A stretch of DNA of 64,000 nt. Origin: Alligator mississippiensis. Its lineage: Eukaryota; Chordata; Crocodylia; Alligatoridae. The stretch spans positions 218,085,978 to 218,149,977 of the forward strand of contig NC_081828.1 of NCBI RefSeq assembly GCF_030867095.1. Direction: 5' to 3'. The notes under the pieces were generated by a model. The model saw nothing but the letters and a program-made list of their open reading frames with translations. It made no database searches and was not told the origin of the DNA. The translations under genes were made by a program, and so were the position numbers. Of this stretch, positions 1 through 64,000 are shown in pieces; position 1 is the first letter of the stretch; each line of letters opens with the position of its first letter.

Positions 1-160
1 TCAGCAGCCGCGCGGCGTGCGCCTCCACCTTGCGCTCCACCGCCTGCACCGCCGCCACCACGGTCCACAGGGAGATGGCGGCCGTCTGCAGCTGGGCATC
101 CTTCACGAAGCTCACCTCGGGCATGCCGGGCGCTTGCAGCTCGGCCTCCCACTCCGAGGC
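1..160 (-). CDS. DUF3669 exon of a ZNF398/ZNF282-like zinc-finger gene (partial)
   Basis: Read on the minus strand, this exon opens after a pyrimidine-rich acceptor ending ACAG at 161-162 and runs off the left edge. It encodes about 53 residues, including QLQTAAISLWTVVAAVQAVE and then RKVEAHAARLL. This is the hallmark start of the DUF3669 coiled-coil domain that precedes KRAB in ZNF398, ZNF282, ZNF746 and ZNF777. The frame is phase 0 with the upstream exon at 689-712. The family are nuclear DNA-binding transcription factors. KRAB and zinc-finger exons would lie outside the window. It points away from gene A (5.4-11.8 kb), so two family members are head to head. Family assignment is firm; the exact orthologue cannot be decided from this piece. 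Confidence 0.85.
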
Positions 161-189
161 CTGTCGGCAAAGGGAAAGGGAGCTGGGAT

Positions 190-680
190 CGGGGCCCCGG
201 GCCGAGGCTGCTGGATGGAGGCCCCAGCCCCGGGGGCTGACGCAACTTGAGCAGGGACAGCCCCACACTTGGGGGCTGAGACTACTCGAGCGAGGAGGCC
301 CCCAGAGCTGGCCGGGGCTGATGCTACTTGGGCAGGGAGGGGAGGATGAGGCTCCTGGAGCTGGGACCAGACCCCGGTCGGTGCTGGGGGGCTGCTATTC
401 TCCGAGTGGGGAGGCCGGGGGAGGCCCTACCGGAGCGGGGCGGCCGGGACGAGGGCCCCGGAGCCGGGCAGGGGCTGGCACTGCTGGAGGGGCGAGGCTG
501 GGAGGAGGCTCGCAGCCCGGGGGCTGGTCCTGTCCCGGCAGGGCGGCGGGGAGGAGGCCCCCGGAGTCGGAGGCTCCCCCAGCCCGGGGCTGGTCCTACC
601 CGAGCGGGGAGCCGGGTCTCGGCCCCAGCCCCGGGGCTGCTCCTCGCGGGGCAGAGGCGGGTCGAGGCCCGGCCCGGCCC
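190..680. repeat. GC-rich intronic minisatellite-like repeat
   Basis: The intron between the first two exons consists of imperfect repeats of a G/C-rich unit. Recurring words are GAGGCCCC, GGAGC-GGGGCTGG and CTAC(T/C)CGAGCGGGGA. The spacing is irregular, at roughly 45-65 bp. Long open frames here reflect GC content and are not genes. Confidence 0.6.
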
Positions 681-688
681 GGCCTTAC

Positions 689-712
689 CTGCGCGGGCGT
701 CCACTCGGCCAT
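689..712 (-). CDS. First coding exon of the minus-strand DUF3669 zinc-finger gene
   Basis: On the minus strand the start codon (712-710) opens MAEWTPAQ, followed at once by a consensus donor CAG|GTAAGG. The 24-nt exon is phase 0 and splices in frame to the DUF3669 exon at 1-160, across a 528-bp intron. ZNF398 likewise begins with a short MAE-type N-terminus before its DUF3669 block. The context is GC- and CpG-rich, as expected for a first exon. Confidence 0.7.
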
Positions 713-1170
713 GGCTGCCTGCACCGGGCGGGACCGCGCCGCCGCCTCCGCCGTGTCCGGCCGCAGCGCCACCTGCCGGCCCCCGCCGCCCGCGCACCCC
801 CCGGGGCCGCGTCTACACTAGGGCAGGCGGGGCGGGGCGGCCTGGCCGAGCAGGGCAGCTCGCACACCAGCCGGTGTCGGGGCTGGAAGGCAGCTCGCAG
901 GCCTCGGCGTGCAGCCGCCGCCCGGGCAGGAAGGCGGCCGGGCTCGGGTGGGGGCTGTCCCGTGTCCTCTGGAAACCCCCCGTGCGCGGAGGTGATTCCT
1001 CGGCTGCGAAGGAGGTTTTCCTGGAAGGAAGCCGAAAGTTTGTATCCGTTCCGGAGTGAGTTGTATCCGTTCATGGATACAAACTCAGCTTGTATCCACC
1101 GTCCTGCGCTGCCCCGAGGTGCTCGCCGCCGCGCGCTGCCCTGAGGCCGCCGGCGCTGGCCGGGCCCTCG
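713..1170 (-). promoter_or_regulatory. CpG-rich promoter/5' UTR of the minus-strand zinc-finger gene
   Basis: This GC- and CpG-rich stretch lies directly upstream of the start codon at 712. No TATA box is evident. At 1039-1097 there is a cluster of TGTATCC words: three direct copies and one inverted copy (GGATACA). The transcription start cannot be placed from sequence alone. Confidence 0.45.
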
Positions 1171-1239
1171 CACCTCCGCCCTTCAGGCGGCACCGGGCCG
1201 CAGGGTCCCGCCGGACCGGACAGGTGGCCGAGGTGGCGG

Positions 1240-2024
1240 AGGAGAGGAGGACGGAGTTCACCGCAGACTCGTGCAAGGTGCTGCGTGTGGGGAGAAGGGA
1301 CCAGCAACGCGCCTATGGGCTGGGGACTCCCTGCTTGTCAACGCCGCGCAGAGGGGGCTTGGAGTCGTTGCTGACTCCAGGATGGGCACGAGCCGCCGAT
1401 GCGAGGAAGGGGTCAGGAAGGGCAGCCGCACCTTGTCGTGCATCCACAGGTGCATCTCGAGCAGGGCCAAGGAGGTGATCCTCCCCCTCTACGCGGCACT
1501 GGTCAGGCCGCAGCTGGAGTACTGCGTCCAGTTCTGGGCGCCGCACGTCAGGAGGGATGTGGACAGCATGGAGAGGGTCCAGAGGAGGTCACCCGCATGA
1601 TCGGGGCAGCAGGACAGGCCCTACGAGGAGAGGCGACAGGACCTGAACCTGGTCAGCCTCCACAAGAGAAGGCTGAGGGGGACCTGGTGGCCACCTATAA
1701 ACTCACCAGGGGAGACCAGCAGAAATTGGGGGAGGCTCTGTTCCCCCAGGCACCACCCAGGATAACAAGGAATAATGGCCACAAGTTGTTAGAGAGCAGG
1801 TTCAGGCTGGACATCAGGAGACATTACGGTGAGGGCTGCCAGGCTCTGGACTGGGCTCTCGAGGAAGGTGGTGCTCTCCCCTCCCTTGGGGGTCTTCAAG
1901 AGGAGGTTGGATAGAGATCTGGCTGGGTGCTATGATCCCAGCACCCGTTCCTGCCTGGGGTGGGGGGTCAGACTTGATGATCTGTTCAGGTCCCTTCTTG
2001 CCCTAGAAACTATGAAACTTTGAG
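1240..2024 (+). mobile_element. CR1 LINE, 3' part of ORF2
   Basis: A 5'-truncated CR1 copy. Translated pieces match the C-terminal end of CR1 reverse transcriptase, for example KEVILPLYAALVRPQLEYC and then VQFWAPHVRRDVDSMERVQR. The reading frame is broken several times. It ends near the usual CR1 tail motif (CTAGAAACTATGAAAC). Confidence 0.85.
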
Positions 2025-2029
2025 GCCCA

Positions 2030-3200
2030 GGACCCTCAGCCTCTCCTCTAAGGCTTGCCGTGCAGGTGCCTGATCATACAGGTGGCTTTTTTCTGGATTC
2101 TCTCAAGTTTTTCCATGTCCTTATTAACGTGCAGCACCCAGAACTGGATGCTGTCGTCCAGCTGTGGTCTCACCAGTGCTGAGTACAGCAGGAGTATCAC
2201 TTCCTTAGGTTTACAGGAGATGCATGGGTTGATGCAGGCCAGCGTGGTGTTTGCCCTGCTGACCACTGCATCGCACTGATGGCTCATGTTCATGCAATGG
2301 TCAGTCATTACCCCTAGGTCCCTTTCGGCCATGGTGCAAGTCAAGCTGTCACCACCAAGCCTGTATGCATGTTGAGGGCTGTTTGTCCCCAGATGGATTA
2401 CCTTGCACTTGGAAGTGTTAAACTTCATCTGGTTTCAGTCCTCCCAGCTCTCTAGTCTGTCCAGGTCCACCTGTATCAGCAACCAATCTTCTGGTGTGGC
2501 CACACTGCCCCATAACTTGGTGTCATCTGCGAACTTGGCCAGCGAGCTTTTCACTCCCCCATCCAAATCATTGATAAAGATGTTGAAAAGCACGAGTCCA
2601 AGCACGGACCCTGGGGGACACCACTGCCCACTTCGCACCAGGACAACACGGATCCGTTCATGGGGACTCTCTGGGTCCTACCCTGGAGCCAGTTTCCCAC
2701 CCATTGAACCATCGAGCAGCTGAGCCCACAATCTTCCAGGTTTCCCACAAGGATATCATGGGACACTAGATCAAAAGCCTTTTGGAAGTCGAGGTTTATA
2801 ACATCTACCTCGTCTCCCTTGTCCAGGTGGCGAGAGACCTGGTCGTAGAAGGAGATGAGGTTGGTAAGACAAAAGCCGTGCTGGCTGCTGTTCAGGATCT
2901 TACCTTCCGCCAGCATATCACACATAGATTCCTTAATGAGCTTTTCCAGGATTTTCCCTGGGATGGAGGTTAGGTTGACTGGCCTATAGTTGCCCGCGTC
3001 CTCCCTCTCCCTCTTCTTGAAGATGGGAACAATGTTGGCCCTCTTCCAGTCATCAGGGATTTCCCCTGTGCACCACAATTTCTGAAAGAGCTTTGCCAGG
3101 GGTCCTGCAACGGCCTCAGCCAGCTCCATCGGCACTCTTGAATGAAGTCCATCTGGTCCCGCTGGCTTATAAATGTCTAGCTTTTCTAATTGGTGTTACA
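2030..3200 (-). mobile_element. CR1-like LINE fragment, reverse transcriptase region
   Basis: The minus strand carries reverse transcriptase blocks in order: DDWKRANIVPIFKK, GNYRPVNLTS, LDFQKAFDLVSHDIL, SGVPQG and [10 protein letters not shown] (the FADD catalytic box), then LVRPQL. At least two frameshifts separate the blocks. It is more diverged than the CR1 at 49.7-52.3 kb, so it is probably older. Confidence 0.85.
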
Positions 3201-3204
3201 CCCA

Positions 3205-5361
3205 CAGTGTCCAGGAGGCTGCCATGCGGTCTAGGTCTTGGGGGCACTGGGGTCCTGTCCCAATCCAGGTCTTGAGGACACGGGTTGTGTCCTGGTCCCA
3301 GTCTGGGGGGCACTGGGGTGTGGGTCCAAGCAGTGGGTGTGGGAACAAGACAGGTCAGAAGCCAGGGAGGTGACGGGGAACCTGAGCTTGGGGGACAAGG
3401 GAAGAGAAAACAGGGATGGGAGTGAGGGTGACGGGGCTCAAACAAGTGCTACAAGGGGGGCACTGGGCAGTGCCCGCTGGCCCGAGCTGAGCCAGGAAGC
3501 TGGAGGGTCGGGCAGAGCACAGAGTCAGAGGCCAAGCCCGGAGACCAAGCAGAGCACAGGATGCAGGTATATGCTGAGGTAGGTAGCCTCAGGGAGCATG
3601 GAGTCGGAGGGCAATCGGGTCAAGGAGCCCAGAGACCAAGTGGTGAGCAAGGAGAGGCATGGACCACTTCTGAATCGGCTCTTCCTAGACCTTCATGGCT
3701 GGAGGCTGCACGTGGGAGAGGAATGGGAAAAAGCCCTAGTCCGACCCAGCTCACTCTCCCTGTCAGCGTCAGCTCTCTGCCACTGCGCAATGCACAAAAC
3801 AGGCCAGATGGACCTATGGGGAACAGCAGTCCTGATGTTTTTACCCTAAATTAAAAACCGACTGCCCAGGAAAGGCAGCAGTCATGGTGTCCATTGAGCT
3901 CATTAGCAGGTGTCTGATTCCTTCTAAACTCTTCATCCCACACGTGTTAGCAACTCCCTCTCCTTTTTTAAAGGTTTGATATTGCATCGATCACAATCAT
4001 TTCTTCTGCTGTCCTGCTGTCTACTAGTCCTGGGGATGTGTTTCTAGGAGGCATTTCTCCTATTTCACAGCCCTGCCGGCTGTTTTTAACCCTAGCATCA
4101 AACCTTAACTCGGGTGTGGAAATGTTTCCTCAGGTGAGCATTTGCTCCGGTGTGGAAACAACTGCCAGTGAAGCACAGGACGTGCTGTCAAGATGCTTGA
4201 GAAGGCTAGGTTGTGGTTGGTGACTCTGAGAAAGAGTCTACTACAGGCCTAATGAAACAGCATCTTTTCATTCGTTTTTGCCTAGTTTGTTGTGTTTTTT
4301 GTACCAAATGTGTGAGACAGCACATTAATGCTATATGCGTTCCAGTAAAGTTGTATTTGTTTTTGCTTTCATCTTAGAATTAGTAGAATTAGTCTACTGC
4401 GCATTAGTGTTACCTAAAAGATGTACTCTGGTGCTACTGCACAGTAGTGCCAATTACTGCACATTAAGTTAGTGCCTGTTATAACAGGCGCTAAACTTAA
4501 TGCGCTGTAACTATGCTGCATTAATGCACATATAGATGCACCCAGTATGGTGTGAAGTGTTCGGTGCAGGCTGTTCCTGTAGCTCAGAGGTGGCTGATCT
4601 GTAGCTTGCAGCCTGTGTGTGTGACACATGGCAGATTGGGGATGGGCTAGGCAGCACAATGGCAGATACAGCAGGGAGCAGTAAGTATCAGATGGGGCAG
4701 GAGCACAGGCCAGGGAACAGCAAGCAGAGCAGCAGATCTGGCAGGGAGCATAATGCTGGAAGCAGAAAGTGGAGCAGCAGTTTGGTCAGGGAGCACAGGG
4801 CAAGGAGCAGAAAACTGAGCAGCAGATCAGGTAAAGAAAAGAGATTAGAGCGGCACTCGGAGAGGGTGCCAAAATGTTGGTCTCCGCGGGTGCTGTTAAT
4901 CAGTATTGTTCGCAGTGAGTTGGGGGCAAAGTGCATGGCCTTTTTTCAGTCCTCAGCCAGCCCCTTTATACGGAGTATACCAAAGACATGATATTTTCCG
5001 AAGTGTCCTGAAGGCATGATAAATACTTTGTATAACATTTCTCCCTTTCTGCTCCCAAAATTGTCTTCACTGCCTGTTAATTTATTTCTGGCACATCTAG
5101 CTGTGTGGCCAGCTGAGCTCAGGGGATGAGGTAACGGGACCTTTACCAAGCCTGAAGTAGATTCCTTGTTTTCTGTTACATTCTTGCTCGTCCTATGCTG
5201 ATGCAGTTTATGTTGTCTTGTGTGTAAAACTATTGTAAGGAAAATATCAGCGAGACTTCAACAAGCAGATTTGCTAGTGATCCTTTTAAAAAGTCAGTAC
5301 TGGGAAATATGAAGCAGCCTGGAGAATGCTAGCGGTTCTTGTCAAAATTGTGGGTGCAGGG
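3205..5361. other. Intergenic, no gene recognised
   Basis: 3210-3350 has repeats of GGGGGCACTGGGGT-like words. 4660-4840 has imperfect tandem repeats built on GAGCAGCAGAT and CAGGGAGCACAGG. 4230-4560 holds an AT-rich piece resembling the inverted-repeat element at 20.4 kb. No coding exon with splice sites was found. A short first exon of gene A could be hidden here. Confidence 0.5.
4230..4562. mobile_element. MITE-like DNA element fragment
   Basis: The piece contains AGTCTACTGCGCATTAG and ends CATTAATGCACATATAGATG then CACCC. The same words and the GGGTGC(A/G)TCT-type terminus occur at 20446-20893 and 58985-59175. No open frame is present. The superfamily is not resolved. Confidence 0.4.
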
Positions 5362-5449
5362 GATTTGCAAGGACAGGACCCCCACTAGCTCCATGTCTTT
5401 TCTAGGTGATTTGCAAGGACAGGACCCCCACTAGCTCCATGTCTTTTCT
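5362..5449 (+). repeat. Tandem duplication of 42 bp next to a splice acceptor
   Basis: GATTTGCAAGGACAGGACCC continuing to CCATGTCTTTTCT occurs at 5362-5403 and again at 5408-5449 (period 46). The second copy forms the pyrimidine tract of the DUF3669 exon acceptor. The first copy ends TTTTCTAG|GT and could be an alternative acceptor. Confidence 0.85.
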
Positions 5450-5458
5450 TACCAATAG

Positions 5459-5838
5459 ACTCTAGGATGGGATATGGGATCCCGGCACCCCGTGTCTTTG
5501 AAGCCTGCTACTGTCCGCGAAAGAACTTTCCTGAAAGAAACCCAGCTGCAAGCGGCAGAAATGTCTCTGTGCACCGTCGTGGCTGCGATTCAAGCCGTGG
5601 AGAGGAAGGTTGATTCTTATGCCAAACAGTTGCTGAGTCTGGAAGGGAGAACAGGAGTGGCCGAGAAGAAGATATCGGCGTGTGAGAAAATGGAGATGGA
5701 GTTTGGTAACCAGCTGGCTATGCTGGGAGCTCTGATCCAGGAGAATCATCTATTGTGAGGAGGCTGGAGAGCATGGAGAGCCTGCTGGAGAACAGGAACC
5801 TCTGGATCCTGCGGTTCCCCCGGGGTCAAGTCCCCAAG
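5459..5838 (+). pseudogene. Gene A exon: DUF3669 domain, frameshifted
   Basis: The acceptor AATAG ends at 5458 and the donor AAG|GTAAGG follows 5838. Translation gives [37 protein letters not shown] and [18 protein letters not shown], the DUF3669 domain of ZNF398/282-type proteins. Two defects are visible. Four residues usual after GNQL (EGKW in human relatives) are missing. The frame then ends at TGA 5756-5758; one base earlier the conserved tail [19 protein letters not shown] reopens and runs to the donor. A one-base deletion explains this. Either the exon is dead, or the protein starts downstream, or the assembly has an error here. An in-frame ATG lies at 5474, but the exon is open back to the acceptor. 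Confidence 0.8.
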
Positions 5839-6329
5839 GTAAGGAGATCCCACCCCTGAGAAGGAGCTGGTCAGAGGCTGTGGGGCTTCTCAGAGGATGG
5901 GGAGGGAAGGGTGCAATAGGCAAAGAGACAGCAGGGCTTGGGCTGTCTCCTGTCTATCAGTTTGGTCCCCACGCGGTTTCTGCGACTGCATTTCAGACCA
6001 CGTGTTGGGACTGACACTTCTTAGCCCTCTCTTCTACCTCCTTTTTTTTCTTTCCATTTCCTTTTCCTCTCACTGCATCGTCTTTTTTCTGTATCTCTTT
6101 CCTTGTGTCATTCAGTTCTTCTGTGGGCTGCAGGCAAGGACAGGATGGAGAAACGCTGGAGAACTCTGCTGGGGTCGGACTAAGACAAGGACTCATTTCA
6201 ATAGCAGTTAAGCAGTAAATGCAAGTCCCTCCTTCTGCTGGCTGATTATCTGCTTTTAATCTAGCACAAAAGCAAGGTATGTCAGTGTTTGAACAGAAGA
6301 CGCTGAGTGTGTGATGCTTGTGATTGCAG

Positions 6330-6456
6330 GTGCCTGTGACGTTTGATGATGTCTCTGTGTATTTCAATGAGCAAGAGTGGGAGAGGTTGGATGAATGGCA
6401 GAAAGAGCTGTACAAGAACGTGATGAAGGGGAATTTTGAGACCCTGATCTCTCTAA
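6330..6456 (+). CDS. Gene A exon: KRAB A-box
   Basis: The exon starts after GATTGCAG and encodes 42 residues plus one base, beginning [17 protein letters not shown] and including [20 protein letters not shown]. This is a complete KRAB A-box (DV..YF..EEW-like core, LYKNVM). KRAB in this family recruits co-repressors weakly or variably. The donor is A|GTTAGG, weaker than consensus, and leaves phase 1, matching the next exon at 8133. The family's short intron before KRAB (here 491 bp) is kept. Confidence 0.88.
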
Positions 6457-8132
6457 GTTAGGATCTTTTTTTATTATGATTTGTTCAGTTGATTATTATA
6501 CTTGTAATTTCTGCATCTGAAGTGTATTTTCAAATCCCTTTAGCTTTTGGTGAATCAGTTTGTACACGTTTTCAAGTCTTTGTCATGTATCCTATCCACC
6601 CATCCTCTTAGCTAAAAAGACATTGAGATACAGATGGGCATTTTGGTCTTTCCATCGTTGTGCTTTGGATAAGGGCTCTGTTTGCTTATGCACTTAGAGT
6701 CCATCCCTCTTTCACCTATTATTGGTCTTGCATGGAGTAAAATACAACTGATTCAGGTGTTTTCTGGTAGTTACCCTTCACTAATTTTCTTTTCACACCT
6801 GTGACAGGTGTTTTTGGTTTCTGTATTGGTTCTGTTCATCGACTTGCAGGCTTCGTGGTCACTTGTTCATTGCAGTGTTGTCTCAAGAAATCATTTTAAA
6901 TAGATTTCAAGAAATGGTTGTAAGCTCCCTAGAGCTATGGGGAATGAACTCCCTTCTGAGGCTGGAGCCCGGCTAGCCCCTGAAGTCTGAACTTGAAAAC
7001 ATACCGCCTGAGTTCTTCCGGCTTCAGTATCTTTTGTTGAAGTTGGCTAAAGAAGCTGCCGTTCTTTGCATCAGATCCTAAGAGTGCAATAGCAGTGCCA
7101 CAAGGAAATAGGCACCCCTCCATTGCACACACATATGTGAGCATGCACATGTTGTATGTGCTAGATTGAAATGGGGAACTGACATGCAGCTGTCTGAAAT
7201 CCTTCCCCAAGCATCCTTCTCACTGGGTTGCCTCTAGTAGTGTGAGTTGTCGTCCCTATGTCTAATCAAAGGGAGAAAACTAGTAAGTCCAGAGTAGGTG
7301 CATCAAAGATACCACCCATAGGCTGGCTCTGGGCTGCGGAGCCCATTTTCCAGCCTCCAGGTGCTGCCCCTTGGTCCACAGTCAACCCATATGCAGCATG
7401 TGGTGTCCGCCAGCCCAGCCCCACATGCAGGGCCTGGGACGCATGCAACCCCCCTTTCCCCAGCTGCTCCAGGAGTGCGCTGTGTGCAGCACGGGTCCCT
7501 GACCAGCTTGGAGGGTGCTGCGTGCAGCATGGGTCCAGGACTGGCTGGTGGGGAGGGGGCATAGGAGAGAAGAGGGGCGCAGCTTCATGGACCTGATATG
7601 GTTTGTAGAGCCAGCCATGTGCTATTAATCTGGCCCATGGATTGACCCCTTATGACATGCCCGGCCCACAAGAGCAGATGAATTTGGCATGCTAGGGGTT
7701 TGCTGCTAGTCTTTATCAGCTCCGCGACGGAGGAGCTAAAGGGAGACTGTCATTCTCCACGCTTCTTGCTCCAGACTAGGTGTGTCCTTGACAAGGACTC
7801 TGGCCTTTCTGCAGGATTACAAGCAGGGGAGTAGATTCATAGCCTGTGTCTAAATGGGGGCATTGAGTCCCTTCTCTGTTAAAGGTCCTGAAACATCAGC
7901 TCCTTATCCACCCTAAGTTCTGCTACTAGAAATGTTCTTATCGGTCTGTTTAGCTCTTTGTGTCATTATTGCCTCTGGCAGTAACCATCGTAATTTAATA
8001 CAGTGTTTGTGCAGCACCCTAAGAACCTGCACAGGTGAGTACTATAGAAAGACAAAATATTTGTATTTACATTTATTTGTAACAATACCTGATACACGTT
8101 GGTAAACCCTGGATATCTGTTTCCATGCTCAG
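6457..8132 (+). other. Gene A intron
   Basis: 7320-7680 is a GC-rich block with repeated GTGCAGCA(C/T)GGGTCC words and looks like an unclassified interspersed repeat. The rest shows nothing recognisable. Open frames in the block have no family resemblance. Confidence 0.5.
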
Positions 8133-8246
8133 ACTACTCGGTGTCCAAACCTGACATTTTGTCTCGGACGGAGCGAGGGGAAGAGCCGTGCATCAGAGAT
8201 CAGCAGGATCTGAAGGAAAGGGAAATCCCTAGCTTCCCTGGTGTTG
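8133..8246 (+). CDS. Gene A exon: linker (SKPDIL segment)
   Basis: Acceptor CTCAG ends at 8132, donor G|GTGAGT follows 8246. The exon encodes [19 protein letters not shown] and then [18 protein letters not shown]. This acidic linker with the SKPDIL and EEPC motifs is typical of ZNF282/ZNF398/ZNF777-type genes, which have one exon per repeat. Phase 1 on both sides lets such linker exons be added or lost without frame damage. Confidence 0.85.
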
Positions 8247-9099
8247 GTGAGTATGTCGAGGCGCATGAAGGGATTTGTCTTTAGACTAAGCTAATTCATA
8301 CATTCACAGAGTCTTTGCTCCAATTGCTTATATCTTCAAGCCATGTTGGAGTCTCGCTCCTCTATCATGGTCCTTATTTATGTGAGAACGTTGTGTGGAT
8401 TCAACTAAATTGGTTTCTGAACCAGTTTGAGTAAATCAGTACAGCTTTCTGAACAGTCATGGTCTTAGTGGGTCTTGCTTTGGATTATCAATGTAATGGG
8501 GGCTGCTCTGCTCTAGTTCTGTTTAAAAGTAGACTATCCTGAGTACTCTGAATCCATGGCAAGGTTCTTGAAATTGGGGTTGTAGTAGCATTTTCTCCTG
8601 CTCGGTCCTATATTGCTCTTGGATGTCTTGCCTTCAGGTCATGTTGTTTAACCACACTTTGTTGCTCCTGTGATGTGAGTGCATCTGTAGCTAGTAGGAT
8701 CCTGATCTGAAAAGAATGTGTAATACAATCAGTGAAGCAGTTTCCTGCTACTGATAAGCTAGGTGGGGATATTTACTTACTCCCATTGTGTAGTTACACA
8801 TCTACTCAAGTGTCCTAGGTACTTTATGGAGCATAAAAAAGCACTCTCCCAGCCCTTAGTAGTCTCAGTTTGGATGCAATGTTAGGCTACAGTGCATAAC
8901 TGCACAAGAGGAAGGCAGGGAAGGGAGCGGGAGATGGTGATGATTATCCTGAACTCCTTTGTTGACTGTACAGCATCTCTGATAAAGATGAGCTTGCAGG
9001 AGAGACTCTGGTAATGTTCGTAGTGGTTGAGCTAAGAGAGGTAGTTGAATGAATCAAAGGAGGGTGGACTCCGTGGCTCTGTTCCTAGTAGACAAAACC

Positions 9100-9490
9100 T
9101 GCAAGGATGAAACTTCAACACTGGGCTTATTTAATATGGAGAACAGAAAACTGAGGGGGGATTGAATAGCAGCCTTCATCTCCCTGCAGAGGGGTTGCAA
9201 AGAGGATGGGGCTGGGCTGCTCTCAGTGGGGGCAGACAACAGAACAAGGAGCAATGGGCTCAAGTTGCAGCAAGGGAAGTTGAGGGTGGATATTAGGAAG
9301 AACTGTCTCACGAGGAGTGTGGTGAAGCACTGGAGTAGGTTACCCAGAGAGGTGGTGGGATCTCCATCCTTGGAGATGTTTAAGACCTGGGTAGACAAAG
9401 CCTTGGCTGGGATGATGTAGTTGGGGCTGGTCCTGCTTTAAGCAGGGGCCTGGACTAAGTGTGACCTCCTGGGGTTTCTCTAAAATGTTC
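9100..9490 (+). mobile_element. CR1 LINE 3' fragment in gene A intron
   Basis: The stretch resembles the CR1 3' end seen at 37.3-37.6 kb: GGGATTGAATAGCAGCCTTC, the word GGTGGTGGGATCTCCATCCT, and TTGGGGCTGGTCCTGCTTTA. It is short, non-coding and in the sense orientation of gene A. Confidence 0.75.
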
Positions 9491-9558
9491 AATAGATAGA
9501 TAACAGAACTCCCTTCTCCCAAGAACAGATCTTCCCATTCCCGCTCCTACTGTGTTAG

Positions 9559-9642
9559 CCCAGCTTGAACAAGAGGAAGAGCCGTGCATTGGGGAACTGC
9601 AGGAGTTGGAAGAGAGAGCGATCCCTGCATGTCCCACTTCAG
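9559..9642 (+). CDS. Gene A exon: second linker repeat
   Basis: Acceptor TGTTAG ends at 9558, donor CAG|GTGAAT follows 9642. The exon encodes QLEQEEEPCIGELQELEER then AIPACPTS, a repeat of the EEPC...R.IP linker in the previous exon, as in ZNF282, which has several such repeats. Phase 1 at both ends. Confidence 0.8.
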
Positions 9643-9881
9643 GTGAATGTCAATAATATGTCAGAACCAAGCAGAAATGGTGAGTGAAGTGTGTGTGCGT
9701 GCGTGTGCGCACATGCACACACATGTACACGTGCTGTGGTTGTCTAACTGAATCACTGAGCTCCACCAGTTCTGTCCCCTTGTCTCTAACCAGCCCTTGT
9801 CTTGTCTCCATGGCAGGTGTCAGTCACTTTGACTATGGGCCGTGTATCCCTCACCTCACTCCTTCCTTTTCTGAACTTCAG

Positions 9882-9995
9882 ATGGACCCCAGAAGCAGAA
9901 TTGTTTTCCTCCTCTTCCCTCCGGTGAAAGCACCGGGGGTATAGGTTTTTCACATGCTGGGGAGGAGACAGGACCCCAAGATCATCAGCTTAAAG
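9882..9995 (+). CDS. Gene A exon: third linker
   Basis: Acceptor ACTTCAG ends at 9881, donor AAAG|GTAACT follows 9995. With the carried base it encodes DGPQKQNCFPPLPSGESTGG then IGFSHAGEETGPQDHQLK. Length 114 nt and phases 1/1 match its neighbours. No domain is recognised. The exon assignment rests on the open frame, splice sites and phase. Confidence 0.6.
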
Positions 9996-10727
9996 GTAAC
10001 TTATTGTTCTCACTGCGTTCTCTAGATGAGGTGTGATAGCTCTCCCTCATTCCCAGGCCGACACTGTGTCATAGTGTGGCATTACTTGGATTTATTGGTC
10101 TTAAGAACCTACAGTATACTGCATACGGTCTCCATCTCACAATGCTTGAATCTGGAGAATGGGATCAGCTGTTCAGAAAAATTTTCAAGCAGCAGATCTA
10201 CAATTCATTTCTTTGCAAACTTGTTTTCTCCTGCTAACTAGACTTAACCAAGACTGCATATCTGCCTGTGCTTTCATCATCGGCACTTCCTTTCCAAAAG
10301 GTATTTGTAAATTGGGTAATACTGGGGACTGATTTTGATCATGTAGAAATGAGGAGGGTGGCTCTTTACTGATATGCACAGATGCTGGAGACCGGAGGAG
10401 GCAGCTGAGGATCTTGGCTCTGCAGTCACTGAGATTGGTTAAAGTCACCTTTATCTGAGGTTGAAATACTCCGATCACGGGCTGAACCCAGGTTGTTTGT
10501 TGGTATGCAGCTTTCCAGCCAGTATTGGTATTCTTTGGGGCAGTTCATGTAGCACCTGGTCAAAAGGGGCCCCGATCCCTGCTTGAAGTTTCTAAGCTTG
10601 ACTGTAATGCAGGTAATCTGCTTTTTCAAAATCGAGCTTCCTGTCGTGTAGGAATATCTTGCTGTTGCAGGGTTTTAGTATAGCCCAGGCATATGAAAGC
10701 ATCATTTGGACTCTTTTTCTGTTCTAG

Positions 10728-11404
10728 CACATAATGGGATTGAGATTAAAATGGAAGAGCTGTGTCCATGCCCTGTTTTTGGAAACCTGGAACTGCCCCA
10801 GATGTTGGCAAGGAGGGAGGAGGAGGACGTTCCTTGGAGCCCCGTTCTGGGGACGGGTTGTGGCAGTCGGGGCCAGCGGAGGAGCCAGGAGGGGACTGCA
10901 TCAGGGCAGTTGTCCCTGCAGAATAGGGGCACCCCTGACATCCAGAGCAGCTTGGTTCCCCTGCCGAGTCACTCGGGGGAGAAACTGTTCCAGTGCGGAG
11001 AGTGTGGGAAGAGCTTCCCGCAGAAGTCCAGCCTGGTGACGCACCGCCTGACACACACGGGCGAGCGACCCTACGTGTGCGGCGACTGCGGCCAGCGCTT
11101 CAGCTGCAGGAAGTACTTTGTGCAGCACCAGCAAATCCACTTGGAGGAGAAGCCGTACAAGTGCCCGGTGTGCGAGAAGAGTTTCAAGCAGTTCTTCAAC
11201 CTGACGGTGCACCAGTGCATGCACACAGGTGAGCGTCCCTGTGCATGCCCTGACTGCGGAAAGCACGTCAGCTGCAAGTTGTACTATGTGCTGCACTGGC
11301 GCCACCGCACCGGCAAGCGCCCCTACGTCTGCCCGCAGTGCGGCAAGTGCTTCATTCAGCAGTCTGAGCTCACCAGCCACTACCGCACCCACACCAGGGA
11401 GTGA
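10728..11404 (+). CDS. Gene A last exon: C2H2 zinc fingers
   Basis: Acceptor TTCTAG ends at 10727. The exon encodes AHNGIEIKMEELCPCP (IKME fits the sumoylation pattern), a low-complexity linker, then five C2H2 fingers starting at FQCGECGKSFPQKSS. TGERP-type linkers join them. Finger 4 has irregular histidine spacing (HWRH), so its zinc site may be poor. The frame ends at TGA 11402-11404 in an HTRE context where GER/CGA is usual. A sixth finger (YVCGQCGQSLTQQAK) continues in the same frame after the stop. From KRAB to stop the five exons total 1116 nt, an exact multiple of three. Combined with the 5' frameshift, the gene looks recently impaired. Confidence 0.85.
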
Positions 11405-11800
11405 CCCTACGTGTGTGGGCAGTGTGGACAGAGCCTCACCCAGCAAGCAAAGCTCGCCACCCACCACTGCAGCCACACCAGCTGGCAGGCCCCAGCCAGG
11501 GTGCAGCTGCAGCCTGGAGCTTGGCTTCCTGCTCCTGGAGAGGAGTCACGCCAAGAGTAAGGCTGCTGGGTGCTGTGCAGGGTAAGCTTGGCCTGGTGAG
11601 GCATCAGATGAGTAGCAGAGGGGAGACACGCTGTAAATGCCAGTGGGTGTGACAGCTGCTGCTGTTGAAAGACACATCTACTCCATCACCAGTATATGCA
11701 CACCAAGACACGACCCCTTCCAGTGTGGGGAGTGTGGAAGGAGCTTCTGCTACTCCAGTTGCTCCCTTATTCAGGGAAAGCACAGCATGGTGCAGTCACC
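11405..11800 (+). pseudogene. Decayed 3' zinc fingers of gene A
   Basis: Directly after the stop, finger six (YVCGQCGQSLTQQAKLATHH) is still readable in the same frame. At 11724-11790 a seventh is seen as PFQCGECGRSFCYSSCSLIQ then GKH, without its second histidine. They show that the ancestral gene had at least seven fingers. Confidence 0.7.
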
Positions 11801-12477
11801 CACAGTTTCCCAGAGCCTTTGGCAAAGGGTAGAGGCTGCCTGCTTGCCATGACACTGGAAAGCTAAAGGCGGCTCTGCTGTGACCGGACTGTAAATTGTG
11901 TCGGAGAGGGCAATGAGGCAAGGTGCCAGAAATGAGTGTGCAGCTGGCCGTCCTCGTCTGACAAAGCAGAAGGAGCCGAAACACCCAGCGTCTTGTACAT
12001 CAGCAGCCTCATTTTTGAGCCCTGTGAGGAGGGACCAGAATAGGGAATGACCAACCTGCTGTTGTTTAATGGTGTTGGGTGCTGCTGAATGACTCTCGGT
12101 GCCTGCCCGAGGGCTGGCTGAACTTCAGGTGTGGGTCAAGCAATGCCATGCATTTGTAAATTGGTCCAGGCCCCTTGTAAAGCTTTCACTGTTACTGTTT
12201 TGTTCTCTCATGCCTGTGCTACAGTAATGAGAATATCTGCACAAATACGTTTGTCATTTTGGTTAAGGAAAAGGGAAATGGGTACTTTGTGGATTAAAAC
12301 CCCTCCACCTTAAGAAGTTTAATTTCATGTCACTCCAGCTGCAATATTGGGGATTTAGGCTTGGCATCCAATTCATTTTTGCATGAGTGGAGGGCAGTTA
12401 ATATAGAAGTGCACTGCATATATGACAAGATGATTGTCTCGAGCATCCAAAATAGGGCTGAGAACTTATTAGAGCAA

Positions 12478-12483
12478 AATAAA
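12478..12483 (+). terminator. Candidate poly(A) signal of gene A
   Basis: AATAAA about 1.07 kb after the stop, in the expected orientation. A G/T-rich stretch follows. No transcript evidence can be seen. Confidence 0.35.
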
Positions 12484-12499
12484 TGTTGGCTTCATTAAG

Positions 12500-13348
12500 C
12501 ATCTCCTTCTCTTCAACAAAGAGCAGGGATGTCTGCAATGGGTGCTGTCTAATCTGCCCTACGCTTTAGAGGAAGAATGAGGGGAAAGACAGGGTTGTTG
12601 GAGGTAAGGCAAAGGGCACAATGAACCTCTGAATGCCTCTGAGTGGTTCTTGCAGTCTGTTTGGTTTGATGCCAGTCTGATTTATCTCATGGGAAGTTTG
12701 CACAGATGGTGCAGGTTCCCCGATATACCTTTGAAGCTCAGCGGAGACTCCACTAATGGCTCTGGCACTTTTCAGTGTGAACCCGGGGGTTTCTGTGTTC
12801 TTTTCCATAAAAACATGTGAGGTTGCTTTTTACCATATGCCTCCTTGCAGAGAGAGGACACCTGGGAGCATCTTGTCTAGGGAAAGTTGAAAGACTTTTT
12901 TCTCTTGCTTCACAGAGTATTTCCTCTCCTGGTAAACCAGCGTTTTCTACGGCAGTTTTCATACTAAGAAGTTTGTGTTTCGTATGTACGTGCTGGCATA
13001 TCGCATGCATTCCCACAGGTGACCGAGCTTAATCCTGCGATCGCTGGACGTACCTGAGGACACGGCTCGGACGCGTTCTGTGCGAGCACGTGTGAATCCC
13101 AGACCTGAAAGGGAGGTGCTGCATTGGGGTTAGTTTAGCAGGGTTTTTTTCCCTCGGGGATCTTGAGTCAAGTTAAATCCTTCTGGGCCCCAGACAGGGA
13201 GGGACACAGAGCTCTGACATGCACAAATGTTGGCCTTGCCCTGCTGTGCAAGTATTAGAAGAAATTCACCTTCTTGGTAGCGCTCCACCGAGTCTCCGAA
13301 GGCTGCATGTGTGTGATAGCGAAAGCCTTATTAGCGATGACTCGGCTG
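12500..13348. other. No gene seen
   Basis: Unique-looking sequence between gene A and the AT-rich satellite. No exon, RNA gene or known repeat recognised. Confidence 0.4.
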
Positions 13349-14531
13349 TATTAATTTATACTAAACTGCATACTATATGTATAGTACTAAACTGTGTACT
13401 ATACTGTATTAATTTATACTAAACTGTGTACTATACTGTATAATAAACTGTGTACTAAACTGCATACTATACTGTACTAATTTGTACTAAACTGCATACT
13501 ATACTGTACTAATTTATACTAAACTGCATACTATACTGTATAGTACTAAACTGTGTACTAAACTGCATACTATACTGTATTAATTTATACTAAACTGCAT
13601 ACTATACTGTATAGTACTAAACTGTGTACTATACTGTATTAATTTATACTAAACTGCATACTATACTGTACTAATTTATACTAAACTGCATACTATACTG
13701 TATAGTACTAAACTGTGTACTATACTGTATTAATTTATACTAAACTGTGTACTATACTGTATAATAAACTGTGTACTAAACTGTGTACTATACTGTATAA
13801 TAAACTGTGTACTAAACTGCATACTATACTGTATTAATTTATACTAAACTGCATACTATACTGTATAGTACTAAACTGTGTACTATACTGTATTAATTTA
13901 TACTAAACTGTGTACTATACTGTATAATAAACTGTGTACTAAACTGCATACTATACTGTATTAATTTATACTAAACTGCATACTATACTGTATAGTACTA
14001 AACTGTGTACTATACTGTATTTATACTAAACTGTGTACTATACTGTATAATAAACTGTGTACTAAACTGCATACTATACTGTATTAATTTATACTAAACT
14101 GCATACTATACTGTATTGTACTAAATTGTGTACTAAACTGCATACTATACTGTATTAATTTATACTAAACTGCATACTATACTGTACTAATTTATACTAA
14201 ACTGCATACTATACTGTATAATACTAAACTGCGTACTATACTGTATACATACTATACTGTACTAATTTATACTAAACTGCGTACTATACTGTATAATACT
14301 AAACTGCGTACTATACTGTATACATACTATACTGTACTAATTTATACTAAACTGTGTACTATACTGTATAGTACTAAACTGTGTACTATACTGTATTAAT
14401 TTATACTAAACTGCATACTATACTGTATAGTACTAAACTGCGTACTATACTGTATTAATTTATACTAAACTGCATACTATACTGTATAGTACTAAACTGT
14501 GTACTATACTGTATTAGTTTATACTAAACTG
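13349..14531. repeat. AT-rich minisatellite, 1.2 kb
   Basis: The block is an array of two alternating words, TATACTAAACTG(CA/TG)TACT and ATACTGTA(T/C)TAATTTA. Some units add a TAGTACTAAACTGTG or a TAATAAACTGTG segment, so the higher-order spacing varies (about 30-70 bp). TACTATACTGTATAGTA is nearly self-complementary and recurs many times. There are no unique spacers, so it is not a CRISPR array. Confidence 0.95.
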
Positions 14532-15240
14532 ACGTCTGGATATATTATCCGAGGAGCACGTCATTTCTTGGTGCCTGTTGTTGCCTTCCTCACGCATATT
14601 CTTCTGGGCCTTTCGCACGTCTGCTGGACGGAGCTCAGGGACCGTTGAGTGCATTTAAATTGTTGTCTGTACTGGAGATGCTCTAGTGACAATATTATTA
14701 TAATAAATGATAACAGCAAAATAACAAGCTCGCTTGAAATGAAATATTTAACACGACCGCGACCCCAAATTGATTTCCGTGTGCTCTGCATCCGTTTGAA
14801 TACAAGCTTTGCACAAAACACTTGAAGCTTTCCTTCCCCTTGCGTAGTCGGACCACAGCGGCAGGGGCGGATGCGACGCGGGGAGCATCGAACCGCACAC
14901 CGTAGGGTGGATGCCGGAGAATAGGGTCTCTCTTGATTGGGTTGAAAGAAACGTCTCAACCTTTGTGTTGAATTACCACGATTAGATCTATCATCTGTTC
15001 ATGTACCCAGTCCCGTGGCTGGAAACCTGCCTCCACCCGCTCCTGCAGCAATGAGTTCCGCGAGTTAAAGTATTTGTGAAGTTTTAAACCGACCTCCCAC
15101 CCCGGTCTCGATGCCCACATCCCTGCGATGTTGATTTTGGGGACAGCTAAAGAGAGAGCAGGGATGGCAGCAAGTGCAAAGCCGGTGCTGGGCAGGGGGC
15201 TGGAGGAAGGGGCACCGCTGAGCCTCACCAGGGCTTCAGG
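14532..15240. other. Intergenic flank before the CpG island
   Basis: No exon or RNA gene recognised. The sequence turns GC-rich from about 15.1 kb. Confidence 0.4.
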
Positions 15241-15631
15241 ACTACATTCCCCAGCATGCCCCGCGCCTCCCGGGTTCCCGCGCTTCTCTCAACTCCATGC
15301 GATTGTCCAATCAGAGACAGGCCCTGCCTGCTACCGGCCAATGGGAGGGGACGTTTCAGAGCTACGCTCTTTCTTCCGGGGGGAGGCCGTTAGATGAGTG
15401 ATTGATAGGGCGAGGGAGCCAATCCGAAAGCGGAGGCGGCCAAGAGGTTGGCCAATCAGAGGGGAGACGGAAGCACTTCAGAATACGAGGGAGAGTGCCG
15501 GCGCGCGCCGCTTCTGATTGGCCGCCGGCCTCGCGCGCTCTCCTGCGTTCACCCAGTTCGGCCTCCTCCCATTGGTGGGTGGTGCTGCGGGAGGGGGCGG
15601 GGCGGAGGAAGATGGCCGCTGGCCGGAGGAG
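15241..15631 (+). promoter_or_regulatory. CpG-island promoter of the THAP-KRAB gene
   Basis: ACTACATTCCCCAGCATGC at 15241-15259 is a close match to the ZNF143/THAP11 site (ACTACAATTCCCAGCATGC). Six CCAAT or inverted ATTGG boxes follow (about 15308, 15339, 15419, 15452, 15518, 15571), a strong NF-Y pattern. AAGATGGCCGC at 15609-15619 matches YY1, which often sits just downstream of a start site. A donor G|GTGAGA follows 15631, so a first exon probably ends there. The small frame MAAGRRR opened at 15612 is probably untranslated or an upstream ORF. The nearest downstream gene is the THAP exon at 17333. Confidence 0.7.
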
Positions 15632-15688
15632 GTGAGAGGGCCTCGTGCAGCGCCTCCGCGAGGGGCTGCCAGGGAGGAGGCTCCTCTT

Positions 15689-16156
15689 CCCACAATGCAC
15701 TGGGGGTGTCGACTGGGGGGACCCCATAATGCACCGGGGCGCCGGGCTGGGGGTTCCCCATAATGCACTAGGGCCAGGGGTAGGAGGGGGGCTGTAACCC
15801 CCGCCCCGTAATGTACTGGGGGTAGAGTGTGTGGGGTATATTCCCCCATAATGCACTGGGGGTAGAGTGTGTGGGGTATATTCCCCCATAATGCACTGGG
15901 GGTAGAGTGTGTGGGGTATATTCCCCCATAATGCACTGGGGCCAGGGGTAGGAGGTGTGTGTTGGGGGGCTACATTCCCTCATAATGCCCTGGGGTCAGA
16001 GGTAGGGCGGTGTGTGGGGAGTGGGGGCTTTGCTCCCCCACAATGCACTGGGGCAGGAATATTGTGTGTGCTGGTGATGGGGGGGCCACATTTCCCCCAC
16101 AGTGCACTGGGGTGGATTGCTGGGGCTGGTGCGTGTTCCCCCAGAATGCACTGGGG
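15689..16156. promoter_or_regulatory. Array of about eleven ZNF143/SPH-like motifs
   Basis: The near-palindromic word CCCCATAATGCACTGGGG, or one- to three-base variants, recurs at about 15689, 15721, 15755, 15807, 15843, 15883, 15923, 15977, 16035, 16094 and 16138. It fits most of the SPH/SBS consensus bound by ZNF143 (CCCANNATGCAYYG core). Three units around 15.83-15.95 kb are a perfect 40-bp tandem repeat, with GGTAGAGTGTGTGGGGTATA between motifs. Elsewhere only the motif is conserved and the spacers differ. It lies just inside the first intron, or downstream of the start, of the THAP-KRAB gene. Confidence 0.75.
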
Positions 16157-16159
16157 CAG

Positions 16160-17332
16160 AGCTGGCTGCAGGGGCGACTGGTGCTTGCTGAGTTGGGGGG
16201 GCACTTGCCCCCCCGCAGTCAGTGCCGTAAGGGGGGGGGGGGGGCTGGCTGTTGGGTGCCCCAGCGCTCTCAGGGGTGCACAGGCATCCCCGTGCGCCCC
16301 CTGCGCGGTGCCGCTGGCTGGCTGCGCTGGCCTGTAGCGCCCCGGGGCTTGCTTGCTTCTCCCCCGTAACGTGTTGGGTTGCTGGAGCTGGGTCCCGTAC
16401 CCCTACGGCCGGATAAACCCGAATGGGAAGCGCCCTGCGGTGGCTGCCCACGTGCTCCCCGTGCCAGAAAACGCTGGGATGGTGCTCTCCTCTTCTGTGC
16501 CGCCAGGCCGAGATGGAGAGAAAAACACTGGTCATGCATGTGGTATCGAGACTGGCCAAGCGAGTCCTTCCCAGAAAGGCGTATAACTCAGAACCAGGGC
16601 TGGCAACGCTTCTGGTTCCACCTGCGCAGGGTATCTGTTTCCAAAATAGACCTTAGGACGCTTTCTTCCCAGTTCCTTTTACCGCAGCACCCCCCTCCCC
16701 TGCGTAACGGGAACCAACGTGATGCATTCACCACAGCTCCCTTTCCGCTAGGACAGGCTTGTGACCCTCCAAAGGTCCCCTCCTCCCGGCCACTGGATAT
16801 CCCAGATGTCCCCTGAGACCCTCTTCGTTTTCCAACCAGTATGATGCTCCACTGAGCGAGCCCCTCTTCGTTTGCTGACCAGTGCTCTGCTCCACAGTTT
16901 CACATCATGTTCCCGCCGTCGCTGTAACTCTAATGTGGAATTCATTCCTGTTCGGAGAACGACAGACCTATTAACACGCGCCCTGATTCATCACATGTAA
17001 ATGATAATATTTGGACAGGGATGGTCCTGCCTTGAGCAGCAAAGGGTTGATTTGGGTAACTTCTTGACTTTCTTTCTAGTTCTTGCGTGTATGGTCTGTG
17101 ATTCTGTGTGCATGCTTAGGCAGCGAGCATGTTAAAACATGGAAGATCGACATAGTAATAATGGCTAGGTTGGTTTAAAAAGAATATGTTTGGGAGATGT
17201 ATTTCGTTTAATTTTTCTCTGTGTTTTTCAGATGTCGACTATTTTAAGATCCCTTTGTGCCCGTGTCGAGGTCTGGCTCCTCCAAGATTAGCATTTTCTT
17301 TTTGATGAATTGAATCTCTTCCTTTTTTACAG
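16160..17332 (+). other. First intron of the THAP-KRAB gene
   Basis: Contains a long G run near 16230 and otherwise no recognised feature. The next acceptor is TTTTTTACAG at 17332. Confidence 0.4.
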
Positions 17333-17808
17333 AGATGCATGTATCTGCTGCTCTTAGTAGAAAGCAGTAGTTGATCAGAAACTCTCGAAACACACCTCTT
17401 AATATATTATTTTAAAATTTGCCTCCACGGCTCCTTTTGACAATGGTGTATTGCTCAGCTTTGAACTGTCAGAATGCAACGAGCGGGGTGTATAAGAACA
17501 GTTCTGTTACCTTCTATGGTTTTCCTTTACAAAACAAACCTCTCTTGAAGCAATGGATTCACAACATGGGTCGGGATATGGGAACTCCTTCTAAGCATCA
17601 ACGACTGTGTTCGAAACACTTTGAGGACAGTTCTTTCGAAATCGATCCCCTAAAAATTAGGAAAAATAGGCGCTTATTGAAAGAGGCCGTCCCCAAAAAA
17701 TTCATTTTGGATGAAGATGGAAACTGGTTAGTTGGAACACCTCGAAGTTTCTGTGGTGCAGTAAGCAATAAAACTCGAAAACGAATCCGGAATCCTGAAA
17801 GTTTGAAG
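17333..17808 (+). CDS. Gene B exon: THAP zinc-dependent DNA-binding domain
   Basis: The acceptor ends at 17332 and the donor AAG|GTAATT follows 17808. Coding starts at ATG 17443 (A at -3, G at +4, in-frame TAA upstream at 17413) and gives 122 residues. It is a full THAP domain: C4 and C9 (MVYCSALNC), P28, W38, the QRLCSKHF pair C56/H59, then F65 and AVPKKF at 82-87 in place of the usual AVPTIF box. A basic tail (SNKTRKRIRNPESLK) follows and could act as a nuclear signal. The exon ends in phase 0, exactly as a DUF3669 exon does before KRAB, so it can splice in frame to the KRAB exon at 19603. The canonical relatives have DUF3669 here instead. Confidence 0.88.
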
Positions 17809-19602
17809 GTAATTTAAATGTTTGCTACTTTACTTCGCTTCTTGTAGATTAGGAAAGCACAATAAGTGCTTTGATAGGATTTACTTAGGGAAACCCTAGA
17901 TGTTGTAGGAAATAAAAAGGATGTTGGCAATGCAGTGGATGTTGTTTTTCCTTCTGAGTGGTACTGAATGGACGTGTGGCACGGAGCATATGGTAGCAAA
18001 CATCTGGCTAACATTAAAAATGGCTTTGGTACTCTCTTTACCATGTACCACCTTGGAGAATTGTGTTCTGTCTGCGTCTCAGTTTCTGTCTGGAGTTAGT
18101 TGGACACTGTATTCTTCTTCCCTTCATGCTCTAAGATAAATCCTGACCCTGCAAACTTGTAGTCATGTGAGAAAGCACTCCTTTCCTTGTGTGTATCTAA
18201 CTTCATTTGATTTCAGTCAGATGGCTGGTTGGTGAGATGGCTTTTGCACCATGTCTGGGGGCTCTGTTACCAGTTTCTGTCCAGCTCTGTTTCCTGCGTA
18301 TTGGTTTGGGCCCATGGTCTGTTTTAGGGCCAGATCTTACAAACCCTAACTGGAATGGTGCATACATTGCTAAGTCTGTTCACAGGAGTAAAAGGAAATA
18401 TTCAAGTGACCACAGGTTTATAGAATTGGGTCTCTGGGTTGTACAGTTGACAAAGTTTGTGAAGCTGCTAAATACATTTGGGTGAAAGGCAGAGTGTCCA
18501 TTCATAATGTTACCATGAGAACAGTAATACTTGCTGGGCAAATATTGATGCAACTTCATGTCAATTGTGTCCTTAACTTTTAAATTAATTGTTAAAAAAG
18601 TGTTTACAGACTTAATGTAAATAATGCAGTCCTTGATATACTAGTCTTGAATTAACATGTGTATCTTAATTGACTAAATCCCATGTTTGTGACTTCAGGA
18701 GCAAAAACATTGACAACAGTGTCATCAGAAATTGCTTAAACTGTTGGACGTGTGTTGGAATTGAGCAAGATTTAAGGCCAGAGAAACATTTCATCTCTGG
18801 AAAGTGAAAGAGGCAGCTGACGAGCATGTCATCTACCACACTACATGCAGCTTTAGCTGTCTCAAAGACAGCAGGATCTAGATGAGTTGGAGGGAATGCA
18901 GAGAAGAGCAACAAAATAGACTAAAAATTTGGAAGGTGTAAAAGAACTGAAACATGTCTTTTTAAAGGGTGAAGCTATAGCTGTCTATTGATTTTTAAAG
19001 AGAGAAACATTAAGGAGTTAGGAAGCTATTCATGGGGGTATAACTAGGGGTACACAACTGTAAAAGAACAAAGAAAAACGTAGATTATTAGAGAGAGAAA
19101 TCCTGGCAGTGAGATCTATTAGGCTGCCATTGTGTACTAGCTTGAGTAGACAAGAAAGCATTGAATAACATATTGAGGAGACCAAGGCAGACAAGGTTCT
19201 TTGGGTACATGAGATATCTTTTATTAGACTAACGAAATAGTTGGAACAATTGTTCTTTGCGAGCTTTCGGGCACAAACACCCATCTTTAGGCATAGGGAG
19301 AGTATGTCCTTAGACCAACATGGCTACAACCAGCAACCCTTGAACAGAACAAGTGCATTGACTTGGACCAAATAAGATTTTAAAGTCTTTTCTGCTTTTT
19401 TTCCTGATGGTTTTCAATGTGGGAGGATGTTGTTTTAGAGGCGAGGAGTGCTATTTTGAAACAGGCACAGAAAAAGCAGTCAAGATTTCTCTGAAACACC
19501 TGCCAGATATGTATATTTAGAAAACTCAGCAACAGGGAGCTTGCACTTGTCAGGATGTAACTGATGCAAGTGATTCTGAGTATTTAACACTCTTTATTCC
19601 AG
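17809..19602 (+). other. Gene B intron
   Basis: 19170-19350 contains an interspersed repeat with TCTTTTATTAGACTAACGAA, GAGCTTTCGGGCACAAACAC and CCAACATGGCTACAACCAGC. Related words occur at 52430-52560 and 56360-56430. The rest is unremarkable. Confidence 0.5.
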
Positions 19603-19717
19603 GTCCCGGGAGCATTTGATGATGTTGCAGCCCACGAGGGGAAGAACTTAGAAGCGTGGCAGAAAGAGCTTTACAAGAAAGTGATAAAGGATAATTATGA
19701 ATCCATCATTTCACTTG
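19603..19717 (+). CDS. Gene B exon: divergent KRAB A-box
   Basis: Acceptor TTCCAG ends at 19602, donor G|GTAAAG follows 19717. It encodes 38 residues plus one base: VPGAFDDVAAHEGKNLEAWQ then KELYKKVIKDNYESIISL. Compared with gene A (42 residues) it lacks four residues around YFNEQEW, so the core that contacts the co-repressor is damaged, while WQKELYK and the tail are kept. Entry in phase 0 and exit in phase 1 are as in gene A. Repression through KRAB is therefore doubtful; the exon may serve mainly as a linker. Confidence 0.82.
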
Positions 19718-20445
19718 GTAAAGGTCAGTTTTCCTTCACTTACCGGAAGCTGAGCGATCAGTGTCGTTTCTGTACTGGTTCTTATCCAACCATTATTCCT
19801 AAATCCTCCAATTTTAATCAGTTCTTCTGTGCTTCAGGTACCTTGTGAAAAAAAGGTCAAACCCCGGTCAAAGAAGGTTGAAAGGCACACAGTTGTGTCT
19901 CTAATACTTCCCTTTCTGCTGATTCCTGCTCTGGGTATTACCTTTATTTTGTGTATGTCCACCCCTGTGTATACAAATGTTATTTCCACATGTGATTTCG
20001 GTGGAACACTCCCTAGTTAAAGGGTGTTGTAAGGATAAAGGGTTTAAATCTTTGCCTGTGGTGTGTTTTTTTTATTTTTATTTTTTAAATTTACTGGTTC
20101 CTTTTTGGTCCTCATACATTTATGTGGAAGATCTTTACTAAATATGACCTGCATGTTCTTTGAGTCTTTCTGAACCCTTTCATGGGTTTTTCAGTCCTTA
20201 TAAGAATTTAAACCATGTTTGTTTCTCGTTGCAGTTTGTCTTTTGGGTACATCTGCAGTAGTTCACAGGGTTTCCAGAGAAACAGTAACGTCAAAACCCT
20301 GTGGCTTGTTAATCTGGCAGCTGTAATTTGAGCTGCTCCTAGTTTAATTTTTTTTTTCCCTGCTGTACTTGCATTTCTTGTAATCCACTGCTGTATTTCT
20401 TATACCTGCCAATGTCACCAGCAGACGAGGCAGGGGTTTAACAGG

Positions 20446-20893
20446 CAACAGGGTGCGTCTGCGCATTCATTAATGTGCTTTAGGTAACGTACATTAGCTG
20501 AAGAGCATGGGACATTTTTACATGCATTTCCAATGCAGTGCCAGGCACTTCTAATTAGCGAGCCATGCTAATTAAAAGCACCTGCACGTCATGCGTGGCT
20601 CCGCCCTGAGAAAATGGCAGTGGTGCGCTTTGAACTAAAGCACATCAAATATGTTTTATTTCAAAGTGCACTGCTGCCGTTGTCTCAGCGTGGAGATGCA
20701 TCGTGCTGCTGACACACGTGATGCACAAGGCTCCAGCAGACTTGATTGAGTCTACTCTGACACGCTGGATTTCCAGCGCATTGGAGCAGGCTCCCCGCAC
20801 GTGTGTAAGTGCCTACAGGTTTTTGTGATGCTTTAATGAACATTAACATAGGCTAATACACATTAAAGCGCATGTGGAGATGTGCCCACCAAC
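20446..20893. mobile_element. MITE-like DNA element with terminal inverted repeats
   Basis: The left end GGGTGCGTCTGCGCATTCAT and the right end, read in reverse as GGGCACATCTCCACATGCGC, are imperfect inverted repeats. Both are followed inward by (T)TAATGTG words. About 450 bp, no open frame. Related ends are seen at 4.2-4.56 kb and 58.98-59.17 kb. Target duplication and superfamily were not resolved. Confidence 0.55.
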
Positions 20894-21654
20894 TCCTTGA
20901 CTACACAGCCATGATTTGCCACCAGAGCTCTTTCCATCCTGTGCAATAAGGGACGGGTGGCATGGAAAAAATAGTGTAGCATAATTAAAGAGGGCAGCGT
21001 AGTGTATCCACTTACCAGTAGAAATGTTGAGTCTCTTGTTGCATAACATGGAATTGTTAGAGCTTCTCAATGAAATGCTTCAAGGAATTTTTTTTTTTTT
21101 TGAATATAACAAAACAGTGTCTATTTACCTCGTTTTTTTCTGAGAAATGGCTAGACCATTTTCACTGAAACTTTACAGTAAAATTCAGCATGGGGCCAAC
21201 ACTTGGCATGGAAATTTCAGCACAAACCATTACATTTTGGCAAAATTATAAGCACCTGGAAATAGGATCTTATAATGGAAAGTGTGAGGCAGCTTTAAGC
21301 ATAACTGTTGCTAAGTATATCACTTGTAGTAAGAGGTGTGGTAGAGATTACAGTACAGGAAAACTTGTGTCTGCTTGGCCTGCAGAGGGCAGTTATGTCA
21401 GCCAAGGCAAAGCTTAAATTGGTCTCGCTTGCTTTTTCCTGTGGATGTCAGAGCCCCTGGTTTTTAATAGAAATTCCTGAAAACATGAGATAAGGCAGAA
21501 ATAAACTGCAGGTCTTATCAGCCAGAAAAGTGAACAGACTGACAGAAGGCCAACTTAAACACTTGCTCAGAGTACCCGCCACCTAATTATGTAGCATTTT
21601 TTTCTGCTTTCATAATAACTATGATTAAATCCCCATAATATATTCTTTGTTCAG

Positions 21655-21756
21655 ACTATTCCGTTTCCAAAAATTACATGCAGGCACGAGAAGAGCTGCA
21701 TGTGAGGGATCGGCAGGACTCCGATGAAAGAGAAATTCCTATGACTCCTAATACAG
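21655..21756 (+). CDS. Gene B exon: linker (DYSVSK segment)
   Basis: Acceptor TTCAG ends at 21654, donor CAG|GTGAGT follows 21756. It encodes YSVSKNYMQAREELHVRD and then RQDSDEREIPMTPNT, homologous to the gene A exon at 8133 (YSVSKPDIL...[12 protein letters not shown]). Length 102 nt, phases 1/1. Gene B keeps one such linker where gene A has three. Confidence 0.85.
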
Positions 21757-22875
21757 GTGAGTAATGAGTTAAGACAACTACAAAATTGCATTAAAGCTGG
21801 CAGTCTAGTAAACCATCACAATAACCTACAATTTAATCTCTTCTCATATATTCCTGCTTTATTACCAAACTTGTCCTACTTTTATAGTAGCTGTAAATTA
21901 CCAGTCATCATTAGGCTAGCAGTGTCTTTGCAGATGATTGCTCAGCAAATAAATTAGCCCATATAGGGATTCATTCTGCTTTGGGTATCCAGGCTAGCTC
22001 ATTTAATGCTAACTGGGGTACCTCTAAACTGCACTGTAGTGTAGGCAATACCCTGAGACAGTTTCTTCCCTTTCATGCATTCTGTTTTGAGTGACTGTTC
22101 AGATATTGTATTATAACTAATGGCTTTTTCACTATGCAAAATCACGTGGTGCTGTATATTTACAGAGCAGTTCTTAAACAAATGGTGTGACATATTCCCC
22201 ACTCTGAGGAATGTGCTGTGAAATGAAACATCTGCTTATATTACCATCATTATGCTAGCGTCTAGGTGACGCGTCAAATAATTTAGGAAAAAGAGGGACT
22301 GGAGAATTATTAGTGATGAGCAGGAGGTAGGGAGGATTTACTGAAGGCATTGTAAACAAAGACTTGAAGAAGGTGAGAGGGTGCTTGATGAAAAGGAGAG
22401 GGGAAGCTTCCAAAAGGTGGGGAAGGAAGTAGCAAGTTGAGAAAAGAGAAGCCTGAAAAACAGAAAGAGTAGGGGGAAACAAGAGAATATTCTGGAGGCA
22501 AGATGGGATTTGTCTTGTGGAGAAGTCATACTTCTAGTTCATGTAGTAAAAATATCGACAGTCAGATAGGATCCAGAGGGTCAAAATGATTGGAATCAGA
22601 TAGGCATCCAGAGTGTTGAAATCATTCTGATCTGTTGTGGTCTTTCTCAGTTCTTGGCAACAAAAGAATTGCTCTAGCATTTTTCTCCAGTCAAGTGAAA
22701 ACTAAGAGCTGGTATTTTCTGTGGGGAGTCTTGAGTCTAAAAAGGTTGAGAACCACTGGTCCAAGACATTACCCATTGTCCATGAGAGTCGCAATCAGTT
22801 AGGGATACGTTATGCTTAGGAGGTTTCCTTTAACTCAAGCAGATGAAATGAATGCTTGGATTCTTTTCATTCCAG

Positions 22876-23408
22876 TGGATTATGGGATTGTGATAAAAAC
22901 TGAAGTACAGGATCATGATGAAGGTCCAGAAAACATGGAGCTGCACGCATCGCTTTCAGGAGGATCACAAGACCTGGCGTGCCAAAGTCCTGACAAGGGG
23001 GTCGCTTATGAGAGCTACTGGAGTTCAGAATCGGAGCAGAGGAGTCCTGTGGAAAGCAGAATGGGTAACTTCTCACTTGGTGAAGGGGAGTCCAGTGAAT
23101 TCAAAGACATCCTTTTCTGCGAGGAAACCCATGTAGGCGAAAGACTTTATATATGTACAGAATGTAACAAAACCTTTAAGCTGAAGAGAGGACTTCTAAA
23201 ACACAAGCGAATTCACACCAAAAGGAATCAGGTCTCGTCATACATCTGTACAGACTGTGGTAAAAGCTTTGGTCGCCATGCAGATCTCATTAGACATCAC
23301 AGAACTCACACTGGAGAGAGACCTTATAAATGTACAGAGTGTGAGAAAAGCTTCACTGAGAAACCCAGACTTACTAATCACTTACGAACTCACAACATAT
23401 ACATGTAA
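22876..23408 (+). CDS. Gene B last exon: three C2H2 zinc fingers
   Basis: Acceptor TTCCAG ends at 22875. The exon opens VDYGIVIKTEVQDHDEG (IKTE fits the sumoylation pattern). An acidic linker and three C2H2 fingers follow, starting YICTECNKTFKLKRG, YICTDCGKSFGRHAD and YKCTECEKSFTEKPR. The HTGERP linker is intact between the last two. Stop codon 23406-23408. The coding parts of the four exons (366, 115, 102 and 533 nt) total 1116, an exact multiple of three, giving about 371 residues. No internal stop or frameshift was found. THAP and C2H2 would give two separate zinc-dependent DNA-binding modules in one protein. Confidence 0.88.
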
Positions 23409-23479
23409 CCAGTGAAGCCAAAGCTCAATTGGAACAGATTTCCACTCAGTCACCAACAGCCCTGCCCAGAGTAGATGGC

Positions 23480-23811
23480 CCTCGGGTGTCTCTCAAATGC
23501 AGGAAAAGCTTTAGAGCGAGGCCATTTCTACAGCATTGCATTGAACTGCAGCATGAGATGGACCCCGTTGTTGTAAGTCTGCTCACCCTTGAGCAGCAAC
23601 CTATTCTCCGTTAGCTGTCAGGTGATTCAAGTACGGGGAGGGAACATATAAATTTACTCAATTTTATATGAAAGTTTAATTGCAAAAAAGGCCTCTTCTA
23701 AAATAATTACTAATCTAACCTGGCAACAGACCAGATTAGTGCAGCATGTGTGGGAGGTATTTTAGATATAAGAAACTTTTGATAGATCACCCAAGAACGT
23801 GCAGAACAGCA
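23480..23811 (+). pseudogene. Decayed zinc fingers after the gene B stop
   Basis: 23489-23560 reads SLKCRKSFRARPFLQHC then IELQHE, a finger that has lost its first cysteine pair. 23740-23811 reads CSMCGRYFRYKKLLIDHPRT then C. This resembles the last finger of ZNF398 (CGRSFRYKQTLKDH), so the ancestral array was longer and gene B has shortened from the 3' end. Confidence 0.65.
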
Positions 23812-24242
23812 GGATCATTCGCAGATGATTACTGGTGGGAAATGGAGTCTTTGGGAGCTCTAAGTTGGGCCTCATGACATATAAATGGGAAATTAGTGGT
23901 AAAGTCCATCCAGTGCAGTCCGTGGTGCCAGCACTGAAAGGAACATCAGATGTAAATCTGACCTGAGTTTATGGAATGGTCGAAACCTCCATGGTGTAGA
24001 AAGCATGAGATGTGGACTTTGTTTCTGGAAGAGAGAACAGAAAGGGTAGTGTGCTCCCTATGATCCCTTCTGTGCATCAGTGAAAGACAGAAGACAATAT
24101 TTTATATGGGATGTAATTTTCTCTAAACCAAAAAATGGCCAATGGCTCCAAGTGCAGGAAAAATCAGCAGATGGATGGGAGGAGGAGGAGAACAGTGGGT
24201 CAGAGCCTGTGCATTTTGTTAAACATCTGTACTTAGACTCCA

Positions 24243-24388
24243 TCGTTGGAGGTTTTTAAGACCCAGGTAGACAAAGCTTTGGTTGGGATGATGTAGGTGG
24301 GGCTGGTCCTGCTTTGAGCAGGGGGTTGGACTAGATGTGACCTCCCGAGGTCCCTTCTAACCCTAATTTTCTATGATTCTATGGACTG
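24243..24388 (+). mobile_element. CR1 LINE 3' end
   Basis: Contains TTGGAGGTTTTTAAGACCCA and GGGGCTGGTCCTGCTTTGAG, and ends TTTTCTATGATTCTATGG, the CR1 tail. About 145 bp. Confidence 0.8.
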
Positions 24389-27300
24389 TAATTTTTATTT
24401 TATTTTTTTAATCCCTTGGTTTTTGCTGTCTTTATGTCTGTGATACAGATTTTATTGCTTTGGGAGATTAGAACATTTCCCCCAAGTTCTTTCGGGCGCT
24501 GATTTTTAACAGTGCCTGAATACAAGCAATTTACAGGAGCTAAATGGAAAAAGAAAGTTTGCTCTGCTTTTACACAGTGCAGGAGCGTGTAACCATCCGT
24601 TTTCAGTGGATGATATCTGGTAACTAGCAGAATGGGAAAGCTGTCTGGTGAGATGCTTCTGATTTTAATGGCTCTAACCTAATACCAAGGTTTAACAGTT
24701 GAAAAAAGGGAATATTCCTTAGCAATTAAAAGAACTGTGTTTGTCCTGTGCACATTGAATAGAACAGATTTACTCAGCCTTCCAGTAGGAGGAGTGGGAG
24801 CAAGAAGCTTTAACTGCTTTTAAAGTTGAGTGGATAAGTTTATGACATGGCCTTCCCACATAAGCAAATTCAGTAGTGGACACAAGGATCACGTGCTCAG
24901 GAATGCAGGTATTTTGCAGTCGTGAACGAGTGGACATACAGATCCCCTAAATGCGTTTGGACCAGGACACGGGTCAAGAAACCCTGGGAATAGAAGGCTG
25001 AAATCTGGCACTCCAGTGACACTCCCTGTGACTGATCACTCAGGAGGAATTGAGAGCAGAATATGATCCGAGGATTTTGTGCAGAGCACTGCAAGAGGCA
25101 CTAAAGTAGTTCCCAGTTCTGGGAAAGAACCAGGTAATAACAGCAGCCCAGATCCAGAGATTTGATACATCAATATTGACGGCAGGTGGAAGATACACAC
25201 ACAGGACATTCAGCAACATGAAAAGTGATAACTGCTGTAGCTACAAAGCTTCATTAATTTATTGAACACATATACGGCTTTGTGGAACATTGCTATGCAT
25301 GATTGTACTTTGCATTTTTTAGCACTTTAGATGTTCAAGGTGCTATACCAAATATCAGTTGAAGAAGACCAATTAAGCAGAAAACACTGAAGAAGCTTGT
25401 CAGTTAAATTAGACTCCTTTCCTGCCTGGCAGCAGAGTGACAAAGTACTAGACAATTCCAGTGAGCTGCTAGGGAATATAATGAGAGTAAATAGCTGGAG
25501 AGGAATCATGATTTTTTGGAGAAGTATTATTATAATGGAACAACTTGTATTAATTTTTGAGCAAAAATAGTTTATAATCCGGAGAGGAAGCCTAATACAA
25601 GATGTACTTTGGGGTGGAAGTAGATTGTTGTTATCCTTAGCTGGAAGCAAGCCAGATTGCCAGAAAAACATCGAAAGCTGAGTTTTTTCAATATGGGACT
25701 TCATAGGAATTGTTTTAATTTACTGAAAAATAAAAGGATGTTGAATATGGTCTTTCAAGACACAAAATACGTATTCTCTTCAGCTTGAGAGAGTATAAAA
25801 ATAACCATCCCTATCATTACAGCTTTCTGCTAAATGTTTTGTCATTTGTCATCATTATCCTGATAGTTTCTTTAATAGGTTATCTGATACATTAACAGTC
25901 TGCTGTGATGGTGAACCAGAGTCTTTATTTCTGATCTGGAAAGGGTAAAGACCTTACTGGACTCCAAACAGAAAGGAAAATAGGGAACTTCATTGGGCTT
26001 TTCAGAGCTAACAAAGTGAATTTGTTTTGTTTTTAGATTCGGGGCCTAATCCTAATTCCTTTTGAAGTTGTGAGCAGGATTGGGCCAATAGTGAATTAAC
26101 CAATCATTTGTATACGGTGGCTAACCCTTTTTTAAGGTGTAGATGTTGTATGGTGTAAAGTAAGTCAGTATTTCAGATCTGAGGCTAATCATGGTTATTT
26201 CTGCCAGTGTTTCTGAAGATATTTTTTCTGACTACTGATAACATCTCACTTACACATTTTGTTCTTTTGCCCTTTCTAAGAACCAGCCTGTTCTTTCAAC
26301 TTGGGATACTGAAAACGATGGATTTGTGTTGAATACTAATAAATACGAGAAATTGTTGCTAGTACCTACTGATGATTTGAACAAGAATTTTGTCAATCCT
26401 TAATGTAGACAAGGACAGTGTTGTTGTAGAGCAAATCTTGTCTTCAAGTGGAATCGGTATGCCTGCTACCCTGTATACTGTATGTCACCTTCCTGTAAGC
26501 ACATTTGTATTTTCAGTTCATTCTTTTATGGTAACCTGTTATGTTACGTTGCAACAACCTGCCACGTGTAGCTGTAAGCCACTTTGAGCCTTTTTTGGGG
26601 GAGAGGGGCTCCGAAATCAAGTAAATAAATATTCAAAGTATAGTCTACTGTTCAGAGATAAGATTCGGTCAATAAAAACATTTAAAATAATGCAGTTGCC
26701 ATCACAGGTCAGCTCGCAGCATAAGCAGAACAGAACATGAGCAGTTGTCCTCATCCAAGGGAGGCATGTTTAGGGATACATTAGAGTAGGACTGAACTCA
26801 GTCTAAGCAGTGGATCAAAGATATCAAATATAAAGATACCAAATTTAGTAAACTTTGTCCAGTATTTGTTAGATGATCACTTAAGTGCACAAATAGGGGG
26901 CAATTTGAGGGTAGGAGAGAAAGGACATTGTGGGTTCATAATCTGGCCATATATTTTCTAATTCTGTATCTGGGTACCAGTTCAGGGATCACACCGTTCT
27001 GCGACTTTCCTTGTGGGGGTTTCTTTTGAGTTCTTCCTTCAGTGGCAGAATTGAACCCACTATGGTAGAAATTAAACTCTAATACTTGCAGATGGCATGT
27101 ACAAGAAATGTTCACAGGTAACGAGAACGATAATGTTCTTGTTTAAAGCTTGTGGGTAAACAGAAGCATCACATTATGTTTGTATAATTGGGGAAAACAG
27201 TTTGACCTCAAAGTATGAAAGAGCCACCCAGATATTCGTCAAACCTCTGACTCTATCAGCTAACTCTTTCAAAAAATAGACTCTCAGAATCAAGCCACTG

Positions 27301-29100
27301 GCCATGGTTAGCCTGAAAATCAAAACTTTGCCTTGATACTTCAATTAATTTTGCCTGGAGTAATAGTGAAGCAAACACATTATAGAATTAAAAAAATGTA
27401 GCATTTAATTGCCCATGTTTTCTGCTAAGCAAGCAGAGTAGGGTCTGGAAATAACATAAAAGATTCAAAAAAAAGATATTTATTCTTTATTCTTTTGCAG
27501 CCATAAATAAACACGTCCTGTCACTCTGGTCACCTTGGTTTGTGATGAAGGTCCTATCTGAGATTTCACGATTAATGTTGGCAAATGACGATGTCTGTCT
27601 AAAGGATATGATAATATGTACAAATGTATCTGTTGTGACTGATTTCTACAGGCAGAGATGATCTTTTTGTGTTTGAACAGTGCGTTGTACATCGTGGGTG
27701 CTACTGATATATAAATAAATATAAAAGTGGACTTCTCCAGCTGATCTCTCGTAGCAGCACTTTCCAGAAAGAGGGATCATCCTTCACGTTCTACTTAACT
27801 CTTGAAGTAGCTCCTTTAGTAAAGCAGTCAGATCAGGAACCTCTCTTACAGCTAGTTCCGCTGGCTGGCTGTGTCTTGTATGTTTGTATCTGATACCTTA
27901 AGGTTTTCATAGGACAGCTGCTTGCCAGGTAAGCCTATTCTACACCTTCCTTTTTGTTACTGCTGGAGAGAAGAAAGGGGATTAAGGTACTATTCTGAAG
28001 ACCCAGGTTGGGTTTTTGCTCCAAAACATTGCAAATCACATGCTTAGTCTGTGGCCTCTCTACAAAATGGGGCAGTGCTTTCCTACTACAAACGGATGTT
28101 GAGGATATATGCATTAGCTTATAAGTTTTTGTATACTGTGGCAACAAGGGCCCTATAGGTACCTTAGATGGAAAGATAGCTCCGGTCCAACTTGTAGTTC
28201 TTTATACGTTCCTTCCTTGTCTTCTGAGTCTGGACGCTGGCTAGTCGCACTGGAGGCACTGCAGTGACTTCATTCTACCCTTCGCCATATTCAGAGGGGT
28301 AGATAATGTTCATTTTTTAAAGAAGGACTTAAGCAGGCCTTGAGCTGATTTTCTGTTTTATGATACAAGGGGCTTATTTGAAGTAGAATCGGAGATGAAA
28401 CATTTAAACAGGTGTTGTAGGCATCATGTTGTTTTGATTTATAGGATTGGAGCATCTGCTTTTCCAGTCTTTTTTTTTTTTTTCCCTTTCTGCCTACTGA
28501 CATGATTTTAAATTTGTGGGAGAATTTAATACTGATGAAGGTACCACACTTATAGCCCTGACTGCTGGTCGTCTTTGTTTATCTATAGAGGCAACACGCT
28601 GTGACCTGCTGCAATACAGGTTTTCTTACAAAGCACTACTAACAGGCCTTAACCCTCACCTGGAAGTCTGATTTCTTGAGAAAAGAAGACAGTCCATTCC
28701 CCGTGCCCATTGAATCCCTTGCCCATCCACTGAGACGGCCAAGAAGGTTGTACGTTGGTGACTTTTTTGATGTGGGGAGTTGATACTTAGACGCCGGAAA
28801 GTTTACAAAGTTCGTGTCTTGTAGGCTACAGAACAGTCTTCAGCTCCTAGCAACTTTGCACTGGGGCCCTGGGGTTTATGGAAGCCCTGCATTGTCTGAA
28901 AACCTGACAGTTATTTTTTTCACCATACTTCCCCCTTCTCTCCAGCTTTAAGAAGGTGGACAACAGGCCCTCTTTCCTGTGGGCAGGTTTAAAGTTGGTC
29001 TCCACAACTGTATTCTTTCTGCTACTCGGCTTCATCGGGTTCTGGCAGAGTCTGCTTTGCTGCTTGTGTTAATGAATGGATCGATTTGGGCCTGTTGTCT
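24389..29100. other. Long AT-rich intergenic stretch, no gene seen
   Basis: No exon with splice sites, family resemblance or RNA gene was recognised on either strand. The open frames are short and show no domain. Some may be old, unrecognisable repeats. Confidence 0.4.
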
Positions 29101-29217
29101 GTCTTGCAAGTGCCCACGTGCATTCTTCTTTCCCCCACACTGCAGCTAAGAACTCTGCAGTATGTTGTCACTACGCTCTGTGGTTGGGTGCTGTACAGTG
29201 AGATCTTGGCTGACTTC

Positions 29218-29382
29218 AGCGGACAGGAGCGGGGCATTTGGACGAGCGGCAGAAAGAGCTCTACAAGAACGTGATGAGGAACATCTGTGGGGCTCTGATC
29301 TCGCCGTGTAATGAAATATTCACGACCGGCCCCTCGTCTGCTCCACGCACTTCACAGACGACTGTTTCGACATCTCAAGCGT
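29218..29382 (+). pseudogene. KRAB remnant of a third zinc-finger gene
   Basis: One frame reads FSGQERGHLDERQKELYKN then VMRNICGALIS. This matches the KRAB A-box of gene A ([22 protein letters not shown]) with W-to-R changes at two tryptophans. It is followed within 20 bp by the THAP remnant, in a different frame. No zinc-finger exon is seen downstream before the CR1 at 29.75 kb. Confidence 0.75.
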
Positions 29383-29548
29383 GACGCAGAAGAAACTGGA
29401 GTTTGGGAAGTGGCTGCTTCTCACCAAAACGGCCGTCCCGACTCTAAATGTCTCTCTGGCCGCGGACAGGAGCTTGTCGTCCCCGTTGCAGCTGAGAGGA
29501 AGAGGAGTCTTCTGGACAAAAATTGTCCCAGAGGTATTTGGTGAATAA
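29327..29548 (+). pseudogene. THAP-domain remnant (C-terminal half)
   Basis: The frame from 29327 to the TAA at 29546-29548 reads RPLVCSTHFTDDCFDISSVT, QKKLEFGKWLLLTKTAVPT then LNVS. C-x2-H followed by F, TDD.F and AVPTL is the second half of a THAP domain. The first half (C-x-C, P, W) is missing; two stop codons lie just upstream. It is a better match to the canonical AVPT box than gene B, so it is not simply a copy of gene B. Confidence 0.72.
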
Positions 29549-29754
29549 CAGGCTGTGTTTTAATTGAGAAGAAGGCTGGCTTTGTGGCTAAAGCAGGAGC
29601 GAGTGTCAGGATTCAGGGCGTCTCTTGTTGGCTGTGCCGTGGACTCTCCATCGCAAGAAGAGGTTGAACAAGCATGGGTTTGGGACGGTCTAGGAGTAGC
29701 GCTGCCTCTCCTCTGCTGTGGGTATTCCCCAGGCTTCTGGGCTGTGCGGGTTGC

Positions 29755-29950
29755 CACGTGGGGCTGGGAGGGATTCGTAGATGTTAGGGTCGGAAGGGGC
29801 CTCAATGGATCATCGAGTCCGACCCCCTGCATAGGCAGGAAAGAGTGCTGGGTTCAGATAGCCCCAGCCTGATGCCCGTCTATCCTCTTGAAGACCCCCA
29901 ACCTCGTAAGGCTTGGCCTGCAAGCCCTTAACCATACGAGTGGCCACATG
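29755..29950 (-). mobile_element. CR1 LINE 3' fragment
   Basis: On the plus strand it begins TAGATGTTAGGGTCGGAAGG and GATCATCGAGTCCGACCCCC, the reverse complement of a CR1 3' end, as at 63257. It continues into the CR1 C-terminal coding region. Confidence 0.85.
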
Positions 29951-30009
29951 CACCTCACTGGCTCTCGCACACTGGACTACAGCGCTCTCCTTGCCATGCC
30001 TGCTCCTAA

Positions 30010-30204
30010 CCCAGGGGCCAGGGATGCAGGACCAGGACCTTGCAGGGGCACCCATGCCTGCAGCCTGGTGGGCAGAGCGATGCTGATGACGATTGTAGAG
30101 GGGGCGGTCCAATGCAGATCTGGAAGGGAAGGGGCAGGATAGGGAGGGCGCACAGGGCCTTGTGGGAACGGGGCAGTCAGCACCGTTTTGGGGGGCCTGG
30201 CACA
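30010..30204 (+). promoter_or_regulatory. Upstream region of the interrupted U1 gene
   Basis: The reverse complement of 47740-47880 (the upstream part of the intact U1 units) matches here over about 190 bp. The distal element ATGCAGAT is kept at 30112-30119 beside a GC box (GGGGGCGG). The match fades near 30204 at CCTGGCACAGG. The proximal element and U1 nt 1-39 are absent, so this promoter is cut off from its gene. Confidence 0.75.
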
Positions 30205-30389
30205 GGATTGGGATTGGGCCACGATTGGCCCAAGAGGCAAAGTGGTGCCTTTGGAGAGGAGCAAGAGTAGTGATGCTGCGGTGCTAGAAGTTTCTGGAGA
30301 GAGGGGGTGGTCCCGATGCAGAGAACAGTGACTTTGTGCGGAAGTTTTGGGACCCTTCCTATTGTTTATAGGGAGAAGGAGACCCGTGA

Positions 30390-31652
30390 AGAACAGTGAA
30401 ACTACGTGTTAAAGCCACCCTGACTCCCGAGGGGGTGAAGGGGCAGACCACTATGCTGAGAGCAGACTTTATGAACAAGATTCTGTTCGAGGACTTGCAT
30501 GTGAACCCAAAAGACTTAAGTTGCATGGTGGCTTTTGATAATTTCCGCCACTGGAACATTACTTTCTGGAGGAGAGAGGCGTACTCTGCCTTCTGGGATC
30601 GGTACGCTGAGGTGGCAGACAAGGAGGAATTGCAGGGGCTGCGGTTTGAAATGGGTCAAAGGTCCCAGGAGAGAGCTTTGTATTTCAAGATGTATTCAGA
30701 TGAGCTAGAGCACGAAGATATGAGAAGGTGGCTGGAGGGGCGGGTCGAAAAGATCCTGCATATCCAGCGTGTCCTGGACCACTGGCAGATCTGGACCGGG
30801 GCATGGAAAGCCAGAGTGGTCCTAGAAGAAGATCTGAGACACCCCGGCGGGGTGAGGCACCTGCCCTCCCTAGTGTCCGTAGGGGCCCACCGTGGGTACG
30901 TGACGTACCACGGCCAGCCGAAGCTGTGTAGCAGGTGCGGCGTGCAGGGCCACATAGCTGCCTTCTGTAGTCTGACGGTTTGCTACAGGTGTGGCGGCAT
31001 GGGGCACCGGGCCAAAGCCTGTAAGGAAAAAGTGGAGTGCACCTTGTGTGGAGGTGAGGGGCACCTGCAGCGCCAATGCCCCCTGTCCTACGCCAACAAG
31101 GCACGAGAGTTGCACGCAGCAGGGGAGAGGAGCAGAGAAGATCCAGGAGATGAGAAGACCGGCATTTTGGACACGGACACCCGCATAGTTGAGGAAACCC
31201 CGGAGGTGGAGCGGAGAAACGACGGGATCGAGGCAGCCAGCCAGCTCACCGTGTCCGAAGAAGGGCAAGAGATGGAAGAGGAGCAGAGCGAGGGAGCGGG
31301 AGAAGGGACACAAATATCTGAGCCAGCAGCCATGGACCTGGAACTGGCTGGGGATCAGGGGAAAGAGGCTTCTTTGGTGAAAAGAAAGAAGAAACGGAGT
31401 GCAAAGCCAAAGAAAAAGCGGCTAGAGGTGAAAGGGGGAAAGGTCCAGGAGACAGAAGGGGGAAAGCTGGAAACAGCAGTGGGGAAGAGCGGGGAGCTGC
31501 CTGTGGAGGAACAAAAGGTTGAGGAAGGGGAAGGGGAGGATAGTGATAGCTACCTGAGCTCCTCTGCAATCGACCTTCTGGTCAGGACCACGGGGATGCA
31601 GAAAGGTGGGGGAGACACCTCAGACCTAAGTAGTGACACGGACGACATCTGA
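30390..31652 (+). CDS. LINE ORF1, nucleic-acid-binding protein with CCHC knuckles
   Basis: Open from 30390; the first ATG is 30453 (about 399 residues, MLRADFMNKILFEDLHVNPK). Recognisable similarity starts before that ATG, so the true start may be upstream or non-AUG. The middle holds three CCHC-type knuckles (CSRCGVQGHIAAFC, CYRCGGMGHRAKAC, CTLCGGEGHLQRQC). A long acidic/lysine-rich tail follows. ORF1 proteins of this group bind the element RNA. The stop TGA overlaps the ORF2 start as TGATG. Confidence 0.85.
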   Translation, partial: RTVKLRVKATLTPEGVKGQTTMLRADFMNKILFEDLHVNPKDLSCMVAFDNFRHWNITFWRREAYSAFWDRYAEVADKEELQGLRFEMGQRSQERALYFKMYSDELEHEDMRRWLEGRVEKILHIQRVLDHWQIWTGAWKARVVLEEDLRHPGGVRHLPSLVSVGAHRGYVTYHGQPKLCSRCGVQGHIAAFCSLTVCYRCGGMGHRAKACKEKVECTLCGGEGHLQRQCPLSYANKARELHAAGERSREDPGDEKTGILDTDTRIVEETPEVERRNDGIEAASQLTVSEEGQEMEEEQSEGAGEGTQISEPAAMDLELAGDQGKEASLVKRKKKRSAKPKKKRLEVKGGKVQETEGGKLETAVGKSGELPVEEQKVEEGEGEDSDSYLSSSAIDLLVRTTGMQKGGGDTSDLSSDTDDI

Positions 31653-34600
31653 TGCAGGGTTTCCTCTTCTGGAAAACAGCCCTGATGGCATTGACCGTGG
31701 CATCTTTAAATGTACGAAGTTTATACAGGAAGCAGAGATGGGAAACAATGTCCAAAACCTTATGGGACCTGCACACACAAGTGTTGTGCTTGCAAGAGTG
31801 CGGGATCCCATGGGGGAGGAATTATAAATATTTGGAGGAGCGATGGGGGGTTGGACCGTCATGGTGGGGGGGTTCAAATGAGAACAAATCAGCGGGAGTG
31901 GGGATCCTGGCAAGGAAAGGCGGCTGGAAAATCAAAGGCCAGCAGGTCTTGGAAGAGGGCAGACTACAGAAAGCAGTGGTGGAGGTGGAGGGCGTGGATG
32001 TGACTGTGTACAATGTCTATGCCCCAGCCGAGGATACGGAGAGGATGCCCTTTTTGCATAAATTGGGGATGTGTGTGGGGGGTGGAGGACCGCGGATTGT
32101 GCTGGGGGATTTTAATTGCATTGTCGAGGAGGGTGGGCGGATTGGGATAGGGCAGGGAGTCGGGATGGGTAGTACGGGGAAGTGGCTACGGGAGTGGATT
32201 AAAGATGAGGGGCTCCAGGACACTTGGGAAGGGTCAGGGGTGTTTACTAGAGTGGATCCAGGAGGACGGGGGCAATCGAGGATCGATTTTGTGCTGGTGC
32301 CAGAGGGGTTGGAGATCCGCAGGAAACAACTGATTGACGTGGTTTTCTCAGATCATCGCATGCTGTGGGTAGAGGTGGGCATCGGGCAGGGGCTCAAACA
32401 GGGGAAAGGAGTCTGGAAACTAAATGTCTCGTTATTGGATGACCCCCAGGAATGCGTTGCCTTCGAAAGTGCGTATCGCCAGTGGCAAACCTTGCAACCC
32501 TTTTTCCCAACCCGGTGGGACTGGTGGATTGAAATTAAGGGGCGCGTGCGAGAGTGGTTCGATGGTGCGGGGAGGAGAAAGGCACGCCAGAAAAAGAAGG
32601 AGCTGGCACGCTTGCAAGGAGAAGTTCAGAGATTGTGGGAAGAGTTGAAGAAGGGGGAAGCAGTGAAGAGAGAATGGGAACGGGCGAGAGAGGGGGTGAA
32701 AAAGTGGTTCCGCACCAGGATGAAAGAACGGATGCTCCTGGCCAAGGCGCAGTGGGTGGACGAGGGGGAGGAATGGGGCAGGTTTTTCACTTTACGAGTG
32801 AAAAGCAAGAAGCGGGTGATGGAGGTGGTCCGCACGGCCGACGGAGGAAGGGTGGAGGATGTAGAAGGGGTCTTGCGGGAGGTGACGAGATATTACAAGG
32901 ACTTGTTTCATAGGAAAGCGGTGCGGCAGGAACAAGTGGAGGGACTGGTGGGGAGTCTGGAAAGAAAGGTGGGGGAGGAAGGGAGGGAGAGTGTGAGAAA
33001 GGAATTGACGGAAAGCGAAATGCTGGGCGTCCTGAGATCGATGCCACTAAAGAAGACACCGGGAGGAGACGGGATCCCGGTGGAGCTCTACGGGAAGTTT
33101 TGGGACTTAGTGAAGGGGGATCTCTTGGCCCTTTTTAAGGAATTCATGGCGCGGGGTCAGGCAGGGGAGGGCTTTGCCCAGGGTGTCGTGGTCCTGATTT
33201 ACAAGAAAGGGGAACGGGAGCACATTAAGAACTGGAGGCCAATCACCTTGTTGAATGCCGATTATAAATTATTCACCAAGATCCTAGCGGCGAGGTTGGG
33301 GGCGGTGTTACCGCAGGTGCTGGGTGAGGAACAGATGTGCGCAGTGGGGGGGCGGCGGACGACACAAGCACTCTGGGTGCTTCGGGACACGCTGTCGTAT
33401 GTCACGGAACGGAAGTGGAACACGCTAGTGGCGAGTCTGGACCTGCAAAAGGCGTACCACAGCATTGGGCATGAGTTTCTGTTTCGGGTCCTGGAAGGGA
33501 TGGGGATGCCGGGAGAATTCGTGGGGTGGGTGCGGGCACTTTATGGAAAGGCTACAAGCAGGGTGCTGGCAAGGGGTTTCCTGGGGGAAGCCTTTGCAGT
33601 GGACTCGGGGGTGAGACAGGGATGCCCGCTGTCGCCGGGGCTCTTTGTCTGCGCCATCGAGCCCCTGGCACAACGGATCGGGGGGATAGGGTGATTAGCG
33701 AGGTGAGAGTGCCGAGGGGAGGGGAATTGAAAATCCTCCTATACATGGATGATGCGACGTGTAGTGAGGGACGAGGTGTCCCTGGGAAGAGCCTTGAAGC
33801 ACGTAGACGAGTTTGGGGAGGCATCCGGAGCGAGGCTGAACGTGGACAAGAGCGTAGTGCTTGCGGTAGGGAATTGGGGGGACTTGAGAAACCTTGGGCT
33901 ACAGGTGGAAAGGGAGGAACTGAAGGTGCTTGGCGTCTGGATGGATACCCAGGGGAAAGGGAAACGGGCGTGGGAAGTGTTGGAGGGGAGAGTGAAGCAG
34001 ACGGTGGGGTTGTGGAGCACACGGGGGCTATCATCGAGGGGGAAGGTGCAAGCGATCAAACAGTGCTTGCTGCCGCTAATCCTGTACACGGCGATGGTGT
34101 ACCCCCCGTCCTGGCGACAGGCCCGGCGGGTCCAGCGGGCCTTGTGCCTTTTCTTTTGGGGGGGGAAGACCGAGAAGGTGGCTAGGACAGAGATATATAA
34201 GGAAGAGGGATTGGGGGGATGGGGCTTCCCCAACATAGAGACCTTCGCTTACGTGCACTTTTTGAAGCTGGTGGTGAGGGAAGCGAGGGGAGCAGCGGGC
34301 ACCGTGACCGATTTCTGCAGGTTCTGGGGGGGAAGCTCCTGAGAAGGCTGGGCCTGTTCGGGAGTGCGTGGCAGGGAGCGTGGGCTTGGCAGATGTCGCG
34401 GCCCTACGCCCGACTTGGAGCCTTTGTTGCACAAGAAGGATTGGAGGGGTTAGGGATCGAGGGGCTGGGAGATGCCAAAAAGGTCTTCAATTTCCTGAGA
34501 GGGAAGCAGAGGATGTCGGATGTCGGGGAGTTGAGACCGGAGCAAGTCCGTAGGGTGTGGAAAGGACTGGTGGGGAAGGACTGGAAAGGGGAGCATGAGG

Positions 34601-35085
34601 AGCTGGCGTGGAGGGCGGTGCGAAATGCTCTGCCAGTGCGACAGGTGCTCTATCGCTGGGGACTCTCCCGGTCCCCCAAGTGCCCAAGGGAGCTCTGCGA
34701 TGAGCCCAAGTCGGTGACACATGTACTGTGGGACTGCTCGTATGCACAACGGGTGTGGGGGAAGGTGACCACCTATTTGAAGGATACGGGAAGGGGAACG
34801 GGGGTGACTTCCAGAAATGTTCTCTATGGTTTATCAGAGGGGACGGATGGGACATGGGGGGTGCGGGTCTTAATCACCTGCACCAAAGTAGCACTATGGA
34901 AAGTACGCTCCTTGTTGGCTCTAAAGGGGTCGTGCTTTTCCACAACAGAGTGTCTGCAGCTAGCAATGCACGAGCTGCACTTCTATAGAGATAGAGAAGG
35001 AAATACGAAAGAAGGAGGGGAGGAAAAATTGTGGGAAGAGCTGGACTTCAGGGGGTTGTTTCAGCCCCGCACAGGTGTAGGCTAA
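31652..35085 (+). pseudogene. LINE ORF2, AP endonuclease and reverse transcriptase, frameshifted
   Basis: ATG at 31652 shares its A with the ORF1 stop. The protein opens MALTVASLNVRSL a few codons in, then LVLGDFNC-type (IVLGDFNCIVEE), SRIDFVLVP and SDHRMLWVEV, which are endonuclease motifs. Reverse transcriptase blocks follow: KKTPGGDGIPVELY, NWRPITLLNADYK, SLDLQKAYHSI, SGVRQGCPLSP and LLYMDDATC with the catalytic YMDD. A C-terminal cysteine/histidine segment follows (CPRELCDEPKSVTHVLWDC). Total about 1140 codons. The frame shifts near 33.69, 33.75 and 34.33 kb, so this copy probably cannot move itself. Confidence 0.88.
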
Positions 35086-35357
35086 ACTAAGAGTCAGCAT
35101 TGTGAGTAGGAAAGGCTGGCGAGGGTTGCACATGGGATAGGGATAAGGATATGTGTAATATGTGTTAGATAGCCAATACTCAGGGATGTTGTCTATACTG
35201 TGTACAAGTGAGATGACGTGCAATATGATATCAATCCCAATGTTTTGTATTATGTTATTTGAAATGTTGTATTACTCGTTGTGAGGCCTCTGTTTGGGGT
35301 CCTTTTGAGTCTTTTGTTATAGTCTGGTTTTCTAATAAAAGGTATATAAAAAAAAAA

Positions 35358-35482
35358 GGTTTTCCCAGGGTGAGGCTCGCCCCTTGCACTCCGGGCGTGC
35401 TGACCCCTGCGATTTCCCCAAATGCGGGAAACTCGACTGCATAATTTGTGGTAGTGGGGGACTGCATTCGCGCTCTCCCCTG
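35358..35482 (+). ncRNA. RNU1: U1 snRNA nt 40-164, 3' portion of interrupted gene
   Basis: The 125 nt match U1 from GGTTTTCCC to the final CTCTCCCCTG. Stem-loop II (CTTGCACTCC loop), the Sm site AATTTGTGG and stem-loop IV are present and nearly identical to the intact units at 47.4 and 48.9 kb. The 5' splice-site pairing end is gone because the LINE sits in front. The 3' box follows 8 bp later. Cannot make functional U1. Confidence 0.93.
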
Positions 35483-35490
35483 GCAACACC

Positions 35491-35503
35491 GTGCAAAGAC
35501 AGA
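35491..35503 (+). promoter_or_regulatory. snRNA 3' box
   Basis: GTGCAAAGACAGA fits the 3' box consensus (GTTTN(0-3)AAARNNAGA) that directs Integrator-dependent 3' end formation. It begins 9 nt after the U1 end, as in the intact copies. Confidence 0.75.
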
Positions 35504-35689
35504 CTGGAAAGAGATCCTGGGAGCTGGATCCCGGGCCTTTTCTCCTCATACCCGCCACTCAACCACGGGCTGGAGTGGAGAGAGCCGAGGGAGAAGGGTC
35601 CCCGCACCCTGGTAGGATGGGGGTGCTGTGTGTCAGGGGGAGAAGCAGCAGCAGGGTGGGGGGCTGTGTCTTGGGAGTGAGGAGCAGAC

Positions 35690-36262
35690 ACACAGGCAGT
35701 GCCCAGCTCATAAATGGAGGGAAAGGGGCTGGGGGGCAGATTTAGGCCCCTGCAGGGAGAGGGGCAGGAGCAGGGCCCTGGGCTGGGCCAGGTCATCCAG
35801 AGGCACGGGGGGGGGGGGTGACTTCCCCTCAGCAGTGCACACCCCCTGAGGGAGGCATGGGGGCACATGCCCCCCCATGGGGCAGAGGTGGGCTGCCCGC
35901 TGCAGGCTGGAGCTTTGCGCCCTGCTGCCTTCCCCAGAGCTCAGCCACGCGACACGGTTGCTGCCCACCTGGCAGGCAGGGGACGTGCGGCACATTGGCC
36001 ACCCCGCACATCCCCTGCCTTCTCGGTGGCAGGACGCACACTGGGGTCGCACTGCTGGGGTCCTGGGGCAAAGGTAGCAGGGCGCAGAGCCCCAGCCCAC
36101 AGCAGGCAGCCCGCCTCTGACCTGCCCCCTCCCCAACGCCTCTGGACAATTTGCCCCAGCCCCAGGGCCTGCTCCTGCCCCACTCCCTCCTTCACCGTGG
36201 GGGCCTCAAACTCCCCCCCCCCACACCACCCCTTTCCCTCCACCTACCAGTTGGTAAAATCC
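35690..36262. repeat. Foldback element with long inverted arms
   Basis: The left arm (from AATGGAGGGAAAGGGGCTGG through CCTGCTGCCTTCCCCAGAGC) is the imperfect reverse complement of the right arm ending at about 36250. Arms are about 250 bp with a short centre near 35.99 kb. It lies in the U1 downstream spacer and is absent from the other units, so it is a separate insertion. Family unknown. Confidence 0.7.
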
Positions 36263-36329
36263 AGAGATCTGAGGGTTGAATCGGGAAATCGAGACTTGGA
36301 GTTATTTTGACTTCGAAATCCCGAGTCTC

Positions 36330-37095
36330 GCGATGGTTTCATGACAGCTGGCATTACTGGGAACTGTAGTGCTGATCCTCACGTCCATGTGATGTCTTTG
36401 AGGGGTTCACCAAAGTTTTCAGTCCTAATCCCAGCGCTGCTGGGGCAGGAACCTGCAACAGAACTCAAAGGCCAGACAAACAGCTGGGCCAGGACACGGC
36501 GCCACAAAAGCAACGTGTGCCTGGCCCAAAACGTGCCAGGCCCAGACAGACGGCAAACAAATGTACAGCGGGGCTCAGCAATATGGCTCTGCTGAGACAC
36601 AGCAATAAAATGGGGACTCAGGCCTGACCTGCACCCGGGCTTGAATGTACAACAAAGGAGCGCCAGGCCCACTTGGCTGCAGCCTGGCAAAGCCAGGCCT
36701 ATATAGCACTGAGGTCTGGACAAACAACAAGTGCCAGGGCTTCACCCTGGCCCAAATCTGCCAGCCAACACGTGGTGGGGTTCAGCCCCACGCCGGCGGG
36801 CTGCAATGCACCAGCTGTGAAAGAGCAAAAAAGGGCGCAAGATTATGGCCACAACCTGGACATCCAGCAACATCTGTATATAATAAAACCCTAGTCCCCA
36901 CTACATCCCCGCAGGGGTCAGGCCCACTTCCCAGCACAGGAGAGGATAGGCAAGCATCTGGCCAGCTCGGGGGCACAGCAGCACGGGCCCCACAGATGTC
37001 CTGCTCTCAGACAGGGCAGGGGAGATGTGGGGGGAGCAGCTCTGATGGAGCCCTAGGGCCGCACCAGCCGGCGGGGGGCTGATAGGGAGAGGACA
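36330..37095 (+). repeat. U1-unit downstream spacer, diverged copy
   Basis: Reverse complement of the spacers at 46.6-47.2 kb and 48.1-48.7 kb. Shared words include TCCTAATCCCAGC, GGCGCCACAAAAGCAACGTG, GGACAAACAACAAGTGCCAG and the AAATCTGCCAGCCAACACGT segment. ACTACAGTTCCCAGTAATGC, on the minus strand around 36350-36371, resembles a ZNF143 site. Confidence 0.75.
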
Positions 37096-37119
37096 GAGGG
37101 ACCAAGCCATCTACTCGCA

Positions 37120-37615
37120 CCGGGGAGGCCACATCTGGAGTCCTGTGTCCAGTTTTGGATCCCTAGTACAGAAAGGACGTGGACGCATCAGAGCGAGTCC
37201 CATGAAGGGCAATGCAAATTGCTGTGGGGCTGGGGCACGTGACTTGTGAGGTGAGGCTGAGGGAAATGGGCTGATGTAGTCTGCAGAAGGGAAGACCGAG
37301 GGGGATTGAATAGCAGCCTTCACCTCCCTGCAGGGGGGCTGCAAAGAGGATGGAGCTGGACTGGTCTCAGTGGGGGCAGATACAGGACAAGGAGCAATGG
37401 GCTCAAGCTGCAGCAAGGCAAGTGGAGGTTGGAGATTCGGAAGAACTCTCTCGTGAGGAGGGTGGTGGAGCACTGGAACGGGTTGTGGACTCTCCATCCT
37501 TGGAGGTTTTGAAGACCTGCCTGGACAACGCCTTGTCTGGGATGACGTAGCTGGGGCTGGTCCTGCTTGGAGCAGGGGGCTGGCCTGGATGCGATCCCCT
37601 GGGATCCCTTCTGTC
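37120..37615 (+). mobile_element. CR1 LINE 3' fragment
   Basis: Contains GGGGGATTGAATAGCAGCCT, GGTGGTGGAGCACTGGAACG and GGGGCTGGTCCTGCTTGGAG, the same 3' region as the copies at 9.1 and 24.2 kb. Non-coding. Confidence 0.8.
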
Positions 37616-37707
37616 ATAAATAAATCCCCAACAGAGTTAGATGCTCCTGCCACAATGGGCTGAGCGAGCTGTTTTACCCCCCCCCCCCACTTTTTTGTTT
37701 GGGCCAC

Positions 37708-38223
37708 CTGATATGGGCGTACCCTATGTCATATTTCCGAGTACTTCGGTGGAAGGTTCTAGAAGTTAGCACCTAATGCTAGGTCTTTATAATAGTAAGG
37801 AAAGTTCCGCCTTGTTATGTAAATATGTGCAACATTATTGGCTGGATGTAAATTGTTCTGTAAAAGATGGTTAGCTATTGGCCCGCTAGCCATATATAAG
37901 GTTACCCAGTTTCCGCCCAAGGCGGAGACCTCTGCGACGACCTCCGAGCTCGCTGCCCGGAGATCTGAGAGATCACCTTAAGAGGTTCGTTGAGAGACTG
38001 ATCCTCTTTCAGCGTCTCCCCGTTGCCGAAAATATCTGACATACCCTGTCCCGATTACTAGCTCGTTGTGTTGCGAACTCATCCATTCCTCCGTTCGATT
38101 GCCGTTCCTGTTACCTGTTGAGTTATTTGTATTCTACGTTCGCCTCGTTTTCTGTAACAAGCAAGCGTCATTCACCTACGCCAGAACCGTCTAAGGGCGT
38201 AAGTAAAATCTCTTTGGAACCAT
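37708..38223 (+). mobile_element. Candidate solo LTR of an endogenous retrovirus
   Basis: The block begins TGATATGGGC. It has a TATA box (CATATATAAGG) near 37900 followed by R/U5-like sequence. No coding region adjoins it. The right boundary and target duplication are not certain. Treated as a fossil; family unassigned. Confidence 0.45.
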
Positions 38224-38339
38224 TAAGCTGTCCTGCCTCTCCAGCCACACGCCTGCCCAACCGATCCCATTTTGCTTAACAAACCCTGATTTCTGGCCCG
38301 GCTGGTCCGGCTCCCAGGACAGCTGCCTGAACCCATCTC

Positions 38340-38549
38340 ACTCCTCTCATGTCCCGGGGCAGGGGCTTCCCCCAGGCTTGGGCCTGCACCTAGGATGCCC
38401 GCCACAGGGTTTGGAAACATCTGGAAGCCCCAGCCAGGGGTGGAAGACGTGTGCCCGTAGTAGGGCCGCTTCTGGCTCTGGACTGACTCTTGGATTTGGC
38501 TTCGTTTTGGCTAATCTGGCCTGGATTATGGACAATTTAAATTAAAATA
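38340..38549 (+). mobile_element. SINE-like repeat (tail shared with U-headed SINE copies)
   Basis: TTTGGAAACATCTGGAAGCC, GGGCCGCTTCTGGCTCTGGA and the AATTTAAATTAAAATAAATA tail match the reverse complement of 40455-40640. The upstream words GGGGC.TCC..CCCCAAG also occur in the U1/U2-headed copy at 62.93 kb. Confidence 0.6.
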
Positions 38550-38566
38550 AATAGACCCCCCTCCCG

Positions 38567-39221
38567 ACAGCGCCGCTCGGGCAGGGGATGCAGCGCCGAA
38601 GCTGGCATCACGCCGTCATGTCGCAGTCCAGTGAATTTGTCTCCAAGCACAAAGCCTTAGTGTCATGTCCCCCGTCCGTTGTCCCCCCCGCCTCTCCCCA
38701 TATTTTCTGAATGAAATCGGGCGTGTGCACGGGCCAAGTGTGGCAGCCCGCCGGGGTGCACACTTCCCTCGTGCACCAGGGAGCAGGAGAGGGACGCAGC
38801 CGGCTGGCCGAAGTGCTGGCTAGTCTGAACTTGGCTAATTGGGGGATTCGCATCAAAGCAGCGCGGGATAGCCCGTACACACGACAGCCAGCTGCGCTGA
38901 GCCGGGCTCCGGGGACGGGACGATGCGGGGTCCCTAGTGCGGGCGACCGGCGCGTGCGTCTGCGGGGCGGGCTAGTGCAGCCGACTCTGGGGGCGGGGCT
39001 TGATGCTTATCTGCATACCCAGGATGCAATGCTCCCGGAGCTGCGGGATTTGGGGTGTTTCTTTGCTGTTTTGGGAAAAGAAAGGTGGGGCCCGTGAGGT
39101 GGGGGTTGGGGGCTGTGCGGGCAGAGCTGTGCGGGGCGGGGGGTGGCGGGGCCGGGCCGGACCACCCTGTGCTGCGGGGCCCCCCCCCTGCCCCGGGCCG
39201 CTGCTGAGCCGTTGTAAGGCA
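38567..39221 (+). promoter_or_regulatory. Upstream arm and promoter of U5 gene 1
   Basis: The arm (38567-39360) is the inverted, diverged counterpart of 41692-42517. The distal element is clear: ATCTGCAT (octamer variant ATGCAGAT in reverse) at 39009-39016, directly joined to TACCCAGGATGCAATGC at 39016-39032, an SPH/ZNF143 site. It lies 190-213 bp upstream of U5. A conserved ACCCTG(T/C)GCTG(C/T)GGG word near 39165 may be the proximal element, but this is weak. Confidence 0.72.
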
Positions 39222-39338
39222 TTACTCTGGTTTCTCTTCAACACGCATAAATCTTTCGCCTTTTACTAAAGATTTCCGTGGAGAGAAGCAGTAACGAGTT
39301 TACACCCAATTTTTCGAGGCCCCGTTCCGGCGGGGCTG
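39222..39338 (+). ncRNA. RNU5: U5 snRNA gene 1
   Basis: The sequence follows vertebrate U5 closely: TACTCTGGTTTCTCTTCA, the invariant loop 1 flanked by its stem (AAATCTTTCGCCTTTTACTA then AAGATTT), CCGTGGAGAG, an Sm-type site (AATTTTTCG) and a GC-rich 3' stem. U5 holds exon ends in the spliceosome. The 3' box (GTGTGCAAAAGTAGA, 39346-39360) follows. Loop 1 and its stem are intact, so it may be expressed. The exact ends are inferred from human U5. Confidence 0.92.
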
Positions 39339-40454
39339 TCCTTCCGTGTGCAAAAGTAGATCCCGTTTGTTTTGTGGCAAAGTGCTGATGAGAGGGACAG
39401 CGCCCCGTGTGTGCTGTTGCCCTCGTCGGCCGTGTGCTTGGAGTGACAGCAGCGGTGACTGTGCGCCGTGGTTAAACACTGCTGTTGCTGCGTGTGGGCT
39501 GCGGTGCCTCGCTTGGCATCCTGCGTGTTTGTGCGGGCAATCAGGTGCGGTGCCCATCTTCTCTCCGGGTAGGAGCGGGCCCTGGGCTGCCGGGAGATCA
39601 TCTGCCTCCTCCCACGTCTTGTGGCACCCACACACCTCCTCACCCAGGCTCGCCCAGGTTATGGTGCTGGTTTAGTTGCCAACAACCGGACTGTGGAGGA
39701 GGGTGTGCCGGGTTACACCGTACCACCGCGCAGACCAAGAGAGGCCTGGTCTGACAACAGAGTCAAAGGGGACAGTAAAGCGTTGCTAAAATCCCAGGCT
39801 TTGCACTTGCTGCCGGGGAGGTGCAGCTCCATCCAGCTGCACTTCAAGATGCATGGCTCCCCGAAGCCTGCGAGAGAGATCGCACCCGCACTGTGGTCAC
39901 ACTCGGTCTCCTGGCACAAGAAGTGTGTCTGGGGCACGCGTCAGGCCGGCAGCCGGCTGCGACCCTCCCTGCACCACCGCCCGGAGCAGCAGCTGCCCCA
40001 GGCAAGGGGCACAGTGTGTGCAGAGTCCAGGCAAGCACTGCTGGAAAACAGAGGCCGTAAGAGCCCACGAGGACGTGTCCCCCTGGCCAGATCCATGCTC
40101 CCCGGAGCCTCCAGCACCAAGCGGCTCCACACACAGCTCAGCATCGACCGCCCCTTGGCCTGCCAGGTGCTGCACGGCCAGCACAGAGCCTGGCTCAAAG
40201 GCCTCAGCCCACACACCGGATAAAGACGCAGCGGTTCCTCGCCTATAGATGAGGAGAAGCTGCAGCCTCTCCTGCTCCTCTGCGCTGAGACATCCTCGAG
40301 CCAGCTCGGCTGAGTGAGACTGATTCTTACTTGAACACAACCCTTCCGCCGTCCCCCGGGGTCTCCGGCCAGAGCCTCCTTTCTGGGCAGGGGTGTTACC
40401 AGCTGGGCAAGGGCCAGGGGCAGGTTGACCAGGACGTCCCTGGACCTGGTGGGG

Positions 40455-40700
40455 CTGCAGATTTTTTTTTAATTCAATTTTCCATATTCCAAGCCAAACT
40501 CCCCCAAACAAATTCCAACTCCAAGAGCCAATCCAGAGCCAGAAGTGGCCCTACACCCGGCAAACATCCTCCACCCGTCTGGGGCTTCCAGATGTTTCCA
40601 AAACATTTGGCAGGCGTCTTATGTGCACAAGCACAGAGGCTTGGGGTTCGGATGCCCCCAAGTTTTGCTTGCCCTCAGCTGTAGGGCCCCAGCGGCAAGC
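40455..40700 (-). mobile_element. SINE-like repeat, inverted copy
   Basis: The reverse complement of this stretch matches 38340-38549 (TTTGGAAACATCTGGAAGCC, CCACTTCTGGCTCTGGATTG, poly-A end at 40460). Its head contains GGGGGCATCCGAACCCCAAG, also found in the copy at 62.93 kb. Confidence 0.65.
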
Positions 40701-40963
40701 CAGGGAGGAGGCTCCCATTTTCATAAAGTGGGCTTAAAGCCCAGACCTTCCCACTCCAGCAGCTAAGTGGGAGGCTTGCAATGCATTACCTTGGCAGGTG
40801 CTCGCCCCGTGCCAGGAGAGCGGTCTTCCCTGGTGTGGCTAGGTCCCAGGACCTCCGAGCCTTGTGCCCTGGCCGAGCCCCAGGCCCACGGGGTGCCACG
40901 GCAGGCAGGGGTGCTGTCCCCTTGCCCCTTCCTGCAGAAGCACGATGCCCACTGCTGGTGCAG

Positions 40964-41095
40964 GTGAGCGGCCTGGAGGTGTTGGCAGTGGGCATGGACC
41001 ACCCCGTCATCCACGTCCACATCAGTCACAAGTCATGACTGCATGACCTGGGCAAAGTGCTGTGGGCCGTGCGGCTGGACCAGGTGGCCCCGACC
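40964..41095 (+). pseudogene. Possible relic of a TMEM176-like N-terminal exon
   Basis: After an acceptor-like GGTGCAG the frame reads VSGLEVLAVGMDHPVIHVHI then SHKS, a stop (41036-41038), and LHDLGKVLWAVRL. TMEM176 proteins carry a VNG...HVNVHIHQES...L segment at the N-terminus, so HVHISHKS may be the same motif. The stop means it is dead if real. The match is short. Confidence 0.35.
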
Positions 41096-41715
41096 CAGGC
41101 CCTGCCCGCAGCTGCTGCATCCAGGAGATGAAGGCGCTGCGGGAAGGTTTGGGGCTGGTGGGACAGGGCCTGGGATCAGGGAGACTTGGGGGGAGCAGGT
41201 GGAGTGAGGGCCTGTGGGGGTGGGAGCACCTGGGCTGGGGGCTCTCCCTGGGTGCCCAGCGGAGGGGAGGGTGAATGCTGCAAGGCCGGCTGGATCCCGG
41301 TGCAGAGAGTCAGGGTTTTAAGTCAAGTGTCTGTGGAAATCCCTATCTTGTGCTCTGGTGTTTGCGGATCTTGTGTTCTCCAGCTCGTGTTCGGGGGGGC
41401 CAGCAGGACTGACGGCAGGAGAAGAAGTAATGGTAGTAGTTGTAAGAAGAAGCAGTGTTTGAGTGCTGCCCAAGCCGTGGCAAAGGCGGCAGCCCAGGGC
41501 CCAGGGCCCTCTCCGACCAGCAGAGATGCCGAAGAAACACGAGGACGCAAGCCAAGCCCCGCACGTGCGCAGCACTCACCCCGCACCGGCACGGGGCCCC
41601 GGCGTCCTGAACCCCCCGGGCCGGGCCGGGCCGTGCAGCACCAAGCGCACAATACGAGCCCTTTCACCAGCAGCAAAGCACAATTTAACTCGTATACTTT
41701 TGCACGCTCAGGGTA

Positions 41716-41831
41716 CTTCCGCCAAAACGGGGCCTCAAAAAATTGGGTGTAAACTCATCACTGCTCCTCTCCATGGAAATCGTTAGTAAAAGGCAAAAGA
41801 TTTATGCGTGCTGAAGAGAAACCGGAGTGAT
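41716..41831 (-). ncRNA. RNU5: U5 snRNA gene 2
   Basis: On the minus strand it reads CCGGTTTCTCTTCAGCACGC, the loop GCCTTTTAC, an intact Sm site (AATTTTTTG) and a 3' stem. A 3' box-like GTGCAAAAGTATA lies at 41692-41704. Relative to copy 1 it has TTGCC for TCGCC, and a C in ACTAACGATTT that breaks one pair of the loop 1 stem. It may be a variant gene or beginning to decay. Confidence 0.88.
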
Positions 41832-42517
41832 AACCAGCAACGGCTCGGCAGACGGCCCAGGGCGGGGGGGCCCACAGCGCAGGGTGCAACAGGCCCGGCC
41901 CCGCTGCCCTGCCCGGCTCTGCATGCCCAGCCCCTGGCCCCTGCAGCAGGGATCACACCTTTCTTTTCCCAAAACAGCAAAGAAACACCCCAAACCCTGC
42001 AGCTCCAGGCGCACTGCATCCTGGGTATGCAGATAAGCCCCGCCCCACCTCCTGCACTAGCCCGCCCTGCGCACACACGCACTGGTCACCCGCACTAAGG
42101 ACCCGACAGCGGCCCGTTCCCAGAGCCCAGCTCGGTGCAGCTCGCTGGGTGTGTGTACGGGCCATCCCGCGCTGCTTTGATGCGAGTCAAACCTCGGGCT
42201 ACAGCACCCCCAGTTACCCAGTGTCTGTGCTCCCCATCTCCTCCGCGCCGGGCTGGGGCAGCTGTGACTGCCGCACCGGGGTCAGCACAGTGCAGACTTG
42301 CTAGCACTTCCCTTCTCCCTGGCGCACGAGGGAAGTGTGCCTGCTGGCAGGCCGCCACACTTGGCCCGTGGGCGTGCCCGCTGTGAACGGCGATGAGATT
42401 CAGAAAAGGAATTGGGGGGGGCTAAGACTTTGTGCTTGGAGACAAACTCAGGGGACTGCGACATGATGGCGTGATGCCAGCTTTGGCGCTGCACCCCCTG
42501 CCCGAGCGGCGCTGTCG
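41832..42517 (-). promoter_or_regulatory. Upstream arm and promoter of U5 gene 2
   Basis: Inverted counterpart of the arm at 38567-39221. The distal element is intact: GCACTGCATCCTGGGTA (SPH in reverse) at 42011-42027 and ATGCAGAT at 42027-42034, 180-203 bp upstream of U5. The arm ends where the LTR element begins at 42518. Confidence 0.75.
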
Positions 42518-45487
42518 GTGTAGCAGAAAGCCCCCTTTTCCTCTTGCCTGCAGTTGCTCTCCCCTCCTTCGATATGTTTTTCCTCTTCTACCTTTTCTTC
42601 TTTCCTCTTTCTTTCACTTTAAGATAAGGAATTGTGTTGTAAAATTTGTATGTGTGCCTTTTGTATCTCCCTGTGTATGTTGGTAGTTTTATCTATTTGT
42701 GTGCCATGGCATTTGTAGCTTATATTTTATACTCCTCACCTTTCAACTAAATGTGTTTAGTAACAATGTTAACAAGGGCAGGAGTCAAACTGCCGCTTCC
42801 CTGTATCAGGGAAGGGCTTGCGCCACCCCAGAGATTCAGGCAGCGATGGATCAGGAGGACAGCTTTGGGGGAGACAATATTCCCCGGAGCATAGTGGTTT
42901 TGGGGATCAGTTTGGGAAGAAAGACATTTAAGGGACAGTTCGGGGCTAGCCACCAGACACCTGGGGAACCTGTTAGGGACTATGTGATCCGGTGTGTTAT
43001 GCTGGGATTGCTGTCAGGGACAGTTCTGTCCCTAGACAAGGAGAACAAACGGACGTTAGACATAAGAAGTATACATTACCCTCCTGGGTTTTGGAAGGAG
43101 GTACAGGAAGGCATGCATCAGCCCATAATTGGACTGATGGGGCCGCTCCGAGAGACCAGGAGATATGTGCTGGGAGAAGTCCTAGCGCGGGCTCAGGATG
43201 CAGAGAGGTTAATTGGACGTCAAGGGGGGGCGATTGCAGCCACCCAGTTCAGAGAAAAGCTTAATGACACACCAAATTATATGGTTACCTATTCTAATGA
43301 AAGTGCATACCCCAAAACTGATAGGGGTGCTGGGGGTCCAAATTATCACCCCAGCCCACACTGGGTTAACCTGAGGGGATCAAAGGAAAGAGAGGGGGAA
43401 AACGGGATTCGGTCAGGAGCGTGGAAGTTTTTCAGTATAAAAGAAAAGCCCCCCAAGAATGGAAAATGCTGTGTGCACTGCCACTGCACGTCAGCATTGC
43501 ACTTTGTAAATATGAATAATCAGCCATGCAAGGAGTTCTCCTTGGCAGGTTTGTGTGTGTTTGTTTTCTGTTGCAGAAGCCACAGTGTAGTCAAAGGTGA
43601 CCGACACACCATGAGGCCTCACTACCACCAGCAGCATCTTCATCACAGCCATGGCAAAAATTGTCTCGTCTGTTTGTGGTGTCTTGTTATATGTTTTGTG
43701 TTTGTTTGTCTGGTTTGTCACAGTTTAAATACGTATGATATCATAAAGATATAATAAGAGTAATTGGTAATAACTCCTCTAAAAACTGAACCGGTCTGTG
43801 GATCCCGGACCAGAACACTTCTGTCCTGTTGGACTGGAAAGTTGATCTGATATTTGAAACAGGGGCAGCAATTCTCAAAAGGTTTTAGATTCCACTTCGT
43901 TAGCAAAAGGATATTTATTAAAGGTCACATGTACTTTGTTCTTTGGGGGTTTGTTTGTTTGTTTGTTTTTGTGTTTCCCGCCCCCCTTCTCTAAATGTGT
44001 TTCCCGCCACCCACTGCCCCTGCGCTGGGGATTGCCGTGTCTCAGTGGGCGCCCCCCTTGATAAGATGTCAAAATGTTTTGTTTTTGGGTTTGTTTTTGG
44101 GTTTTTTTGTTTTTGTTTTCTCTGTACTTCTCTTAAGGATTTAAATGCTATTTAGAATATCTGTATAACAAGATGTGTGTAAAAAACTGCATTCAAAGTC
44201 ACATTTTAATAAGCAAAGAGACAACTGTACCATTGTAACTGTTCAAATCAACCTCGGTATGTTATTTTCTCTCTTCTACCCCACAAGGCTTTTCTCTTTC
44301 AATATCTTTGAACTGCCTAAGTTTTGTTTTAACTTCAAACCAGCTGAAGATGACACACCTCCTGTCTATATAGCTGAACAATGGTGTTCAAACAGTATAG
44401 TGACATCACCCTTGTGTAAGGCCGATGTCAAGAAGGGGAGTAATGTAGCAGGAAGCCCCTTTTCCTCTTGCCTGCATTTGCTCTCCCCTCTTTGGATATG
44501 TTTCTCCTCTTCTACCTTTTCTTCCTTCCTCTTTCTTGCACTATAAGATAAGGAATTGTGTTTTAAGTTTGTATGTGTGCATATTGTATCTCCCCTTGTA
44601 TTTTGGTATTTGTATCTATTTGTGTGCCTGGCATTACTCTTGTAGCTTATATTTTAAACTCCTCACCTTTTAACTAAATGTGTTTGGTTTCAGAAGTAAG
44701 TTATACATTGTAACAATGTTAACAAGGGCAGGAATCAAACCACTCGGGCAGGCCCCTGAAAGAGTGAGTGAATCAGTGATTGAATGTGTAACACAGTAGC
44801 AGGTGGCTATTAACACCTAGGGAAACCACAGGTCAACCAAGGAAGAAATCAATGGGAGACAATGTAGCAACTGGGAATTCTCTAAACATCACTGTTCAAG
44901 GGCTAGAAGCCCTGGTCTGAGTTAATCAACGCCGGGGACCAACTCTTGGGCTGAATATCTCCAGATCGACTGCTCCCAGAGCCCTATTCAAAATTCATCA
45001 ACGGACTCCCAAAACTGCACGTACATGCGCATGACCCCTGGGGCTGACAGATGCCATGCAGTAGCCACCGAGGGGGGGAAGTCCCACAAGGGTCAATGAC
45101 CCCGGGATTGGGCAAACCTGAAAACTGGGAAGTCACCAAAGTCTGCCAAGGACAGATAAAAAGCAGTAAAAAGTGACCCTCAGCGACACCCTCTTGATCT
45201 CCAACTCGACCAGCACCCGACCTGTCCAGACAGAAGGACCAGCCAGCGACCCCCTTCTGGAGGATAACACCACGCTGGAAGAAGCCTTGACTGGCCATCG
45301 ACAGCAGACTCCAGCGCCTGTGGGATAGGTATACCTGACTCTTGTAGCTCGCTACTGTGTGCGTGCATGTGTGCGCGTGTGTGTGGGGACCAGCCCCAAG
45401 GTTTATGATTTGACTTCATTACAGTGTTTCAATCTGCCTAATAAACCTGAATTTTAAGGATCCCGAGTTGGACATTTGTAACCAACA
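42518..45487 (+). mobile_element. Fossil endogenous retrovirus-like LTR element
   Basis: Direct repeats begin TGTAGCAG at 42520 (only about 265 bp retained) and TGTAGCAGG at about 44447 (about 1.03 kb, with AATAAA near 45440). They look like a truncated 5' LTR and a fuller 3' LTR. Between them lies a region with a possible gag-like segment (42846-43400, GEPVRDYVIRC-type words). No pol or env is evident. The copy is deleted and broken in many places. The LTR copies differ visibly, so the insertion is old. Class is not assigned. Confidence 0.65.
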
Positions 45488-45529
45488 AGGCTGGCTCTCT
45501 TACTGCAAAAGCAAGGGTGCTAACATTTG

Positions 45530-46020
45530 ATCCCACTTCTGTGGGCTCTCTACCATGAACTTCAACATCTGTTTCAAAGTCTGGTTAAACTGTTCCACTA
45601 GCCCATCAGTTTGGAGATGGTATACTGTGGTCTTTAGGTGTTTAATTCCCAGTGTTTTACTCACTCCCTCAAACACGCGAGATGTACAGTTCATTCCTTG
45701 ATTGGTCAGCACTTCTTTAGGGAGTCCCACATGGAAGAATATCTTCAATAACTCCTCTGCTACCTTTGAGGTGGACACTGTCCGCATAGGCACAGCCTCC
45801 AGATACCTCGTTGCATAGTCCAGGAGGACCAAAAGATATTGATGTCCAGCATTGCTTCTTGGCAGTGGCCCCACAATATCCACTGCCACACGCGCGAAGG
45901 GAACTTCCACCAAGGGTAGTGGTACTAACGGAGCTCTTGGAGGGTGATTCGGGTTCATTTCTTGGCGCACAGGACAAGGTGCACAGTGTGCGATTGCAGT
46001 GTTCAAGTGATGCTGCTTCT
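45530..46020 (-). mobile_element. Fossil Ty3/Gypsy-type integrase fragment
   Basis: The minus strand encodes about 168 residues of an integrase core, with VDIVGPLPRSNAGHQYLLVL and then TVYHLQTDGLVEQFNQTLK. The style is that of Ty3/Gypsy elements. No LTRs or other domains are attached. It lies against the LTR element to its left. Confidence 0.75.
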
Positions 46021-46269
46021 CATTAGGACTCTGTAGTGATGTCCCTGAAAACTTATTTAAAGGTCAGGCCATCTGAGCAGGCTCTGTTTTTCCTCCCAGG
46101 GCTGCTTGAATCCTGAATTGGGAGCCAGAAAAGCCTGCTCCCCATGGGGTCCCCCCTCGTCACTGGAGAAGCAAACTGAAGTGATGAGAAGGGAAAACTT
46201 CAGATACAGCGAGTGAAAGACTGTCTCAGGGCTTGAGACCTCTGCTCTCTCCCACTTCTTCCCCCTTTT

Positions 46270-46552
46270 GTTGTCTGGGTTTGGAGTGGGATGGATGATG
46301 CGGGGGGTGGGCATCAACCCCTGCAGCAAACTGGCCAAGGTTGGAGCCTGGCAGTCTTGCAGGGACACTCTGGGCAGGGCTGAGAGCCGGCCGTGTTTTA
46401 GTTGTTGTTGTATCTTCTTTTGGGTTCAGCACAGCTGTGTCGCTGAGCCCCGCTGTGTGTCTTGCTGGCAGTTTTGGCCACACAGGCCTCTAGCAGGGCG
46501 ATGCCACGAGTGTATCCTCCCTAGTTCAGGCTGCCCAGGAGCGGGGTCCTGT
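46270..46552 (-). repeat. Outer, diverged part of the U1 spacer repeat
   Basis: Matches the reverse complement of 57780-58110 (for example GTTTTGGCCACACAGGCCTC against its counterpart) but is not part of the tandem units. It marks an older duplication of the spacer. Confidence 0.6.
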
Positions 46553-47402
46553 CACCCACTGCCCCTGCGCTGGGGATTGCCGTGTCTCAGTGGGCGGGGT
46601 GTAGCTGAGACAGGATGTCTCATCTGGAGGCCATAATGCTGCACCCTTTTGCTCTTTCACGGCTGTTGAATTTCAGCCCATCGGTGTGAGGCTGAAGCCC
46701 GGCCACATGTCGGCTGGCAGATTTGGGCCTGGTTGAAGCCCGGGCACTTGTTGTTTGTCCAGCCCTTGGTGTTGGATAGGTCTGGCCAGTTTTTGCTGCC
46801 CAATCCAGGCCTAGCAAAAAGACCCTGGGTCTTCTTTTGTTGTTTCAAAGCAGTCTAGTAGTGCAGCTGAGATGCCGTGTCCAGGCCACAGCCCCGTAGG
46901 CCTGCCGCTTTTTTATTGTATGTTCAGACCCGGCTAGAGGACATGCCTCAGCCCCCCCCCCCGTTACTACTTTACAGCTCCTGTGTCTCAGCAGAGCCAT
47001 ATTGCTGAGCTCCACTGAACATTTGTTTGCTCTATGTCTGGGTCTGGCATGTTTTGGGCCTGGCACATGTTGCTTTTGTGGTGCCGTGTCCTGACCCGGC
47101 AGCGTGGTTGGCACTGCATGCAGTTCAGGCTCATTTGCTGTTTGTTTTTTCTCTGAGTTGTCTTGCAGTTTCCTGCCCCCACAGAGCTGGGATTAGGACT
47201 AAACACTTACACTGATGAAAACTGCAGTTGACCCCTCAAATCCACACCTTGCAGGGAGTAACAAGCGGCCTTGGACCTACGCTGTCTTGCAGATCCTGAC
47301 CTACCGAGCCGCTCATTGGACTCTCCAATCTGGGCCCCCCACTCCAGAAGGGCAGGTGTAAGGGGTGCAGGTCTGGCCACAGCTCCCAGTCCCTCTCTCC
47401 AG

Positions 47403-47415
47403 TCTGTCTTTGCAC
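47403..47415 (-). promoter_or_regulatory. snRNA 3' box of U1 copy 1
   Basis: On the minus strand GTGCAAAGACAGA starts 9 nt after the U1 end and fits the 3' box consensus. The same word follows copy 2 at 48872-48884. Confidence 0.8.
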
Positions 47416-47423
47416 CACATTGC

Positions 47424-47587
47424 CAGGGGAGAGCGCGAACGCAGTCCCCCACTACCACAAATTATGCAGTCGAGTTTCCCGCATTTGGGGAAATCGCAGG
47501 GGTCAGCACGCCCGGAGTGCAAGGGGCGAGCCTCACCCTGGGAAAACCACCTGAGTGATCATGGTGTCTCCCCTGCCAGGTAAGTAT
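47424..47587 (-). ncRNA. RNU1: U1 snRNA gene, copy 1 (variant)
   Basis: Exactly 164 nt, the length of human U1. The 5' end ATACTTACCTGG, which pairs with 5' splice sites, is intact, as are the Sm site AATTTGTGG and stem-loops III and IV. Differences from the canonical vertebrate form lie in stem-loop I (loop GATCACTCA for GATCACGAA) and stem-loop II (GCTCGCCC...GGGCGTGC for GCTTATCC...GGATGTGC). The stem II changes keep pairing. Distal element ATGCAGAT lies 231-238 bp upstream (47818-47825) by a GC box, and a 3' box follows. No TATA box, as expected for RNA polymerase II snRNA genes. Confidence 0.95.
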
Positions 47588-47817
47588 GCTTGATCCAGGC
47601 CGGGCCCCAGCACCGCCCCCCGGCCAACCCACGCACAAGTTTGGGCCACTGCATGCAACCCTCCCCACACTGCGGACTGCTCCTTCCCCACCGCGCAGGG
47701 CTCCTCCCTCCACCTCCCCTATGCCCCCACCCTGTGCCAGGCCCCCCACAACGGTGCTCAGTGCCCTGTTCCCGAAAGGCCCTGCGCGCCCTCCCTGTCC
47801 CACCCCTTCCCTTCCAG

Positions 47818-47839
47818 ATCTGCATACGACCGCCCCCTC
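47818..47839 (-). promoter_or_regulatory. Distal sequence element of U1 copy 1
   Basis: ATGCAGAT (7/8 match to the octamer ATGCAAAT) next to GGGGGCGG. The same arrangement is at 49287-49308 for copy 2 and at 30102-30119 for the interrupted copy. Confidence 0.65.
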
Positions 47840-47995
47840 TGCCTTCGTCATCAGCATCGCCCTGCCCACCCAACTCCAGCCGTGGGTGTCCCCCACGCTC
47901 TCCCCAGGCCAGGGCTGTGGGGAGGTTCCTGCCGGGCCCTGATCCTGCACTGCCCCCAGGGAGGGGGGTTCAGCCCCAGCAGAGCAGGGTTCTGG

Positions 47996-49464
47996 CACCC
48001 ACCGCCCCTGCGCTGGGGATTGCCGTGTCTCAGTGGGCGGGGTGTAGCTGAGACAGGATGTCTCATCTGGAGGCCATAATGCTGCACCCTTTTGCTCTCT
48101 CACAGCTGTTGAATTTCAGCCCATCGGTGTGAGGCTGAAGCCCGGCCACATGTCAGCTGGCACATTTGGGCCCGGGTAAAGCCTGGGCACTTGTTGTTTG
48201 TCCAGCCCTTGGTGTAGGATAGGCCTGGCCAGTTTTTGCTGCCCAATCCAGGCCTAGCAAAAAGACCCTGGGTCTTCTTTTGTTGTTTCAAAGCAGTCTA
48301 GTAGTGCAGCTGAGATGCCGTGTCCAGGCCACAGCCTAGTAGGCCTGCCGCTTTTTTATTGTATGTTCAGACCCGGCTGCAGGACATGCCTCAGCCCCCC
48401 CCCCACCCCCGTTACTACTTTACAGCTCCTGTGTCTCAGCAGAGCCATATTGCTGAGCTCCACTGAACATTTGTTTGCTCTATGTCTGGGTCTGGCATGT
48501 TTTGGGCCTGGCACATGTTGCTTTTGTGGTGCCGTGTCCTGACCCACCAGCGTGGTTGGCACTGGACGCAGTTCAGGCTCATTTGTTGTTCGTTTTTTCT
48601 CTGAGTTGTCTTGCAGTTTCCTGCCCCCACAGAGCTGGGACTAGGACTAAACACTTACACTGATGAAAACTGCAGTTAACCCCTCAAATCCACACCTTGC
48701 AGGAAGTAACAAGCAGCCTGGTATCTACACTGTCTTGCAGAACCCCACAGTGCAGTGACCTATTGAGCTGCTCACTGGACTCTCCAGTGTGAGCCCCCCA
48801 CTCCAACCCACTGCTGAAGGGCAAGTGTAAGGGGTGCAGATCTGGCCACACCTTGCAGTCCTTCTCTCCAGTCTGTCTTTGCACCACATTGCCAGGGGAG
48901 AGCGCGAACGCAGTCCCCCACTACCACAAATTATGCAGTCGAGTTTCCCGCATTTGGGGAAATCGCAGGGGTCAGCACGCCCGGAGTGCAAGGGGCGAGC
49001 CTCACCCTGGGAAAACCACCTGAGTGATCATGGTGTCTCCCCTGCCAGGTAAGTATGCTTGATCCAGGCCGGGCCCCAGCACCGCCCCCCGGCCAACCCA
49101 CACACAAGTTTGGGCCACTGCATGCAACCCTGCCCACACCGAGGCCTGCTCCTTCCCCACCGCGCAGGGCTCCTCCCTCCACCTCCCCTATGCCCCCACC
49201 CTGTGCCAGGCCCCCCACAACGGTGCTCAGTGCCCTGTTCCCAAAAGGCCCTGCGCGCCCTCCCTGTCCCACCCCTTCCCTTCCAGATCTGCATACGACC
49301 GCCCCCTCTGCCTTCGTCATCAGCATCGCCCTGCCCACCCAAGTCCAGCCGTGGGTGTCCCCCACGCTCTCCCCAGGCCAGGGCTGTGGGGCGGTTCCTG
49401 CTGGGCCCTGGTCCTGCACTGCCCCCAGGGAGGGGGGGTTCAGCCCCAGCAGAGCAGGGGGCCA
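47996..49464 (-). repeat. U1 tandem unit 2
   Basis: Second direct copy of the U1 unit, about 1469 bp, ending where similarity stops after CCAGCAGAGCAGGG. It differs from unit 1 by small indels in the downstream spacer (for example an insertion near 48745). Confidence 0.88.
48893..49056 (-). ncRNA. RNU1: U1 snRNA gene, copy 2 (variant)
   Basis: 164 nt and, by eye, identical to copy 1 including the stem-loop I and II variants. Its distal element ATGCAGAT lies at 49287-49294, again 231-238 bp upstream, and its 3' box at 48872-48884. Conservation of RNA, distal element and 3' box in both units suggests both can be transcribed. Confidence 0.95.
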
Positions 49465-49739
49465 GGGCAGCAGCCCCGGGTGCAGACTCCCTGGGTAGGT
49501 GGGGGTGGGGAGCAAAGCATCCCAGATGCTGCCCCTGAGCCGGGCTGCCCAGGCGCCCCGTGCAGCAATGCTGCCCTGAGCCCGGGTGGGAATCTCTGTG
49601 CCTCGGCAGTGGAAGGGGCTGCTGCAAGGATCTCAGCCCTGGTCTCTCAGCAGCGAGCGGCTCTGCTCCGTGTGAGCCACCGGTTCGGTTCAGCGGGTCT
49701 CCACCTTGTTATGTCCCGCGCACCCTCCAGCACTTTTCT
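49465..49739. other. Spacer, nothing recognised
   Basis: GC-rich sequence between U1 unit 2 and the CR1. No gene or known repeat identified. Confidence 0.4.
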
Positions 49740-52325
49740 GAACTGAGCAGCGCTCTGACACATCACCACCAGACTCAGACATCCTGCTACAGACCCCCAC
49801 ACCAAGGGGAAGAACTAGATTCGGGGATCCTGAGGCAGCTCTCGGAGACCATAAAAGCTAAGGAGGTGGTAGTCATGGGGGACCTAAACTACCCAGACAT
49901 CTGCTCAGGGACACAGACAGCAAAGTCTCACCATTCACGCAGGTTCCTATCCTGTGTACAGGACCTCCACCTGACACAGGAGGTACACGGTCCCACTAGG
50001 GGGAATGCCATACTGGACCTGGTATTGGCAATGGGGGATGACATGGTAGGGGACCTCCAGATCGGTGGTCACCTGGGGGACAGCGATCACCTAATAACAG
50101 AATTCTTCATAAGACGTCGAGTGGGTAAGGTAACTAGTGGGGTGAAAGTGCTGGACTTTAGGAAAGCTGATCTCAGTGAACTCAGGCGACTAGTCAAGGA
50201 CGCACTGCAGAGTAGGAGTTTTGAAGAGCTGGGAGCCCAGGAAGGGTGGCTGTGCCTTAAGAAAATGATCCTTCGGGAACAGAGGGAGATGATCCTGATG
50301 TGAGGCAAAAGAGGGAAAGGGGCCAGGAGGCTTCCTTGGCTGACAGAGAAATCCAGGGCAGCCTAAGGGCCAAAAGGGAGGGAACATAAAAAGTGGAAAC
50401 AGGGTGAGATCACCAAAGAGGAGTATACCCGCTCTGCTCGTGCTTGTAGGGAGGCAGTTAGACGGGCCAAAGCTACCGTGGAGCTGAGGATGGCATCCCA
50501 AGTTAAAGATAACAAAAAATTGTTTTTTAGATATATAGGGAGTAAAAGGAAGGCCCAGGGAGGAATAGGACCCCTGCTAAATGGGCAGAAACAATTGGTG
50601 ACAGATAGGGGGGACAAGGCTGAACTCCTCAACGAGTTCTTTGCCTCAGTGTCCCTAAGCGAGGGGCACGACAAGTCTCTCACGGGGGTTGTAGAGAGGC
50701 AGCAGCAAGGCGCCAGACTGCCATGCGTAGACCCTGAGGTGGTGCAGAGTCATTTGGAAGAACTGGATGCCTTTAAGTCGGCAGGCCCGGATGGGCTCCA
50801 TCCGAGGGTGCTGAAGGCACTGGCCAACATCATTGCAGAGCCACTGGTGGGAATATTCGAACACTCGTGGCGCACGGGCCAAGTCCCGGAGGACTGGAAA
50901 AGGGCCAATGTGGTCCCCATTTTCAAGAAGGGGAGGAAGGAGGACCCGGGCAACTATAGGCCAGTCAGTCTCACCTCCATCCTTGGCAAAGTCTTTGAAA
51001 AAATTATCAAGGCTCACATTTGCGAGAGCCCGGCAGGACAAATTATGCTGAGGGGAAACCAGCACGGGTTCATAGCAGGCAGATCGTGCCTGACCAATCT
51101 AGTCTCTTTCTATGACCAGGTTACGAAACGCCTGGACACAGGAGGAGGGGTGGATGTCGTATACTTAGACTTCAGGAAGGCCTTCGATACGGTATCCCAC
51201 CCCATACTGGTGAACAAGTTAAGAGGCTGTGACGTGGATGACAGCACAGTCCGGTGGGTGGCGAATTGGCTAGAGGGTCGCACCCAGAGAGTCGTGGTGG
51301 ATGGGTCGGTCTCGACCTGGAAGGGTGTGGGCAGTGGGGTCCCGCAGGGTTCGGTCCTTGGACCGATACTCTTTAATGTCTTCATCAGTGACTTGGACGA
51401 GGGAGTGAAATGTACTCTGTCCAAGTTTGCGGATGACACAAAACTGTGGGGAGAAGTGGACACGCCGGAGGGCAGGGAACAGCTGCAGGCAGACCTGGAT
51501 AGGTTGGACAAGTGGGCAGAAAACAACAGGATGCAGTTCAACAAGGAGAAATGCAAAGTGCTGCACCTAGGGAGGAAAAATGTCCAGCACACCTACAGCC
51601 TAGGGAATGACCTGCTGGGTGGCACGGAAGTGGAAAGGGATGTTGGAGTCCTAGTGGACTCCAAGATGAACATGAGCCGGCAGTGTGACGAAGCCATCAG
51701 AAAAGCCAATGGCACTTTATCGTGCATCAGCAGATGCATGACGAATAGGTCCAAGGAGGTGATACTTCCCCTCTGTCGGGCGCTGGTCAGACCACAGTTG
51801 GAGTACTGCGTGCAATTCTGGGCGCCACACTTCAAGAAGGATGTGGATAACCTGGAGAGGGTCCAGAGAAGGGCCACTCGTATGGTCAAGGGCCTGCAGA
51901 CCAAGCCCTACGAGGAGAGACTAGAGAACCTGGACCTTTTCAGCCTCCGCAAGAGAAGGTTGAGAGGCGACCTTGTGGCTGCCTATAAGTTCATCACGGG
52001 GGCACAGAAGGGAATTAGTGAGTATTTATTCACCAAGGTGCCCCCGGGGGTTACAAGAAACAATGGCCACAAGCTAGCAGAGAGCAGATTTAGATTGGAC
52101 ATTAGGAAGAACTTCTTCACAGTTCGAGTGGCCAAGGTCTGGAACGGGCTCCCAAGGGAGGTGGTGCTCTCCCCTGCCCTGGGGGTCTTCAAGAGGAGGT
52201 TAGATGAGCATCTAGCTGGGGTCATCTAGACCCAGCACTCTTTCCTGCCTATGCAGGGGTCAGACTCGATGATCTATTGAGGTCCCTTCCGACCCTAACA
52301 TCTATGAATCTATGAATCTATGAAT
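49740..52325 (+). mobile_element. CR1 LINE, nearly complete ORF2, 5'-truncated
   Basis: It begins inside the endonuclease domain (VVVMGDLNYPDIC, GDSDHLITEF). An uninterrupted reverse transcriptase frame runs from 50361 to the TAG at 52227-52229 (GPDGLHPRVLK, DWKRANVVPIFKKGRKEDPG, LDFRKAFDTVSHPILVNKL, SGVPQGSVLGPILFNVFISD and FADDTKLWG). Two in-frame stops, TGA 50301 and TAA 50358-50360, both explicable by single transitions, are the only breaks seen. It ends in ATCTATGA repeats at about 52300-52325. This is the youngest-looking CR1 in the window. Confidence 0.93.
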
Positions 52326-52429
52326 TTGACGGCAGGTAGTTTCACAGGACTTTATCCTGAGTCCAGCTCAGGGGGTCTCCACTTTTCCAGGGTCAAAGCA
52401 TCACTTCTGAACGCAGCGGTGCTTTGGGA

Positions 52430-52560
52430 TTCATTCATGGGCTAAGATCAAGACTCCTCAGCTGGTCTAATAAAGACATCACATTTCCCCCACTACCCTG
52501 GTCTGCCTATATCCTTGGGCCAACACGGTTACAACCAACACCCCTGAAACATGGAAGATA
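52430..52560. repeat. Interspersed repeat fragment
   Basis: TCAGCTGGTCTAATAAAGAC and CCAACACGGTTACAACCAAC resemble the repeat at 19170-19350. Another piece is at 56360-56430 (TCAGTTGGTCTAATAAAA). Type unresolved. Confidence 0.45.
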
Positions 52561-52589
52561 CTCAATTTTTTCATTTGAAGTGGAAACTT

Positions 52590-54480
52590 CACGACATAGT
52601 TTCATAGTTGGTCAGGTCGGAAGGGACCTGAACAGATCATCACGTCTGACCCCCTGCCATGGCAGGAAAGAGCGCTGGGGTCAAACAACCCCGGCAAGGT
52701 GTTCATCCAGCCTCTCATAAAGACCCCCAGGGCAGGAGCCAGCACCACTTCTCTTGGAAGTTGGTTCCAGATCCTAGCCGCCCTGACAGTGAAGTAGCGC
52801 CTCCTGATGTCTAGTCTGAATCTACCCTCTGCCAGATCATGCCGTTATTTCTAGTCACTCCTGGTAGTGCTCGGGGGAACAGGGACTCCCCCAATGCCTG
52901 CTGGTCCCCCCTGACTAGTTTGTAACAGGTCACTAGATCCCCCCTCAGCCTTCTCTTGTGGAGGCTGAACAGGTTCAGGTCCCATCACCTCTCCTCGTAG
53001 GGCCTGCTCTGCTGCCCCCTGACCATGTGAGTGGCCTCCTCTGAACCCTCTCCATGCTGTCCACATCCCTCCTGAAGTGCGATGCCCAGAACTGGACGCA
53101 GTACTCCAGCTGCGGCCTGACCAGTGCCGCGTAGAGGGGGAGGATCACCTTCTTGGACCTGCTCGAGATGCATCTGTGGATGCACGACAAGGTGTGGTTG
53201 CCCTTCCTGACCGCGTCTCCACACTGCCGGCCCATGCTCATTTTGGCATCAATAATGACTCCAAGATCCTTTTCTGCCTCTGCACTGACGAGAAGGGAGT
53301 TCCCCAGACTGTAGGTCTGCTGCTGGTTCTTCCCCCCCAGGTGCAGCACCTTGTGCTTTTCAGGGTTGAATCCCATCCTGTTCTCACCCGCCCACCCCTG
53401 TAACCTGTCTAGGTCCGATTGCAGACTATTCCTCCCTTCTAGCGTGCCCACATCCCCCCACATCTTAGTATCGTTTGCAAATTTGAACAGGTGCTTTTTA
53501 CGCCTTCATCCAAGTCACTGATGAAGACGTTGGCCCGAGGACTGAGCCCTGGGGGACCCCACTGCCCACATCCCTCCAGGTCGAAAATGACCCGTCCACC
53601 ACCGCTCTCTGGGTGCGGCCCTCCAGCCAGTTAGTGACCTATCTAACTGTGGAGGTGTCGACGCCACAGCCCCCTAGTTTTTTAACGAGAATGGGGCGAG
53701 ACACAGTGTCGAAGGCCTTCCTAGAGTCCAGAAAGACTACGTCCACTGCTACCCCTGCATCTAAGGATTTTGAGACCTGGTCGTAGAAGGCCACCAGGTT
53801 GGTCTGACAGCACCTGCCTCGAATGAACCCATGTTGGTTGCCCCTAAGCATGATCTGCCCTGTCGGCCCCTCGTGGACATGCGCTAGAATAACTCTCTCA
53901 AAAACCTTACCCAGGACGAGGGAAGACTAACGCCTATAGTTTCCTGGGTCCTCCTTCCTCCCTTTTTTGAAGATGGGGAACACATTGGCCCTTTTCCAGT
54001 CCTCCGGCACCACACCAGAGCACCATGAGCGCTCGTAAAGCCGTGCCAGGGATCCCGCAATGACCTCTGCTAATTCCCTCAGCGCTCGGGGGTGGAGATC
54101 GTCAGGACCAGCTGATTTAAATTTGTCCAGTCCCTCCAGAAGCTCCCTGACTAGATCCTCGCTGACCCTAGGCCTGGGTGTGCCTCCCCTGGGGTCTGAG
54201 GGGGTCCCGGTGGCGGGGGGTGACCTGGTCCCTGCTCAGGAAAATCGAGGCACAGAAATTGTTAAATAGGTTAGCCTTGTTGTCTGGTGCAACGACCAGA
54301 TTTCCTAGCGTGTCCTACAGAGGCCCCACGTTACCCGGTACCTTCTTTTTACCCCCTACATATTTACAAAAGGACTTCTTGTTGTCCTTGATCCGGGTCG
54401 CTAGTCCCAGTCCCATCTCCGCTTTGGCCTTCCTGACCTACAGCCTCCCCTGCAGCCCCGAGCACCCGAGGTATAGTCCT
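52590..54480 (-). mobile_element. CR1 LINE, 3' part (split by an insertion)
   Basis: The minus strand holds CR1 reverse transcriptase pieces: LRGNQHGFIRGRCCQTNLVA, VDVVFLDSRKAFDTVSRP, LVRPQLEYCVQFWAS and the 3' end near 52600. Frames are broken repeatedly. It continues at 55515 with the endonuclease part, so 54490-55513 was inserted later. Confidence 0.85.
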
Positions 54481-54489
54481 CCCTGGGGA

Positions 54490-55513
54490 TGGCCTGTGAC
54501 GGCGGGGCGCTGCCATCATGGGCACAAGGAGAGGTGAGGAGAGGCTGAGGGGCAGACAACACCCCGGAACAGAACCCCGGAGCGGGTAACTTACCTCCGG
54601 GAGACCCGGTGGTGCCGGAGCCGAGACCACGGCGGCAGCTGAAGCCGCAGCTACAGCTGCGCGAGCCAGCATTACGCCAGCTATTTAAGCAGCTGTTCCA
54701 AGTAAGGGAAACAGCTGGGCCAATTGCGGCGGGCAATATGGTTGCTGTGGGAAAGTTTAAAATCCCCAGCAGCACCCGAGGGGAGGGGGAGCCAGAGAGA
54801 GACAGAGAGAGAGAGAGCACGCAGATAGCACGTCTGGCGTGCTGAGGCTCCTGCTGGGGAAAGGCACCAGCTTGGCTGTGCCCCACCAGCACAAGAGGCA
54901 GGAGAAGCCTCTAAACCATGAGCTGAAGAAAGCAAGGGGAAACCTCCTGCCTTGCAATGGATAGCGAGCAGGGAGAGGCCAGTACTCCCCTTGAGAGGAG
55001 GAAAGCAAGGGAAACGACAGGGCATGCTGCGTTTGCCAGCACTGCCCCTAGGAGAAATAGAGCTGGGGACAGGTGCAGAATCCCCTGGAATCCACTGCAT
55101 AAGGGAAGGCAGCTCTGGGAGCAGCCCTACCCAAGGGGAAGATTATTTCTAGGCAAGTTAGGAAGGAAGGACGCTAAGCGATATCAGAAGAGTCAGACAG
55201 ACAAGAGGTTGGGCTGGCAGAGCTGTACAGCTAAGTCCCAGTCACCGCATTGGTGAAGCCGAAGGCGGGAAAGCCCGCAGAGGACTGAAGGTCACCATCC
55301 CACCAGCACGTGATTGGTTGGCGAGTGGATGGGGTGTAGGGGTGGCGGAGCCCCGCGGAACATCGTGGGCAACAGCTGTGAGTACACCCGTGTTGGGGAA
55401 CCCCTCTAATAAGAACTCCACTGGAACCCTCTCGCAGGAATATACCAGCAAAGTCGTGGCAGGCGGGACGAGGGGAGGGGCTACCTAACCGACGGGAGGC
55501 GCTAGCCATAACA
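54490..55513. mobile_element. Insertion within the CR1, possible LTR-type sequence
   Basis: About 1.02 kb separates two parts of one CR1. It begins TGTGACGG and ends CATAACA, which could be LTR-like TG...CA ends, but no clear target duplication was found. A GA-rich run lies near 54800. Family not recognised; if an LTR, it is a solo fossil. Confidence 0.4.
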
Positions 55514-55514
55514 C

Positions 55515-56290
55515 CTCTGACATCACATGGCCCCTCCCTTCCGTGGGGTGTACGCCTCCCTTTTGGCTAGGAGACATTCCTGTATGCTTTTGGTGAGCCA
55601 TGGGGGCTTTGGCGCCCTCTTGCCCCCTTTCATCCGTGTTGGGATTACCTCCCTTTGGGCTTGGAGGATCGTCTCCTTCAGGAATGACCACTCTTCTTGG
55701 ACACCCGACTCCCCTCCCCTCCAGGACCTCAGTGCTTCCCCGACTAGTCTCCTTACCTCACTGAAGTCCGCCCTCCTTAAATCCAGGCCTGCTGCCTTGC
55801 TGCAGGCCTTTGCCACCCTGCGCTGGATGGTAAATCCCAGCAGGCAATGATCCCTGTCGCCTAGGTGGTCGAGCACCCGCAGACCCCTCACCAGGTCATC
55901 TCCCACAGCCAGGACCAGGTCCAACAAGGCATCTCCCCTGGTGGGGCTGTGCACCTCCTGGGTTAGATGGAGGTCCTGTATCTCGGCTAGGAACCTGCGT
56001 GAGCGGTCAGACCTGGCTGACTGCTCCTCCCAGCAGATGTCAGGAAAGTTCAGGTCACCCACGATGACCACATCCTTTGACCTAACTACCTCCGCGAGCT
56101 GACTTAAGAAATCCCCATCCAGCTCTTCCCCCTGGATGGGTGCTCTGCAGTAGACCCCCACCGTTAAGTCCCTTTCCCCTTGGCCTTCTTGGACTCTAAC
56201 CCAGAGCACTTCAGCCTGCCCCTCCTCTGACCCCGTGCTGCTAGCTGAGGACGTGAGGCAGAGCGCCACACCTCACCTCACCTCTCCTCC
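55515..56290 (-). mobile_element. CR1 LINE, endonuclease part (same element as 52590-54480)
   Basis: A minus-strand frame of about 248 residues carries CR1 endonuclease words: VVIVGDLNFPDICWEEQSAR, DLHLTQEVHSPTRGDALLDL and LGDRDHCLLGF. It runs into the insertion at its 3' side. Confidence 0.85.
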
Positions 56291-57059
56291 CTGTCCTGTC
56301 CCTCCTGTGCAGCCTAGAGCCCTTGATATTCACCGCCCAGCGTGAAGAAGAAGAAGACAAACTCAAGAAGGGCTCAGTTGGTCTAATAAAATATAGCACA
56401 GTTACCAAAATAACCTCACCTGCCTGATGAAGGACGAAGCTGTTTTCCTCGCTCTGGGGCAGGCTGCCCCCATGACCATCTACAATGCCTCTTATGCGAG
56501 GATATCAGCTACACCAGGGCTTCATAAGCAACCCACCACCCTATTTACCCCGGGACGAGCTCCCCTGCAATTTATGGCTTGAACTAAGCAGGATGCGCTC
56601 TGCCGTGGGACGCAAATGTAGTTCACTTTGGCTCAAGCCCCCACCCAGACCCCCTGGGAAACACTAAATGAATCACTAAGGTGTCTAAGAAAGCCAACAA
56701 CCCTTCCCTCGCAAGCAGCGTGAAGACAAAACCCAAATGTATTACTAAGGAAAAGCAAAAGTAATCACTACCTATCATTTTAAAACACTACAAACTACAA
56801 AACCAAGTCTATAGGTGGCATCTCTTGGGGGGACTTCACCCATGCCCAGGCAGTCTGGGACTTGGGGCTCCCCAAATGGGAGTTCTGGGGCCTGCGCCCC
56901 TAGACCGGCCCTTCAGCCCTGGGCTGGAGCGGGGGCCACACCGCAGAGTCCAGGAGCTGCTCCGTGGGTCTCTGCGCCGCAGGGAGCTGCTAGCCAGCCT
57001 GGGGCCTGCTGCATTGCCAAGGGCCCCTCGCTGCTCCCTGCGAACCCGTAGCGCTGATC
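56291..57059. other. Intergenic, little recognised
   Basis: 56360-56430 is an interspersed repeat piece. No U1 gene precedes the spacer copy that starts at about 57060. Confidence 0.4.
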
Positions 57060-58110
57060 TTCACTTCCACGTGGTGGATTTGAGGGGTGAACGGCAGGTT
57101 TCACCAGCATATCGCACCCCAAAGTTTTAGTGCTAATCCCAGCTCCGCAGGGGCAGGAGCCTGCACGAGACCTCAGAAAAACGCCAAAGAGCAAACGAGC
57201 CTGAACTGCCCACAGCTCCAACCGCGCTGCTGGGTCACGACACAGCCACAAAAGCAACGTCTGCCAGGCCCGAAACGTGCCGGGCCCAGACATACGGCAA
57301 ACAAACGTACAGCGGGACTCGGCAACACAGCTGTGCTGAGACACAGCTGGAAACAAGAAAGGGGGACTCGGGCCTGTCCTGCACCCGGGCCTCAACACAC
57401 AACACAAAAGGGCTACTTGTCTGCCGCACGGACCTTTCTTCTCAGCCACGCGGTTACGAAACAAAGGGGACCAGGCCCGTTTGGCTTGAGCCTGCACTGC
57501 AACGAGCGCCAACCACTCCGCTTGGATGGGCACAAACCGCGACAGGGACAAAAGGAGGCGCGGGCTCGTGTCGCTGGGGCTGGACTGGGCGGCACAACCT
57601 GGCCAGCCCAGACAGCGCTGGACAAACAACAAGTGCCCGGGCTTCACCCCGGCCCTAATCTGCCAGCCGACGCGCTGGGCTCAGCCCCACACCGCCGGGC
57701 TGCAACGCACCCGCCTGCAACAGCCAAAGGGCGCAGCATTACGGCCACAGCCTGGACATCCCGTCCCAGCGACACCCCGCGCTGAGACCCGGCAATCCCC
57801 AGCGCAGGGGCGCAGGCGCCACGACCCCGCTCCGGGGCAGCCTGCACCAGGGAGCATGCGCTCGCGGCATCGCCCCGCTCGAGGCCTGCGTGGCCAAAAG
57901 TGCCGGCAAGACGCGCGGCGGGGCTCAGCGACACAGCTGTGCCGACCCCACAACAAGATGCAACACCACCCAAAACACGGCCGGCTCCCAGCCCTGCCCC
58001 CAGCGCCACAGCAAGACTGCCGGGCTCCACCTGGGCCGGGGCGCTGCAGGCACTGATGCCCCCGCCCCCCATGGCACCACCCATCCCACCCCAAACCCAG
58101 ACAGCCACCG
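57060..58110 (+). repeat. Diverged copy of the U1 spacer without U1
   Basis: Shares TGGATTTGAGGGGT, GCTAATCCCAGC, GCCACAAAAGCAACGT, ACAAACAACAAGTGCC and the CGGCAATCCCCAGCGCAGGG segment with the U1 spacers (their reverse complement at 46.3-47.2 kb). There is no U1 sequence upstream, so the unit lost its gene or was copied without it. Long frames here are GC shadows. Confidence 0.7.
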
Positions 58111-58462
58111 GGGCACGAAGAGGGGGAGAAAGGGGTCTCCACGTCCCTTCTCATCACTTCAGGGCCCTTCTCCAGGGCAGGGGGCAGACCCCCACGCACA
58201 CTTTCCCGCTCCCCGCTCAGCACGCAGCACCCCAGGGGCAGGGAAAGCCCCGGGACAAGCGGCCTGGCCCCTCACAGAGCCCTGCCTGCCTCCGTCCTCA
58301 CCCCGCGCCGCCACTACCTGCACCGGCCTTCACACCTCCGCGCGCCTCAGCGCCGGCCCGGCCACGTGCAGCGGCATCTACACAGCTCACGCGGCCCCGC
58401 CACCGCGCAGGCGCACACGCCTCCCCCCGCCCCCACTGGGGCGTCTCCAACCCGTGTCAGCC

Positions 58463-58515
58463 ATGAGCGCGGCTACAGCCCCGGAATTGGCAGCACTGCC
58501 CCTCAGCAGGGCACG
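58463..58515 (+). CDS. Candidate first exon of the TMEM176-like gene
   Basis: In a CpG island, ATG 58463 opens MSAATAPELAALPLSRA and meets a donor CG|GTGAGG. The perfect octamer ATTTGCAT lies at 58671-58678. The link to the downstream exons is by position only. Confidence 0.25.
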
Positions 58516-58984
58516 GTGAGGACCCACTCCCGCAGCCCCCAACACGCTGCTGCGTCCTAACACCGCCAACCCGCGCCGCCCGGCTCCCGTGTCCCCGCGC
58601 CGCGCTGCGCCCCCCGGCCCCGCGCGCGGCGCCCCACTCCCAGCACACCCCGCGCCCGCCCGTCTGTGATATTTGCATACGGCCCGCCTCTTCTACCAAA
58701 AGCCCCACACACTCCTGTGACATCACCACGCTTCTCCCCTCCCACCGCACTAGCCCTGCCCGGCAGCCTCCCCGCTGGTCCTAGCGCCGGGCGGTTCCCT
58801 GCTGCGCGCGGGCTGCCACCGTGCCCATCGCCCGGCGGGGGCCGCGCCTGCGCGCTGGGCTGGGCTGGGGGCGCTCCGTGCTGCTGCCCTTGCTGCGTGC
58901 GCGGCGCTGCCTTGTGCGGCGCGGGCTGGAGCCTGCCCTTCCCCGGGCGGCGCGGGGAGCGGGGCGGCGTGCCCTCTACACGGG

Positions 58985-59175
58985 CATTGTTAACGCGTCT
59001 AGTTAAAGCACATTAAGTCTAGGACCTGCATTATAGTACGTGTGCCGTAGTCAGCAGCACTGCACCGTGATACCAGCGCACGGCTTTCACGTGACACTAC
59101 TGCACAGCAAACTAATTTTACTGCGCATTAGCACAGCTTTCGCCGTGATGCTGTAATGCGCAGTGAAATGAGTCT
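58985..59175. mobile_element. MITE-like DNA element fragment
   Basis: Contains TTTACTGCGCATTAGCACAG and TGCGCAGTGAAATGAGTCTA, matching the element at 4.2-4.56 kb. No open frame. Confidence 0.4.
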
Positions 59176-59359
59176 ACTGCCCTCTGAGCGTCTCGCGGAG
59201 ACGCGCCTAAAGAGATGCACACTGGCCGCGGGTGCGAGCACTGTAACGGGAATGTGCTGTTGTAATACAAGTGTAGGTGTGCCAGGGCCTGTCAGGGGAA
59301 CTGGGCCAGTCACAAGACAAGGCTGTGAATATAGAGGTGTTTATCTAGCTAGCTATCTA

Positions 59360-59650
59360 TCTAGGCAACCAAATACATTTTTGCAAAAACCCAGAAACCC
59401 AGCCGAGCAGAGTCCATGGTCATAGTTTCCAGTCCAGGCGGTTCTTCCTACCTGGCAGGGGAGACCCCTTTCCTCTCGGACTTGAATGACGGTGTCTGTG
59501 GTTGAGGGTGAAGGCCTGTCCCTTGCGCTGCGGCAGGCTGACCCTGCCAGTCCATAATGCCTCCAATTTGGGGCGTTTTGTTTGTTTTGTTTCCCAAGGG
59601 CAAGCCTCTTATCTCCCTTGACAGGCCATTCAAGGTGTTTTAGAAGAGGG
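59360..59650 (-). mobile_element. SINE-like repeat, related to the U1/U2-headed copy
   Basis: Reverse complement contains CCTTGGGAAACAAAACAAAC, CCCCAAATTGGAGGCATTAT and the CAGGCCTTCACCCTCAA segment, all present at 63130-63230. A CTCCCCTGCCAGGTAGGA word at 59447-59464 recalls the U1 5' end in reverse but is too short to claim. Confidence 0.6.
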
Positions 59651-59689
59651 AGGGGGCAGGTCTCCCTTATCTGGAAGGTCTTAGGTGTA

Positions 59690-59920
59690 TCCCTCACTGC
59701 ATCTTAATCCGTTTTGTTTATGTAGAGGAGGGGAGGGAGGGGGTGAGTCAGACAGACTGCATCCTGTGCCAGGGCTGCCCGAGAACACAGAGCTGAGACC
59801 TAACAACGCCTGGGTCACAAAAGGCTTGGGTGAGGGAACAGAGGTAGGTGTTGTTCACCTAGACTTGAAAAAGGCCTTTGGCACAGCGTCACCCCAGTTC
59901 TTACAAATCAGCACTTCTGC
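59690..59920 (+). mobile_element. CR1-like reverse transcriptase fragment
   Basis: One frame reads VGVVHLDLKKAFGTASPQFL, the LDF.KAFDTVSH block of CR1 reverse transcriptase. Short and degraded. Confidence 0.6.
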
Positions 59921-60363
59921 GCAGCACGCGCCTCCCCTGGAGCCTGTCCCGCGCCACGGCGTCCGAGCCTTGCCGAGGTGCAGCCGCAGTCGGCTCCCTT
60001 TCCTCGTGCTCAGGGGGCCTGGTCGTCCTTCCCCAGAGCCGAGTTGTTCCCCTCTCCATCATCCCGTGGCCTGGGGCAGCAGGGCCTGTCCCGCCAGCAC
60101 ATGGGGTGTGCGTCCTGCCCTGAGCCCCCAGGCCTGGGCAGCACCCCCAGTGCGACTCCTAGGGCTGCCGTACAGGGGTGGGGGCTCTCACTGTCTCAGA
60201 GCTCACGGCGGGTTTGTGGCACTGCTGTGACCCCCGTGGGTGCAGGAGGCCGTGGCTGGTCCACACATGGCCCATCTCCCATCCCGTGTGTGGCCAGGCC
60301 CCTCGGCTGTGCCCGGGTCTGTGCCAGCCCAGCCCCACGCTCACGCCGGCGCCTCTCTCCCAG

Positions 60364-60420
60364 TTCGTGGTGTCGGGCACGTTCTCCGTTCTCTGCCGAA
60401 AGTATGAAGCCGGCTGCTGG
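60364..60420 (+). CDS. TMEM176-like gene exon: second membrane segment
   Basis: Acceptor TCTCCCAG ends at 60363. It encodes FVVSGTFSVLCRKYEAGCW, resembling the second membrane segment of MS4A/TMEM176 proteins (F.xSG.xS). The apparent donor is GCGAGT, a GC-type donor, and joins in phase 0 to the next exon. Earlier exons were not identified with confidence. Confidence 0.55.
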
Positions 60421-60854
60421 GCGAGTGCTGGGGCTGCGCCAGACATGGCCTCTGCCTGGGAGGGGGCTCTCGGGGGGTGGGGAGTCTCCGGTCCTGCCAG
60501 GCTGAGCGGTGCCCAGAGGCCGGAGCCGGTACCAGCACGGTCCCGGTGGGCGGCACAGAGCGGCGATGTCCTGGGAAGCGATTCCCTGCTCCAGCAGGTC
60601 CCCCACAACTGGGGCTGGAGTGGGGGGCTCTGTGCAGGACAGAAGGTATGTGTTTGCACATGTGTGCGTGTGCATGCTTGTTTGCACTTGTGTGTGTGTG
60701 TGAGTGCATATCATGTGTGCATGTGCATACATGTGCATGCATGTCCATGTGTTTGCATATGTGTGTGCATGTGTGTACATTGTATGCCTGTGTGTGCATG
60801 TGTGTGCATGCTAGTTGTCCTGCACAGGTCCCTTATGCGCCTTCCCCCTTCCAG

Positions 60855-61045
60855 GTGCTGCTCGCTGCGTTCCTGGCCCTGGCCAGCGTGGTGGTGGCAG
60901 TCGTGGCCATGGTGATCAGTGTGCAGGACATCCAGTGCCATTGGTGGTATTCCTCCATGTACACGTGCGACCCCAGGGTGACATCAGCCCGGAAGAAGCG
61001 ACCTGGAGGCAGGAGGAGTGCTGTCGATACGTGGCCTCTCTCCTG
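60855..61045 (+). CDS. TMEM176-like gene exon: third membrane segment, frameshift
   Basis: Acceptor CTTCCAG ends at 60854, donor CTG|GTGAGC follows 61045. It opens VLLAAFLALASVVVAVVAMV (membrane segment), then SVQDIQCHWWYSSMYTCD. The matching continuation GDISPEEATWRQEECCRYVA, like WQKEECRAYM in TMEM176B, is in another frame. One missing base in the CCCC run near 60970 would explain this. It is either a true break or an assembly slip in a GC-rich tract. Confidence 0.65.
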
Positions 61046-61317
61046 GTGAGCAGCTGCCCCATGTGCAGCAGCCCCCCTGCCCTGCTGCCCTGCCCCGCTC
61101 TCCAGGTGCCTGCGTGGTGCTGGCAGCGCTGCAGGGGCCTGGCTGGGTGCTGGGCCGTGGGGTTCAGCCCTGGGCAGCATCACAGCGGGGCAGTCCCCGA
61201 GGGCGCTGGCAGGAGGACGGGGGATGCCTGGGGGTGGGACAGGAGGGAGCAGCCTCCATCGCGGCAGGGTCCAGGAGTCGGGAGGCCACAGGTGCTGCCC
61301 ATGCGCTCTGCCCCCAG

Positions 61318-61428
61318 AACCTGCTCCTGGGCGTCTGGGTGCTGCTGGTGGTGACCACGGCCGGTGCCCTCGTCATTGCCGCCTGCTGCCTCGTCTGCAC
61401 CTGCCAGGCCTTGTGCTGCCGGGCGCAG
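61318..61428 (+). CDS. TMEM176-like gene exon: fourth membrane segment
   Basis: Acceptor CCCCAG ends at 61317, donor GCGCAG|GTAAGC follows 61428; exactly 37 codons. It reads NLLLGVWVLLVVTTAGALVI then AACCLVCTCQALCCRAQ. LLGVW(I/V)LLL is the start of the last membrane segment of TMEM176A. The cysteine-rich end could be palmitoylated, as in related four-pass proteins. TMEM176A/B act as cation channels of intracellular membranes in immune cells in mammals. Confidence 0.72.
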
Positions 61429-61748
61429 GTAAGCGGGCGAGGCTTGGCCCCGGGCCGGGCAGGGGCTCTGCCTGGGCTCCGTGCAGGGGCGGAGGGGTCC
61501 CCGTCTCCCGGGGGGCTGCGCTGCTTTGAAGGGTGTGGCTGTGGCTCGGAGCCCCTCGCTGGGGACGCTGCCCCGGGGCGGCTTTGGGCAGGGGAGGTAG
61601 CAGCTCAGCCCGGGGCCCGGCTGCCTCCTGGCCCCTGGGCTCGTGGCTGCTCTGTGCAGGGAGCCGTGGGCCCAGGGTCTCCGTGCTGCATGGGACGTGG
61701 TGCTGAGCCCAGGAGTCCACGGTGCTGATGATCCTCCTCTGCTTGCAG

Positions 61749-61817
61749 GACCGGGAGGAGGCGGGGGTGGGTACAGAGCCACTGGTGCGTGCCCGCAGCC
61801 CAGGCCCAGCCGGGTGA
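61749..61817 (+). CDS. TMEM176-like gene last exon
   Basis: Acceptor CTTGCAG ends at 61748. It encodes DREEAGVGTEPLVRARSPGP then AG and a TGA stop. The acidic start with EPL is like the cytosolic tails of related proteins. Phase 0 with the exon before. A poly(A) signal follows 130 bp on. Confidence 0.7.
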   Translation, partial: DREEAGVGTEPLVRARSPGPAG

Positions 61818-61945
61818 AGAAATGCATGTGGACAGTGCCTGAGCCGGGCACGACCCCAGGGCTGCATCGTTACCAGGCCCACTCTGCCCCTGCACTGGCT
61901 GCAGCTGTGCCCAACACCGTGCCGTGCCGTGCCCTGTCTACGGGC

Positions 61946-61951
61946 AATAAA
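61946..61951 (+). terminator. Poly(A) signal of the TMEM176-like gene
   Basis: AATAAA 129 bp after the stop, with a G/T-rich GGCCTGGTGTTT about 20 bp further. Spacing and context are typical, so the gene was at least recently transcribed. Confidence 0.65.
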
Positions 61952-61959
61952 ACATCTCC

Positions 61960-62747
61960 ACATCTGCACGGGGCCTGGTGTTTACTGCCCCTGGGCTGCG
62001 GGGGGGAGCAGCGCAGGGATCGAGCCCCTGGGCCCCGGGCAGGAGGGCGAGACGCTCGTGTCCCAGTCAGCCCCACTGCTGTTCTCAGGCCCCAGGCACC
62101 TCTGGGAGCCCCCCATGGCCAGTGCCCTCCCTGCATGGCAGCCCCCGCAGCACGGCCTGGCCCGACTGCCTGCACCCAGGCTGAGCCCTGCCTCCCCCTC
62201 CCAGTGCAGCCCTGGCTGGACAGCAGCAGGTAATGGTCCTCATCGGGTGGTCTGGCAGCTGCCCCCACACATGCCGTGCAGGGTGCCCCAGCAGCACGTG
62301 GAGCCCTTTCTAGTGCAGCCAGTGCCGTGGGGGCAGGAGACAGACCCCCGGGGTAGGCACAAGCCCTGGGGTAGTTGAGGCTGTGCCTTCCTCCCCTTCC
62401 CACCCCCTCCCCAGAAGTGGGTGCAGCAGGGGGTGAGGGCTGGGGGTCCAGGGCAGGGTTCATGCAGGTGACAAGGAGCCCGACATGGAGCTTTGTTCCC
62501 GGGGCTATCTGAACTGCAAGGCCTCCAGGCTCCTGCACGTAGGAGGCTGCCTTGGATTTGGGAACCTCTGCAGCCCCAGGCTGGAGGGTCTGGGAGAGAG
62601 ACTTGTCCGTGGCAGTGCTGCGCCATCAGGAACAACCAAGCTCTGCTCCCTTGAGAGAATTTGGGACTGATTTGGCCAATTTGGGCCCAGACACGGAATT
62701 CAAAAGAAAAAGAAAAAGCTGTTTTTTATCATCAGTTGTGTAGCTGA
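61960..62747. other. Intergenic, no gene seen
   Basis: GC-rich sequence after the TMEM176-like gene. Open frames on both strands lack domains or splice structure. Confidence 0.4.
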
Positions 62748-63250
62748 GATCCTCCCCTGGCAGGCGAGATACCACGATCATCCGGTTGGTTTTCCCAGGG
62801 TGAGGCTTGTCCCTTGCACTCCGGGTACCTCCGGGTTTGCCCCAAACGCAGGAAACTCAGCTGCACGGTTCTGTGGCAACGGGGCAGTGCTTCCCCCTGG
62901 CTCCTGCCCGGCTTTTAGGCTAAGAGCAAGCGAGAGGAGGGGGCGTCCGAACCCCAAGGAGCCTGGGCTTGCACGCAGGATGTCTGCCACGGACCGGGGG
63001 AGTCGGGGAGGGGCAGGCTCGCCCCGTGGCAGCACCACACAGACTACTTGCACAGAGCAGCTCTGCTCCATCGGACCGTGGAACTTGACTATTGGGCTTG
63101 GCCCAGGAACATTCAGACCCGAGTTAACCCTTGGGAAACAAAAACAAACAAAACGCCCCCAAATTGGAGGCATTATGGCCTGTGGCAGGGGTCAGCCTGC
63201 CACAGCGCAAGGCACAGGCCTTCACCCTCAACGACAGACAACATCATAGA
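62748..63250 (+). mobile_element. SINE-like element with U1- and U2-derived head
   Basis: 62756-62885 is a diverged U1 (CTGGCAGGCGAGATACCACG, TTGGTTTTCCCAGGGTGAGG, CTTGCACTCCGG), lacking the Sm site. It is followed at 62893-62920 by CCCGGCTTTTAGGCTAAGAG then CAAGCG, matching U2 nt 8-34 (CTCGGCCTTTTGGCTAAGAT CAAGTG). A tail shared with the repeats at 59.4, 38.3 and 40.5 kb follows. Crocodilian SINEU elements are known to have gained U1 or U2 heads repeatedly; this copy fits that class. It is not a working U1 gene. Confidence 0.7.
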
Positions 63251-63256
63251 TGTTAA

Positions 63257-64000
63257 GTTCGTAGATTCATAGATGTTAGGGTCAGAAGGGACCTCAATAG
63301 ATCATCGAGTCCGACCCCCTGCATAGGCAGGAAAGAGTGCTGGGTCTAGATGACCCCAGCTAGATACTCGTCTAACCTCTTGAAGACCCCCAGGGTAGGG
63401 GAGAGCACCACCTCCCTTGGGAGCCCGTTCCAGACCTTGGCCACTCGAACTGTGAAGAAGTTCTTCCTAATGTCCAGTCTCAATCTGCTCTCCGCTAGCT
63501 TGTGGCCATTGTTTCTTGTAACCCCCGGGGGCGCCTTGGTGAATAAATCCTCACCAATTCCCTTCTGTGCCCCCGTGATGAACTTATAGGCAGCCACAAG
63601 GTCGCCTCTCTACCTTCTCTTGCGGAGGCTGAAAAGGTCCAGTTTCTCTAGTCTCTCCTCGTAGGGCTTGGTCTGCAGGCCCTTGACCATACAAGTGGCC
63701 CTTCTCTGGACCCTCTCCAGGTTATCCGCATCCCTCTTGAAGTGTGGCGCCCAGAATTGCACGCAGTACTCCAACTGCGGTCTGACCAGCGCCCGATAGA
63801 GGGGAAGTATCACCTCCCTGGACCTATTCGTCATGCATCTGCTGATGCACGATAAAGTGCCATTGGCTTTTCTGATGGCTTCGTCACACTGCCGGCTCAT
63901 GTTCATCTTGGAGTCCACTAGGACTCCAACATCCCTTTCCACTTCCGTGCCACCCAGCAGGTCATTCCCTAGGCTGTAGGTGTGCTGGACATTTTTCCTC
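63257..64000 (-). mobile_element. CR1 LINE 3' part, running off the window
   Basis: The 3' end lies at 63257 (TAGATTCATAGATGTTAGGG on the plus strand). On the minus strand the frame reads CDEAIRKANGTLSCISRCMT and VRPQLEYCVQFWAPHFKRDA, very close to the CR1 at 49.7-52.3 kb. One stop or shift is seen near 63.6 kb. The 5' part is beyond the window. Confidence 0.92.

Follow-up and report, generated by a model that had tools for sequence, protein, structure and literature searches.

KRAB domains are joined to transposase-derived DNA-binding domains in the fusion genes ZNF862 (KRAB and hAT) and POGK (KRAB and pogo). THAP genes carrying extra zinc-finger domains have been reported in invertebrates, and humans are said to lack such genes (PMC13228809). 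In human THAP1, a coding exon ends in phase 0 behind the THAP domain, at c.267 in codon 89 (PMC8039296); this position was deduced from the silent variant c.267G>A (p.K89K), which is listed together with F25fs and was taken as loss of exon 2 (PMC8039296). In the DUF3669-KRAB-ZNF family, DUF3669 serves as an oligomerization and weak repression domain (PMC6923878). Within the window, i.e., the whole 64-kb stretch of alligator DNA that was analyzed, we consider it fairly probable that one plus-strand gene, reaching from a candidate CpG/CCAAT promoter near 15.3 to 15.6 kb to position 23.4 kb, encodes a THAP-KRAB-C2H2 protein of 371 or 373 amino acids. It would be a paralog of the DUF3669-KRAB-zinc-finger genes of the cluster (ZNF282/746 type), with THAP in place of DUF3669 in the phase-0 first coding exon. 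As a single gene, it probably represents a new domain architecture. The sequence itself shows the domains, the open frame, the quality of the splice sites, the lack of DUF3669, and the constraint on the KRAB and linker exons; splicing, expression, DNA binding, and function are what we infer from it.

The THAP domain announced in the original prediction is well defined. Pfam PF05485 matches with 61 bits (E value of 1.9e-16) over profile positions 1 to 86 of 87, exceeding the curated cut-off of 23.9 bits, and the ligand residues C4, C9, C56, and H59 as well as W38, all named beforehand, are present. The domain ends with AVPKKF (residues 82 to 87), which is of the AVPxxF type. According to Pfam and splice scoring, the coding exon covers positions 17443 to 17808 (plus strand, 122 codons) and has the donor AAG/gtaatt; its end at 17808 is in phase 0, as had been proposed. 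The start codon ATG 17443 has an A at position −3 and a G at +4, with a TAA in the same frame upstream at 17413. All splice sites were scored with a simple human consensus. By this measure, none of the window's 4782 AGs outscores the acceptor at 17333, which ranks first or shares first place (top 0.02%), and the donor of the THAP exon belongs to the top 0.7% of the 3673 GTs. Since 17333 is such a strong 3′ splice site, the THAP exon is best described as an internal exon (17333 to 17808) that includes a 5′ untranslated part (17333 to 17442), in which short upstream ATGs are found. When compared with 10 human THAP domains, the domain was nearest to THAP5, followed by THAP8 and THAP4, and the nearest PDB sequences were THAP2 (2d8r) and THAP1 (2ko0). 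A single-sequence AlphaFold prediction of the THAP exon alone reached a pLDDT of 45, a confidence too low for use.

The next coding exon of the proposed gene is a noncanonical, KRAB-A-like exon (19603 to 19723, plus strand) leading from phase 0 to phase 1 and having four residues fewer than its counterpart in the neighboring gene A. No other phase-0 exon downstream of the THAP donor scored as high, and together with the linker it is recognized by Pfam as KRAB (E value of 2.7e-7). As the exon itself provides no Met, an upstream start is needed. The previously proposed KRAB donor at 19717 keeps the frame but is weak (top 10%); the donor at 19723, 6 nt further on and in the same frame, is stronger and adds two codons, resulting in 373 rather than 371 amino acids. 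The KRAB acceptor ranks in the top 0.7% and the donor of the linker exon in the top 0.1% of the sites scored in the window. The linker exon (21655 to 21756, plus strand, 102 nt), reading DYSVSKN...EREIP, is homologous to positions 8133 to 8246 of gene A and to human ZNF282. The last coding exon (22876 to 23408, plus strand) starts with the SUMO-type motif IKTE, continues with an acidic and serine-rich stretch and three perfect C2H2 fingers (at residues 290, 321, and 349), and terminates with TAA. The junction numbers 19603, 21655, and 22876 of the original prediction thus hold as the first bases of their exons, whereas the THAP exon had to be supplemented by the acceptor at 17333 and the untranslated part. 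All introns between the four coding exons are of the GT-AG type. The joined segments 17443 to 17808, 19603 to 19717, 21655 to 21756, and 22876 to 23408 add up to 1116 nt without an inner stop, in agreement with the open frame expected, and the spliced coding sequence with donor 19723 (1122 nt) is open, too. Past the stop codon, decayed extra C2H2 fingers are found in other frames (23474 to 23799, plus strand; about 23474 to 23560 and 23722 to 23799).

Upstream of the THAP exon, the region 15241 to 15631 (plus strand) probably comprises the promoter and a noncoding exon 1 ending at 15631. This assignment, which relies on sequence features, takes into account an exact THAP11/ZNF143-type M4 motif (ACTACATTCCCCA) at 15241, the one such motif in the candidate promoter, several CCAAT/ATTGG boxes and a GC box between 15.24 and 15.63 kb, and a base composition of the CpG-promoter type. 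M4, i.e., ACTAYRNNNCCCR, is bound by THAP11 (PMC5006282). The region also contains AAGATGGC at 15609, which is the sole copy in the window, and the highest-scoring donor within 15.0 to 17.3 kb, whose exon end at 15631 directly follows the promoter-like stretch. Direct splicing of the candidate exon 1 to the KRAB exon was rejected, because the ATG of exon 1 is out of frame with KRAB. The putative first intron harbors an array of eight Staf/ZNF143-like CCCANAATGCA sites (15689 to 16150, plus strand; 0.2 expected), part of which forms a 40-bp tandem repeat. Further upstream (13346 to 14531), a very A+T-rich tandem repeat of about 1.2 kb is located, with ACTATACTGTATAA-like units of 12, 32, and 59 bp.

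Gene A (5468 to 11404, plus strand) served for comparison. It consists of a DUF3669 exon (5468 to 5838, ending in phase 0), a KRAB exon (6330 to 6456), a linker exon (8133 to 8246), and a zinc-finger exon (10728 to 11404), and additionally has a linker-like stretch near 9528 to 9640. The claim that the exons following the THAP exon correspond to those of gene A in order and phase proved correct. The DUF3669 exon of gene A shows a 1-nt frameshift near 5756, which reflects either a pseudogene or an assembly error. A partial DUF3669 exon at the very edge of the window (1 to 163, minus strand) indicates that the cluster extends further to the left. Between 11.9 and 19.6 kb, no DUF3669 exon was detected by Pfam, by tblastn with human ZNF282, ZNF746, and gene A as queries, or by a purpose-built profile derived from these three sequences, so that the DUF3669-free stretch upstream of the KRAB exon amounts to 7.7 kb. 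The DUF3669 queries do recover gene A (5468 to 5838) and the minus-strand gene at the start of the window; as Pfam missed the DUF3669 domain of gene A, tblastn and our own profile carry the weight of this negative result. Phase agreement by itself is weak evidence (1 in 3) and was given little weight. A phase-0 end behind the THAP domain makes an exchange of DUF3669 for THAP frame-neutral, and replacement of the DUF3669 exon by a THAP exon would be the simplest history. The exon replacement originally proposed therefore stands in part: the sequence is best read as a THAP-KRAB-C2H2 gene that has no DUF3669, and this gene may reflect either a swap of an ancestral DUF3669 exon or read-through from a neighboring THAP gene.

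Six kilobases downstream, a relic (29232 to 29440, plus strand) consists of the 3′ half of a KRAB exon (29232 to 29303) followed by the 3′ half of a THAP exon (29333 to 29440), in differing frames and in reversed order. Pfam detected these parts with E values of 6.8e-4 (KRAB) and 1.5e-3 (THAP), the profiles with 4e-6 and 3e-4, respectively. The relic is clearly dead, and its THAP part is not close to the THAP domain of the main gene. It may be what a deletion left of two THAP-KRAB genes in tandem, or else derive from an independent THAP copy. Its two parts show that THAP and KRAB pieces came together at least two times in this cluster. The window further includes a LINE-like element (30390 to 35085), with an open reading frame for ZCCHC3-like RNA-binding domains and zinc knuckles followed by an endonuclease and a reverse transcriptase, and an integrase core (rve) fragment of an LTR element (45500 to 46063, minus strand). 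No relative was found among the IMG/VR viral contigs.

An unlikely alternative, yet the one that survives best, holds that two units are adjacent, namely, a THAP-only gene (exon 1 and THAP exon, TAA 17815, polyadenylation near 17930, 124 amino acids) and an orphaned, start-less KRAB-zinc-finger fragment lacking its DUF3669 exon. The alternative end of THAP (17815 to 17916, plus strand) comprises the TAA, reached two codons after the donor, and AATAAA at 17911, behind which GT-rich DNA follows; a THAP-only transcript and product of 124 amino acids is thus possible, either alone or as an isoform, and this is the chief objection to the single gene. Two separate units would also be in line with the shortened KRAB exon, with the decay of the fingers past the stop, and with the second THAP fragment at 29.3 kb, according to which THAP copies may sit in the cluster independently of KRAB genes. 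Moreover, since the phase-0 end resembles that of THAP1, a stand-alone THAP gene would give an equal phase match. These points are countered by the good phase-0 donor of the THAP exon exactly before the TAA, by the long constraint on KRAB and linker and the open KRAB, linker, and zinc-finger exons, and by the 124-amino-acid reading itself, in which the HCF-binding motif [DE]HxY, common in THAP proteins, was not found.

The constraint just mentioned is evident from the codons of KRAB and linker, of which 31 of 44 synonymous but only 41 of 169 nonsynonymous sites are changed in comparison with gene A (Fisher P = 2e-8). The corresponding dN of 0.23 and dS near 2 yield a dN/dS of about 0.15, a rough ratio because dS is near saturation. 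In addition, the 4-amino-acid gaps relative to gene A in both the KRAB and the linker exon preserve the frame. On the evidence of these substitutions, the copies of KRAB and linker in gene A and in the THAP gene must both have spent most of their history under constraint. The term "KRAB relic" used in the original prediction is consequently justified only with respect to the loss of four residues and of the TRIM28-contact motifs, as the exon is otherwise strongly constrained. Another doubtful reading, to which we assign slightly less credit than to two units, is that THAP-KRAB-ZF was once a gene and is now a recent pseudogene, a dead or dying chimera. The losses in KRAB and in the fingers past the stop mean that the gene may be recently dead, and the frameshift in the DUF3669 exon of neighboring gene A and the dead relic at 29.2 kb point in the same direction. 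However, no ligand residue of THAP or of the fingers has been lost, and the 1116 nt are free of stops and frameshifts. In simulations of neutral evolution, the coding sequence was still open with a probability of 0.06 (6%) after 0.02 and 0.02 (2%) after 0.03 substitutions per site, so a sequence dead for more than about 0.02 to 0.03 neutral substitutions per site is expected to be broken. That both products are made, a THAP-only isoform by intronic polyadenylation and the full THAP-KRAB-ZF protein by splicing, appears very improbable, even though the THAP donor and the polyadenylation signal each look usable.

Returning to the favored single THAP-KRAB-C2H2 gene, its KRAB exon is missing two TRIM28-contacting features, the glutamate of the EW motif and MLE (AAH----EGKNL; VIKDN versus canonical VMLEN). 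In ZNF93, Glu17 and Glu35 have an essential or important role in TRIM28 binding (PMC9753469), and TRIM28 binding is weak or absent in ZNF746 and ZNF777, whose KRAB domains depart in similar ways (PMC6923878). With these contact residues absent, silencing via TRIM28 by the predicted protein is unlikely. In the predicted protein, DNA would most likely be contacted both by the THAP domain and by the three fingers, so that two linked or alternative sites would be read, and the remaining KRAB domain, the linker, and the SUMO-type site would form a weak, TRIM28-independent regulatory arm. The oligomerization surface of the family would be lost along with DUF3669, and the protein should thus be uncoupled from the complexes of the DUF3669-KRAB-ZNF family.

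A bolder reading, to which we would concede not quite an even chance, is that the locus encodes a live transcription factor of new architecture. In it, an exchange between phase-0 introns would have brought a THAP exon into the place of the DUF3669 exon, so that a DNA-binding domain of the P-element type stands beside C2H2 fingers and a degenerate KRAB domain; the relic 6 kb away would suggest that the pairing came about, or was duplicated, more than once in the cluster. If true, a clean exon swap at matching intron phase gave a former oligomerizing repressor two DNA-binding modules, in a cluster whose other members are highly conserved; vertebrate KRAB zinc-finger genes could then capture THAP domains, too. 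No description of a THAP-KRAB protein was found in the open-access full texts searched, and an annotated but undescribed reptile gene model with THAP-KRAB-C2H2 may well exist.

The gene shares with the DUF3669-KRAB-ZNF subfamily (ZNF282, ZNF746, ZNF777, ZNF398, ZNF212, and ZNF783) the exons for KRAB, a DYSVSKP-type linker, and the fingers, arranged in equal order and phase, the noncanonical KRAB domain, and the SUMO-type motif at the start of the finger exon. It differs from this subfamily by a THAP exon in the position of the DUF3669 exon, which was not found, by a KRAB domain shorter by four residues, and by having only three intact fingers. With THAP proteins it has in common a complete N-terminal C2CH THAP domain with AVPxxF and a phase-0 exon end as inferred for THAP1; in contrast to them, it lacks the HCF-binding motif and is joined to KRAB and C2H2, and the THAP domain, split by an intron at c.71 in THAP1, is unsplit here. 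Unlike the KRAB domains of canonical TRIM28-recruiting zinc-finger proteins, that of the THAP gene has neither the EW glutamate nor MLE. ZNF862 and POGK likewise combine KRAB with a DNA-binding domain of transposase origin, whereas the alligator gene would have captured a THAP domain (P-element type), which is N-terminal, and retains its C2H2 fingers.
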